Made by a program: the position numbers and the translations under genes
Shown here: piece by piece, positions 1-39,528 of the stretch
Layout: each line of letters opens with the position of its first letter
Numbering within the stretch: the stretch's first letter is position 1
The notes under the pieces: model-generated
Told to the model about the DNA's origin: nothing
Seen by the model: the letters and a program-made list of their open reading frames with translations, nothing else
The model's database searches: none
Source of the DNA: Candidatus Firestoneibacteriota bacterium
GTDB lineage: Bacteria; Oederibacteriota; D2-FULL-39-29; CAIOVX01
Direction: 5' to 3'
DNA: 39,528 nt
Assembly (NCBI GenBank): GCA_903861835.1
Contig: CAIOVX010000054.1
Coordinates: 1-39,528, forward strand

Positions 1-32
1 CACTCTTTCCCTACACGACGCTCTTCCGATCT
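1..32 (+). other. Illumina TruSeq adapter remnant (assembly artefact)
   Basis: The first 32 bases match the 3' part of the Illumina TruSeq universal adapter / Read 1 primer, ending in the diagnostic CGACGCTCTTCCGATCT. They are library sequence left on the contig end. Genomic sequence starts at about base 33, so any translation through this point is meaningless. Confidence 0.97.
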
Positions 33-33
33 C

Positions 34-132
34 AGCAGAAAGGATGTTAAAGAATGTCTGGTGACGGGAGACGTTATATTAAAGAACGAAAAGCCTACTC
101 TTGTATTTGAGAAGGAAGAAAAGACTGCGTAA
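34..132 (+). CDS. C-terminal end of an unidentified protein (5' truncated)
   Basis: An open frame runs from the adapter junction to a TAA at 130-132. It gives about 32 residues and ends in a charged tail (FEKEEKTA). The stretch VKECLVTGDVILKNEKPTLV resembles the last beta-hairpin of amidohydrolase-superfamily enzymes, which often read V-x-V-x-G-x-V-V-x-x-G-K, but it is too short for a firm call. It is included because it is open up to the contig end and stops just before a non-coding spacer. The rest of the gene lies outside the window. Confidence 0.4.
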   Translation, partial: SRKDVKECLVTGDVILKNEKPTLVFEKEEKTA

Positions 133-150
133 CATCAAACCACAAACAAC

Positions 151-232
151 AAGCAATAAATTCTAAAAGTCTCATGTTTGCAGTGGTTAGAGTGTTTAGA
201 GTTTAGTGTTTATTGCTTAGTGCTTAGTGCTG
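151..232. repeat. TTAG-rich short repeats with a 10-bp inverted repeat
   Basis: AAGCAATAAA at 151-160 is the exact inverse of TTTATTGCTT at 209-218. From 187 to 229 the motif TTAG recurs (GGTTAG, GTTTAGAG, GTTTAGTG, CTTAGTG, CTTAGTG). The stretch is open in the frame of the following aminotransferase, but the predicted peptide has no family similarity and the real start (250) has its own Shine-Dalgarno. It is therefore intergenic, low-complexity repeat DNA. I see no clear promoter in it. Confidence 0.55.
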
Positions 233-249
233 GACTTATTGGAGGCTTT

Positions 250-1398
250 GTGAAGAAAAGATACATAATGTCGCCTGGTCCTGTAGAAATACCTCCGACA
301 GTCCTTGCTGTCGCAGCCCTTCCGATAATACATCACAGAACACCCGAATACAGAAAAGCTTTTGCCGAAGTAAATGAAGGTCTCAAATATGTATTTCAAA
401 CCAAGAACGATATTATAATATTTCCTGCGGCCGGAACCGGCGGCATGGAATCTGCGGTCGTCAACCTGCTTTCTCCGGGCGACAAAATAATTGTTGCTGC
501 CATCGGACAGTTCGGCGAAAGATGGGGCAAGATCGCCGAGGCTTACGGCGTAAATGTAATAAAGCTATTCTCTGAGTGGGGTGAGGGTTCAGATGTAAAG
601 AAGATTGAAGAAGCGCTTGCCGCCAACAAGGATGTGAAAGCCGTTTATACAACCTTAAGCGAGACCTCAACTGGCGTTGAAAACGATATTGAAGCAATCG
701 CAAGAGTTGTAGCAAAATATTCGGCAGTCCTTGTAGTTGACGCAGTTTCCGGAATGGGCGCGATAAAGTTTAAAACCGATGAGTGGGGTGTTGATGTTGT
801 TGTGGTCGGGGCGCAGAAAGGCATGATGATACCTCCCGGGCTTGCGATGGTCGCCTTAAGCGATAAGGCAAAAGCGCTGCTTCCTGCCAGCAAGATTAAT
901 AAGTATTATTTCAGTTACGAGCAGGCGCTCAAAGCGCTTTTAAAAGATAAATTGCCGGATACACCCTATACTTCTTCTGTCTCGCTTGTTCTGCAGCTGC
1001 GTGAATCAATAAGACTTATAAAAGAAGAGGGACTTGAAAATGTTTGGGCTCGGCACGCAAAAGTTGCTGCTGCCGTCAGGGCTGGTATTCAGGCTCTCGG
1101 TCTTAAAGCTTTCGCTAAAGGGACGCCGAGCAACGCCGTGACTTCGGTCTGGACTCCGGAAGGACTTGACGGAGATGCTCTCAATAAAAAAATACGCGAT
1201 GATTACGGAATAACCATGGCCGGCGGCCAGGGGAAAATGAAAGGCAAGATGTTTAGGGTCGGACATCTTGGGTATACTGACAGGTTTGACGCGGTAGTAG
1301 CAATTGCCGCGGTCGAAATGGCCTTGAATGAACTTGGAACCAAGATAGAGACCGGCAAAGGCGTTAAAGCGGTAATAGAAGAGTTGTTGAAGAAATAG
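250..1398 (+). CDS. Class V aminotransferase (serine-pyruvate / alanine-glyoxylate type)
   Basis: This is a PLP-dependent fold-type I aminotransferase of 382 residues, the usual family length. The GTG start at 250 is chosen because GGAGG lies at 241-245 and the protein then begins KKRYIMSPGPVEIPP, the standard N-terminus of the family; the open frame back to 178 is repeat DNA. The PLP lysine is about K190 in the VVGAQKGMMIPPG motif, with VVDAVSGMGA upstream contributing the cofactor aspartate. It lies 28 bp before serA. The same pairing is known elsewhere (for example Thermotoga), so it probably transaminates 3-phosphohydroxypyruvate in place of SerC. Glyoxylate or pyruvate transamination with serine or alanine remains possible. 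Confidence 0.88.
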   Translation: MKKRYIMSPGPVEIPPTVLAVAALPIIHHRTPEYRKAFAEVNEGLKYVFQTKNDIIIFPAAGTGGMESAVVNLLSPGDKIIVAAIGQFGERWGKIAEAYGVNVIKLFSEWGEGSDVKKIEEALAANKDVKAVYTTLSETSTGVENDIEAIARVVAKYSAVLVVDAVSGMGAIKFKTDEWGVDVVVVGAQKGMMIPPGLAMVALSDKAKALLPASKINKYYFSYEQALKALLKDKLPDTPYTSSVSLVLQLRESIRLIKEEGLENVWARHAKVAAAVRAGIQALGLKAFAKGTPSNAVTSVWTPEGLDGDALNKKIRDDYGITMAGGQGKMKGKMFRVGHLGYTDRFDAVVAIAAVEMALNELGTKIETGKGVKAVIEELLKK

Positions 1399-1426
1399 AC
1401 TCTTTCAGTTTCTGTCCGGAGGGGTA

Positions 1427-3013
1427 ATGTATAAAGTTCTTGTTGCTGATCCTATAGCTGAAGAGGGAGTAGAAGTCTTTAGAAAAGAGAAGGATATACA
1501 GGTTGATGTTAAACATAAATTGAAACCGGAAGAGCTAAAAGCGATTATCGGTGAATACGACGCGCTGGCTGTCCGGTCAGAAACAAAAGTAACAGCCGAA
1601 ATACTTGACGCTGCAAAAAAACTTAAAGTTATAGGCAGAGCCGGTGTCGGCGTTGATAACGTTGATGTCCCGACAGCGTCAAAGAAAGGCATAATTGTAA
1701 TGAATACTCCTGATGGCAATACTATTTCAACCGCCGAGCACACTTTCTCTATGATAATGGCTCTCTCCAGAAATATCCCGCAGGCCGATGCATCACTCAG
1801 AGCTAAAAGATGGGATAGAAAAAAATATACGGGTGTTGAACTATTTGGGAAGGTTCTTGGCATAATAGGAACCGGCAGAATCGGACGCGAGGTTGCGGTG
1901 CGCGCGAAAAGTTTTAATATGACTATAATCGCTTACGATCCGTACCTTTCCGAGGAAATGGCCGCAAAATACGAAATAGAAAAAGTATCTCTCGATCAGT
2001 TGCTTGCCTTGGCGGATTATATAACCGTCCACACCCCTATGACTTCTGAAACAAGGCACCTCTTAAACGAAGAGCGCATTTCTAAAATGAAAGACGGTGT
2101 CCGGCTTATTAATTGCGCCAGGGGAGGAATAATCAAAGAGAGCGCGCTGATAGCCGGCATAAAGTCTGGAAAAGTTGCCGGCGCGGCGCTGGATGTGTAC
2201 GAGAGTGAACCGCCCGATCTAAACGCGGAATTGTTCACTCTTGACCGGATTATCTTCACCCCTCACCTCGGAGCTTCAACTGAAGAAGCGCAGGTAAGCG
2301 TATCCGTGGCTGTTGCCGGGCAGATGATAGATGCCTTACGCGGGGGGACAGTACGAAATGCAGTTAATATACCTGCAATACCTGCAGAATTGCTGAAACA
2401 GTTAAAGCCCTATATTGAGCTTTGCGAAATACTGGGGAAATTAATTTCGAGCCTGGCCACAGGTTCTATAAAGAAAGTAAATATTGAATACCGCGGTCTT
2501 ATCGCTGATCACAATACTGCGGTCCTTTCGCTGGCAGTGACTAAAGGCATGCTTTCCGGTATAGCCAAGGAATCCGTAAATTTCGTTAATGCTCCGATTA
2601 TAGCAAAAGATAAAAACATAATAATAGCAGAAGCCAGGACCAACGAATCTTCCGGTTATGCCAGTCTTGTGAAAGTTGAACTGGAAACTGAAAACGGCGT
2701 TTTCTCAATAGCCGGGACTGTGTTCGGCCGCGAGAACAAAAGAATAGTTCAGCTTCGCAACTATGACATCGATCTTGAGCCTGCTGAAATGATGCTGGTA
2801 ATACAAAATAACGATAAACCGGGTCTTGTCGGAAGCATCGGTTCAATCCTTGGCAGCGAAGGCATCAATATTGCCAGCCTGCAGATGGCAAGAAACTCTT
2901 CTGGCGGCGTGGCTACTATGGTTCTGACAGTCGATCATGAAATAAATGATGCAATACAGGCGAAAATGGCTAAACTTGCTAATGTAAAAGAAGTAAAATT
3001 TGTAAGAATATAG
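1427..3013 (+). CDS. serA: D-3-phosphoglycerate dehydrogenase
   Basis: SerA catalyses NAD-dependent oxidation of 3-phosphoglycerate to 3-phosphohydroxypyruvate, the first step of serine synthesis. At 528 residues it has the long architecture: a split substrate-binding domain, a Rossmann domain (LGIIGTGRIGRE, about residues 144-155), the catalytic Arg in NCARGGII and catalytic His in FTPHLGAST. These are followed by an intervening (ASB) domain from about residue 320 and a C-terminal ACT domain (about 455-528, starting MMLVIQNNDKPGLVGSIG). The ACT domain is the usual serine-feedback site. The start has a GGAGG ribosome-binding site. It is probably co-transcribed with the upstream aminotransferase. 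Confidence 0.96.
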   Translation: MYKVLVADPIAEEGVEVFRKEKDIQVDVKHKLKPEELKAIIGEYDALAVRSETKVTAEILDAAKKLKVIGRAGVGVDNVDVPTASKKGIIVMNTPDGNTISTAEHTFSMIMALSRNIPQADASLRAKRWDRKKYTGVELFGKVLGIIGTGRIGREVAVRAKSFNMTIIAYDPYLSEEMAAKYEIEKVSLDQLLALADYITVHTPMTSETRHLLNEERISKMKDGVRLINCARGGIIKESALIAGIKSGKVAGAALDVYESEPPDLNAELFTLDRIIFTPHLGASTEEAQVSVSVAVAGQMIDALRGGTVRNAVNIPAIPAELLKQLKPYIELCEILGKLISSLATGSIKKVNIEYRGLIADHNTAVLSLAVTKGMLSGIAKESVNFVNAPIIAKDKNIIIAEARTNESSGYASLVKVELETENGVFSIAGTVFGRENKRIVQLRNYDIDLEPAEMMLVIQNNDKPGLVGSIGSILGSEGINIASLQMARNSSGGVATMVLTVDHEINDAIQAKMAKLANVKEVKFVRI

Positions 3014-3050
3014 CTTATTACGGAAGCAAATGGCTAAATTAAGTATTAGT

Positions 3051-3079
3051 TTGACTTTTTAGGTGTTTTCTTTTATACT
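3051..3079 (+). promoter_or_regulatory. Sigma70-type promoter of the por operon
   Basis: TTGACT at 3051-3056 and TATACT at 3074-3079 are separated by exactly 17 bp. The predicted start near 3086 leaves a leader of about 138 nt before porC. That leader contains a small GCCG-TTC-CGGC hairpin near 3102-3112 and a direct repeat GGACTTAT at 3170-3177 and 3189-3196. I see no TPP, SAM or other known riboswitch core in it. Confidence 0.75.
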
Positions 3080-3223
3080 AGAAAAGGTCCGTACTTAGAG
3101 CCGTTCCGGCAGGCCTTACCGCTGAACCTTCCGTAAATCGTGCAGCAAAACGCAGTTTATTTGACGAAAGGACTTATTCGTTTCTATCGGACTTATAGTA
3201 AAAATCATTTAGGGGAGGCTGGT

Positions 3224-3763
3224 ATGAAAGAAGTAAGGCTTCACGGGAGAGGAGGCCAGGGCGTCGTTACCGCTGCAGAGCTCATGGCATCCGCTGCTTT
3301 CTTTGACGGCAAAGAAACGCAGGCTTTCCCGACCTTCGGCTCGGAGAGAATGGGCGCGCCTGTTGCATCGTTCGTCCGCATTTCCGAAAAGAAGATCAGG
3401 ATCAGGTCCCAGATCTATGAGCCGGATTATGTAATCGTGCAGGACCCGACGCTTATTGGTTCCGTCGATGTTTTTGCGGGACTGAAGCAGGGCGGTTTAA
3501 TTCTCATCAACACCGAGAAGAAGCCAGAAGAATTGAAGTTGAAGCCGGGATTTAATGTTAAGACTATACCTGCTACCAAGATAGCCATCGAGATACTTGG
3601 CAGGCCTATTCCCAATACCGTGATGCTCGGAGCTTTTGCCGGGCTGACCGGACTTGTAACGATGGACGGAATAAAGAAAGCCATGCAGCAGAGGTTCAAG
3701 GCAGAGCTTGTCGAGAAGAACATGCAGGCTGTTGAAAGAACCTTCAGCATGCTTAAAAACTGA
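3224..3763 (+). CDS. porC: Pyruvate:ferredoxin oxidoreductase, gamma subunit
   Basis: This is the gamma subunit (179 residues) of the four-subunit, thiamine-diphosphate and iron-sulfur dependent 2-oxoacid:ferredoxin oxidoreductase. The N-terminus MKEVRLHGRGGQGVVTAAEL and the following TFGSERMGAPV are hallmark motifs of the domain that binds coenzyme A. The ATG at 3224 is preceded by GGGGAGG. A longer reading from a GTG at 3140 lacks a ribosome-binding site and adds residues unlike the family. The gene is first in porC-D-A-B, the gamma-delta-alpha-beta order of Thermotoga and archaeal enzymes. Pyruvate is the likeliest substrate from the beta subunit, but 2-ketoisovalerate or another 2-oxoacid cannot be excluded. 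Confidence 0.93.
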   Translation: MKEVRLHGRGGQGVVTAAELMASAAFFDGKETQAFPTFGSERMGAPVASFVRISEKKIRIRSQIYEPDYVIVQDPTLIGSVDVFAGLKQGGLILINTEKKPEELKLKPGFNVKTIPATKIAIEILGRPIPNTVMLGAFAGLTGLVTMDGIKKAMQQRFKAELVEKNMQAVERTFSMLKN

Positions 3764-3777
3764 TAAAAGGAGAAGCT

Positions 3778-4047
3778 ATGGTAGCCAAGAGAGCAAAGAA
3801 CATCCTCATAGGCAACCCCGGCACCAGCCTGGCCAACAAGACAGGCAGCTGGAGGGTTTTTATGCCTGTGTACGATAAAACGAAATGCACCGCCTGCGGC
3901 ATGTGCTCAATGATGTGCCCGGACGGCTGTGTTCACGGCGACAAAATAAAAAAGTATGATCCGGATTATGATTATTGCAAGGGTTGCGGTGTCTGCGCGA
4001 AAGTTTGCCCGGTAAAATGCATAACCATGAAGGAGGAGCAGAAATGA
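3778..4047 (+). CDS. porD: Pyruvate:ferredoxin oxidoreductase, delta (ferredoxin) subunit
   Basis: A small polyferredoxin subunit of 89 residues that passes electrons from the catalytic core to external ferredoxin. Two 4Fe-4S motifs are visible, CTACGMCSMMCP and CKGCGVCAKVCP. The segment KTGSWRVFMPVYD just before them is typical of PorD. AAAGGAG precedes the ATG. It lies 14 bp after porC, and its stop overlaps the porA start by ATGA, so translation is likely coupled. Confidence 0.94.
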   Translation: MVAKRAKNILIGNPGTSLANKTGSWRVFMPVYDKTKCTACGMCSMMCPDGCVHGDKIKKYDPDYDYCKGCGVCAKVCPVKCITMKEEQK

Positions 4048-5222
4048 AAAAGGTAACGGAAGGCTTAAAAGCAGTTGCCGAATCCGTAGCCCTCTGCAGG
4101 CCGGATGTTATCTCGGCTTATCCCATTACTCCTCAGACGCATATTGTTGAGGAACTGGCGCAGATAGTGGCGGACGGCAAGTTAAAATGCGAGTTTATAA
4201 ACGTTGAGAGCGAATTCTCGGCGGCATCAACCGTGCTCGGAGCTTCGGCTGCCGGAGCAAGGGCCTACACTGCGACTTCCTCACAGGGATTGCTCTTGAT
4301 GATGGAAGTGCTCTACAATATGGCCGGAATGAGACTGCCCGTGGTTATCACCGACGCGAACAGGGCCGTATCCGCTCCCATTAACATCTGGAGCGACTGG
4401 CAGGACGCGATTACTGTGCGCGACGCCGGTTTAATTATGATGTATGCAGAAGACAACCAGGATTGCTGCGATATGCATTATCAGGCATTCAAGATTGCTG
4501 AAGACCCGGAAGTACAGTTGCCGGTTATGGTAAATATGGACGGGTTCATCCTTACCCATGCGTTTGATCCCATTGATTTCCCTTCGCAGGCAGATATAGA
4601 CAAATACCTGCCGAAGTTCAAACCTCTTGATTTCCTTTCGGCCAACAACCCGAGATCCTTCGGCCTTATGGGCGGTCCGGACAGATACCTGGAAACCAGG
4701 TATGCGATGGCTGAGACCTTTAAATCCATAACGCCGGTAATTCTTAAAGCGGCCGACGATTTCAAGAAGATGTTTGGCCGCTATTCCGGAGGAATGATAG
4801 AGGAGTACCGCATGGAAGACGCAGAAACGGTTCTTGTTTCTATGGGTTCCACTATCTCCGACCTTAAAGAAGCGGTCGACACGATGCGCGAGAAAGGGAA
4901 GAAAATCGGCGTGTTAAAGATCAGAATACTGCGCCCCTATCCTGCTGCAGAAATCAAGCAAGCGCTCAGCAGATGCAAACGGGTTATTTGCGTAGAGAAA
5001 GCTATCTCGCTCGGCGGGCCCGGCATACTCGCAGCAGAATTAAAATCCGCTATTTACTCAAACGCGAATAAACCGGAAGTAAGCAACTTTATTATAGGCC
5101 TCGGCGGCAGAGATGTTAAGCAGGACCACATCTTTGAACTCGTAGAGAAAGCAGAAAAGGGCGTTTGCGAGACCGAATTTATTGGGCTCGACATGAAGCT
5201 CGTGGAGGAGATGGACAAATGA
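4044..5222 (+). CDS. porA: Pyruvate:ferredoxin oxidoreductase, alpha subunit
   Basis: The alpha subunit (392 residues) carries the pyrimidine-binding side of the thiamine-diphosphate site. It opens with MKKVTEGLKAVAESVALCRP followed by the conserved AYPITPQTHIVEELA, and has the ESEFSAAS and ATSSQGLLLM segments of the family. The ATG at 4044 overlaps the porD stop and has AAGGAGGAG just upstream; an open reading from 3975 would run antiphase through porD and is rejected. The C-terminal part (IGVLKIRILRPYPAAEI) matches the usual domain II. It overlaps porB by ATGA. Confidence 0.95.
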   Translation: MKKVTEGLKAVAESVALCRPDVISAYPITPQTHIVEELAQIVADGKLKCEFINVESEFSAASTVLGASAAGARAYTATSSQGLLLMMEVLYNMAGMRLPVVITDANRAVSAPINIWSDWQDAITVRDAGLIMMYAEDNQDCCDMHYQAFKIAEDPEVQLPVMVNMDGFILTHAFDPIDFPSQADIDKYLPKFKPLDFLSANNPRSFGLMGGPDRYLETRYAMAETFKSITPVILKAADDFKKMFGRYSGGMIEEYRMEDAETVLVSMGSTISDLKEAVDTMREKGKKIGVLKIRILRPYPAAEIKQALSRCKRVICVEKAISLGGPGILAAELKSAIYSNANKPEVSNFIIGLGGRDVKQDHIFELVEKAEKGVCETEFIGLDMKLVEEMDK

Positions 5223-6121
5223 CAACGCAAACAGCCGAAAATGTAAAATTGTTTAACAGCGGACATACAGCCTGCGCAGGTTGCGGGCTTGCCCTTGCAG
5301 CAAGGCTCGTCCTTCAGGCCACAGGCCCAAAAGTTATAGTAGTTAACGCCACAGGCTGCCTTGAAGTATTCACGACAAGGTCTCCTCAGACGGCGTGGGG
5401 AATTCCCTGGATTCACTCGCTCTTTGAGAACCAGGCCGCGGTAGCGACCGGGGTTGAAGCAGCGCTTCGCGCGCTTGGCAGAGGAGATGAAGCCAGGGTT
5501 ATAGCGTGGGGCGGCGACGGCGCCTCGGCAGACATCGGGTTCGGCGGCATCAGCGGGATGTGGGAAAGGTACGACGATGTCCTTTACATCTGCTATGACA
5601 ACGAAGCGTATATGAACACCGGCATTCAGAGGAGCGGTCTTACGCCTTTCAAGGGGCACACCTCCACTTCTCCGGCCGGTAAGGTCTCACTCGGCAATAT
5701 GAAGCAGAAAAAGAATATACCTGCGATAGCGGTAGCGCACGGTCTTCCTTATGTTGCAACTGCTACGGTAGCTTATCCGAAAGACCTCGAGAGAAAAGTT
5801 AAGAAAGCCATGGAAGTTCGAGGCCCCAGGTACTTGCAGATTCTTGTTCCCTGTCCGCTTGGCTGGGGACACGCGACTTCAGATACTATTTCTATGTCTA
5901 AGCTCGCGGTTGAAACCGGTCTGAACCCGCTTTTTGAGTATATTGACGGCAAACTTGCAACGGCAATGACTGTAAAACAGAAACCGGTCGAAGAATACCT
6001 TAAACCGCAGTCTAGATTTAAGCATCTTTTCAGAGATGCGGCTGGCGCTGAGCAGATCAAGCTCATTCAGGAAATTGCGAACAGCAATTTTGCGAAGTTT
6101 AAAGTAGAAGCCGTTAAGTAA
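5219..6121 (+). CDS. porB: Pyruvate:ferredoxin oxidoreductase, beta subunit
   Basis: The beta subunit (300 residues) binds thiamine diphosphate and one 4Fe-4S cluster. The cluster ligands are visible as HTACAGC near the N-terminus, NATGC about 25 residues on, and a distal Cys in VPCPLGWGH. The TPP motif is GGDGASADIGFGG, ending in the CYDNEAYMNTGIQRSG stretch characteristic of pyruvate-type enzymes. The ATG at 5219 overlaps the porA stop (ATGA) and is served by GGAGGAG. The enzyme interconverts pyruvate plus CoA with acetyl-CoA, CO2 and reduced ferredoxin, and implies anaerobic ferredoxin-linked metabolism. The last gene of the operon. Confidence 0.95.
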   Translation: MTTQTAENVKLFNSGHTACAGCGLALAARLVLQATGPKVIVVNATGCLEVFTTRSPQTAWGIPWIHSLFENQAAVATGVEAALRALGRGDEARVIAWGGDGASADIGFGGISGMWERYDDVLYICYDNEAYMNTGIQRSGLTPFKGHTSTSPAGKVSLGNMKQKKNIPAIAVAHGLPYVATATVAYPKDLERKVKKAMEVRGPRYLQILVPCPLGWGHATSDTISMSKLAVETGLNPLFEYIDGKLATAMTVKQKPVEEYLKPQSRFKHLFRDAAGAEQIKLIQEIANSNFAKFKVEAVK

Positions 6122-6150
6122 GCTATTGAAAACGCCTTACGGAACGCAAA

Positions 6151-7119
6151 ATGACCGCAGAGCATAAACATAACGGGCATGGCCATCACGGCCATGCCCG
6201 TAATATTTCACGGGGAGCAATCGCCAAGAATCTGCTGATTGCCACCGCCATTACAGCGGTTATATTTATTGCGGAGCTCGTTGGAGGAATTCTTACTCAT
6301 AGTCTTGCGCTGGTCTCTGACGCAGGCCATATGTTTTTAGACATCGCCTCGCTTGTACTTAGTTTTGCCGCTATCAAACTCTCACAGCGGGCTCCTACGG
6401 CCAGAAACACCTTCGGTTTTTATAGAGTTGAAATACTCGCTGCGCTCTTAAACGGTGCGACTCTCTTTGCGCTTTCAGGTTTTATCTTCTATGAAGCTAT
6501 CAGAAGGTTTGGAACTCCGGAGAACGTTAATAGCGTTCCGATGATAATAATCGCTGTTATCGGTCTACTCTCAAACATAGCATCTGGACTGCTCTTGCAC
6601 GGAGATTCGCGTCACAATATAAACGCGAGAGGAGCTTTTCTTCATATCGTCGGAGACGCGCTCTCTTCTGTAGGGGTGATTATAGCCGGACTCATTATTT
6701 ACTTTACTAAATGGGAGCTTGCAGATCCTATAGTCAGCATTGTGATGGCCGCCGTAATATTGAAAGGCGCTTACGGGTTAGTGAAAGAATCGGTAGATGT
6801 CCTGCTTGAATCCGTGCCGAAATCAGTTAACCTTGAAACGGTAAAAGAAGAAATCAAAAAAGTTGCCGGCTCTTTAGAAGTACACCACGTTCATTTTTGG
6901 ACCATCAGTTCAAATGTCTACGCGCTTGCGGCGCACGTCAGAGTTAATAATATGAATATCTCCGATACCGAGGGACTTTCGGAACTGGTTCGCCTAAGGT
7001 TAAAAGCCGAATACAATATCGAATATGTAACCTTGCAGTTTGAATGCTCTGAATGCAGGGAAGAACCCCTGGAAAGCGGCGCTGCCTGCGCTGTTAAGCC
7101 GGGCGCGCACGACCACTGA
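6151..7119 (+). CDS. Cation diffusion facilitator, zinc-type (CzcD/ZitB-like)
   Basis: A 322-residue inner-membrane metal:proton antiporter exporting Zn2+ or similar divalent ions. It has six predicted membrane segments and the paired HxxxD sites of TM2 (SDAGHMFLD) and TM5 (FLHIVGDALSS), the HD-HD set typical of zinc rather than iron or manganese transporters. The cytosolic C-terminal domain carries EVHHVHFWTISS. The N-terminus is His-rich (HKHNGHGHHGHAR) and the C-terminus Cys/His-rich (CSECRE, then GAHDH), likely metal-sensing tails. The Shine-Dalgarno is weak (ACGGAA). A strong hairpin sits inside the first codons. It lies 29 bp after porB and could be read through from it. Confidence 0.93.
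   Translation: MTAEHKHNGHGHHGHARNISRGAIAKNLLIATAITAVIFIAELVGGILTHSLALVSDAGHMFLDIASLVLSFAAIKLSQRAPTARNTFGFYRVEILAALLNGATLFALSGFIFYEAIRRFGTPENVNSVPMIIIAVIGLLSNIASGLLLHGDSRHNINARGAFLHIVGDALSSVGVIIAGLIIYFTKWELADPIVSIVMAAVILKGAYGLVKESVDVLLESVPKSVNLETVKEEIKKVAGSLEVHHVHFWTISSNVYALAAHVRVNNMNISDTEGLSELVRLRLKAEYNIEYVTLQFECSECREEPLESGAACAVKPGAHDH
6173..6201 (+). repeat. Perfect 12-bp inverted repeat inside the CDF start region
   Basis: ACGGGCATGGCC (6173-6184) and GGCCATGCCCGT (6190-6201) are exact inverse copies around a 5-base loop. The element begins 22 bases after the start codon and encodes the His-rich tail. In mRNA it would form a very stable GC-rich hairpin within the ribosome loading zone. There is no T-run after it, so it is not an intrinsic terminator. 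Confidence 0.85.
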
Positions 7120-7142
7120 TTGACCTCTGCCTCTTACTATAA

Positions 7143-7171
7143 TTGACAAGATATTCCATAAATGTTAACAT
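7143..7171 (+). promoter_or_regulatory. Promoter of the lysA-dap operon
   Basis: TTGACA at 7143-7148, a 17-bp spacer, then TAACAT at 7166-7171 preceded by TGT, an extended -10. The expected start is near 7178, leaving a leader of about 55 nt with a short hairpin GAGCG-TTGA-CGCTC (7202-7215) just ahead of the CGGAG ribosome-binding site. The leader is far too short for a lysine riboswitch. Confidence 0.75.
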
Positions 7172-7232
7172 AATAATACTTTAAGTTTTTCGTGTTTTTA
7201 TGAGCGTTGACGCTCTTTATCGGAGTAAATAA

Positions 7233-8489
7233 ATGCATTATTTTGCGGTTAAGAAAGGCTGGCTCTGGTGCGAAAACGTCAGAGTGGTCAACATAGCAAA
7301 GAAAACAGGTACTCCTGTGTACATTTACAGCCATAGGACCCTGGCGGAGCATTACCTGAAGATTAATGCTGCTTTTTCGGGAATAGAAAATCTCATCTGT
7401 TATTCTCTTAAGGCAAACTCGAGCATTGCAGTTATAAGCAGCCTTGCAAAATTAGGAGCCGGCGCTGATATAGTTTCCGGCGGTGAGTTATACAGGGCTC
7501 TTAGGGCCGGTATCCCGGCAAGAAAGATAGTTTATGCCGGAGTAGGCAAGACTTCGGAAGAGATAGAAGCTGCGCTCAAAAAAGGCGTCTCAATGTTTAA
7601 CATAGAGTCTATGCCGGAGGCTGAGCGAATAAATAGCATCGCAGGGAAACTCCGTAAGAAGGCGAATGTCGCCTTTCGAGTCAATCCTGATGTTGATCCC
7701 GACACGCATCACTACATAACCACAGGCAAGAAGGAGAATAAGTTTGGAATAAATATAAGCCTGGCCGCAGGGCTTTTTATAAGAGCACACAAAAAGCTCA
7801 AAAACCTAAACGTTACCGGTGTTCATATTCACATAGGTTCCCAGATTACAAAGACCGGAGCCTATGTGGAGGCCCTGAAGAAGATTACGGTTCTGATTTC
7901 AAAACTAAGGGCGTCCGGTCTAAGTATTACTTCTTTAAATATCGGCGGCGGTCTTGGAATTATTTATTCAAATGAAAAACCATCGACCCCTGCTGAATTC
8001 GCAGAAAGGGTTCTGCCTGTCATAAGACCGCTTGGGGTAAGGGTTATAATGGAACCCGGCAGGTTTATAGTGGGCAATGCAGGTATATTGCTCGCAAAAG
8101 TAACCTACATAAAGAAAGGTGAAAACAGGAATTTTGTAATTTTAGATGCCGGTATGAATGACCTGATTCGGCCGAGTCTTTATGGCGCGTTCCATAATAT
8201 TATACCTGCGCAGCCTGCAGCAAAAGGCAAAATGAAGGCTGATATTGTAGGACCGATCTGCGAGTCAGGAGATTTCTTCGGCAAGAACCGCGTTGTTCCG
8301 GTCCTGAAAGAAGGGCAATACCTTGCTGTAATGAGCGCAGGCGCTTACGGGTTCAGCATGGCGTCAAATTACAACTCAAGGCGCAAACCGGCAGAAGTGC
8401 TGGTAAAAGACAAAAAGTTCTTCGTTGTCAGAAAGAGAGAGTCTTATGAAGACCTCACTCGCGGAGAATGCATACCGGGGAGAAGATGA
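7233..8489 (+). CDS. lysA: Diaminopimelate decarboxylase
   Basis: LysA converts meso-diaminopimelate to L-lysine and CO2. It is a PLP enzyme of fold type III with an alanine-racemase-like barrel, and at 418 residues has the usual length. Visible motifs are the PLP lysine K60 in CYSLKANSS, the phosphate-binding LNIGGGLG, EPGRF, the CESGDFF signature whose Cys contributes to the partner active site, and AYGFSMASNYN at the C-terminus. The ATG at 7233 follows CGGAG. The stop overlaps dapF (ATGA). It heads a complete lower DAP/lysine gene set. Confidence 0.96.
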   Translation: MHYFAVKKGWLWCENVRVVNIAKKTGTPVYIYSHRTLAEHYLKINAAFSGIENLICYSLKANSSIAVISSLAKLGAGADIVSGGELYRALRAGIPARKIVYAGVGKTSEEIEAALKKGVSMFNIESMPEAERINSIAGKLRKKANVAFRVNPDVDPDTHHYITTGKKENKFGINISLAAGLFIRAHKKLKNLNVTGVHIHIGSQITKTGAYVEALKKITVLISKLRASGLSITSLNIGGGLGIIYSNEKPSTPAEFAERVLPVIRPLGVRVIMEPGRFIVGNAGILLAKVTYIKKGENRNFVILDAGMNDLIRPSLYGAFHNIIPAQPAAKGKMKADIVGPICESGDFFGKNRVVPVLKEGQYLAVMSAGAYGFSMASNYNSRRKPAEVLVKDKKFFVVRKRESYEDLTRGECIPGRR

Positions 8490-9280
8490 GACACATAAAG
8501 TTTGTAAAAATGACCGGAGCCGGCAATGACTTTATTCTTATAGATAACCGGTCTGCTAAAATAGAAGACAGAAGTTCTTTTGGACTTGATGCCTGCAACA
8601 GGAAAATGTCTATTGGCGCTGACGGGGTCGCTTTTATCGAGAAGAGGATTAATCCTGGTTCTGCTTTTATGATGAGACTCATCAATGCTGACGGATCCGA
8701 GGCAGATATGTGCGGAAACGCTGTCAGGTGTATTGCTTTCCTGGGCTATAAAATGGGTTTAGCCGGGAGGAAGTTGGCAGTCGATACTCCGGCCGGAATT
8801 AAGCGTATTTTTATCGAGAGCGCGGAGAAAGTCACTGTAAATATGGGACTTCCTTCCGATCTAAGGCTGAACATAAGACTTACCGCCGGCAGGAAGAACT
8901 ACAATGCCTGTCATGTGAATACGGGCGTGCCTCATGCAATTGTGTACGAAAATTCCCCTGATGTAGAAAACACCGGAAGAGAAATCCGTTTCCATAAGGT
9001 TTTCGGGAAGCAAGGAGCCAATGCCAACTTTGTAAAGGTGCTCGGCAAGAGGCGGCTTAAAGTAAGGACCTATGAACGCGGGGTGGAAGCGGAAACGCTT
9101 GCCTGCGGTACCGGAGCAACGGCAGCCGCGCTTATTTCAAATATGCTTGGGAAGACGGAATTTCCTACAACTGTCGTCACCTCAGGAGGGCAGCTCCTGC
9201 GCATTGACATAGACAAGGAAGGGTTTCTCTTCATGTCCGGCGGAGTCAAAATGATTTGCGAGGGTACACTCTACTATTAA
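8486..9280 (+). CDS. dapF: Diaminopimelate epimerase
   Basis: DapF (264 residues) interconverts LL- and meso-diaminopimelate by a two-base, cofactor-free mechanism. Both catalytic cysteines are present: C76 in ADMCGNAVRC and C207 in ETLACGTGA. The family N-terminus KMTGAGNDFILID follows directly. I place the start at the ATG 8486, which overlaps the lysA stop and has GGGGAG upstream; an ATG six codons earlier lies inside lysA and adds nothing conserved. Confidence 0.96.
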   Translation: MRHIKFVKMTGAGNDFILIDNRSAKIEDRSSFGLDACNRKMSIGADGVAFIEKRINPGSAFMMRLINADGSEADMCGNAVRCIAFLGYKMGLAGRKLAVDTPAGIKRIFIESAEKVTVNMGLPSDLRLNIRLTAGRKNYNACHVNTGVPHAIVYENSPDVENTGREIRFHKVFGKQGANANFVKVLGKRRLKVRTYERGVEAETLACGTGATAAALISNMLGKTEFPTTVVTSGGQLLRIDIDKEGFLFMSGGVKMICEGTLYY

Positions 9281-9309
9281 GTTCTTACTGTTTTACAAGG
9301 AGGAAGTAA

Positions 9310-10182
9310 ATGTTTAAGGGAGCGATAACAGCTTTAATAACGCCTTTCAAGAACGGAAAGGTTGATGAAAAAAGGCTGATTGAAAATGTTGAAATTCAGA
9401 TTAAGAGCGGCATAAACGGTTTGGTGCCTTGCGGCACAACCGGAGAGTCGCCGACTCTTTCGCACGAAGAACACAAACGGGTTATAGAGATCGTCATCAA
9501 ATCAACGGCAGGCAGAGTTCCTGTAATAGCAGGCACAGGAAGCAACAGCACCGATGAGGCGCTGGAGCTGACCGCGCACGCTAAAAAAGCCGGAGCTGAC
9601 GCAGCGCTGATAGTAAGCCCTTATTACAACAAGCCGACACAAAAAGGCCTTTACCTGCATTTTAAAATAATTGCGGAAAAGGTTGATATTCCGGTGATCC
9701 TCTATAACATCCCGGGCAGATGCGGCGTGACCATTGAAGCTTCGACTATGGCTCTGCTGGCTAAACTCAAGAATATTGTCGGCGTTAAAGAGGCCGCGGG
9801 CAGTTTGGATGCGGTTAGCCAGATAATACGCGCCTGCGGAATGCAATTTGATGTGTTGTCCGGGGATGATGTGCTTTGCCTTCCTATGATGTCGGTGGGT
9901 GGCAGAGGCGTTATTTCCGTTATTTCTAACCTGGCGCCGAAACAGGTGGCTGAAATGACGGCTGCTTATGCTTCAGGCGACCATAAGAAGGCGTTGATGT
10001 TGCATTACGCGCTGTTGCCGTTAATGAAGGCGGCTTTTATCGAGACCAACCCTATTCCTATAAAAACTGCCATGAAACTCGCCGGGTTGGATACGGGTGA
10101 AATGCGGCTGCCGATGTGCGCTATGGAAGAGAAGAATGAAAAGTTACTGGCTGAAGTCCTTAGAGAGATGAAACTAATTTAA
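9310..10182 (+). CDS. dapA: 4-hydroxy-tetrahydrodipicolinate synthase
   Basis: DapA (290 residues) condenses pyruvate with aspartate semialdehyde, the committed step to DAP and lysine. It is a TIM-barrel class I aldolase: the Schiff-base lysine is K160 in VGVKEAAGS, the catalytic tyrosine Y132 in LYNIPGRCG, and the CGTTGESPTL loop contains the threonine pair of the proton relay. A strong AAGGAGG precedes the ATG. It lies 29 bp after dapF. Confidence 0.96.
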   Translation: MFKGAITALITPFKNGKVDEKRLIENVEIQIKSGINGLVPCGTTGESPTLSHEEHKRVIEIVIKSTAGRVPVIAGTGSNSTDEALELTAHAKKAGADAALIVSPYYNKPTQKGLYLHFKIIAEKVDIPVILYNIPGRCGVTIEASTMALLAKLKNIVGVKEAAGSLDAVSQIIRACGMQFDVLSGDDVLCLPMMSVGGRGVISVISNLAPKQVAEMTAAYASGDHKKALMLHYALLPLMKAAFIETNPIPIKTAMKLAGLDTGEMRLPMCAMEEKNEKLLAEVLREMKLI

Positions 10183-10212
10183 ACCAGAACAAACCGGTTT
10201 AACGGAGAGAAT

Positions 10213-11019
10213 ATGCTTAGAATAGGAGTTTGTGGCGCTGCCGGAAGGATGGGTTGTATGATAATCAGGCAGATTGCCTCTCAGGCTGACCTAAAACTTT
10301 CTGCTGCCGTTGAGTTTGCCGGAAGCCCAAAACTTGGAAATGATGCGGGAGAGCAGGCAGGCTGCGGGAAGCTCGGAGTAAGTATTACCTCGGACCTTGA
10401 TAAAGTGATTTCCGTTTGCGATGTAATAATTGATTTCAGCAGCATTGAAAATACGCTGCAGAGCGCTGCGTTATGTGCTTCAGTTAAGAAGGGAATAGTC
10501 ATTGGAACAACAGGTTTCAACGACGCACAAAGAGCCCAAATAGCCTCATTAGCGAAGAATACGGCGATAGTTCTCTCGGCAAATATGAGCGTAGGCGTTA
10601 ATCTGCTCTTTAAACTAGTTAAAGAGGCTGCCGCCGTACTTAAAGACAAGGATTTTGATATTGAAATTGTAGAGACGCACCACAGGTTCAAGAAAGACGC
10701 GCCTTCTGGCACTGCGATGAAACTGGCCCAGGTTATTGCAGACGAAAAAGGCTTAGATCTGAAAAAGGTAATGGTGTCGGGACGTGAAGGTCAAACAGGC
10801 GAGCGCTCCAAAGACGCCATTGGAGTCTTCGCGATTCGTGCAGGAGATGTGGTCGGGGATCACACTGTGACTTTTGGCGCCCTGGGTGAACGCATAGAGC
10901 TTACGCATAAAGCCCACAGCCGTGAGACTTTTGCGAAAGGCGCCGTTATTGCTGCAAGGTTCCTTCAGGGAAAAGCTGCGGGGATTTATGATATGCAGGA
11001 TGTGTTACAAATTGAATAA
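10213..11019 (+). CDS. dapB: 4-hydroxy-tetrahydrodipicolinate reductase
   Basis: DapB (268 residues) reduces the DapA product to tetrahydrodipicolinate with NAD(P)H. The nucleotide-binding loop is VCGAAGRMG at the N-terminus. The catalytic motif is ETHHRFKKDAPSGTAMKLA, with the His pair and the Lys that binds substrate. GTTGF marks the loop near the cofactor. CGGAG precedes the ATG. A short inverted repeat TTAAACC/GGTTTAA (about 10179-10202) spans the dapA stop and the bases before this ribosome-binding site. Confidence 0.95.
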   Translation: MLRIGVCGAAGRMGCMIIRQIASQADLKLSAAVEFAGSPKLGNDAGEQAGCGKLGVSITSDLDKVISVCDVIIDFSSIENTLQSAALCASVKKGIVIGTTGFNDAQRAQIASLAKNTAIVLSANMSVGVNLLFKLVKEAAAVLKDKDFDIEIVETHHRFKKDAPSGTAMKLAQVIADEKGLDLKKVMVSGREGQTGERSKDAIGVFAIRAGDVVGDHTVTFGALGERIELTHKAHSRETFAKGAVIAARFLQGKAAGIYDMQDVLQIE

Positions 11020-11027
11020 TGGTTTAT

Positions 11028-11114
11028 ATGACCGCTTCGCGCGTCATGTGCTGTGATGAAAGATATTATACATGCCAGACTACGTCTGGCATAGCAGGAT
11101 AACGTTCTTAACGT
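11028..11114. repeat. Intergenic hairpins plus AACGTT repeat between dapB and dapL
   Basis: Three elements lie in this 110-bp gap. One is an imperfect hairpin with arms ATGAC and GTCAT (11028-11047). The second is a perfect 9-bp inverted repeat, ATGCCAGAC and GTCTGGCAT around TAC (11072-11092). The third is TAACGTTCTTAACGT at 11100-11114. Neither hairpin has a T-run, so they are not intrinsic terminators. The 15-mer recurs exactly at 29157-29171. Roles could be RNA processing, regulator binding or dispersed repeat DNA. Confidence 0.6.
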
Positions 11115-11132
11115 AAAACCGACAGGAGAATG

Positions 11133-12323
11133 ATGAAGATTGAATTGTCAAATAAACTAAAGAAACTGCCGCCTTATCTTTTTATCGAAATTGACAAGAT
11201 GAAAAAGAAGGCAAGAGATGAAGGGGTTGATATAATAAACCTGGGCATAGGTGATCCGGATCTTCCCACCTTAAAGCCTGTAATAGACGAAATGGCTAAG
11301 GAAATATATAAACCCGAGAATCACCAGTATCCTCTTGGCAGCGGTTTGCTTGATTTCAAGAAAGCCGTCGCCGCCTGGTATAAAGAAAGGTATAGTGTTG
11401 AGCTTGAAGCTGCGACGGAAACAATGGCGCTTATTGGTTCAAAAGAAGGAATTGGTCATATACATCTGGCCTTCATTAACCCCGGAGATGTAGTGCTTTG
11501 CCCTGATCCGGGATATCCGGTATACAACGCGGGTACTGTTTTCGCTGAAGGTGAACCCTATTTTATGCCGCTTCTTGAAGAGAACGGTTTTATGCCTGAT
11601 TACGCCAAGATCCCTGTGGATATTGTAAAGAGAGCAAAACTGCTCTTCATTAATTACCCCAATAATCCGACTGCGGCTGTAGCCACCCGCAAATTCTTCG
11701 AAGATACCATCGCTTTTGCCCTTAAAAACAATATCATAGTTTGCCACGATGCCGCCTATTCCGAAGTATATTATGATGGGCAAAGACCGCTTTCATTTAT
11801 GCAAGTTGAGGGTTCCAAAGAGGTTGGAATAGAATTCCACTCCTTTTCCAAAACCTTCAATATGACCGGCTGGCGTCTCGGTTATGCCGTCGGGAATAAA
11901 GATGTGTTAGCCGGTTTGGCTGCCGTAAAGGAAAACCTTGACTCCGGGGTGTTTCATGCCGTTCAGCGCGCCGGAATCGCAGCGTTACAATTGCCGATCA
12001 AGTGGACCGATGAGCTCCGCTCCGTTTATCAGAAAAGGAGAGACACGCTTGTTGAAGGTTTGCGTTCTTTGGGTTGGCAGGTTAATCCCCCCAAAGCGGC
12101 TTTTTATGTTTGGATTAAAGTTCCCGAGAAATTCAAGGAAGCGAATCAGACTTCAAAATCAATTTCCTCGGAACTTGTTAAATTCCTGTTAACTAAATGC
12201 GGCATAGTTTCTACTCCTGGAGTCGGGTTTGGCGCGGCAGGGGAAGACTATATAAGAATGACTTTGTGCGCTCCTGAGAGCAGATTGAAAGAAGCCGTGG
12301 AACGGATAAGGAAGGTATGGTAA
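11133..12323 (+). CDS. dapL: LL-diaminopimelate aminotransferase
   Basis: DapL (about 396 residues) converts tetrahydrodipicolinate directly to LL-DAP with glutamate as amino donor, bypassing the acylated intermediates of dapD/C/E. It is a class I/II aminotransferase with INLGIGDPDLPT near the N-terminus, NYPNNPTAAVAT, and the PLP lysine (about K240) in FHSFSKTFNMTGWRLGY. The second of two adjacent ATGs (11133) is preferred because AGGAG at 11124-11128 is then 4 bases away; the first (11130) would be 1 base away. With dapA, dapB, dapF and lysA alongside, this completes the aminotransferase route. Confidence 0.92.
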   Translation: MKIELSNKLKKLPPYLFIEIDKMKKKARDEGVDIINLGIGDPDLPTLKPVIDEMAKEIYKPENHQYPLGSGLLDFKKAVAAWYKERYSVELEAATETMALIGSKEGIGHIHLAFINPGDVVLCPDPGYPVYNAGTVFAEGEPYFMPLLEENGFMPDYAKIPVDIVKRAKLLFINYPNNPTAAVATRKFFEDTIAFALKNNIIVCHDAAYSEVYYDGQRPLSFMQVEGSKEVGIEFHSFSKTFNMTGWRLGYAVGNKDVLAGLAAVKENLDSGVFHAVQRAGIAALQLPIKWTDELRSVYQKRRDTLVEGLRSLGWQVNPPKAAFYVWIKVPEKFKEANQTSKSISSELVKFLLTKCGIVSTPGVGFGAAGEDYIRMTLCAPESRLKEAVERIRKVW

Positions 12324-12805
12324 CCGCGTATTTGAGCATTGGTTCAAATGTCGGAAATAGACTAAACAACCTTGAACAGATAACGGAATTGCTTGGCGGC
12401 ATTAAGGGTGTGAGTATAAAGAAGGTTTCAAGTCTCTATGAAACAGCACCGTTTGGCGGTGTCAGGCAGAGAAACTTCTTTAACGCGGTAATAAAGATAA
12501 AGACCAATCTTTCCCCGCTTGAGCTGCTCTCTGTTTGCAATAAAGTTGAGAAACTCTTGGGGCGAAAGAGAACTGAGAAAAATGGACCTCGTACTGCCGA
12601 TATAGATATTCTTCTTTTTGGCAGTTTAAGGCGTAAGTCATGGAGATTAAGTATTCCGCACCGTCAGATGACGAAACGGAGATTTGTGCTGGTCCCGCTT
12701 ACAGAGCTTGCCCCCGGGATTATTATTCCCGGAGCAGGCAAGGCGAAAAAGGTTCTAACAGAATTGAAAGATGATAACAGCGTAATCAAGGCCGGTGTTA
12801 AATGA
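12317..12805 (+). CDS. folK: 2-amino-4-hydroxy-6-hydroxymethyldihydropteridine pyrophosphokinase
   Basis: FolK (162 residues) transfers pyrophosphate from ATP to 6-hydroxymethyl-dihydropterin in folate synthesis. The N-terminal AYLSIGSNVGNR and central ETAPFGG are family signatures, and GPRTADIDILLFG holds the metal-binding aspartates. It overlaps the dapL stop by 7 bases and the next gene by ATGA. No folP or folB is next to it, so this is a lone folate gene carried in a mixed operon. Confidence 0.93.
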   Translation: MVTAYLSIGSNVGNRLNNLEQITELLGGIKGVSIKKVSSLYETAPFGGVRQRNFFNAVIKIKTNLSPLELLSVCNKVEKLLGRKRTEKNGPRTADIDILLFGSLRRKSWRLSIPHRQMTKRRFVLVPLTELAPGIIIPGAGKAKKVLTELKDDNSVIKAGVK

Positions 12806-13452
12806 CAGAGAAAACTTTCGGAAAATATATGGTTATTGAAGGCCCCATCGGGGTCGGGAAAACAAGCTTTATAGAGCTCGTAAGCCGCGAGTTCAATTTT
12901 AGGCCGGCTCTCGAGATAGTGGAAGAGAACCCTTTCTTGTCGCGCTTCTACAAGGAAATGAAAAGTTATGCCTTTCAGACTCAGTTGTTTTTTCTGCTTA
13001 ACCGTTATAAGCAGCAGCAGGAGTTATTCCAGCAGGATCTTTTCTCGAAAGGCATAATATGTGATTATATGTTCGAAAAAGACAGAATATTCGCCTACCT
13101 GAATCTTGATGACAATGAACTTAACCTTTACGAGAAGATTTACTCAATCCTCAAGGTACAGGTCCCGAAACCGGATCTTGTTGTCTATCTCCAGGCCAGC
13201 ACCGATACGCTGATGAGGAGAATAAAGCTCCGCGGCAGGCCTTTCGAGAAGGCAATAACCTATGAGTATATTGACAAGGTTAACAAAGCTTACAATCAAT
13301 ATTTTCTTAATTACACGGAAAGTCCTCTGCTCATAGTGAGCACCAATGAGATTGATTTCGTCCATCACTTCGGAGACTTGCAGGATCTTATATCAACCAT
13401 CAAAGATATGAAGACCGGAACAAAGTACTACCTGCCTGTAACGACTCTATGA
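12802..13452 (+). CDS. Deoxynucleoside kinase (dGK/dAK/dCK family)
   Basis: A 216-residue nucleoside kinase that salvages deoxynucleosides with ATP. The P-loop is IEGPIGVGKTSF near residue 13. EIVEENPFLSRFY carries the catalytic Glu, CDYMFEKDRIFA replaces the usual DR(S/Y) segment after the LID helix, and RRIKLRGRPFEK is the arginine-rich lid. These fit the deoxyadenosine/deoxyguanosine kinases common in bacteria without thymidine kinase 1. The exact base specificity cannot be read from sequence. It overlaps folK and panC by ATGA; folK, this kinase and panC are often neighbours in several phyla. Confidence 0.85.
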   Translation: MTEKTFGKYMVIEGPIGVGKTSFIELVSREFNFRPALEIVEENPFLSRFYKEMKSYAFQTQLFFLLNRYKQQQELFQQDLFSKGIICDYMFEKDRIFAYLNLDDNELNLYEKIYSILKVQVPKPDLVVYLQASTDTLMRRIKLRGRPFEKAITYEYIDKVNKAYNQYFLNYTESPLLIVSTNEIDFVHHFGDLQDLISTIKDMKTGTKYYLPVTTL

Positions 13453-14297
13453 AGACATTTAAAACCATCCGCGAGATGAACGCTTTCTCTTTGAAAGCTA
13501 AGAAGGAAGGCAAGACTCTCGGACTTGTCCCTACTATGGGGTGTCTGCATGAAGGGCACTTGTCGCTGGTTGAAGCGGCGAAAACGGCTTGTGACGCTAC
13601 GGTAGTCAGTATTTTTGTAAATCCAACTCAGTTTGGGAAAAACGAAGACCTTGATAAATACCCCAGGGATCCAGAAAGAGATCTGCGCCTGTTGAGAGAA
13701 GCCGGTGTCGAAGCAGTCTTTGCTCCGGAAACGGTTGAAATGTACCCTGAAGGGTTTTCAACTTTTACGGTGCCTGAAGGCGGGGTAGAGAACCTTCTGG
13801 AAGGAATAATCAGACCGGGGCATTTTAAGGGTGTGGCAACCGTAGTTGCGAAATTGTTCAACATAGTTAATCCGGATAAAGCATTCTTCGGGCAAAAAGA
13901 CGCCCAGCAGTGTTTGATAATCAAGCGTCTTGTGCTTGATCTGAATTTTCCGCTTGAAGTGGTGATCCTGCCGACGGTTAGAGAGCAGGACGGTCTGGCC
14001 AAAAGCTCAAGGAACTTATACCTTAACGCTAAAGAGCGTAAGGCAGCGCCGGCAATTTACAAAGCGCTGCAGATGACGCAGCATATGATTGAACTCGGAG
14101 AAAAAAACCCGTCTATTATTACTGCCGAGATTAGAAAACTGCTGGGGCGGACAAAATTGCTTGCTCTCGAATATGTGGTTGTAGCCGACCCGCAAACCCT
14201 TCTGCCGGTAGAATTAATAACAGGCAGAGTGCACGCTCTAATTTCAGCGCGTGTCGGAACGACCAGGCTTATTGATAACTTGCTGATTGACAGGTAG
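13449..14297 (+). CDS. panC: Pantothenate synthetase
   Basis: PanC (282 residues) joins pantoate and beta-alanine using ATP through a pantoyl-adenylate. The nucleotidyltransferase motif HxGH is in PTMGCLHEGHLSLV. FVNPTQFGKNEDLDKYPR, FGQKDAQQ and LAKSSRNLYL are further family blocks. Its start overlaps the kinase stop (ATGA). It stands 24 bp before panD, which supplies its beta-alanine substrate. Confidence 0.96.
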   Translation: MKTFKTIREMNAFSLKAKKEGKTLGLVPTMGCLHEGHLSLVEAAKTACDATVVSIFVNPTQFGKNEDLDKYPRDPERDLRLLREAGVEAVFAPETVEMYPEGFSTFTVPEGGVENLLEGIIRPGHFKGVATVVAKLFNIVNPDKAFFGQKDAQQCLIIKRLVLDLNFPLEVVILPTVREQDGLAKSSRNLYLNAKERKAAPAIYKALQMTQHMIELGEKNPSIITAEIRKLLGRTKLLALEYVVVADPQTLLPVELITGRVHALISARVGTTRLIDNLLIDR

Positions 14298-14321
14298 AAG
14301 GAATTATTTTCCGGAGGCATT

Positions 14322-14672
14322 ATGTTCAGACATATGTATAAATCTAAGATTCACATGGCAACGGTAACGCAGGCAAATCACAAGTATAAGGGAAGTATCA
14401 CCATAGATGAAGCTCTGCTTGAAGCGTCCGACATGATACCAAATGAAAAAGTACAGGTGCTTAATTTCAACACAGGCGACCGTTTGGAAACTTATATTAT
14501 CAAAGGCAAGAGGGGCAGCGGAGTAATCTGCCTTAACGGGCCTGCAGCCAGGGCCGGTCAAGTAGGAGACAAGGTAACCATTGTCTCCTATGGTCTCTAT
14601 AACGACAGCGAGGCCAAAGCGTTAAAGCCCACAATGATCCTCGTCGACGAAAAAAACAAAACAATAAAGTAA
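14322..14672 (+). CDS. panD: Aspartate 1-decarboxylase proenzyme
   Basis: PanD (116 residues) makes beta-alanine from aspartate and matures by self-cleavage to create a pyruvoyl group. The cleavage pair is Gly24-Ser25 in [10 protein letters not shown], exactly the canonical position, and the substrate Arg lies in GDRLETY. Residue 12 is Met where the E. coli protein has Arg, and residue 19 is Asn where E. coli has Asp; neither blocks the call. TTCCGGAGG precedes the ATG. With panC it forms the pantothenate branch. Confidence 0.95.
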
Positions 14673-14708
14673 TCCTGCGCAGTACTCTTCCGCAGACACA
14701 AGGAATCA

Positions 14709-17525
14709 ATGGCCCATAATTTCATCAACATAAAAGGCGCGCGCGAGCACAACCTGAAAAACTTTGACATTTCCATACCCCGAGACAAACTGGTTGTAAT
14801 AACCGGACTTTCCGGATCCGGGAAATCTTCGCTTGCTTTCGATACCATTTACGCGGAGGGTCAGCGCCGCTATGTTGAGTCTCTATCAGCTTACGCGAGG
14901 CAGTTTCTCGGTCAGATGGAAAAGCCGGATGTTGATTACATTGACGGGCTTTCACCCGCGATAGCTATTGAGCAAAAGACGCCTTCACACAATCCTCGTT
15001 CCACCGTAGGGACCGTAACGGAAATATATGATTACTTGAGACTGCTCTATGCCCGCATCGGCATTCCGCATTGCCATCAGTGCGGAAAAATAATTGAAAA
15101 ACAGTCTGCGGAGCAAATAACAGACAAGATTCTTACCTATGAGGCAGGAAGTAAACTGCAGATTCTCGCGCCGGTCATCTCCGGGAGAAAAGGCGAGTAT
15201 CAGAAGCTGCTGGACGGCATCAGGAAAGAGGGTTATGTCCGGGTTAGAATTGACGGCAAGGTGCATGATATTGGCGAGGATATAAAGCTCGAAAAGAACA
15301 AAAAACACAGCATCTCAGTGATAGTTGATCGTATTACCGTCGGTCCTGAATCGCGGAAAAGAATAGCAGGTTCCGTTGAGGCAGCCCTGAAATTGGGTGA
15401 AGGCACGCTAACGCTTATTGTAAACGATGGCAAAGAAATACCCTTCTCCGAGAAATTCGCCTGTTTAGACTGCGGCACAGGCATCAGTGAACTGACACCA
15501 CGGATGTTCTCTTTCAACAATCCCTTCGGCGCGTGTCCGGAATGCGGGGGCTTGGGACAGAAACTTGAGATAGACCCTGACCTCGTAGTGCCGGACAAGG
15601 ATAAGAGCCTTGACGGCGGGGCCATAGCGCCCTGGAGCAGCAATACCGCCTTCTATTACCAGAGCATGCTAAAGGCTGTAGGCAAGCATTACGGCTTCAG
15701 GACAGATGTACCCTTCAAAAATATAAAAAAAGAGCATAAAGATATAGTTCTTTATGGTTCAGGCGAGGAAAAGATAAAGTTTAACTTTACCTCATCGCAG
15801 GCTACCCATTCTTACACCGGCAAGTACGAGGGCGTTCTGCCTAACCTTAAAAGACGTTTTACGGATACGGAATCAGAATATATTAGAAATGAAGTCATCG
15901 GGCACTATATGCGGAGCAATAAATGTCCGTCCTGCAACGGCGCCAGGCTGAAGAAAGAGACCCTGAGCGTAAAGATCGCTGGCAGGAATATCAATGAGGT
16001 GACAGGCCTCAGCGTAAGCGAGTGCCTGGACTTCTTCAAAAATATTAGTTTGAGCGAGCGCGAGGCTCAAATAGCAAAGCAGGTCCTTAAGGAAGTAAAG
16101 GCAAGGCTGGGGTTCCTGGCGAATGTCGGTCTGGGATACCTTACGCTTAACCGCGCGGCTATGACCTTGTCAGGCGGAGAGTCTCAGAGAATACACCTTG
16201 CCACGCAAATCGGGGCTTCCTTGGTAGGCGTGCTTTATGTGCTTGATGAACCCAGCATTGGGCTTCACCAGAAGGACAACGAAAAATTATTGAACACGCT
16301 TAAAACGCTCAGAGACCAGGGCAATACCGTAATTGTCGTCGAGCACGATGAAGATACAATGAGAGACGCCGATTACATTATTGACCTCGGCCCCGGCGCC
16401 GGAGCAGACGGCGGCTACGTTATTGCAGCCGGCCCGTTAAAAACAATACTTGCCTCCAAAGAATCCCTTACAGGAAAGTATCTGCGCGGTGACCTTAAAA
16501 TAAACGTGCCGCACTCAAGAATGGAATGTTCCGGTGAGAGCTTGGTCTTAAGGGGCGTTGAAACTAACAATCTGAAGAAGATTGATGCGGAATTCCCTTT
16601 AAAGTGTTTTACCTGTGTAACCGGTGTTTCCGGTTCCGGAAAAAGCTCGCTGGTGCAGGAAACGCTTTACCCGGCGATGATACATGAGTTATTCCGCACC
16701 GGAATTAAACCTGCCGGTTATCATAAGATAGAAGGCGCGGACAAGATTGATAGGGTAATAAATATTGATCAGCAGCCTATCGGCAGGACTCCGAGAAGCA
16801 ACCCTGCGACTTATAGCGGTGTCTTTACTCATATACGCGATTTATTCACTGAAACAATAGAGGCGAAGACGCGCGGTTATAATCCAGGCAGGTTCAGTTT
16901 TAACGTGAAAGGCGGCAGGTGCGAGGCCTGTGAGGGTGACGGTATTCTTAGGATTGAGATGCACTTTCTTCCCGATGTTTATGTGCAGTGCGAGGTGTGT
17001 AAAGGCAAGCGTTATAACCGGGAAACGCTGGAAGTGAGATACAGCGGCAAGAATATTGCCGAGGTGCTTGATATGACCGTTACCGTAGCGCTTGAATTCT
17101 TCAAGAATATTCCCAAGATACATTCTATTCTTCAGACACTTGAGGATGTGGGTCTCGGCTACATTAAGCTCGGACAGCCCGCGACGACGCTCTCGGGCGG
17201 CGAGGCACAGAGAATTAAACTATCGGCTGAGCTTAGCAAACGCGCCACCGGTAGGACTCTTTATATCCTTGATGAACCCACAACCGGTCTGCACTTTGAC
17301 GACATAAAGAAGCTGCTTGATGTGCTTTTCAGACTGCGCGATAGAGGTAATAGTATTGTTGTAATTGAACATAACCTTGATGTGATCAAAACTGCCGATC
17401 ATGTAATAGATTTAGGCCCTGAGGGCGGTTCTGCTGGTGGTTATGTTATCGCTGCAGGAACCCCGGAAGAGATAGTTGAAAATAAAAAGTCTTTTACCGG
17501 TAAGTTTCTAAAAAAAGTCCTTTAA
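14709..17525 (+). CDS. uvrA: Excinuclease ABC subunit A
   Basis: UvrA (938 residues, full length) is the damage-recognition ATPase of nucleotide excision repair. It has two ABC modules: Walker A motifs [14 protein letters not shown] (near residue 30) and [14 protein letters not shown] (near 645), and two LSGGE signatures ([13 protein letters not shown] and [13 protein letters not shown]). CXXC pairs for zinc are visible in [28 protein letters not shown] and CEVCKG. AAGGAATC before the ATG is a modest ribosome-binding site. It is the last gene of the biosynthetic run. Confidence 0.97.
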
Positions 17526-17553
17526 CCTGTCTCTGTTCATAATATCCCTAGTG

Positions 17554-17582
17554 TTGAAATGTTCTGCCATAATTGCTATAAT
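17554..17582 (+). promoter_or_regulatory. Promoter of the Crp/Fnr-ftsX-envC operon
   Basis: TTGAAA at 17554-17559, a 17-bp spacer, and TATAAT at 17577-17582 preceded by TGC, an extended -10. The predicted start near 17589 leaves a short leader with TTAGAGGAG before the regulator ATG. No FNR- or CRP-type palindrome is evident overlapping it. Confidence 0.85.
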
Positions 17583-17605
17583 TAACAGGTTTTTAGAGGA
17601 GAAAT

Positions 17606-18286
17606 ATGGATAAAAAAGCGCTTTTGAGGAAAGTTCCGATTTTTTCCGGAATCTCTGCAAAAGATCTCAATGCCATAGCAAAAACTATGACCTTGAAGAA
17701 ATATGTGAAAGGCGCTTATCTTTTCTTTGAAAAAGAAGAAGGAAAGACGCTTTATGTAATAATACACGGGCTAATTAAGATATTTACCGCCGACAAAAGC
17801 GGGAGAATTAAAACCCTTACCTACCTGAAAGACGGAGATTTTTTCGGTGAGATGGCCATGCTTGACCATGAAAAACGCTCGGCATCGGCCTTAGTGGTAG
17901 AAGACGCTGAAGTGTTCGCGCTAAACCGGAAAGATGTTCAGAAGGAGCTGCTAGACAATCCCCTAATTGCCTTGAAATTGCTAAGGACGCTAAGTTCCAG
18001 GCTCAGATACTGCGACAAGCAGATTGAAGACCTGACTTTCAGAAACCTTCCGGGCCGGGTAGCCAGCACTCTTTTGGATTTAGCCGCGAGATACGGGAAA
18101 AAAACTCCGGCAGGAATAAAACTTGATCTTAAACTTACGCACCAAGACCTGGCTGACATTATCGGAACCGCAAGAGAGGTAATTACCTCTATACTCGGAG
18201 ATTTTCGTGAGGCCGGCTGCGTTCTGGATATCGACAAGCACCTTATCATTAAAGATGAAAAGAGTCTTAGAAGCTGGATCACCTGA
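17606..18286 (+). CDS. Crp/Fnr-family transcriptional regulator
   Basis: A 226-residue regulator with an N-terminal cyclic-nucleotide-binding-type beta-roll (about residues 10-125; GDFFGEMAMLDHEKRSASA is the phosphate-cassette region with the E and R-S-A pattern) and a C-terminal winged helix (about 150-215; LTHQDLADIIGTAREVITSI is the recognition helix-turn-helix). No N-terminal FNR-type cysteine cluster is present, so it is Crp-like rather than oxygen-sensing FNR; the ligand is unknown. Its TGA shares one base with the ftsX ATG, so it occupies the place usually held by ftsE. Confidence 0.9.
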   Translation: MDKKALLRKVPIFSGISAKDLNAIAKTMTLKKYVKGAYLFFEKEEGKTLYVIIHGLIKIFTADKSGRIKTLTYLKDGDFFGEMAMLDHEKRSASALVVEDAEVFALNRKDVQKELLDNPLIALKLLRTLSSRLRYCDKQIEDLTFRNLPGRVASTLLDLAARYGKKTPAGIKLDLKLTHQDLADIIGTAREVITSILGDFREAGCVLDIDKHLIIKDEKSLRSWIT

Positions 18287-19149
18287 TGAAAATATTTCAT
18301 GAAGCCCTAAATACCATCAGGAAAAATAAATACGCGGCGGCAACAACGGTAGCCGTGCTCGTTTGTAATATGCTGATACTTGGAATTTTTGGTCATGTCA
18401 TACGAAATTTGAATCAGTTCCTTGATAATGTTAACTCAAGCGTCCAGATAACGGCTTATACTTCCGAGAAACTTAAACCGGAAGATTTAGTGCAGCTGGT
18501 TGCAAGTATCAAGGCACAGGACGGTGTTAAGGATTGCCATTATGTCCCTAAAGAGGAAGCAATAAAGGAGTTCGCGGGTGATCCTGATTTCAAGAGCTAC
18601 GTCGACAATGTAAAAGAGAACCCCCTGCCAAACTCCGTTAAGGTTGGAGTTGAGAAGGAGCACAGAAACGCGGCGGGGTTGCAGGCACTCGCGGCTTTTG
18701 TGGGAGCCTTGCCCGGAATTACCGAAGTCAATTATAGGAAGGACGAAGCGGAAAGGTTTTTCAAAATAATATCGAGTATTGAAGTATTCGCTGCCGGATT
18801 TTCCTTGATATTGATACTCAGTTCGGCTTTTGTAGTCACAAGCACGGTAAGGAATAATATTCATTCGCGCAGGGGAGTCATTAACTCCATGCTTAAGTCC
18901 GGGAGCAACGCAAAAGCGTTAAAAAAGGTATTCGTGCTTGAAAGTGTCTTGCTTGGCGCCGCCGGAGGGGTAATTGCCGCGTCTCTGCTGGCGTTCTTAG
19001 AGTTCACGGTTGTAGGAATGATAAACCTGCTTTGGTCCGGGCGTTGGGTACGGGTGGACGCGGCGCTTTTCTTCGGCATTGTCCTTTTTTCAGCTCTTCT
19101 AGGTTTCTTGAGCAGTATTTTTATAAGGATAGAGCAATCAAATCATTAA
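18286..19149 (+). CDS. ftsX: Cell division protein FtsX
   Basis: FtsX (287 residues) is the membrane partner of the FtsE ATPase and transmits a division signal to periplasmic wall-hydrolase activators. Predicted topology fits: TM1 at about 17-38, a large external domain (about 40-160, including VKENPLPNSVKV, a family motif), then three TM segments near 165-190, 215-240 and 255-278. The start shares one base with the Crp/Fnr stop; its stop shares one base with the envC start. No ftsE lies upstream or elsewhere in the window, which is unusual. Confidence 0.9.
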   Translation: MKIFHEALNTIRKNKYAAATTVAVLVCNMLILGIFGHVIRNLNQFLDNVNSSVQITAYTSEKLKPEDLVQLVASIKAQDGVKDCHYVPKEEAIKEFAGDPDFKSYVDNVKENPLPNSVKVGVEKEHRNAAGLQALAAFVGALPGITEVNYRKDEAERFFKIISSIEVFAAGFSLILILSSAFVVTSTVRNNIHSRRGVINSMLKSGSNAKALKKVFVLESVLLGAAGGVIAASLLAFLEFTVVGMINLLWSGRWVRVDAALFFGIVLFSALLGFLSSIFIRIEQSNH

Positions 19150-20300
19150 TGAAACCCATAAAAACCGCTTTTTTCATAGTAAGTTTTCTGGCGCTCTCCC
19201 TGCCTCTTTTTTGCCAATCCTCAGAAGAGAATAAGAAAGAACTTGAGAAAGTCAGCAAACAAATACAGGACAAAATAGAGCAACAGTATAAACTCTTCGA
19301 GGAAGAAAAAAGCGTTCTTTACCAGGTGCAGAAGTTCGATCAGAAACTTGATGAACTAAAGAAACGGGTTGATAACTGCAACAAGAAACTTGAACAGTAC
19401 GAGCAGGATATAGGCTATTCAAAGGAGCAAATAGGGAGCGAGAGCAAAAGACTCAACAAGGTTGAGCAAGACCTCAGCGATAGAATGCGCCAGCTATACA
19501 AGGAAGGCAGTTTTAAGAGCCTCAAGACCCTGATGTCGGCAGTCAGCTATGAAGATTTTATGAAGAAATACGACCTGCTTGTAACAATCGCTAAAAAAGA
19601 TGTCGAGTTGAAACAGAATATTCTTAAAAAGAAAAAGGAACTCTCGGGCAAGAAGAGCGACTTTGAGAAAAAATATGTTAAATATGAGAGTTACCGGAAA
19701 ACTGCAGCAGAGAAAAGCGTGGAGCTTACGGAGCAGAAAAAAGAAAAGAGCGGCTTGCTGGGCGGAATAAAGGACCAAAGAGCGCTTTATGAACAGGCAA
19801 TAGCGGAGTTGAAGCAGCAGTCAGGCAAGCTGGAGAATATAATTAAGCAGTATGACGCGGATAGCAGGAAAATTGAAATTCCCAGATCTGAAGGAGATAT
19901 TAATAAAGTAAAAGGGAAACTTCAGCAGCCTTCGGAAGGAAAAGTAACATCTTTTTTTGGTAAGTATAAACATCCAAAATTCAATGTTTATGTCTTTAAC
20001 AATGGGGTAGAGATAACTTCAAAGCTCAACGACCCGGTTCATCCGGTTTACTCGGGTGTTGTAATCTTTGCAGATTGGTTTAAGGGTTACGGTAAAACGG
20101 TTCTGGTGGATCACGGTAATAATGTTGTTGGTATCTATGGGCATCTTTCCGAAATCTCGGTCAACTTCGGGCAGAAAGTAGCTGCTGCGGATATGTTAGG
20201 GAAAGTCGGCGACACAGGATCTTCCGAGACACCTACACTATATTTTGAAATACGAAAGGAAGGAAAACCGCAAAATCCGCTTGAATGGCTTGCTAAATAG
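19149..20300 (+). CDS. envC: EnvC-like murein hydrolase activator (degenerate LytM/M23)
   Basis: A 383-residue exported protein with a signal peptide (MKPIKTAFFIVSFLALSLPLFC), a long coiled coil (about residues 30-250) and a C-terminal LytM domain. The ATG at 19149 directly follows ftsX. The LytM zinc ligands are replaced: the first HxxxD region reads VFNNGVEI and the last HxH reads TPTLYFEIR. The surrounding text (VIFADWFKGYG, LYFEIRKEGKPQNPLEWL) closely matches E. coli EnvC, an inactive LytM protein that binds FtsX and activates amidases. The role is thus amidase activation during septum splitting, not peptidoglycan cleavage. The amidase itself is not in the window. Confidence 0.9.
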   Translation: MKPIKTAFFIVSFLALSLPLFCQSSEENKKELEKVSKQIQDKIEQQYKLFEEEKSVLYQVQKFDQKLDELKKRVDNCNKKLEQYEQDIGYSKEQIGSESKRLNKVEQDLSDRMRQLYKEGSFKSLKTLMSAVSYEDFMKKYDLLVTIAKKDVELKQNILKKKKELSGKKSDFEKKYVKYESYRKTAAEKSVELTEQKKEKSGLLGGIKDQRALYEQAIAELKQQSGKLENIIKQYDADSRKIEIPRSEGDINKVKGKLQQPSEGKVTSFFGKYKHPKFNVYVFNNGVEITSKLNDPVHPVYSGVVIFADWFKGYGKTVLVDHGNNVVGIYGHLSEISVNFGQKVAAADMLGKVGDTGSSETPTLYFEIRKEGKPQNPLEWLAK

Positions 20301-20340
20301 CAGCGATACTCAAAGAAAGCTACAGTAGGAGAGGAGTTTT

Positions 20341-21771
20341 ATGAAAAAAGTCTTGATTGCCATAATGACAGTTTTCGCAATTCTGCCTTTGTTCGGCGAA
20401 AATACGCCGGAACAGGATCGGTTGCTGGTCGATAAAGTTTACAAGGAACTTCCCGTAATGAGTGAGTCGCTCGATTACATTATTAAAAATTACGTGGATG
20501 AAGATAAAATAAAAGGAGATCTCTTATTCCACGGCGCCATTAAGGGAATGATCGGCACACTTGATGTCCATAGCCATTTTATGGATAATGATCAGTTTAC
20601 AGAGCTGCAGACAGAAACGTCAGGGGTCTTTGGCGGCATAGGAGTTGAAATAACGCTGAGAAGCGATGTCCTTACAATAGTAGCTCCTATTGAAAAAAGC
20701 CCGGCCTGGCAGCAAGGCATACGAAGCGGCGACAGGATCATAAAGATCGAGGGTGAGCTTACGAAAGGTAAAACTGTTGACGATGCTATAAAAAAAATCC
20801 GCGGACCGAAAGGCACAAAGGTAAAGTTAAGTATCGCGCATGAAGGCGAAGATCAGTTGGTTGAAGTTGAAATAACCAGGGACAACATAAAAATACAAAG
20901 CGTTGATTCGTATGTGTTGACTGATAACACAGGATATATAAGGCTTCGTAATTTCATTGAAAGCTCCGGGCGTGACATAGGCGCAGCGCTTGAGAAACTG
21001 GGAAAAGCCAATGTAAGAGGAGTAATCCTGGATTTGAGAGGCAACCCGGGCGGGTTGCTTGATGTCGCCGTTGATATCTCCGACAGATTTCTGTCAGGAG
21101 ATAAACTTATTGTTTACACGCAAGGCAGAATTAATAATATGAATCGCAAATATACTTCTACCGGCGGCGGCGCTTTTGGTGAAAAGGTCCCAATGATTGT
21201 CCTGGTAAATAAAGGCAGCGCTTCCGCCTCAGAGATAGTTACAGGGGCATTGCAGGATAATAAGCGAGCGGTGGTTATGGGGACGCAGTCATTCGGAAAA
21301 GCATCAGTGCAGAGCATCTTTAGGCTTTCCGACGGGTCAGGACTCAGACTTACGACTGCTTATTACTATACTCCGCTTGGCAGAAAGATTCACGAGAAAG
21401 GCATTACGCCAGACATAATCAGCGAGGATAAATACCCGGGTGACCAGGTCTGGAAATTAAACTATTATGAGCATTTCGCTGCCTATGCCAAAAAATATGT
21501 CAAGAGCAATACGGCGGCTGACGAGAAAGTAAAAGTTGACGACAAAATGGCAGATGATATGATAAGAGACGCAAGAGCTGCAGGCTTTGTGGTTAGCGAC
21601 CTTGAAATCGAGAAGAATAGGCAGTTCTTGAAGAACTTCATAAGAGCTGAGATAATCCGCACCCTTAAGGGAGACTCTGACGGTGAAAGAGCCAGAGTAG
21701 AAGATGATGACACCATTAAGAAGGCAGTAGATCTTTTTAAGTCTGCCGAAATAATGAACACAGTTAAGTAG
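20341..21771 (+). CDS. ctpA: Carboxyl-terminal processing protease (S41)
   Basis: A periplasmic serine protease of 476 residues. It has a signal peptide (MKKVLIAIMTVFAILPLFGE), an N-terminal helical region, a PDZ domain (about 95-175, with GIGVEITLRSDVLTIVAPI) and the S41 catalytic domain. The Ser-Lys dyad is S295 in GSASASEIV and K320 in SFGKASVQS. C-terminal residues after 380 are charged and probably regulatory. It lies 40 bp after envC with AGGAGAGGAG before the ATG. The ftsX-envC-ctpA order is a recurring wall-remodelling cluster. Confidence 0.95.
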   Translation: MKKVLIAIMTVFAILPLFGENTPEQDRLLVDKVYKELPVMSESLDYIIKNYVDEDKIKGDLLFHGAIKGMIGTLDVHSHFMDNDQFTELQTETSGVFGGIGVEITLRSDVLTIVAPIEKSPAWQQGIRSGDRIIKIEGELTKGKTVDDAIKKIRGPKGTKVKLSIAHEGEDQLVEVEITRDNIKIQSVDSYVLTDNTGYIRLRNFIESSGRDIGAALEKLGKANVRGVILDLRGNPGGLLDVAVDISDRFLSGDKLIVYTQGRINNMNRKYTSTGGGAFGEKVPMIVLVNKGSASASEIVTGALQDNKRAVVMGTQSFGKASVQSIFRLSDGSGLRLTTAYYYTPLGRKIHEKGITPDIISEDKYPGDQVWKLNYYEHFAAYAKKYVKSNTAADEKVKVDDKMADDMIRDARAAGFVVSDLEIEKNRQFLKNFIRAEIIRTLKGDSDGERARVEDDDTIKKAVDLFKSAEIMNTVK

Positions 21772-21783
21772 CGGCAGAAGCAC

Positions 21784-21872
21784 GGAGGGTTAGTTCTAAT
21801 GGCTAAGACACCTGACTTGAAATCAGGAGTCCCTCACGGGACATGCAGGTTCGAGTCCTGCACCCTCCGCCA
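21784..21872 (+). tRNA. tRNA-Ser(UGA)
   Basis: A type II tRNA. The acceptor arms GGAGGGT and ACCCTCC pair, the discriminator is G and CCA is encoded. The anticodon stem CCTGA/TCAGG holds the loop CTTGAAA with anticodon TGA at 21818-21820. The long variable arm GTCCC-TCAC-GGGAC and a T arm GCAGG-TTCGAGT-CCTGC confirm serine identity. It begins 12 bp after ctpA, and I see no separate promoter. Confidence 0.96.
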
Positions 21873-21968
21873 AATCTAACAAAGCGACATTTTTCGCTGA
21901 TCTAATTGTTTCGCAGTCGCTCCATTAGACAGTTTCAAGTAAACTTAAAGTTTATTAAGGAGAAGTCC

Positions 21969-23027
21969 GTGGAGAAAGAATCAATGAGCGGGAAGGAGAG
22001 ATGGCTTGCAGTCCTTAACAGGCAGAAACCTGACAGGATACCGATGGACTATTGGGGCACAAAAGAAGCCGGCGAAAAGCTTATGAAACATCTCTCGCTT
22101 CCAGACATGAATGCTGTGTTTAAGAAACTTCGGATTGACAAGCCCTTTTGGGTCGGCGGCAAAGAGAAGGGACCCAAGAAATTGGACGGAAGCGACATGT
22201 GGGGGTTTAAGTTCCGCAAGGTAGACTACGGGAACGGTTCCTATGAAGAGGTCGCAAACCACCCGCTCGCGGACTTTAAAAGTATAGATGAGTTGAATAA
22301 TGGTTATGTGTTCCCTACGGCGGATCTTTTTGATTATTCACACATAAAAGCAGAGGTAGAAGCGCATCCGGACAGAATCGTGCAGGGCGGAGGCTCTGAA
22401 CCGATGCTTACCTACAAATACCTGCGCGGCGATGAACAGGCTTTTATTGATTTTATAGAGAACCCTGAGTTCATGCAATACATCCTTGATAAAATTATGG
22501 CTTTCAGCTACGAGAATACAAGACGCGTCCTGGAACAGGCCCCGGGCAAGATACATATAGTATATGTCGCGGAAGACCTCGGTTCGCAGGACGACCTTCT
22601 TTACAACCCGGTCCATATCAGGCAGTTCCTGTTCCCTAATATGAAAAAGATGATGGATTTAACGCACCAGAACGGAAGCTATGTATTCACGCATACTGAC
22701 GGGGCATCTAGAAAGATAATACCGGAGCTTATTGAACTGGGCATGGATGTCCTGAACCCTATCCAGTGGAATTGCAAAGGTATGGGCATAGAAGGGTTAA
22801 AGAAGGATTTTGGCGACAAGATTATATTTCACGGCGCGGTAGATAATCAGCATTGCCTGCCTTTTGGCACAGTTGCTGAAGTGAGAGAAGAAGTTAAGAG
22901 AAACATTGAGGTGCTGGGGAAAAACGGCGGATATATTCTCGCGCCCTGTCATAACCTTCAGGTTGTCGGACCGTCTGCGAATGTGGTTGCTCTCTACGAG
23001 GCGGGGTTGGAATACGGCTCGAATTGA
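21969..23027 (+). CDS. Uroporphyrinogen decarboxylase-like protein (URO-D superfamily)
   Basis: A 352-residue TIM-barrel protein of the URO-D/MtaA superfamily. It starts with GTG 21969 (AAGGAG six bases upstream) and reads KERWLAVLNRQKPDRIPMDYWG, the family opening. MtaA-type methyltransferases bind zinc through HxC plus a distal Cys; here the first motif is HTDGA (H242, Asp in place of Cys) while a distal C327 remains in APCHNL. No other heme genes or corrinoid proteins are nearby. True porphyrin decarboxylation is unlikely. Such proteins often sit among sugar-catabolism genes, as here; the reaction is unknown. Confidence 0.75.
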   Translation: MEKESMSGKERWLAVLNRQKPDRIPMDYWGTKEAGEKLMKHLSLPDMNAVFKKLRIDKPFWVGGKEKGPKKLDGSDMWGFKFRKVDYGNGSYEEVANHPLADFKSIDELNNGYVFPTADLFDYSHIKAEVEAHPDRIVQGGGSEPMLTYKYLRGDEQAFIDFIENPEFMQYILDKIMAFSYENTRRVLEQAPGKIHIVYVAEDLGSQDDLLYNPVHIRQFLFPNMKKMMDLTHQNGSYVFTHTDGASRKIIPELIELGMDVLNPIQWNCKGMGIEGLKKDFGDKIIFHGAVDNQHCLPFGTVAEVREEVKRNIEVLGKNGGYILAPCHNLQVVGPSANVVALYEAGLEYGSN

Positions 23028-23039
23028 AAGTGATAGGGT

Positions 23040-23068
23040 TTGAAATGAATAGAACTATGTGATACAAT
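23040..23068 (+). promoter_or_regulatory. Promoter of tRNA-Ser(GCU)
   Basis: TTGAAA at 23040-23045, a 17-bp spacer, and TACAAT at 23063-23068 preceded by TGA (extended -10). The predicted start near 23075 lies about 29 bases before the mature tRNA 5' end. Confidence 0.75.
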
Positions 23069-23103
23069 CAAACTCGTTTTCATTAAGAACTAAAGTTTCA
23101 CAC

Positions 23104-23194
23104 GGAGAGATGGCCGAGCGGCTGAAGGCAACCGCCTGCTAAGCGGTTGTACTCCAAAAGGGTACCGAGGGTTCAAATCCCTCTCTCTCCGCCA
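23104..23194 (+). tRNA. tRNA-Ser(GCU)
   Basis: A type II tRNA with encoded CCA. Acceptor arms GGAGAGA/TCTCTCC, D arm GCCGAGCGGCTGAAGGC, anticodon stem ACCGC/GCGGT with loop CTGCTAA (anticodon GCT at 23138-23140), a long variable arm, and T arm GAGGG-TTCAAAT-CCCTC. It reads AGC/AGU codons. Confidence 0.97.
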
Positions 23195-23202
23195 TAAAAT
23201 AT

Positions 23203-23236
23203 AAAACCCCCGCGTTTAACGGGGGTTTTGTTTTTG
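23203..23236. terminator. Bidirectional intrinsic terminator
   Basis: AAAACCCCCG (23203-23212) and CGGGGGTTTT (23220-23229) form a 10-bp stem, followed on the plus strand by GTTTTT. On the minus strand the stem is followed by TTTTATATTTTAT. It ends the tRNA transcript and the convergent gatZ operon, whose last codon is at 23242. Confidence 0.92.
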
Positions 23237-23241
23237 GATTA

Positions 23242-24537
23242 TTAGCGCGAAAATCCGCAGGCTTTTGAGTATAGAGAGGTCACTTCCATGATTTTGGCGT
23301 GGATTAGCGGACGCGGCCCGCTGGAAAGCGACCCCATCTTTACATTATCCGCTTGCGCAGGCAGGTACCTCTCAATGAGCGGGAGAGGAATTTTCACTCC
23401 GGATAGATTATTCAAGAGTAATGATATTGCCAGTTCGAGTTCCGGCAAATGCCAGTAATAGCGGCACCTGTCGCTGTAACTATACTTTCTTTTATCCGCA
23501 ACTTCTGATTCTGTCCCGTTATAGTAATTCTTCCAGTAGGAAGTATTCTTGAGCATTACTGACTCTAAAGTATTCTCAAGCTCTGAGAGTTTAACGGATT
23601 TTCCCGGGAATAGTTCTGCCTCAATCTTCTCAAGCGAGAACAAGGCCTCTCTGAAAGCAAAAGTAAGCCACGGGCCGACTTTCAACACTGCAAAATGGTC
23701 CCGCACAAGTTCTTTAAGCGCGCTGCCCGGCTGGTAGTCAGTGGAATGAGCTTCAAAAATAATGTTCGGCTGATTTTCAATGAAGGTTTTAAGGCCTGCG
23801 GCGTTCTCCGGAACATAAGTATCAACTGATGAGTCTCCAAATTCAACTCCCGGCTGTACAACAACCGCCTGTACTCTATCCCAGGCGGACTGAAGGCCTT
23901 TTCTTTTGAAGGCATTTTGAATTTCTTTAACGGTCTCCGCTACACCAGCCGCGCATGTAATATGAATCTTGCCATGGCCGAGAGCAGCCCCGCCGGGGGG
24001 GGGCACTTCAGTCCCCACTATGTAGGCGGGAAGTGTATCAGCGGATTTATCCCAGGCAGCCTCTGCCGCAGCGCAAAGCTCCGCTGCCCGTTCCGCCGCA
24101 ACCCTGGGAGCCGGAGCTTCTCCGGAATCATCGGAACATTTCATACTGGCATCAAGATGCAGTTTTGAAAAGCCTGCCTTGACATAGGCAGCCATCAGCA
24201 CGCGGGCTTTCTGCATAGCAGAACCAGAGTTTTCATTGCGCCAGGTGTTCGGACCAAGATGATCACCGCCGAGGATGAGTTTTTTTGCCGGAAACCCGAG
24301 CTCCTTCGCCATATTTGTTACAAAGGCGGCGAAATCTGCGGGTTTCATTCCGGTATAGCCGCCAAATTGGTCAACCTGGTTGGAGGTTGCTTCAATGCAG
24401 AGGGTTGAATTGTCCTTTATAGCCTGCAGAATTGAAGCCTCTATTACGAAACGGTTTGCCGAACAGATGCTGTAGAGGCCGGTATTTTTACCGCTCTTCT
24501 GATCCTTTACTATATTGCTTAGCGGGTTAGGCTTCAT
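23242..24537 (-). CDS. gatZ: GatZ/KbaZ-family protein (tagatose-bisphosphate aldolase accessory or tagatose-6-P epimerase type)
   Basis: A 431-residue TIM-barrel protein of the GatZ/KbaZ family. Family blocks include CSANRFVIEA, CIEATSNQVDQFGGYTGM, LILGGDHLGPNTWR, KLHLDASMKCSDD, YIVGTEVPPPGGA and FEAHSTDYQ. In enterobacteria GatZ/KbaZ supports the class II aldolase GatY/KbaY, but no aldolase gene is here. Some stand-alone members of this family have been reported as 4-epimerases of hexose 6-phosphates (fructose/tagatose), which would suit the context. The gene overlaps agaS by ATGA and is last in the pfkB-agaS-gatZ operon. A run of nine G (23995-24003) lies in it, but the frame and the motif there are intact. 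Confidence 0.85.
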   Translation of the reverse strand: MKPNPLSNIVKDQKSGKNTGLYSICSANRFVIEASILQAIKDNSTLCIEATSNQVDQFGGYTGMKPADFAAFVTNMAKELGFPAKKLILGGDHLGPNTWRNENSGSAMQKARVLMAAYVKAGFSKLHLDASMKCSDDSGEAPAPRVAAERAAELCAAAEAAWDKSADTLPAYIVGTEVPPPGGAALGHGKIHITCAAGVAETVKEIQNAFKRKGLQSAWDRVQAVVVQPGVEFGDSSVDTYVPENAAGLKTFIENQPNIIFEAHSTDYQPGSALKELVRDHFAVLKVGPWLTFAFREALFSLEKIEAELFPGKSVKLSELENTLESVMLKNTSYWKNYYNGTESEVADKRKYSYSDRCRYYWHLPELELAISLLLNNLSGVKIPLPLIERYLPAQADNVKMGSLSSGPRPLIHAKIMEVTSLYSKACGFSR

Positions 24538-25718
24538 TTATAGATGGTAACGCCTTTAACAACCCGGCTAATCACGCCTGTCTTGCTCGGGCTGTCAGGC
24601 TTATGCCCTAAGTTGAGGGATTTGAATAAACCAAGAAGTTGACCGGCAACAACATCGGTGAGCACGCGATAATCGTCGGAAACCGCCGTCCCTTCAGGAT
24701 AAAGTTCAATTGTATGAGGAGAGAGAGAGAGTATTTCTTTGTCGGCTTTGGCGCAGATTATTACCGCTGCCATACCCTGCCTGCCTTTCTTTAACTGCTG
24801 CAGAAGGTCCAGCTCATATCTCCTGGCTCTCGAGTTTTCCGACAGAGCCGCGAAAATAAGGCATTCATTATTAATGAATACCTGTGGACCATGTCTTAAT
24901 CCGAGAAACGAGTCAAACCTGCAGGCGACTTTGCCTTCCGTCATTTCCATTAATTTCAGGTGGCATTCCTGCATGGTTCCGAAAAGATTGGAGGAGCCAA
25001 GATAGCTGACCCGCTTAAAAGGCCTGCGGCAGAGCGCGGCAAGCATATCGGAATAATCGTTGATTATCCGCGCCGCTCCGGCTGCTGCCCTCTTAACTTC
25101 TGAAGTGAAAGTGTCCGTGTCGTTAAGCGTTCCCAGGAAAAGTCCGGTAAGAGCCATAGTTGAAAAGGAACCGGTCATTACTAAAGAGCGATCATTTGTT
25201 TCTTCCGGCAGGATGATACAGTAAGAGTTTGGGTCCCGGTCAGTTCTTTTTGCCAGCGCGCCGTCCTTGTTGCAGGTTATGACAAGTTGGCGCGCGTGCC
25301 TGTAATATTTCCTAATGATATCATAAGTTGCGACTGACTCCGGTGAGTTGCCTGAACGCGCGAAAGAAACAAAGAGGTAATTGTTGTCCGCTGCAAGCAT
25401 GCTGCCCGGATGTGTAACGAAATGGGTTGAAGGAATTGAGTAGACATCGCGGTTAAGCGCCTTCCGAAGGCCGGTGCTTACGGAAGTTCCAATGAACTCG
25501 GAAGTTCCGGCGCCGGAGAATATAAGCGCTGATTTTTTGCTGCCGTAGAGGCCTCCTTCTTTAAGAAAAGAGAATATACTTTTTTTTGAGCCGACCAGAC
25601 CCTCGGCGGTCCTAAGCCAAAGAGAAGGCTGCTGCGCAATTTCAGCGGGAGTATGCGTAATACCTTTTGCAGTTTTTGCCTTTTCTGATGCCTCAAGCAA
25701 TTTGAAAAATGAGTTCAT
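24534..25718 (-). CDS. agaS: AgaS-like SIS-domain sugar-phosphate isomerase/deaminase
   Basis: A 394-residue protein with tandem SIS domains, similar in length to AgaS (about 384). Phosphosugar-binding loops are IFSGAGTSEFIG and FVSFARSGNSPESVA in the first domain; RYELDLLQQL and LRHGPQVFIN lie in the second. AgaS is assigned to deamination/isomerisation of galactosamine 6-phosphate to tagatose 6-phosphate, which would feed GatZ or the kinase beside it. It overlaps both pfkB and gatZ by ATGA. A glucosamine-type substrate is an alternative. Confidence 0.85.
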   Translation of the reverse strand: MNSFFKLLEASEKAKTAKGITHTPAEIAQQPSLWLRTAEGLVGSKKSIFSFLKEGGLYGSKKSALIFSGAGTSEFIGTSVSTGLRKALNRDVYSIPSTHFVTHPGSMLAADNNYLFVSFARSGNSPESVATYDIIRKYYRHARQLVITCNKDGALAKRTDRDPNSYCIILPEETNDRSLVMTGSFSTMALTGLFLGTLNDTDTFTSEVKRAAAGAARIINDYSDMLAALCRRPFKRVSYLGSSNLFGTMQECHLKLMEMTEGKVACRFDSFLGLRHGPQVFINNECLIFAALSENSRARRYELDLLQQLKKGRQGMAAVIICAKADKEILSLSPHTIELYPEGTAVSDDYRVLTDVVAGQLLGLFKSLNLGHKPDSPSKTGVISRVVKGVTIYK

Positions 25719-26638
25719 TTTCCAACCTCCATGAAATCAATAATATCTTTATAGGATGATTTTGCGGCAGTTCCGCCGGTAAACTGACAGCTTCTAGCTC
25801 CGGCGGCATTGGCGAAATGCAGGGCCTCGTTAAAGGACAGTTTCCTTTCAAGAATCGCGTAGAGGAAACCGGCGTCAAAATTATCACCCGCGCCGGTAGT
25901 GTCTTTCACTTCTACTTTGTAAGGGTAGGCCTTAACGGCTCTGCTCCCGCTTATTGCTATAGCGCCTTTTTTTCCGAGTTTTACTACCGGGCAGGCGGTT
26001 AGTAACGCAAGCTTTTCGCAGGCCTCTTCTGCCCCGGGACAGCCGGTGATCGAGACCGCCTCGTCAGAATTTACGAAAAGATAATCCAACTTCCTTAGCC
26101 AATCGTCCAAAAACTCCCATTTTTCCGAAGCATCCCACTGAGTGTCAATAGAAGTCGTAATGCCTGCCTGTTTTGCAAAAGCAAGCAGGGATGAAATCTT
26201 GCTTTTGAATTTTAACTGTTGGTAAGGTCCGGCGAAATGAATATGCTTGTAAGCGGAGAGAGCGTCCGGCGTCAACATAGAGCCGGTGTATTCTGCAATG
26301 GTTCCGGGATAGGTGACCTGAGACCGGATGCTTTCCCGGATGAGATTCACGGTTACACCGGTCTTTACTTTATCTGTTTTTTCTACAAGTTCCGCCGTAA
26401 TACCGGAATTTTTCATGGCATTTATCATAAATACGCCGTTATCATCGGTTCCGGCTAGTCCTGCGAAGGCTGCTTTGCCTCCAAGAAAGCTGTAAGCAGA
26501 GGCGGTTATAAAAGCAGAACTCCCGGGTACAGTTTCGAAACCAGCGCACGTTATTTCACGGTCAGGCAGGGGCATTGAGGCAAGTCCATACATAAGGATG
26601 TCAATATTGATGTCCCCTATGAAAAGCGTTTTATTCAT
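25715..26638 (-). CDS. PfkB-family carbohydrate kinase
   Basis: A 307-residue ribokinase-superfamily kinase. N-terminal FIGDINIDILMYG and the anion-hole/catalytic motif DTTGAGDNFDAGF (about residues 245-257) identify it. By operon context it may phosphorylate tagatose 6-phosphate, fructose 6-phosphate or a free sugar; the sequence does not decide. CGGAG precedes the ATG. A TATAAT on the minus strand (26657-26662) lies 18 bases before the start, giving a very short leader, but its -35 is poor. First gene of the operon. Confidence 0.88.
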   Translation of the reverse strand: MNKTLFIGDINIDILMYGLASMPLPDREITCAGFETVPGSSAFITASAYSFLGGKAAFAGLAGTDDNGVFMINAMKNSGITAELVEKTDKVKTGVTVNLIRESIRSQVTYPGTIAEYTGSMLTPDALSAYKHIHFAGPYQQLKFKSKISSLLAFAKQAGITTSIDTQWDASEKWEFLDDWLRKLDYLFVNSDEAVSITGCPGAEEACEKLALLTACPVVKLGKKGAIAISGSRAVKAYPYKVEVKDTTGAGDNFDAGFLYAILERKLSFNEALHFANAAGARSCQFTGGTAAKSSYKDIIDFMEVGK

Positions 26639-26717
26639 TGGAAGTCTCCGTTAATGATTATACACGAGTGACATTCAGAAATCATCTTTAAATTGGCGCC
26701 GTGGGAAATGAGATATT

Positions 26718-26746
26718 TTGCTTTTAAAGCGCCTTTTTGATATAAT
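26718..26746 (+). promoter_or_regulatory. Extended -10 promoter placed for a leaderless transcript
   Basis: TTGCTT at 26718-26723, 17-bp spacer, and TATAAT at 26741-26746 preceded by TGA. The GTG start codon of the next gene is at 26755, only 8 bases past the -10, so transcription should begin at or within a few bases of the start codon. No ribosome-binding site is present or possible. Confidence 0.75.
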
Positions 26747-26754
26747 CATAACCT

Positions 26755-27330
26755 GTGAAAAAGAAGAGGGTTGCAAGAAATAGACGCAAGGTGAAGAAGC
26801 CGTCGGCCGGCGTTGTCCGGCTGGAGTTAAGTCGAGGCTTAGCCAAACTGCGCGCGCAGTTGAAATTGTCCCTATCAGGCCTACCGCGCACGAGCAGTAT
26901 TGTTAAAGTAACCTCCGGCCAGGAACGCCTCAGGAAAGAGGTAAGGAAACTCCAGGCAGAATTCAACCTCTATCTATCCCGGCAGAAGGCAAGACCCGCT
27001 TCAGTAAGCGGCGGGTTTGAGACAGAGTTTCGGACCGTAGAAAACGAAAAACGCCTGCTTCTGAACAGGATACGGGAACTTGAAGCTTCCCGTCTTGAAA
27101 GAGCTGAAACGCTTGTGACGTTAAAAAGAGGCAGTAGCTCACACGAAACTGCGCTTGAGGCGCGGGTCAGGGATCTTGAGCGGAGACTTAAGACTGCAGA
27201 AGAGAATTACCTTAAGGAAAAAGAGATTTTGGAGCATAAGATTAAAACGGCTCAGGCGGAATCTGAAAAGTTCAGGCTTGAGCTTTCAGTTAGAGCGATG
27301 TTTGATAAACCGGGGGAAGACAGGAAATGA
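26755..27330 (+). CDS. Basic coiled-coil protein of unknown function
   Basis: A 191-residue hypothetical protein with GTG start. The first 20 residues are extremely basic (KKKRVARNRRKVKKPSAG). From about residue 65 to the end it is a heptad-rich coiled coil full of E, K, R and L, for example RDLERRLKTAEENYLKEKEI. There is no signal peptide or membrane segment, so it is cytoplasmic and could bind nucleic acid. I do not recognise a family. It overlaps trxB by ATGA, so the two are co-expressed. A later GTG at 26791 is possible but has no good ribosome-binding site. Confidence 0.7.
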   Translation: MKKKRVARNRRKVKKPSAGVVRLELSRGLAKLRAQLKLSLSGLPRTSSIVKVTSGQERLRKEVRKLQAEFNLYLSRQKARPASVSGGFETEFRTVENEKRLLLNRIRELEASRLERAETLVTLKRGSSSHETALEARVRDLERRLKTAEENYLKEKEILEHKIKTAQAESEKFRLELSVRAMFDKPGEDRK

Positions 27331-28247
27331 CCAACAAAACACACGACATAGCCGTTATAGGTGCAGGGCCGGCCGGTCTTACGGCGGCTATCTATGCTGC
27401 TCGAGGCAAGTACGACATACTAATCATCGAAAAGGCGGTGGTCGGCGGCACAGCGCTAATGATTGATAACCTTGAGAATTACCCGGGCTTTCCTGAGGGC
27501 ACAAAGGGCTATGAACTTGCAATGAAGATGGAAGCGCAGGCGAAAAAGTTTGGCGCGGTCTTTATTAATGACGACGCTCAAAGTATTAAAAAAGAAAATG
27601 GTGTTTTTCGCATAACCTGCAGTTCTTCATCGTATTTTGTTAGAGCTGTTGTAATAGCAAGCGGGTCAAAACCCGTAAAATTAGGCGTCCTGGGCGAAGA
27701 GAAACTTATAGGCAAGGGAATATCCTGGTGCGCAACCTGCGACGGGGCATTTTTCCGCAATCAGCCGATAGCTGTAGTTGGAGGCGGTAATTCTGCTCTT
27801 CACGAGGCCTTGTACCTCACAAGATTTGCTTCAGAAGTATATGTAATTCACAGGCGGAATGAATTCAGAGCCTCACCTTACTTACAGGACAGACTTAAGA
27901 CTAACCCAAAGATACATCTCGTGCTGGGTTCAGTAGTAGAGAAAGTTATTGGAGAGGATAAGCTTGAGAAAATAAGTATTAAAAATGTTGCCGATGGTTC
28001 ACTTTCAGAACTTCAGATAAGCGGACTTTTCGAAGCTGTAGGAAACACACCGAACACAGGCTTCTGCAGGGATATCCTTAAGCTTGACGAGAAAGGCTGC
28101 ATAATTACGGATGATTCTCTTGAAAGTTCTGAACCGGGAATCTTCGCAGTGGGGGATGTAAGGACAACAAAACTGAGACAAGTTGCGACGGCAGTGGGTG
28201 ACGGCGCGTATGTTGCGGCAGGGTTGGAGAAATACCTTTCAAAATAA
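27327..28247 (+). CDS. trxB: Thioredoxin reductase
   Basis: TrxB (306 residues) is a flavoprotein that reduces thioredoxin or a related partner with NADPH. The FAD motif is VIGAGPAGLTAAIYAARG, the redox pair C135-C138 lies in WCATCDGAFF (the same positions as E. coli), the NADPH site is VVGGGNSALHEALYL with HRRNEFRAS, and GIFAVGDVR binds FAD near the end. The HRR motif supports NADPH preference. Its start overlaps the coiled-coil gene; no thioredoxin gene is in the window. Confidence 0.94.
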   Translation: MTNKTHDIAVIGAGPAGLTAAIYAARGKYDILIIEKAVVGGTALMIDNLENYPGFPEGTKGYELAMKMEAQAKKFGAVFINDDAQSIKKENGVFRITCSSSSYFVRAVVIASGSKPVKLGVLGEEKLIGKGISWCATCDGAFFRNQPIAVVGGGNSALHEALYLTRFASEVYVIHRRNEFRASPYLQDRLKTNPKIHLVLGSVVEKVIGEDKLEKISIKNVADGSLSELQISGLFEAVGNTPNTGFCRDILKLDEKGCIITDDSLESSEPGIFAVGDVRTTKLRQVATAVGDGAYVAAGLEKYLSK

Positions 28248-28270
28248 TCTTAGCTTAATGGAGGAATAAT

Positions 28271-29134
28271 ATGAAAAAGTGCATCAACTATTGGACTTTT
28301 CCAGGCGGACTCGAAGGCAAGGTAAAAGTAAGCGACGCTTTAAAAATGGCCAAGAAGTACGGTTATGAAGGTATCGAACTTTGTTTCGGCGAACGCGGCG
28401 AAGTCTCACCTGAAACCACGAAAGAACAAGCAGCTGAAATGCTGGCTGAAGCGGCTAGGAATGGCATTGAAATCACAAGCCTTGCAACCGGAATTTACTG
28501 GGGTGCGAATTTCGGATCTTCCGCTCAAGCTGACAGAGATAAAGCCGTAAAGCTCACTGAAAAATACCTTGAACTCGCTTCCTGGCTTAAGATTGACAGC
28601 ATCCTTGTGGTCCCGGGCGCTGTAGATGTCTTCTTTAATCCGGCGGCAGAAGTCGTTTCCTATGACGATGTCTATAAAAGATCGGTAGAATGTTTCAAGA
28701 AACTGCTGCCTGTGGCTGAAAAGTTTAACGTTGTAATGGCGATAGAGAATGTCTGGAACAGGTTTATAATGAGCCCGCTCGAAATGAAATCCTATGTTGA
28801 CGGATTTGGCAGCAAATACATCGGTGTATATTTTGATGTAGGCAATGCGATACCTTTCGGCTACTCGCAGCAGTGGATCAGAATACTGGGAAGCCGCATA
28901 AAGAGGGTTCATTTCAAAGATTTTAGGTTTGCAGCCGGTAACGGAGGGATGACGGGTTTCGTAGATCTTTTAAACGGCGATGTTAACTGGACGGAGATTA
29001 TGCAAGCCTTTAAGGAAATAGGCTACGACGGCCCGGTGGCTGCCGAGATGATCCCCTATTACAATCATCATCCGCTCGCCCGCGTGGAGTTAACGTCTAT
29101 AGCGATGGATTATATACTGGAGCGCAAAAAATAA
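28271..29134 (+). CDS. Sugar phosphate isomerase/epimerase (AP endonuclease 2 family)
   Basis: A 287-residue xylose-isomerase-like TIM barrel. Visible metal-site segments are the Glu of YEGIELCFGE, VVMAIENVWNRF, VYFDVGNAIPFG, RVHFKDF and the late Glu of VAAEMIPYYNH, the Glu/Asp/His/Glu pattern of the IolE/Hyi/D-tagatose epimerase group. It lies 23 bp after trxB with TGGAGGA before the ATG and upstream of a Gfo/Idh dehydrogenase, a pairing typical of sugar or inositol-like catabolism. The substrate cannot be named. Confidence 0.87.
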   Translation: MKKCINYWTFPGGLEGKVKVSDALKMAKKYGYEGIELCFGERGEVSPETTKEQAAEMLAEAARNGIEITSLATGIYWGANFGSSAQADRDKAVKLTEKYLELASWLKIDSILVVPGAVDVFFNPAAEVVSYDDVYKRSVECFKKLLPVAEKFNVVMAIENVWNRFIMSPLEMKSYVDGFGSKYIGVYFDVGNAIPFGYSQQWIRILGSRIKRVHFKDFRFAAGNGGMTGFVDLLNGDVNWTEIMQAFKEIGYDGPVAAEMIPYYNHHPLARVELTSIAMDYILERKK

Positions 29135-29140
29135 ACTAAG

Positions 29141-29240
29141 ACGTTTGTAACGTTACTAACGTTCTTAACGTTTATAACGAATAGACGAGAGATTTTGCAT
29201 TACGTTATGAACGTTATAAACCTTATAAACGTAATAAACT
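29141..29240. repeat. Tandem 9-bp ACGTTnnTA repeats
   Basis: Four successive 9-bp units lie at 29141-29176: ACGTTTGTA, ACGTTACTA, ACGTTCTTA and ACGTTTATA. After a 25-base break, similar units resume at 29202 (ACGTTATGA, ACGTTATAA) and run into TTATAAACG and TAATAAACT. The array fills the gap between the epimerase and the Gfo/Idh gene. The 15-mer at 29157-29171 also occurs before dapL. Confidence 0.8.
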
Positions 29241-29262
29241 GTAATTTTATTTAGGAGGCTTT

Positions 29263-30297
29263 ATGCCAAAAGTAGGAATAGTAGGTTCGGGCTTCATAGG
29301 CGGAGTGCACTACGGTTCTCATTCCAAGCTCGCGGATTCGCAGGTAGTCGCTATTTGTGATATTGATGTTGAAAAAGCGAAGAAGACTGTTAGAGGTGAG
29401 GCCTCAGGCGGCAACCTGACAGTAGAAAAATCAAAACCTATAGGATTCGATCCTGAAAAAATAGAATATTATTCGGATTATGACAGGATGCTTAAAAATA
29501 AGGATATTGAGATAATTGATATCTGCTTGCCGACACATATGCACAAAGAAGCTGTAATAAAGGCGGCGAAGGCCGGCAAACATATCCTTTGCGAGAAACC
29601 TATGGCGCTTAACACCAAAGACTGCAAGGAAATGATAAAGTCGGTAAAAAAAGCCGGCGTGAAATTCATGGTAGCCCATGTGATACGCTTCTGGCCTGAA
29701 TATGTCGCGCTCAAAGAGCTTATCGACGGTAAATCACTCGGCAAACTGCTCGCACTTAATCTCCAGCGGCACTCTCCGACGCCTACCTGGACGTGGAAGA
29801 ACTGGATACTTGAGGCAAAAAACAGCGGCGCTGCGGCGCTTGACCTGCACGTTCACGACACCGACTATGTGCTCTATCTTTGCGGAATGCCTAAAGCTGT
29901 TTCATCGGTAGGAGTTAAAGGTTATTCCACGGATGGAGTCGATCACTTATCCACCCAGTTCGTGTACAAAAATGGACCAAAGGTCACCGCTGAAGGCGGA
30001 TGGGCGTACGCGCCGAAGTATTCTTTTAGGATGGCTTTCTGGGCGCTCTTTGAAAAAGGCGCTGCCGAATTCTCTTCTCTGAATTACCCGATGACAGTGA
30101 CGCCGTACGGAAAGGAGCCGTTTAAACCTAAACTTCTTACCTCGGACGGCTACACCAATGAGATAGCATATTTCCTTAAATGCGTAAAGGAAAGTAAGTT
30201 TCCTTCTATTGTTACTCCGAAAGACGCGCGGGATTCAGTAGAACTTGTACTTGCCGAAGTTAAATCGGTTGAAAAAGGAAAGCCGGTTGTGTTATAA
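29263..30297 (+). CDS. Gfo/Idh/MocA-family NAD(P)-dependent oxidoreductase
   Basis: A 344-residue dehydrogenase with a Rossmann N-terminus (GIVGSGFIGGVHYGSHS), the EKP motif (LCEKPMALNTKDCKE) and the C-terminal alpha/beta substrate domain where LDLHVHDTDYVLYL supplies the catalytic Asp/His pair. TTAGGAGG precedes the ATG. The substrate is probably a sugar, inositol or amino-sugar derivative; no specific assignment is possible. It likely works with the preceding sugar epimerase. Its 3' end overlaps a promoter that probably serves tRNA-Phe. Confidence 0.9.
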   Translation: MPKVGIVGSGFIGGVHYGSHSKLADSQVVAICDIDVEKAKKTVRGEASGGNLTVEKSKPIGFDPEKIEYYSDYDRMLKNKDIEIIDICLPTHMHKEAVIKAAKAGKHILCEKPMALNTKDCKEMIKSVKKAGVKFMVAHVIRFWPEYVALKELIDGKSLGKLLALNLQRHSPTPTWTWKNWILEAKNSGAAALDLHVHDTDYVLYLCGMPKAVSSVGVKGYSTDGVDHLSTQFVYKNGPKVTAEGGWAYAPKYSFRMAFWALFEKGAAEFSSLNYPMTVTPYGKEPFKPKLLTSDGYTNEIAYFLKCVKESKFPSIVTPKDARDSVELVLAEVKSVEKGKPVVL

Positions 30298-30298
30298 T
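30269..30298 (+). promoter_or_regulatory. Probable promoter of tRNA-Phe inside the end of the Gfo/Idh gene
   Basis: TTGAAA at 30269-30274, an 18-bp spacer, and TATAAT at 30293-30298 preceded by TGT. The predicted start near 30305 is about 62 bases before the tRNA and upstream of a terminator-like hairpin. Confidence 0.7.
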
Positions 30299-30314
30299 TT
30301 CTAGTCTCAGTTTA

Positions 30315-30348
30315 AGGCCTCCTGGCAACTGGAGGCCTGAGTGTTTTT
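30315..30348 (+). terminator. Intrinsic terminator-like hairpin after the Gfo/Idh gene
   Basis: AGGCCTCC (30315-30322) and GGAGGCCT (30331-30338) enclose an 8-base loop; five T follow at 30344-30348. It would end the Gfo/Idh mRNA, but it also lies between the tRNA-Phe promoter and the tRNA. Confidence 0.75.
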
Positions 30349-30366
30349 AGCAGTATTCAGGAAAAG

Positions 30367-30442
30367 GCCGAGGTAGCTCAGTCGGTAGAGCGCAGGACTG
30401 AAAATCCTGGCGTCGGCGGTTCAAGTCCGTCCCTCGGCACCA
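30367..30442 (+). tRNA. tRNA-Phe(GAA)
   Basis: A 76-base tRNA with encoded CCA. Acceptor arms GCCGAGG/CCTCGGC, D arm with AGCTCAGTCGGTAGAGC, anticodon stem CAGGA/TCCTG with loop CTGAAAA (anticodon GAA at 30400-30402), and T loop TTCAAGT. Confidence 0.97.
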
Positions 30443-30455
30443 TCTAAATAAAAAA

Positions 30456-30487
30456 ATACCGCGGAAAATATCCGCGGTATTTTTTTT
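30456..30487. terminator. Bidirectional intrinsic terminator
   Basis: ATACCGCGGA (30456-30465) and TCCGCGGTAT (30471-30480) form a 10-bp stem with A-tract and T-tract flanks on either side. It ends both the tRNA-Phe transcript and the convergent CsgG-like gene. Confidence 0.92.
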
Positions 30488-30501
30488 AACGTTAATACTT
30501 C

Positions 30502-31980
30502 TTAGAAACGCGCTCTGATGCCAAAACCGAGGCCCGAGGAATTGAGATCAAAGGTGTAAGTTCCGGTGCCGGTTTTTGTGCCCCCTGAATTGTGCATAGT
30601 CCAGTCCACGCTCGCTGAAGACGCAAGATGAATCAGGTACTCCGCGTACAGTACATTGAATAATTCAATACCAAACCTGGTGTCAAAGCCCAAGCCGAAC
30701 ACAATTTGCGTGTACGAATACTTATCGGTAGTGTCAATGTCTGCAAAACCCCAATATAATGATCCTCCCAAGGAAACATAGGGCGCGAAAGCGCCGCGCT
30801 GGTCATCAACCTTTTTTTGTTTAGCGTAATCAGGGTTAAAAACCGGCGTTAAAGGGTAGAATCTGAAACCAAAACGCAAGGGCATAAGAAAAACGCTGTA
30901 ATTAGTGAACTCAACCTGTGAAGTGTTCATTAATGTTATGAGCCTTATCCCGCCGCCGCCTTCTATATCGGCGAACCAGGAAAGCGGGCCACCACCCAGA
31001 ATTTCATAAGATGTGTCAGGCCCCACATATCCCAGACTCCCCGTATATGTGGTTTTGCCTGCAGTATCTTTCAATACCGCCGATAATTTGGTCTGACTGT
31101 CGAAGTTCATGCCCAGAGCCAGTAAACCGGCTTCGCTCTCAGGAGGCGCCTGATAGAGAGCCTGTTTCCTTGCTTTAATCTCCGGGTATTGTATCTGTTC
31201 TTGCGGCTGAGTGTATTGTCTGTTTTCTTTTAATATCGGGCTGAGCGGCCTGGCAGACTCTCCTTTTATTTCAACTATGTCGCCAGTCTTTACAATACTA
31301 GTTTTAGAAACGATTTCACAGCGGGTGCCCTGCTCATTTATTTCAACCGGTTTCGCTTTCGCGATTGATTCCTTCATCTGATATACTACCTTGCCGGAAT
31401 CGTCCTTTACTGCCTCACCCAGTCTCTCAATGTTTAATTCCTGATCTTTGTCAAGCTTGTCTTGTGACCCCAAGTTAATGATAATCTCGTTTTCATTGAA
31501 TACTTTTAGAACCTTACCTTTGATCCCGACTTGCTTGGCGAAATGTTCGGCAAGGGCGGAAGAAGCGACATTAAGCATATCTTCGGAATCGGTTTCAACC
31601 TTGTCTGAAATGGAGATTTTACCCTGCTCGACATCAACCAACTGCAGGGATATAACATAGCGCTGACCGAGTTTTGAAACACTGCCCAGAACCATATTGC
31701 TGACATTAAGAATACGCCCCGCCTCAACCGCGCAATCAGTAGAGGAGCAGCCTGTCTTCTGGAACATTTGTTCCTTGAGTATCTTTTGAACGTTTTTCCT
31801 GTCCATCATGTTGAATTTACCGGTCTCGTAGAGGCTGGTCTGTACGAAATCAGTCACCGAGTCTCCAATCGCTGGAGGGACTGACCTTGCGTCAAAATCA
31901 TATACCGCCATTGAGATCTTTTCACTGGCAAATAGCCGGAATGAGAGCAGAAGGACAAAAAGAACGGAAAATTTGCGCAT
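30502..31980 (-). CDS. CsgG-like domain fused to an outer-membrane beta-barrel
   Basis: A 492-residue exported protein with signal peptide (MRKFSVLFVLLLSFRLFA). Residues about 20-150 resemble the CsgG/LpoB/TolB-N-like fold (ISMAVYDFDARSVPP, then GCSSTDCAVEAGRILNVSNMVLG). About 155-240 looks like an SH3/FlgT-C-type module (KVLKVFNENEIIINLGSQDKL to VKTGDIVEIKG). A Pro/Gln linker follows, and from about 285 to the end alternate aromatic strands end in GIRARF, a terminal Phe as in outer-membrane barrels. GGAGG precedes the ATG. The role in the envelope is unknown; no curli-type substrate genes are nearby. Confidence 0.75.
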   Translation of the reverse strand: MRKFSVLFVLLLSFRLFASEKISMAVYDFDARSVPPAIGDSVTDFVQTSLYETGKFNMMDRKNVQKILKEQMFQKTGCSSTDCAVEAGRILNVSNMVLGSVSKLGQRYVISLQLVDVEQGKISISDKVETDSEDMLNVASSALAEHFAKQVGIKGKVLKVFNENEIIINLGSQDKLDKDQELNIERLGEAVKDDSGKVVYQMKESIAKAKPVEINEQGTRCEIVSKTSIVKTGDIVEIKGESARPLSPILKENRQYTQPQEQIQYPEIKARKQALYQAPPESEAGLLALGMNFDSQTKLSAVLKDTAGKTTYTGSLGYVGPDTSYEILGGGPLSWFADIEGGGGIRLITLMNTSQVEFTNYSVFLMPLRFGFRFYPLTPVFNPDYAKQKKVDDQRGAFAPYVSLGGSLYWGFADIDTTDKYSYTQIVFGLGFDTRFGIELFNVLYAEYLIHLASSASVDWTMHNSGGTKTGTGTYTFDLNSSGLGFGIRARF

Positions 31981-32006
31981 TGAACCTCCGGATACAATCT
32001 AATGTT

Positions 32007-32035
32007 ATGTTAACGCACAACCCATTGTAAGTCAA
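32007..32035 (-). promoter_or_regulatory. Promoter of the CsgG-like/barrel gene
   Basis: On the minus strand, TTGACT (32030-32035) and TAACAT (32007-32012) are 17 bp apart. The predicted start near 32000 leaves a short leader containing the GGAGG site. It is back-to-back with the promoter for the glycosyltransferase. Confidence 0.75.
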
Positions 32036-32043
32036 TTATTAAA

Positions 32044-32072
32044 TTGAAAGCCGGCTCTGCGTTTGATAACAT
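32044..32072 (+). promoter_or_regulatory. Extended -10 promoter of the glycosyltransferase, leaderless geometry
   Basis: TTGAAA at 32044-32049, 17-bp spacer, TAACAT at 32067-32072 preceded by TGA. The ATG of the glycosyltransferase is at 32080, only 7 bases past the -10, and has no ribosome-binding site. Confidence 0.7.
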
Positions 32073-32079
32073 CAATGTT

Positions 32080-32823
32080 ATGAAAGTATCCGCAGTCATA
32101 ATTACCTTTAACGAAGAAGAGAACATAAAGCGCTGCATTGCTTCGCTTGGTTTCGCGGACGAAGTTGTTGTTGTTGACTCGGGCAGCCGCGATAAAACAG
32201 CCCAAATCGCTAAAGAGCTTGGCGCCTTAGTATTCACCCATGGCTGGCAGGGTTATTCAAAACAGAAGAATTTTGCCGTAAGCAAAGCGCGAAATGAATG
32301 GGTTTTGAGTCTCGACGCTGATGAAGTTGTCAGTCCTGAACTTGGGGAAGAACTAACAAAGATAATAATCAGCCCTTATGAGGGCTATTCAATACCAAGG
32401 CGGGCCTTCTTTCTCGGAAGGTGGATTAATCATTGCGGTTGGTATCCGGATCTGCAGTTGCGGCTTTTCCGCAAGAAAGCCGGAAGGTTCGATGAAACCA
32501 AGCAGGTCCATGAACGCTTTCTTTTGAATGGCAAAGCAGGTTTGTTAAAAAACGATCTTTTCCACTACACCTATACTAACCTCGGACAGTATTTTTCTAC
32601 CCTTAACAGGTATACTGAACTCGCTGCGATCTCAATGAAAGAGAAAGGTCGCAAAGGCAGAGTATCGGATCTCTTGCTTAACCCGCCTTGCACATTTTTC
32701 AAAATGTACGTATTGAAGTTCGGGTTCCTCGACGGGCTTCCGGGATTATTCGTCTGTCTTTTAAGTTCATTTTATAACTTCGTTAAATACGCAAAACTAT
32801 GGGAATTGACAAGAAAGAAATAG
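32080..32823 (+). CDS. Glycosyltransferase family 2, LPS core type (WaaE/KdtX-like)
   Basis: A 247-residue GT-A glycosyltransferase. N-terminal SAVIITFNEEENIKRCIASL, VVDSGSRDKTAQIA and the metal-binding LSLDADEVV are clear; GWYPDLQLRLFRK and VHERF match the WaaE/LpsA beta-1,4-glucosyltransferase group that decorates the heptose of the LPS core. The ATG at 32080 is chosen because family similarity starts here and a promoter sits just upstream; a TTG at 32044 would lie inside the -35. It overlaps waaF by 25 bases. Confidence 0.88.
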   Translation: MKVSAVIITFNEEENIKRCIASLGFADEVVVVDSGSRDKTAQIAKELGALVFTHGWQGYSKQKNFAVSKARNEWVLSLDADEVVSPELGEELTKIIISPYEGYSIPRRAFFLGRWINHCGWYPDLQLRLFRKKAGRFDETKQVHERFLLNGKAGLLKNDLFHYTYTNLGQYFSTLNRYTELAAISMKEKGRKGRVSDLLLNPPCTFFKMYVLKFGFLDGLPGLFVCLLSSFYNFVKYAKLWELTRKK

Positions 32824-33812
32824 GATCAGTTCTGGTCCGCGCGCCGGGTTGGATAGGAGATTCCGTTATTTCTATGCCGGTGGTAAGAGCCATTAGGGAT
32901 AACTTCCCAGAGGCCTTTTTGCGTATTTCCGTCAAGGACAGGGTGCGGGATTTATGGGATGGCTTCAGATTCGCTGATGAGATTGTTTCAGACAGTGAAC
33001 TAAAGAATAAAGTAAAAATGCAATTTGATTTGGGAATCATATTCCCTCATTCATTTTCCTCGGCTTACAAAATGCTCAGGTCAGGAGTAAAGTACAGGGC
33101 GGGTTATTCTACTGAACTCCGCGGCCTGTTGCTGACGCATAGAGTTCCTAAGCCCGGGAAATTCCGGTCGAAACATCTTCTCGAGGAATATTTGGATATC
33201 CTTAGGCATCTGGGACTTAAAATACGTTCAAAAGAGCTTTTCTTTGAAGTACCTTCAAAAGCGCAGAGGAAAATTGAAAGGCTTATAAAGAAAAGAGATA
33301 AGGGAGGCAGCCGCCCTATAATAGGACTGTGCCCGGGGGCCTCCTTTGGAAAAGCCAAGGCCTGGCCACCGGAACGTTTTGCTCAAGTTGCAGAGTATCT
33401 TGTTCGTAAATACTCGGCAAATGTTGCCGTTTTTTCAGGGAAAGGCGAAACAGAGAATGCAAAAAAAATATTGCAGGGTTTGAAAAACGATGTTATACTT
33501 TCTTTAGGCGGTAATCTGTCCGTGAAAGAAAGCGCTGCTTTAATTGAAAAATGCGCCGTTTTCATCTCTAATGATACGGGACCGATGCACATAGCGGCAG
33601 CTCTAAATGTTCCACTGGTAGCTGTTTTTGGTTCTACGAATCCCCTATGGACCGGCCCGCTTGGCAGTAGATCGAGGGTGCTTTACAGAAAGGTTCCTTG
33701 CAGTCCCTGTTTTAAGAGGTCCTGCCCGAGAAAGAGCGGCAGATATGAGTGCCTTTCAAGCATAACTGCAGATAATGTAATAAGGGAAATAGAGAAACTT
33801 AAAGTTCTGTAG
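32799..33812 (+). CDS. waaF: ADP-heptose:LPS heptosyltransferase (GT9)
   Basis: A 337-residue GT-B glycosyltransferase that adds heptose to the inner LPS core from ADP-heptose at the inner membrane. VLVRAPGWIGDSVISMPVVR at the N-terminus, CPGASFGKAKAWPPERFAQ in the middle and SNDTGPMHIAAALNVPLVAVFGSTNP near the end are the defining blocks. A heptosyltransferase II-type identity fits best. The ATG lies inside the upstream glycosyltransferase with no ribosome-binding site, so translation is probably coupled. It supports a diderm envelope. Confidence 0.9.
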   Translation: MGIDKKEIGSVLVRAPGWIGDSVISMPVVRAIRDNFPEAFLRISVKDRVRDLWDGFRFADEIVSDSELKNKVKMQFDLGIIFPHSFSSAYKMLRSGVKYRAGYSTELRGLLLTHRVPKPGKFRSKHLLEEYLDILRHLGLKIRSKELFFEVPSKAQRKIERLIKKRDKGGSRPIIGLCPGASFGKAKAWPPERFAQVAEYLVRKYSANVAVFSGKGETENAKKILQGLKNDVILSLGGNLSVKESAALIEKCAVFISNDTGPMHIAAALNVPLVAVFGSTNPLWTGPLGSRSRVLYRKVPCSPCFKRSCPRKSGRYECLSSITADNVIREIEKLKVL

Positions 33813-33822
33813 AGGGTGAAGA

Positions 33823-34467
33823 ATGAGAATAACTGTTTTGGTGAGCACATTGGTTCTCTTGACTTTTCTTGGCTCTTCTTGCGGCAAGAATCCCGTAGGG
33901 ATTTCAACATGTTCGTTTTCTTCCGGAGTTTATTCAACATCTTCGTCTAGCAGTACAACCTCTACTTCAGCCTCCACCAACTCGTCCGGAGGCGAAGTCA
34001 GCACTCAGGGCAATAACTCTGTAGACACTAAAGGCGGGGATACCGGTGTCTCAGGCGCCGATATCTCTACCGGTGTAACTGCTGCAGTCTTAGATACATC
34101 TAGCGGACAAGGAATAAGCGGCTCCTATTCAAGTATGACTTTCTCCATAAATAATAATATAACTCATTTCTATTTTCCTTCAGTTTCAGGAAATCCTATT
34201 ATTTACTGGAATGCGTCCGGTGTTAATCAATCCTATCAGAAGGTTAGAATCAGCATAAATAAAACGATTCCCAGTAAAGCATATTGGGAAATAAAAGATA
34301 TAGCCAGGAGCAGAGGGAGTATTGTCTATGGAGATTCACAATCGGCAACTGTTGTAACAGCGGCTCTGCCGCTAGACAGGGGAAATTATTCTATATATAT
34401 TTCGGTTTATGACAATGAAACCAACAATAATAATACTTATGGCGGCGGGAATTTTGTCGTCCCGTAA
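33823..34467 (+). CDS. Lipoprotein with Ser/Thr-rich linker, paralogue of the next gene
   Basis: A 214-residue lipoprotein. The signal peptide ends in the lipobox FLGSSC, followed by GKNPVG. Residues about 30-75 are a Ser/Thr/Asn-rich flexible linker, including GGDTGVSGADISTGV. The C-terminal part (about 100-214) has an alternating pattern with SGVNQSYQKVRISIN, YWEIKDIARS and RGNYSIYISVYDN, suggesting a beta-sandwich. It lies 10 bp after waaF with AGAGGGTG before the ATG. The Ser/Thr tract is slippery for alignment; no known function. Confidence 0.8.
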   Translation: MRITVLVSTLVLLTFLGSSCGKNPVGISTCSFSSGVYSTSSSSSTTSTSASTNSSGGEVSTQGNNSVDTKGGDTGVSGADISTGVTAAVLDTSSGQGISGSYSSMTFSINNNITHFYFPSVSGNPIIYWNASGVNQSYQKVRISINKTIPSKAYWEIKDIARSRGSIVYGDSQSATVVTAALPLDRGNYSIYISVYDNETNNNNTYGGGNFVVP

Positions 34468-34495
34468 AGAACCAAAATGTAAAGGGGGTGAAGGC

Positions 34496-35167
34496 ATGAA
34501 AAAAGCTGTGATTCTTCTATGCGCGATTTGTTTGCTATGCTGTTTTTCCGCCGGTTGCGGGAGTAAAAACCCAGTAGGTCCGGCAGGCATGCTGTCTCTG
34601 GGATCAAATACAACCGCAGGGACCAGCAGTACAAATACTAACGCAGGTAGCGGTAACACAAACACCTCTAACAGCGGAAACACCACGGTAGACACAACAC
34701 CAATTAATACTGTCTCCACGCAGACAGGAGATACCGGTGTTTCAAACGTAGAAGGTTCTACCGGCGTGAATTCGGCAATTACAGGTGGCTCAGGGTCAGG
34801 CAACAACGGTGGGAATTCTTCCGGTACGCTTAACATGATTCTTGATTCAAGCGGGATTTCAGCTTGGGGAGCATGTACTGTTGCGGCAGGAAGCACGCCA
34901 ACGTTTTCATGGAGAGTATCAGGTGTTTCTTCTATCTCCAAATATGAGGTGTTGGTTTATTCGACAGTTGATTATTCTACTTACTGGTCGATAACTTATA
35001 ACAGCTCTGCCGGACTATCTGTTCTTTACGGGGCAACTCCTTCAGGTTGCGTTATTTCAGTAGCTCCTAAGGCACTGGTTAAAGGCGCCTACAATGTGGT
35101 AGTACACGCAAAAAACGCCGCAAATGTGGCTATCGGTTATGCAAACGGAACTCTGACAGTAAACTAA
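34496..35167 (+). CDS. Lipoprotein with Ser/Thr/Asn-rich linker, second paralogue
   Basis: A 223-residue lipoprotein; the ATG at 34496 gives a signal peptide MKKAVILLCAICLLCCFSAGC, whereas an earlier ATG (34409) is inside the previous gene. The lipobox is FSAGC, then GSKNPVGPAG. The linker repeats GNTNTSN-like units and contains TGDTGVSNVEGSTGV, matching the preceding lipoprotein. The C-terminal domain (about 115-223; SGVSSISKYEVLVYS, YWSITYN, VLYGATPSG, KGAYNVVVHAKN) mirrors the first lipoprotein's pattern. The tandem pair probably arose by duplication. Confidence 0.82.
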   Translation: MKKAVILLCAICLLCCFSAGCGSKNPVGPAGMLSLGSNTTAGTSSTNTNAGSGNTNTSNSGNTTVDTTPINTVSTQTGDTGVSNVEGSTGVNSAITGGSGSGNNGGNSSGTLNMILDSSGISAWGACTVAAGSTPTFSWRVSGVSSISKYEVLVYSTVDYSTYWSITYNSSAGLSVLYGATPSGCVISVAPKALVKGAYNVVVHAKNAANVAIGYANGTLTVN

Positions 35168-35184
35168 TTCCTTAAGGAGGAAAA

Positions 35185-35664
35185 ATGAAGAAAATCGCTT
35201 TAGTGGTTGTGTTGATGGCAGCCGTAGTCTGTTTCTGTTCGGCTGCAGGCGCGCAGGAATCTTCAGGATTAAAGGGAAAGACAGGATTTGGCTATACTAA
35301 TGCCGGAACTCCGTTGGGCCTCAAAATGTGGGTGTCAGACGGCATGGCGCTGGATGCTTCAGTCGGTTTCAACACTGCTGCCGGTGTTCAGAATTTCGGC
35401 ATTCAGTTAGGCGCTGATTTTGTGATGTCAAACAAGTATCCGGTCGTATTGCAGTTCAGGCCGGCGCTCGGATTTGATGTAGGAGCAACTACTAACCTCT
35501 CGGTCCCCATAATGCTGAACATCGAGTACTTTGTAACCAAGAACCTTTCGCTGTCCGCAGGTTCAGGAGCGCTCATATTCTGGCAGTTGAGCCCGGCTTC
35601 CGCCTTTACCTTCTCGCACTGCGTCAATACTACCAGCTCGCTGGGAGTGATTTACTACTTCTAA
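35185..35664 (+). CDS. Small outer-membrane beta-barrel protein
   Basis: A 159-residue protein with signal peptide (MKKIALVVVLMAAVVCFCSAAGA) and a chain of short amphipathic strands separated by turns (GKTGFGYTNAG, GLKMWVSDGMALDASVGF, FGIQLGADFVM, VVLQFRPALGFDVG). It ends in IYYF, the terminal aromatic signal for barrel insertion. Eight strands would fit the length. TAAGGAGG precedes the ATG, 17 bp after the second lipoprotein. It may act with the two lipoproteins; the function is unknown. Confidence 0.82.
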   Translation: MKKIALVVVLMAAVVCFCSAAGAQESSGLKGKTGFGYTNAGTPLGLKMWVSDGMALDASVGFNTAAGVQNFGIQLGADFVMSNKYPVVLQFRPALGFDVGATTNLSVPIMLNIEYFVTKNLSLSAGSGALIFWQLSPASAFTFSHCVNTTSSLGVIYYF

Positions 35665-35676
35665 TAAGTTTTCCTG

Positions 35677-35713
35677 CGCGGGGTTCCGTTTTATAGCGGC
35701 GCCCCGCGTTTTT
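35677..35713 (+). terminator. Intrinsic terminator after the envelope operon
   Basis: CGCGGGG (35677-35683) and CCCCGCG (35702-35708) close a stem with an inner CCG/CGG pairing, followed by TTTTT at 35709-35713. It separates the outer-membrane barrel gene from the 6S RNA promoter. Confidence 0.88.
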
Positions 35714-35747
35714 ATTTTCTGGAATTAATTAAGAAAATCATAATTGC

Positions 35748-35776
35748 TTGACAAAATATATATTCTGTGCAATCAT
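35748..35776 (+). promoter_or_regulatory. Promoter of 6S RNA
   Basis: TTGACA at 35748-35753, a 17-bp spacer, then AATCAT at 35771-35776, a weak -10 (4 of 6). The predicted start is near 35784, slightly before the closing stem of the RNA. Confidence 0.55.
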
Positions 35777-35783
35777 TCACTGT

Positions 35784-35968
35784 AACAGCAATTATTTCCT
35801 GCTCTACTCGTGGGGGTTAGGTATATTTTGAGCCAACGCCTTTTTGTCGGGAGCCCGGGTCTTCATGCGGTGCGCACGCCCGTTCGCGGGAAGCCTAAGC
35901 TGAAGCAGGACACCCACTTTGCAGAAAGGTTCAAAATCCCTGGCTTAACGGTAGAGCGGGTTTTTTTT
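35784..35968 (+). ncRNA. ssrS: 6S RNA
   Basis: 6S RNA mimics an open promoter and sequesters housekeeping RNA polymerase. CCTGCTCTAC (35798-35807) pairs with GTAGAGCGGG (35951-35960) as the closing stem; TTTTGAGCC (35826-35834) pairs with GGTTCAAAA (35928-35936). The 3' half GGGAAGCCTAAGCTGAAGC, ACACCCACTTTG and GGTTCAAAA lines up well with the E. coli 6S 3' half (GAAGCCTTAAAACTG, ACACATTCACCTTG, GGGTTCAAGG). Nine T follow the closing stem. Its length of about 175-185 nt is right, and rarA is downstream as in some other phyla. The short open frame inside is not a gene. Confidence 0.9.
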
Positions 35969-35978
35969 TGGAGAAATG

Positions 35979-37334
35979 ATGTCCGGACTTTTTGAAAACG
36001 ACAATATAACGCCCGGGAGCGTTCCGCTCGCAAGGCGCATGCGCCCTGATCGGCTTGAGGACTATGCCGGACAAGAGCACATTCTGGGAGAAGGCAAGAT
36101 TCTCAGAAGAGCAATTGACGCAGACAGAATATCCTCTCTAATTCTGTACGGGCCTCCGGGCTGCGGCAAGAACGCCCTTGCCGGAATTATAGCAAGAAGA
36201 ACTTCGGCAGTATTTACCGAGATAAATGCGGTTCTTTCCGGAGTTGATGACATAAGAAAGGTAACTGCCGAGGCCAAGGAAAGGCGAGTCCTATCAGGAA
36301 ATAAAACAATTGTCTTTATCGACGAGATTCACAGGTTCAATAAGGCCCAGCAGGATGCGCTGCTGCCGGACGTTGAGAACGGCGTAATAATCCTCGTAGG
36401 CGCAACCACACAAAATCCCTATTTTTATATTAACTCTGCTCTTATCTCACGCTCCATTGTCGTTCAGTTGGAACCGCTAAAGAATGCAGCCATAGCGGCT
36501 GTCGTTAAAAGGGCAATAACCGATAAAGAAAAGGGGCTTGGCTATTTAAAGATTTCCATAAAAGACGATGCTCTTGACCACCTGGTTAATTCGGCGGATG
36601 GTGACGCCAGGTCCGCCTTAAATGCCCTGGAATTGGGCGTTCTGACCTCAAAGCCGGGGGCGGACGGCGTAATAATCTTTGATCTTGCGGTCGCAGAAGA
36701 GTCTATAAGAAGGAAAAAGATAGTCTATGACAAAGACGGGGACGAACATTACAACACTATCTCCGCTTTTATAAAAAGCATGCGCGGCTCTAACCCGGAC
36801 GCAGCCATTTACTATCTCGCCAAAATGCTTTATGCTGGCGAAGACCCCAGGTTCATAGCGAGAAGGATTGTTATCTGCGCTTCCGAGGATGTCGGCAACG
36901 CCGACCCGCAGGCGCTCATTCTCGCGAACGCCGCCCTTTCAGTTGCCGAGTTTGTCGGCATGCCTGAGGCAAAGATACCGCTCGCCCAGGCTGTGGTTTA
37001 CATCGCGTGCGCACCCAAGAGCAACGCCGCTTACGCTGCCATTAATGCGGCAATGGAAGAGATGGAAAAGATGAAGACTCTTGAGATTCCCAGGCACCTT
37101 AGAAGTACGGGTTATTCCGGATCGAAGAATCTGGGGAACGGAGAGGGCTACAAATACGCTCACGATCATGAAGGACATTTTGTAGAGCAGGAATACCTGC
37201 CTGAAGCAAAAACCTATTATAACCCGACTACACAGGGCTATGAAGCCAAGATGAAGGCGTACCTTGAAATGCTGAAGAAATACATGAATAATAAAACTCC
37301 CTCAAACAGTGAGAATACGGCCCGGCCCCGCTGA
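35979..37334 (+). CDS. rarA: Replication-associated recombination protein A (RarA/MgsA) AAA+ ATPase
   Basis: RarA (about 451 residues) is a clamp-loader-like AAA+ ATPase acting at stalled forks. MRPDRLEDYAGQEHILG, Walker B FIDEIHRFNKAQQDALLP, and ATTQNPYFYINSALISRS are hallmark blocks; the C-terminal MgsA domain has LRSTGYSGSKNLGNGEGYKY. Walker A reads LYGPPGCGKNALAG, with Asn (N65) where Thr is usual. The second ATG (35979) is preferred since GGAG (35970-35973) is 5 bases away, against 2 for 35976. The ribosome-binding site abuts the T-run ending 6S RNA. Confidence 0.94.
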   Translation: MSGLFENDNITPGSVPLARRMRPDRLEDYAGQEHILGEGKILRRAIDADRISSLILYGPPGCGKNALAGIIARRTSAVFTEINAVLSGVDDIRKVTAEAKERRVLSGNKTIVFIDEIHRFNKAQQDALLPDVENGVIILVGATTQNPYFYINSALISRSIVVQLEPLKNAAIAAVVKRAITDKEKGLGYLKISIKDDALDHLVNSADGDARSALNALELGVLTSKPGADGVIIFDLAVAEESIRRKKIVYDKDGDEHYNTISAFIKSMRGSNPDAAIYYLAKMLYAGEDPRFIARRIVICASEDVGNADPQALILANAALSVAEFVGMPEAKIPLAQAVVYIACAPKSNAAYAAINAAMEEMEKMKTLEIPRHLRSTGYSGSKNLGNGEGYKYAHDHEGHFVEQEYLPEAKTYYNPTTQGYEAKMKAYLEMLKKYMNNKTPSNSENTARPR

Positions 37335-37373
37335 AAGCCCTGCTTTTCAATTCTGGAGTTTGAAAGTCTCTTC

Positions 37374-37382
37374 TGGTATAAT
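37374..37382 (+). promoter_or_regulatory. Extended -10 promoter placed for a leaderless GT87 transcript
   Basis: TGG followed by TATAAT at 37377-37382; the -35 region at the right distance is poor, as extended -10 promoters tolerate. The ATG at 37389 is only 6 bases past the -10, so the mRNA should begin at or one base before the start codon. No ribosome-binding site is present. Confidence 0.7.
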
Positions 37383-37388
37383 GTTTTA

Positions 37389-38672
37389 ATGCTTAAGGAT
37401 ATCAAGTGTTTGCTAAACAGAAAATCAGCTCTCTATTTGGGGTCTTTTTTCATTGCTGTAACCGCCTATCTCTTGACAAGAAGGTCTGTAGATTTCTACC
37501 CATTCTATAATATTTCCAGAAATATATTATACCTTGGAAAGGATCTCTATGGACCAAATCCGGCTTTTTCCTATCCCCCGTTCTTTTACTGTATAGTTGC
37601 TTTTTTCGCTGCGTTTACTCCAAAAATTGCGCTGCTCTTGTGGACTATCTGTAATATCTGCCTCATAACTGTCACTTATCTTCTTATAGTAAAGATAGTG
37701 GCTTTATTTGAGCCCAAGAATAATGTCCTTGTCGGGATTAAAAGCTACCGAAAGAAAGCCATAGTCATATTACCTTTTATTGTAATGCTGGGTATTGTCG
37801 CGGACAACTTAAATTTAGGCCAGGTCAACCCGCTCACTTTCTTTCTTTCGGTGCTTTCCATTTACGCCGCCCTTAAGGAAAATCACGTTCTAAGCGGCGC
37901 AGCGCTGGGAGTAGCCATCGCCATAAAAGTAACTCCGGCTATGATTCTAATATTCTTTCTTGTTAAAGGCTACTCTAAATTCCTGGGTTGGTGCCTTTTG
38001 ACCGTATTACTCTGTTTCACCGTCATACCGCTTGCTTTTTTCGGTTACGAGAATACGCTGAAATTCACCTCTGATTTCTTCAACCTCGTTATCACGCCAT
38101 TTTTTAGAGGAGATGTTACTATAAGGGAAACTTCAGGGTTCTGGCACTCGAACCAATCTTTTGACGGATTCTTTGGCAGGCACTTCACAACCTTTGGGAG
38201 AGAATATTACGGCGCTGCCCATAGATTTGATCCGGCTTTTCTTGATCTGGCAGGGGCGAAAAAACTTTCTTTTGCGGTGAAAGTCATCGCCTCCTTATTT
38301 ATGCTTTTCGCTATCAGAGGCACTTTTAAAAGCAGCAAAAAGCTTCTTAAATTTGAATTCGCGGCCGGTTTCCTTTTTGTGCTTCTGGTTTCTCCGGCGT
38401 CCTGGCTAAATCATTATATAACGGCGCTCTTTGCCTATTATGTGGTTGTGAATTATATTGCCTCTGGAAAAAGTGACCCAGTTAACTCTAAAGTGCTCTC
38501 TTTTTGCCTTCTGGCCTGTTGCCTTCTAACGGCGACCGGTTCTTTGTACCTTTCAGCCGATCTGCCGAAAATAATTCAAAGCATGTCCGGCATGTTTCTT
38601 GGACACCTGATACTCTTTTGCGGAATGCTTTACGTCTTAATACGTGAAAAGAACTTAAAAGAGGCAAAATGA
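37389..38672 (+). CDS. GT87-family polyprenol-linked glycosyltransferase (DUF2029)
   Basis: A 427-residue polytopic membrane protein with about ten hydrophobic segments. VDFYPFYNISRNILYLGKDL followed by FSYPPFFY, NLNLGQVNPLTFFL and GVAIAIKVTPAMI are the pattern of GT87 mannosyl/arabinosyl-type transferases that use polyprenyl-phosphate sugars on the outer face of the membrane. The conserved Asp is in RSVDFYPF. The acceptor and sugar are unknown. Its stop overlaps the histidine kinase start by ATGA. Confidence 0.8.
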   Translation: MLKDIKCLLNRKSALYLGSFFIAVTAYLLTRRSVDFYPFYNISRNILYLGKDLYGPNPAFSYPPFFYCIVAFFAAFTPKIALLLWTICNICLITVTYLLIVKIVALFEPKNNVLVGIKSYRKKAIVILPFIVMLGIVADNLNLGQVNPLTFFLSVLSIYAALKENHVLSGAALGVAIAIKVTPAMILIFFLVKGYSKFLGWCLLTVLLCFTVIPLAFFGYENTLKFTSDFFNLVITPFFRGDVTIRETSGFWHSNQSFDGFFGRHFTTFGREYYGAAHRFDPAFLDLAGAKKLSFAVKVIASLFMLFAIRGTFKSSKKLLKFEFAAGFLFVLLVSPASWLNHYITALFAYYVVVNYIASGKSDPVNSKVLSFCLLACCLLTATGSLYLSADLPKIIQSMSGMFLGHLILFCGMLYVLIREKNLKEAK

Positions 38673-39528
38673 ACAAGTTTGATCCGAAATTTGAAAAACT
38701 TCTCGATGCCCTTTCTGAGGGGGTAATGTTCCTGGATGCGAACGGCAGAATAATTGCGGTAAATAAATCGCTTGCCGACACCTTTTGCGTTGAAAAGGAA
38801 AAGGCTCCCGGCAGTTCGCTTATTGAATACATAAGAAACCATGAGCTTGAAGATTTCATTAAAAACGCTCTTGACTCCCAGCGCGGCGCCGAGCAAGAGT
38901 TTGAGCTCGTTACTCCGGTTGAACTTGTGGTGAGAATACGGGCCGCGCTCTATGGCGAGTCAGAAGAAAAGAGAGGTTTACTGGTAATAATCAATGACAT
39001 GACGTCTACCCGCAGACTGGAGAAAATCAGGGTTGAGTTCGCGGCAAATGTCTCGCACGAACTTAAAACTCCGCTTGCGGCCATAAAAGGTTATATTGAG
39101 ACTTTGCAGGACGGCGCAATAGACGACAAGAAGAACAACGTTAAATTCCTTAAAATAATAGCGGAACAGGTTGAAAGGCTTGACCGGCTTATAAGCGACC
39201 TGCTGGAACTTTCAAAGATTGAATCCGGGAAGAAGGAGATAACCCTTGCCCGGTTTGATATTAGAGAACTATTTGAGTCCGTAAAAAATATAGAAACCCC
39301 GGCCGCAGACAGGAAACAGATAGCCCTTGGGATTGATGTTCCCGCAGGATTCTCTGATGTGCTTGCGGACAAAAACATGATGGAAATTGCCCTGTTAAAC
39401 CTGGTTGATAATGCCGTGAAATTCACGCCGCGAGGCGGAGTGACGATGTCCGCCGAAAGGACCGGCGGGAAAACGAGAATTTCCGTCTCCGACACCGGGA
39501 TAGGCATACCCGCGGAGCTTCTGCCGAG
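38669..39528 (+). CDS. PAS-domain sensor histidine kinase (PhoR-like), cut by window end
   Basis: The first 286 residues of a histidine kinase. A PAS domain (about 6-105; LLDALSEGVMFLDANGRIIA) is followed by HisKA with the phospho-acceptor H130 in AANVSHELKTPLAAIKGY and the start of the HATPase: N box MEIALLNLVDNAVKFTP and G1 box VSDTGIGIP. There is no membrane segment before the PAS domain, so the protein is cytoplasmic or peripheral. The ATG overlaps the GT87 stop (ATGA) with AGAGG upstream. No response regulator is visible in the window; one may follow beyond the end. Confidence 0.92.
   Translation, partial: MNKFDPKFEKLLDALSEGVMFLDANGRIIAVNKSLADTFCVEKEKAPGSSLIEYIRNHELEDFIKNALDSQRGAEQEFELVTPVELVVRIRAALYGESEEKRGLLVIINDMTSTRRLEKIRVEFAANVSHELKTPLAAIKGYIETLQDGAIDDKKNNVKFLKIIAEQVERLDRLISDLLELSKIESGKKEITLARFDIRELFESVKNIETPAADRKQIALGIDVPAGFSDVLADKNMMEIALLNLVDNAVKFTPRGGVTMSAERTGGKTRISVSDTGIGIPAELLP

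Follow-up and report, generated by a model that had tools for sequence, protein, structure and literature searches.

The window, by which we mean the whole stretch of 39,528 nucleotides analyzed here, carries a tight three-gene operon, pfkB-agaS-gatZ, on the minus strand between positions 26638 and 23242. The operon and its borders comprise the following features.

26639-26754, no strand assigned: intergenic region separating pfkB from the divergent gene at 26755
25715-26638, minus strand: pfkB, the leading gene, ORF of 307 aa for a PfkB sugar kinase of the ribokinase type
25715-25718, minus strand: ATGA overlap of the pfkB stop with the agaS start, read from the sequence
24534-25718, minus strand: agaS, ORF of 394 aa for a SIS-domain protein, candidate galactosamine-6-P deaminase/isomerase
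24534-24537, minus strand: ATGA overlap of the agaS stop with the gatZ start, read from the sequence
23242-24537, minus strand: gatZ, ORF of 431 aa for a GatZ/KbaZ-family protein, candidate tagatose-6-P 4-epimerase
23201-23231, both strands: terminator-like hairpin directly past the gatZ stop, between it and the end of the facing gene at 21906-23027

This agrees with the first-pass annotation, which had described a pfkB-agaS-gatZ operon lacking a GatY/KbaY aldolase: the three ORFs are as stated, they overlap by ATGA, and the window contains no GatY/KbaY. Reading by eye, we found a TATAAT motif at 26662-26657 (minus strand) in the intergenic region upstream of pfkB and a GGAG preceding the pfkB ATG; a scan of 26639-26754 listed no full sigma-70-like site. 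The hairpin at 23201-23231 has 12 pairs on the plus strand and 11 on the minus strand, with six G-C pairs each. The number of terminator-like sites in the region (seven, versus 5.1 with a standard deviation of 2.3 in shuffled sequences) is not above chance, and this hairpin is distinguished from the other sites by its position and G-C content. A comparison of the ten ORFs between 19032 and 30297 with Pfam and NCBIfam revealed no transporter, deacetylase, regulator or galactitol-type dehydrogenase adjoining the operon, and none of the linked parts of an E. coli-type Aga pathway (transporter, deacetylase, tagatose-bisphosphate aldolase). Glycosyltransferase genes are present in the window, not adjoining the operon. 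A foreign base composition was not seen, the GC3 values being 0.48-0.51 for the three operon genes and 0.42-0.55 for eight other window genes.

The gatZ product matches PF08013 (GatZ_KbaZ-like) with 567 bits (cut-off 26.7) over profile positions 1-419 of 420, which places it in this family. Its scores are below the cut-offs of the NCBIfam models agaZ_gatZ (TIGR02810, class II aldolase non-catalytic subunit; 549.4 versus 568.8 bits), KbaZ (497 versus 707 bits) and GatZ (470 versus 579 bits). It shares 47-48% identity with E. coli GatZ and KbaZ, and C25, E49, D92, H93, E177, H264 and K286 align with C20, E44, D87, H88, E171, H257 and K279 of E. coli, i.e., all seven active-site residues are the same. 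Six of these are invariant in all 86 aligned GatZ proteins; at the seventh position, 77 have E and nine have D. In the fold comparison the nearest structures were 2fiq (Z 51.7), which by alignment is a GatZ nearly identical to that of E. coli, and 3txv, a family member from S. meliloti. Next came 9lhw (Z 25.7), whose title "tagose isomerase TsT4Ease" we read as tagatose 4-epimerase, and the epimerase UxaE (6il9, Z 25.6), with class II aldolases tied at about 25. The matches to 9lhw and 6il9 extend over 320-322 residues; however, both proteins belong to another family (9-10% identity) and, judging by their PDB titles, have uronate or free ketohexoses as substrates.

The first-pass annotation started from GatZ being known as the partner of a class II aldolase, a premise that is dated. 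According to PMC11907403, GatZ and KbaZ of E. coli make tagatose 6-P from fructose 6-P in vivo. Among the candidates tested there, only deletion of gatZ abolished tagatose formation from fructose 6-P, which was restored by a phosphatase together with gatZ or kbaZ and was not restored with gatY, kbaY or fbaA; gatZ without added phosphatase gave no restoration, the test being one in cells and not with purified enzyme (PMC11907403). The same article cites the galactitol routes of Agrobacterium (Wichelecki 2015) and Sinorhizobium (Kohlmeier 2019) as containing a GatZ-family tagatose-6-P 4-epimerase. In those routes, tagatose is derived from galactitol, whereas AgaS in the window points to galactosamine. 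E. coli also differs in that its gatZ adjoins gatY and its kbaZ is clustered with kbaY, while no such aldolase was found in the genome containing the window.

The agaS product has a SIS domain (PF01380, 31.8 bits, cut-off 25), shares 35% identity with E. coli AgaS and scores below the cut-off of TIGR02815 (agaS_fam; 312.5 versus 529.2 bits). E258 and H276, which we take to be the counterparts of the catalytic Glu and His in the isomerase domain of GlmS, are unchanged in all 57 aligned AgaS-like proteins. It is plausible that AgaS deaminates galactosamine 6-P once the kinase has made this compound.

What the kinase phosphorylates is the weakest step of the route proposed below. The pfkB product matches PF00294 with 136.5 bits and carries a DTTGAGD motif starting at residue 246. 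Its best NCBIfam matches, ribose-1-P kinase (102.9 versus 330 bits) and ribokinase (91.2 versus 299.65 bits), are under the cut-offs, and so is its score against TIGR03168, the hexose-kinase model of the LacC/1-phosphofructokinase group (57.3 versus 216.4 bits); the lacC model is absent from the 22 families listed for this kinase at E ≤ 0.001. The nearest solved folds to its structure model (pLDDT 92.6) are ribokinases and YihV, and none of the top 50 structure matches is 1-PFK, Pfk-2 or LacC, which leaves room for kinship with these enzymes. A search for a close characterized relative of the operon kinase found none. As to the supply of amino sugars, the genome encodes an unlinked NagA (324 bits, over its cut-off), but since the neighbors of its gene are MutS, ABC-transporter-like and AddB-like genes, NagA gives no pointer to galactosamine.

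We searched the genome (98.03% complete, 103 contigs) for aldolases of class II and of the DeoC/LacD family. No aldolase was found by Pfam among 30 window ORFs, the ORFs at 11130-18286 being covered instead by the six-frame genome search. The genome encodes a single class II aldolase (PF01116), located on a different contig from the operon, and at E ≤ 0.001 it has no match to PF01791 (DeoC/LacD family). A GatY/KbaY elsewhere in the genome, for which the first-pass annotation proposed to search, was not found, with the part of the genome that may be missing as a reservation. The aldolase scores 264.5 bits against the tagatose-bisphosphate equivalog TIGR01858, below the cut-off of 443.55 that E. 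coli GatY and KbaY pass. Its best model is the fructose-bisphosphate aldolase NF009497 (341.5 versus 423 bits). Since it is under the cut-offs of the FBA equivalogs and the GatY subfamily model comes third (296.3 versus 383 bits), models alone leave its substrate unsettled. Three other genomes of the genus (86-87% complete) contain the same aldolase only, with one adding a 19-residue piece of it. Orthologs with 84-91% identity are present in five of five members of the order that have no GatZ, so this enzyme is independent of GatZ. One of the three PF00365 proteins of the genome is encoded about 2 kb from the class II aldolase gene, and one unlinked 1-PFK/LacC-type kinase scores over its subfamily cut-off.

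Within the order and phylum, GatZ is confined to the genus, being present in four of four genus genomes, that of the window included, versus none of 41 others. The operon order is kept in two other genus genomes with all three genes, and in the third, gatZ, agaS and part of pfkB are followed by the contig end. A search of genome contigs with the window GatZ as single protein gave no relative; the search was therefore based on an alignment of the genus members with E. coli GatZ and KbaZ, which yielded at least 594 stretches, of which 560 were confirmed and the best 80 kept. These 80 loci are the best matches to the window GatZ and not a random sample. AgaS is present and a class II aldolase is not nearby in 32 of them, a count that is an upper bound because several loci end at contig ends; the layout with AgaS and GatZ and no class II aldolase close by is not unique to the window. 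A GatY/KbaY over the TIGR01858 cut-off was found in eight of 50 genomes drawn from these loci; for this and the following counts, the genomes outside the genus are of unstated completeness. Among 18 genomes with AgaS and GatZ and no aldolase near gatZ, the nine from Lysobacteraceae have no PF01116 match at all, and each of the nine others has one or two PF01116 proteins elsewhere. The complete chromosome of Stenotrophomonas maltophilia SJTL3 encodes AgaS, a ROK kinase, GatZ, a DeoR regulator, a NagA-like deacetylase and a transporter at one locus, and no match to PF01116 or PF01791 was found in this genome. This locus resembles that of the window in its AgaS and GatZ; it differs by its ROK rather than PfkB kinase and by its linked deacetylase, transporter and regulator.

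With the published E. coli work, the conserved residues, the fold and nine genomes with AgaS and GatZ but no class II aldolase pointing the same way, the proposal of the first-pass annotation that GatZ may act as a tagatose-6-P/fructose-6-P 4-epimerase is well supported. We propose, with a probability of roughly 0.6, that the operon specifies a short catabolic route from galactosamine via fructose 6-phosphate into glycolysis with GatZ as epimerase. The PfkB kinase would add a phosphate to C6 of a free (amino) sugar, for which galactosamine and N-acetylgalactosamine are the likeliest candidates; an acetyl group could be taken off by the unlinked NagA. AgaS, judging from its family and conserved residues, would then deaminate and isomerize galactosamine 6-phosphate, releasing ammonia and leaving tagatose 6-phosphate. 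GatZ would bind a zinc ion through H93, H264 and E177 and use D92 as the base, following the zinc/aspartate mechanism proposed for E. coli GatZ (PMC11907403). It may thereby cleave and re-form the C3-C4 bond with inversion, giving fructose 6-phosphate, a conversion reported for family members that share these residues. Fructose 6-phosphate would enter glycolysis via the phosphofructokinase and class II aldolase of the genome, and neither tagatose bisphosphate nor a second aldolase would be needed. Since the equilibrium of fructose 6-P and tagatose 6-P with one FbaA is reported as 10:90 (PMC5434028), phosphofructokinase has to draw the reaction toward fructose 6-P. The step catalyzed by AgaS is shared with the Aga pathway for N-acetylgalactosamine and galactosamine of E. 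coli, Shewanella and streptococci, in which AgaS yields tagatose 6-P (PMC4694137, PMC12118421). In these accounts, the final steps are a tagatose-6-P kinase, as which AgaZ is named, and a tagatose-bisphosphate aldolase, both of which would be unneeded in the proposed route.

An older view of this family, developed for enteric bacteria (Brinkkotter 2002, as related in PMC11907403), would make GatZ a non-catalytic helper: a kinase would form tagatose 1,6-bisphosphate, which the class II housekeeping aldolase would cleave with the help of GatZ. The genome does encode the necessary aldolase, PF00365 proteins and 1-PFK/LacC-type kinase. However, this aldolase is kept by the GatZ-less members of the order and falls below the tagatose-bisphosphate equivalog cut-off, and nine of nine Lysobacteraceae genomes combine GatZ with the lack of a PF01116 match. 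The occurrence of the proposed metal ligands and the catalytic aspartate in 86 of 86 GatZ proteins (one ligand being E or D) would also be odd for a helper, and we consider such a role improbable.

Alternatively, the operon kinase might act on tagatose or another ketohexose, with GatZ ending tagatose use as in Agrobacterium and Sinorhizobium and AgaS forming a second entry for galactosamine 6-P made elsewhere, e.g., by another kinase and NagA. Seven of the best 80 loci have a PfkB beside GatZ without an AgaS of at least 150 bits, six of them carrying a weaker SIS match (34-77 bits), and a Novacetimonas cluster is described with predicted tagatose kinase and tagatose 6-phosphate 4-epimerase (PMC12405394). 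The operon kinase itself scores 67 bits with the tagatose kinase model, but this is far under the cut-off of 420; moreover, AgaS sits between pfkB and gatZ in the window and in the two loci from other phyla described below, and the operon has no galactitol-type dehydrogenase beside it. This arrangement appears unlikely, yet it is less remote than a helper role of GatZ. Least probable of all is the reverse, biosynthetic direction, in which GatZ would form tagatose 6-P from fructose 6-P and AgaS would add ammonia to give galactosamine 6-P for cell-surface sugars. The published FbaA equilibrium favors tagatose 6-P, and the window does contain glycosyltransferase genes, though at a distance from the operon. 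However, a sugar kinase as first operon gene fits intake and not synthesis, and the best-furnished relative, S. maltophilia, has a catabolic set of deacetylase, transporter and DeoR regulator.

The epimerase activity of GatZ is already known; what would be new in the catabolic route is its placing in a galactosamine pathway with AgaS, and we found no description in the open-access literature of AgaS and GatZ joined into a route to fructose 6-P. A broader generalization, for which the odds are close to but just short of even, is that most bacterial AgaS-GatZ pairs serve an aldolase-free route from galactosamine or GalNAc to fructose 6-phosphate. Enteric bacteria with their tagatose-bisphosphate route would then be the exception, amino-sugar reconstructions would have to list AgaZ/KbaZ as tagatose-6-P 4-epimerase instead of kinase or aldolase subunit, and the window operon would be a minimal version with its own PfkB-type amino-sugar kinase. 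The operon would represent a natural case in which GatZ cannot help a class II tagatose-bisphosphate aldolase, and cultivable Stenotrophomonas and Luteimonas offer a better one. If the proposal is true, the labels "non-catalytic subunit" or "kinase" for GatZ/KbaZ are wrong for many genomes, a short branch to fructose 6-P is to be added to reconstructions of amino-sugar metabolism, and the GatZ/KbaZ family becomes a larger enzyme pool for tagatose production.

The same pfkB-agaS-gatZ order occurs in two other phyla, at locus L018 of Sumerlaeota and locus L033 of Planctomycetota. Their neighbors are uninformative on the substrate, as eight of ten ORFs have no Pfam match and the other two, both at L033, match an NAD-dependent epimerase and a protein with a beta-lactamase fold. 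A PfkB of the window type (E ≤ 1e-60) was found in only one of 199 Planctomycetota genomes, the source of L033, and the exact operon is therefore rare in this phylum. A GatZ tree, built by a quick method with no bootstrap, places the genus within a set of 37 rows whose other members are all from outside Proteobacteria and does not unite it with L018 and L033. It is the likeness of pfkB and agaS, and not the GatZ tree, that suggests common descent of the operon with these two loci.

The first-pass annotation had placed a pfkB-agaS-gatZ operon in the window, and all three genes were confirmed as ORFs at its coordinates:

26638-25715, minus strand, pfkB ORF
25718-24534, minus strand, agaS ORF
24537-23242, minus strand, gatZ ORF

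Reading of the sequence revealed an ATGA overlap at both the pfkB/agaS and the agaS/gatZ junction and a GGAG motif upstream of the pfkB start, and the operon is flanked on both sides by genes of the opposite strand. A G-C-rich hairpin, detected on both strands, lies 3' of the gatZ stop codon; terminator-like hairpin sites in the region (7 versus 5.1 in shuffled sequences) are not above chance. Based on the Pfam matches of GatZ (PF08013, 567 bits), AgaS (PF01380, 31.8 bits) and PfkB (PF00294, 136.5 bits), the family assignments are sound. The curated NCBIfam cut-off was narrowly missed by GatZ (549.4 versus 568.8 bits) and by a wide margin by AgaS (312.5 versus 529.2 bits). Divergent from the operon, positions 26755-27330 encode a 191-aa protein, coiled-coil-like by eye, which gave no Pfam or NCBIfam match; similar ORFs occupy the equivalent place in the comparison loci L007 and L009.

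The absence of a GatY/KbaY aldolase, also claimed by the first-pass annotation, was upheld by a search of the genome (103 contigs totalling 2,175,555 bases, completeness 98.03%; the window is contig C54). A single class II aldolase was found, on contig C11, and it stays under the cut-off of the tagatose-bisphosphate equivalog TIGR01858 (264.5 versus 443.55 bits), which E. coli GatY (539.9) and KbaY (541.4) exceed. The C11 protein, 38-39% identical to these two, scores 288.8 on the general ketose-bisphosphate aldolase model TIGR00167, over its cut-off of 215.6. Its top-scoring models were a class II FBA model (341.5 versus a cut-off of 423), the FBA model TIGR01859 (309.3 versus 343.05) and the GatY subfamily (296.3 versus 383), so that the scores lean towards an FBA whose cut-off is not reached. 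Some 2 kb separate the aldolase gene from a gene of the phosphofructokinase family PF00365. The distribution of the aldolase is a better test of its role than model scores. GatZ and an aldolase like that of C11 are present in all four genomes of the genus, and GatZ is absent from the five genomes examined from the rest of the order and from 36 from the rest of the phylum; among 14 more distant genomes one gave a match, which was partial and scored 32 bits. Since orthologs of the C11 aldolase (84-91% identity) are retained in all five GatZ-less order-mates (genomes 80-98% complete), the presence of the aldolase is not tied to that of GatZ. LacD-family proteins (PF01791) gave no match in the window's genome, in a search whose control matched in 13 of 14 genomes.

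Epimerase activity of the GatZ family is already known. As described in PMC11907403, an E. coli strain accumulating fructose 6-phosphate lost tagatose formation upon deletion of gatZ, which the other candidate deletions tested did not abolish. Formation was restored by gatZ or kbaZ together with a phosphatase, but neither by gatZ without phosphatase nor by gatY, kbaY or fbaA with it; the same source points to earlier evidence from Agrobacterium and Sinorhizobium. The seven active-site residues named there are all identical in the aligned window GatZ (C25, E49, D92, H93, E177, H264, K286). Across 86 aligned GatZ proteins, six of these positions are invariant; the remaining one carries E in 77 proteins and D in the other 9. 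Judged from sequence, this conservation speaks for an enzyme and against a helper protein. The predicted structure (pLDDT 88.3) matched the two family members with known structures (Z 51.7 and 50.2), followed by a tie of the solved sugar epimerases 9lhw (25.7) and 6il9 (25.6) with class II aldolases (at most 25.2); the fold matches listed for this model cannot separate epimerase from aldolase function. The earlier proposal, in which GatZ may itself act as epimerase, is right in its core, and half of it is already in print.

The best 80 GatZ loci, ranked by match to the window protein among at least 560 confirmed relatives, were scanned with reference proteins (thresholds: AgaS 150, PfkB 90, aldolase 120, GatD 150 bits). 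Of these loci, 27 held a class II aldolase and 55 AgaS, 32 of the latter being aldolase-free at the level of the locus. Of the 33 loci that fall in the same half of the GatZ tree as the window, 4 contained an aldolase and 9 a GatD-GatZ pair without one. Among 50 genomes that carry loci of this set, eight encoded a GatY/KbaY exceeding the cut-off of TIGR01858; some match to this model was seen in 44, and none at E ≤ 0.001 in six. PF01116 was searched in 25 picked genomes, comprising 18 with AgaS and GatZ and no aldolase at the locus, five others that were blank in the TIGR01858 search, and those of L018 (Sumerlaeota) and L033 (Planctomycetota). Matches occurred in 13, including two weak ones of 40 and 44 bits. 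Within the 18, the domain was absent from all nine Lysobacteraceae (eight Stenotrophomonas, one Luteimonas) and found once or twice in each of the other nine. PF01791 had no match in six of seven genomes searched; the L018 genome gave a weak one (37 bits, over cut-off).

Close homologs in the order pfkB-agaS-gatZ occur in L018 and L033 (pfkB 52 and 55%, agaS 51 and 49% identity to the window genes, respectively). The operon is rare: of 199 Planctomycetota genomes, it occurs in that of L033 alone. Two further loci carry related arrangements:

L016, 4974-8278, GlmD-like SIS protein, PfkB and GatZ in a row
L065 (Stenotrophomonas maltophilia SJTL3), 4683-12213, AgaS, ROK kinase, GatZ, DeoR regulator, NagA-type deacetylase and MFS sugar transporter in a row

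L016 resembles the window operon in layout but has a deaminase of another type, GlmD being the closest model of its SIS protein (200.9 versus 580 bits). The SJTL3 locus looks like a GalNAc pathway as far as tagatose 6-phosphate, with GatZ apparently the sole linked candidate for the following step. Its ROK kinase is closest to the N-acetylglucosamine kinase model (295.6 versus a cut-off of 380 bits), and its deacetylase is barely over cut-off (231.3 versus 225.65). The complete SJTL3 chromosome lacks a PF01116 or PF01791 match; a bisphosphate route via a class I FBA is formally possible.

The operon kinase PfkB is closest to ribokinases both in sequence (a ribokinase of known structure scores 75.6 bits) and in predicted fold (Z about 38), with the sulfofructose kinase YihV as top Foldseek match followed by ribokinases, and is far from the LacC/FruK group (57.3 versus 216.4 bits). 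By likeness alone, this favors a free sugar over tagatose 6-phosphate. From the presence of AgaS, we infer galactosamine or GalNAc as substrate; the main alternative is a tagatose kinase. One 1-PFK/LacC-type kinase is encoded elsewhere in the genome, adjoining a decaprenyl-phosphate phosphoribosyltransferase gene; it exceeds the subfamily cut-off (226.7 versus 216.4) and reaches neither the lacC nor the 1-phosphofructokinase equivalog cut-off. With three PF00365 proteins encoded in the genome, fructose 6-phosphate can enter glycolysis.

The accounts of GalNAc and galactosamine use in PMC4694137, PMC12118421 and PMC8063399 end in tagatose-6-phosphate kinase and tagatose-bisphosphate aldolase; AgaZ is named a kinase in the first two, and gatZ-kbaZ the aldolase in the third. 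No paper describing AgaS and GatZ as a joint route to fructose 6-phosphate was found among the open-access papers searched. An aldolase-free AgaS-GatZ pathway to fructose 6-phosphate is probable.

Elsewhere in the window, a xylose isomerase-like TIM barrel protein and a Gfo/Idh/MocA oxidoreductase adjoin a thioredoxin reductase (28271-30297), a group that L009 also carries, judged from the sequence letters. Three consecutive ORFs without Pfam match at E ≤ 1e-5 (33823-35664) are flanked by a heptosyltransferase-type gene on one side and the gene of an MgsA-type AAA ATPase on the other. In locus L134, an 899-aa protein (10496-13195) with a C-terminal match to aminoglycoside 3-N-acetyltransferases (PF02522, 166 bits) adjoins a decaprenyl-phosphate phosphoribosyltransferase gene.
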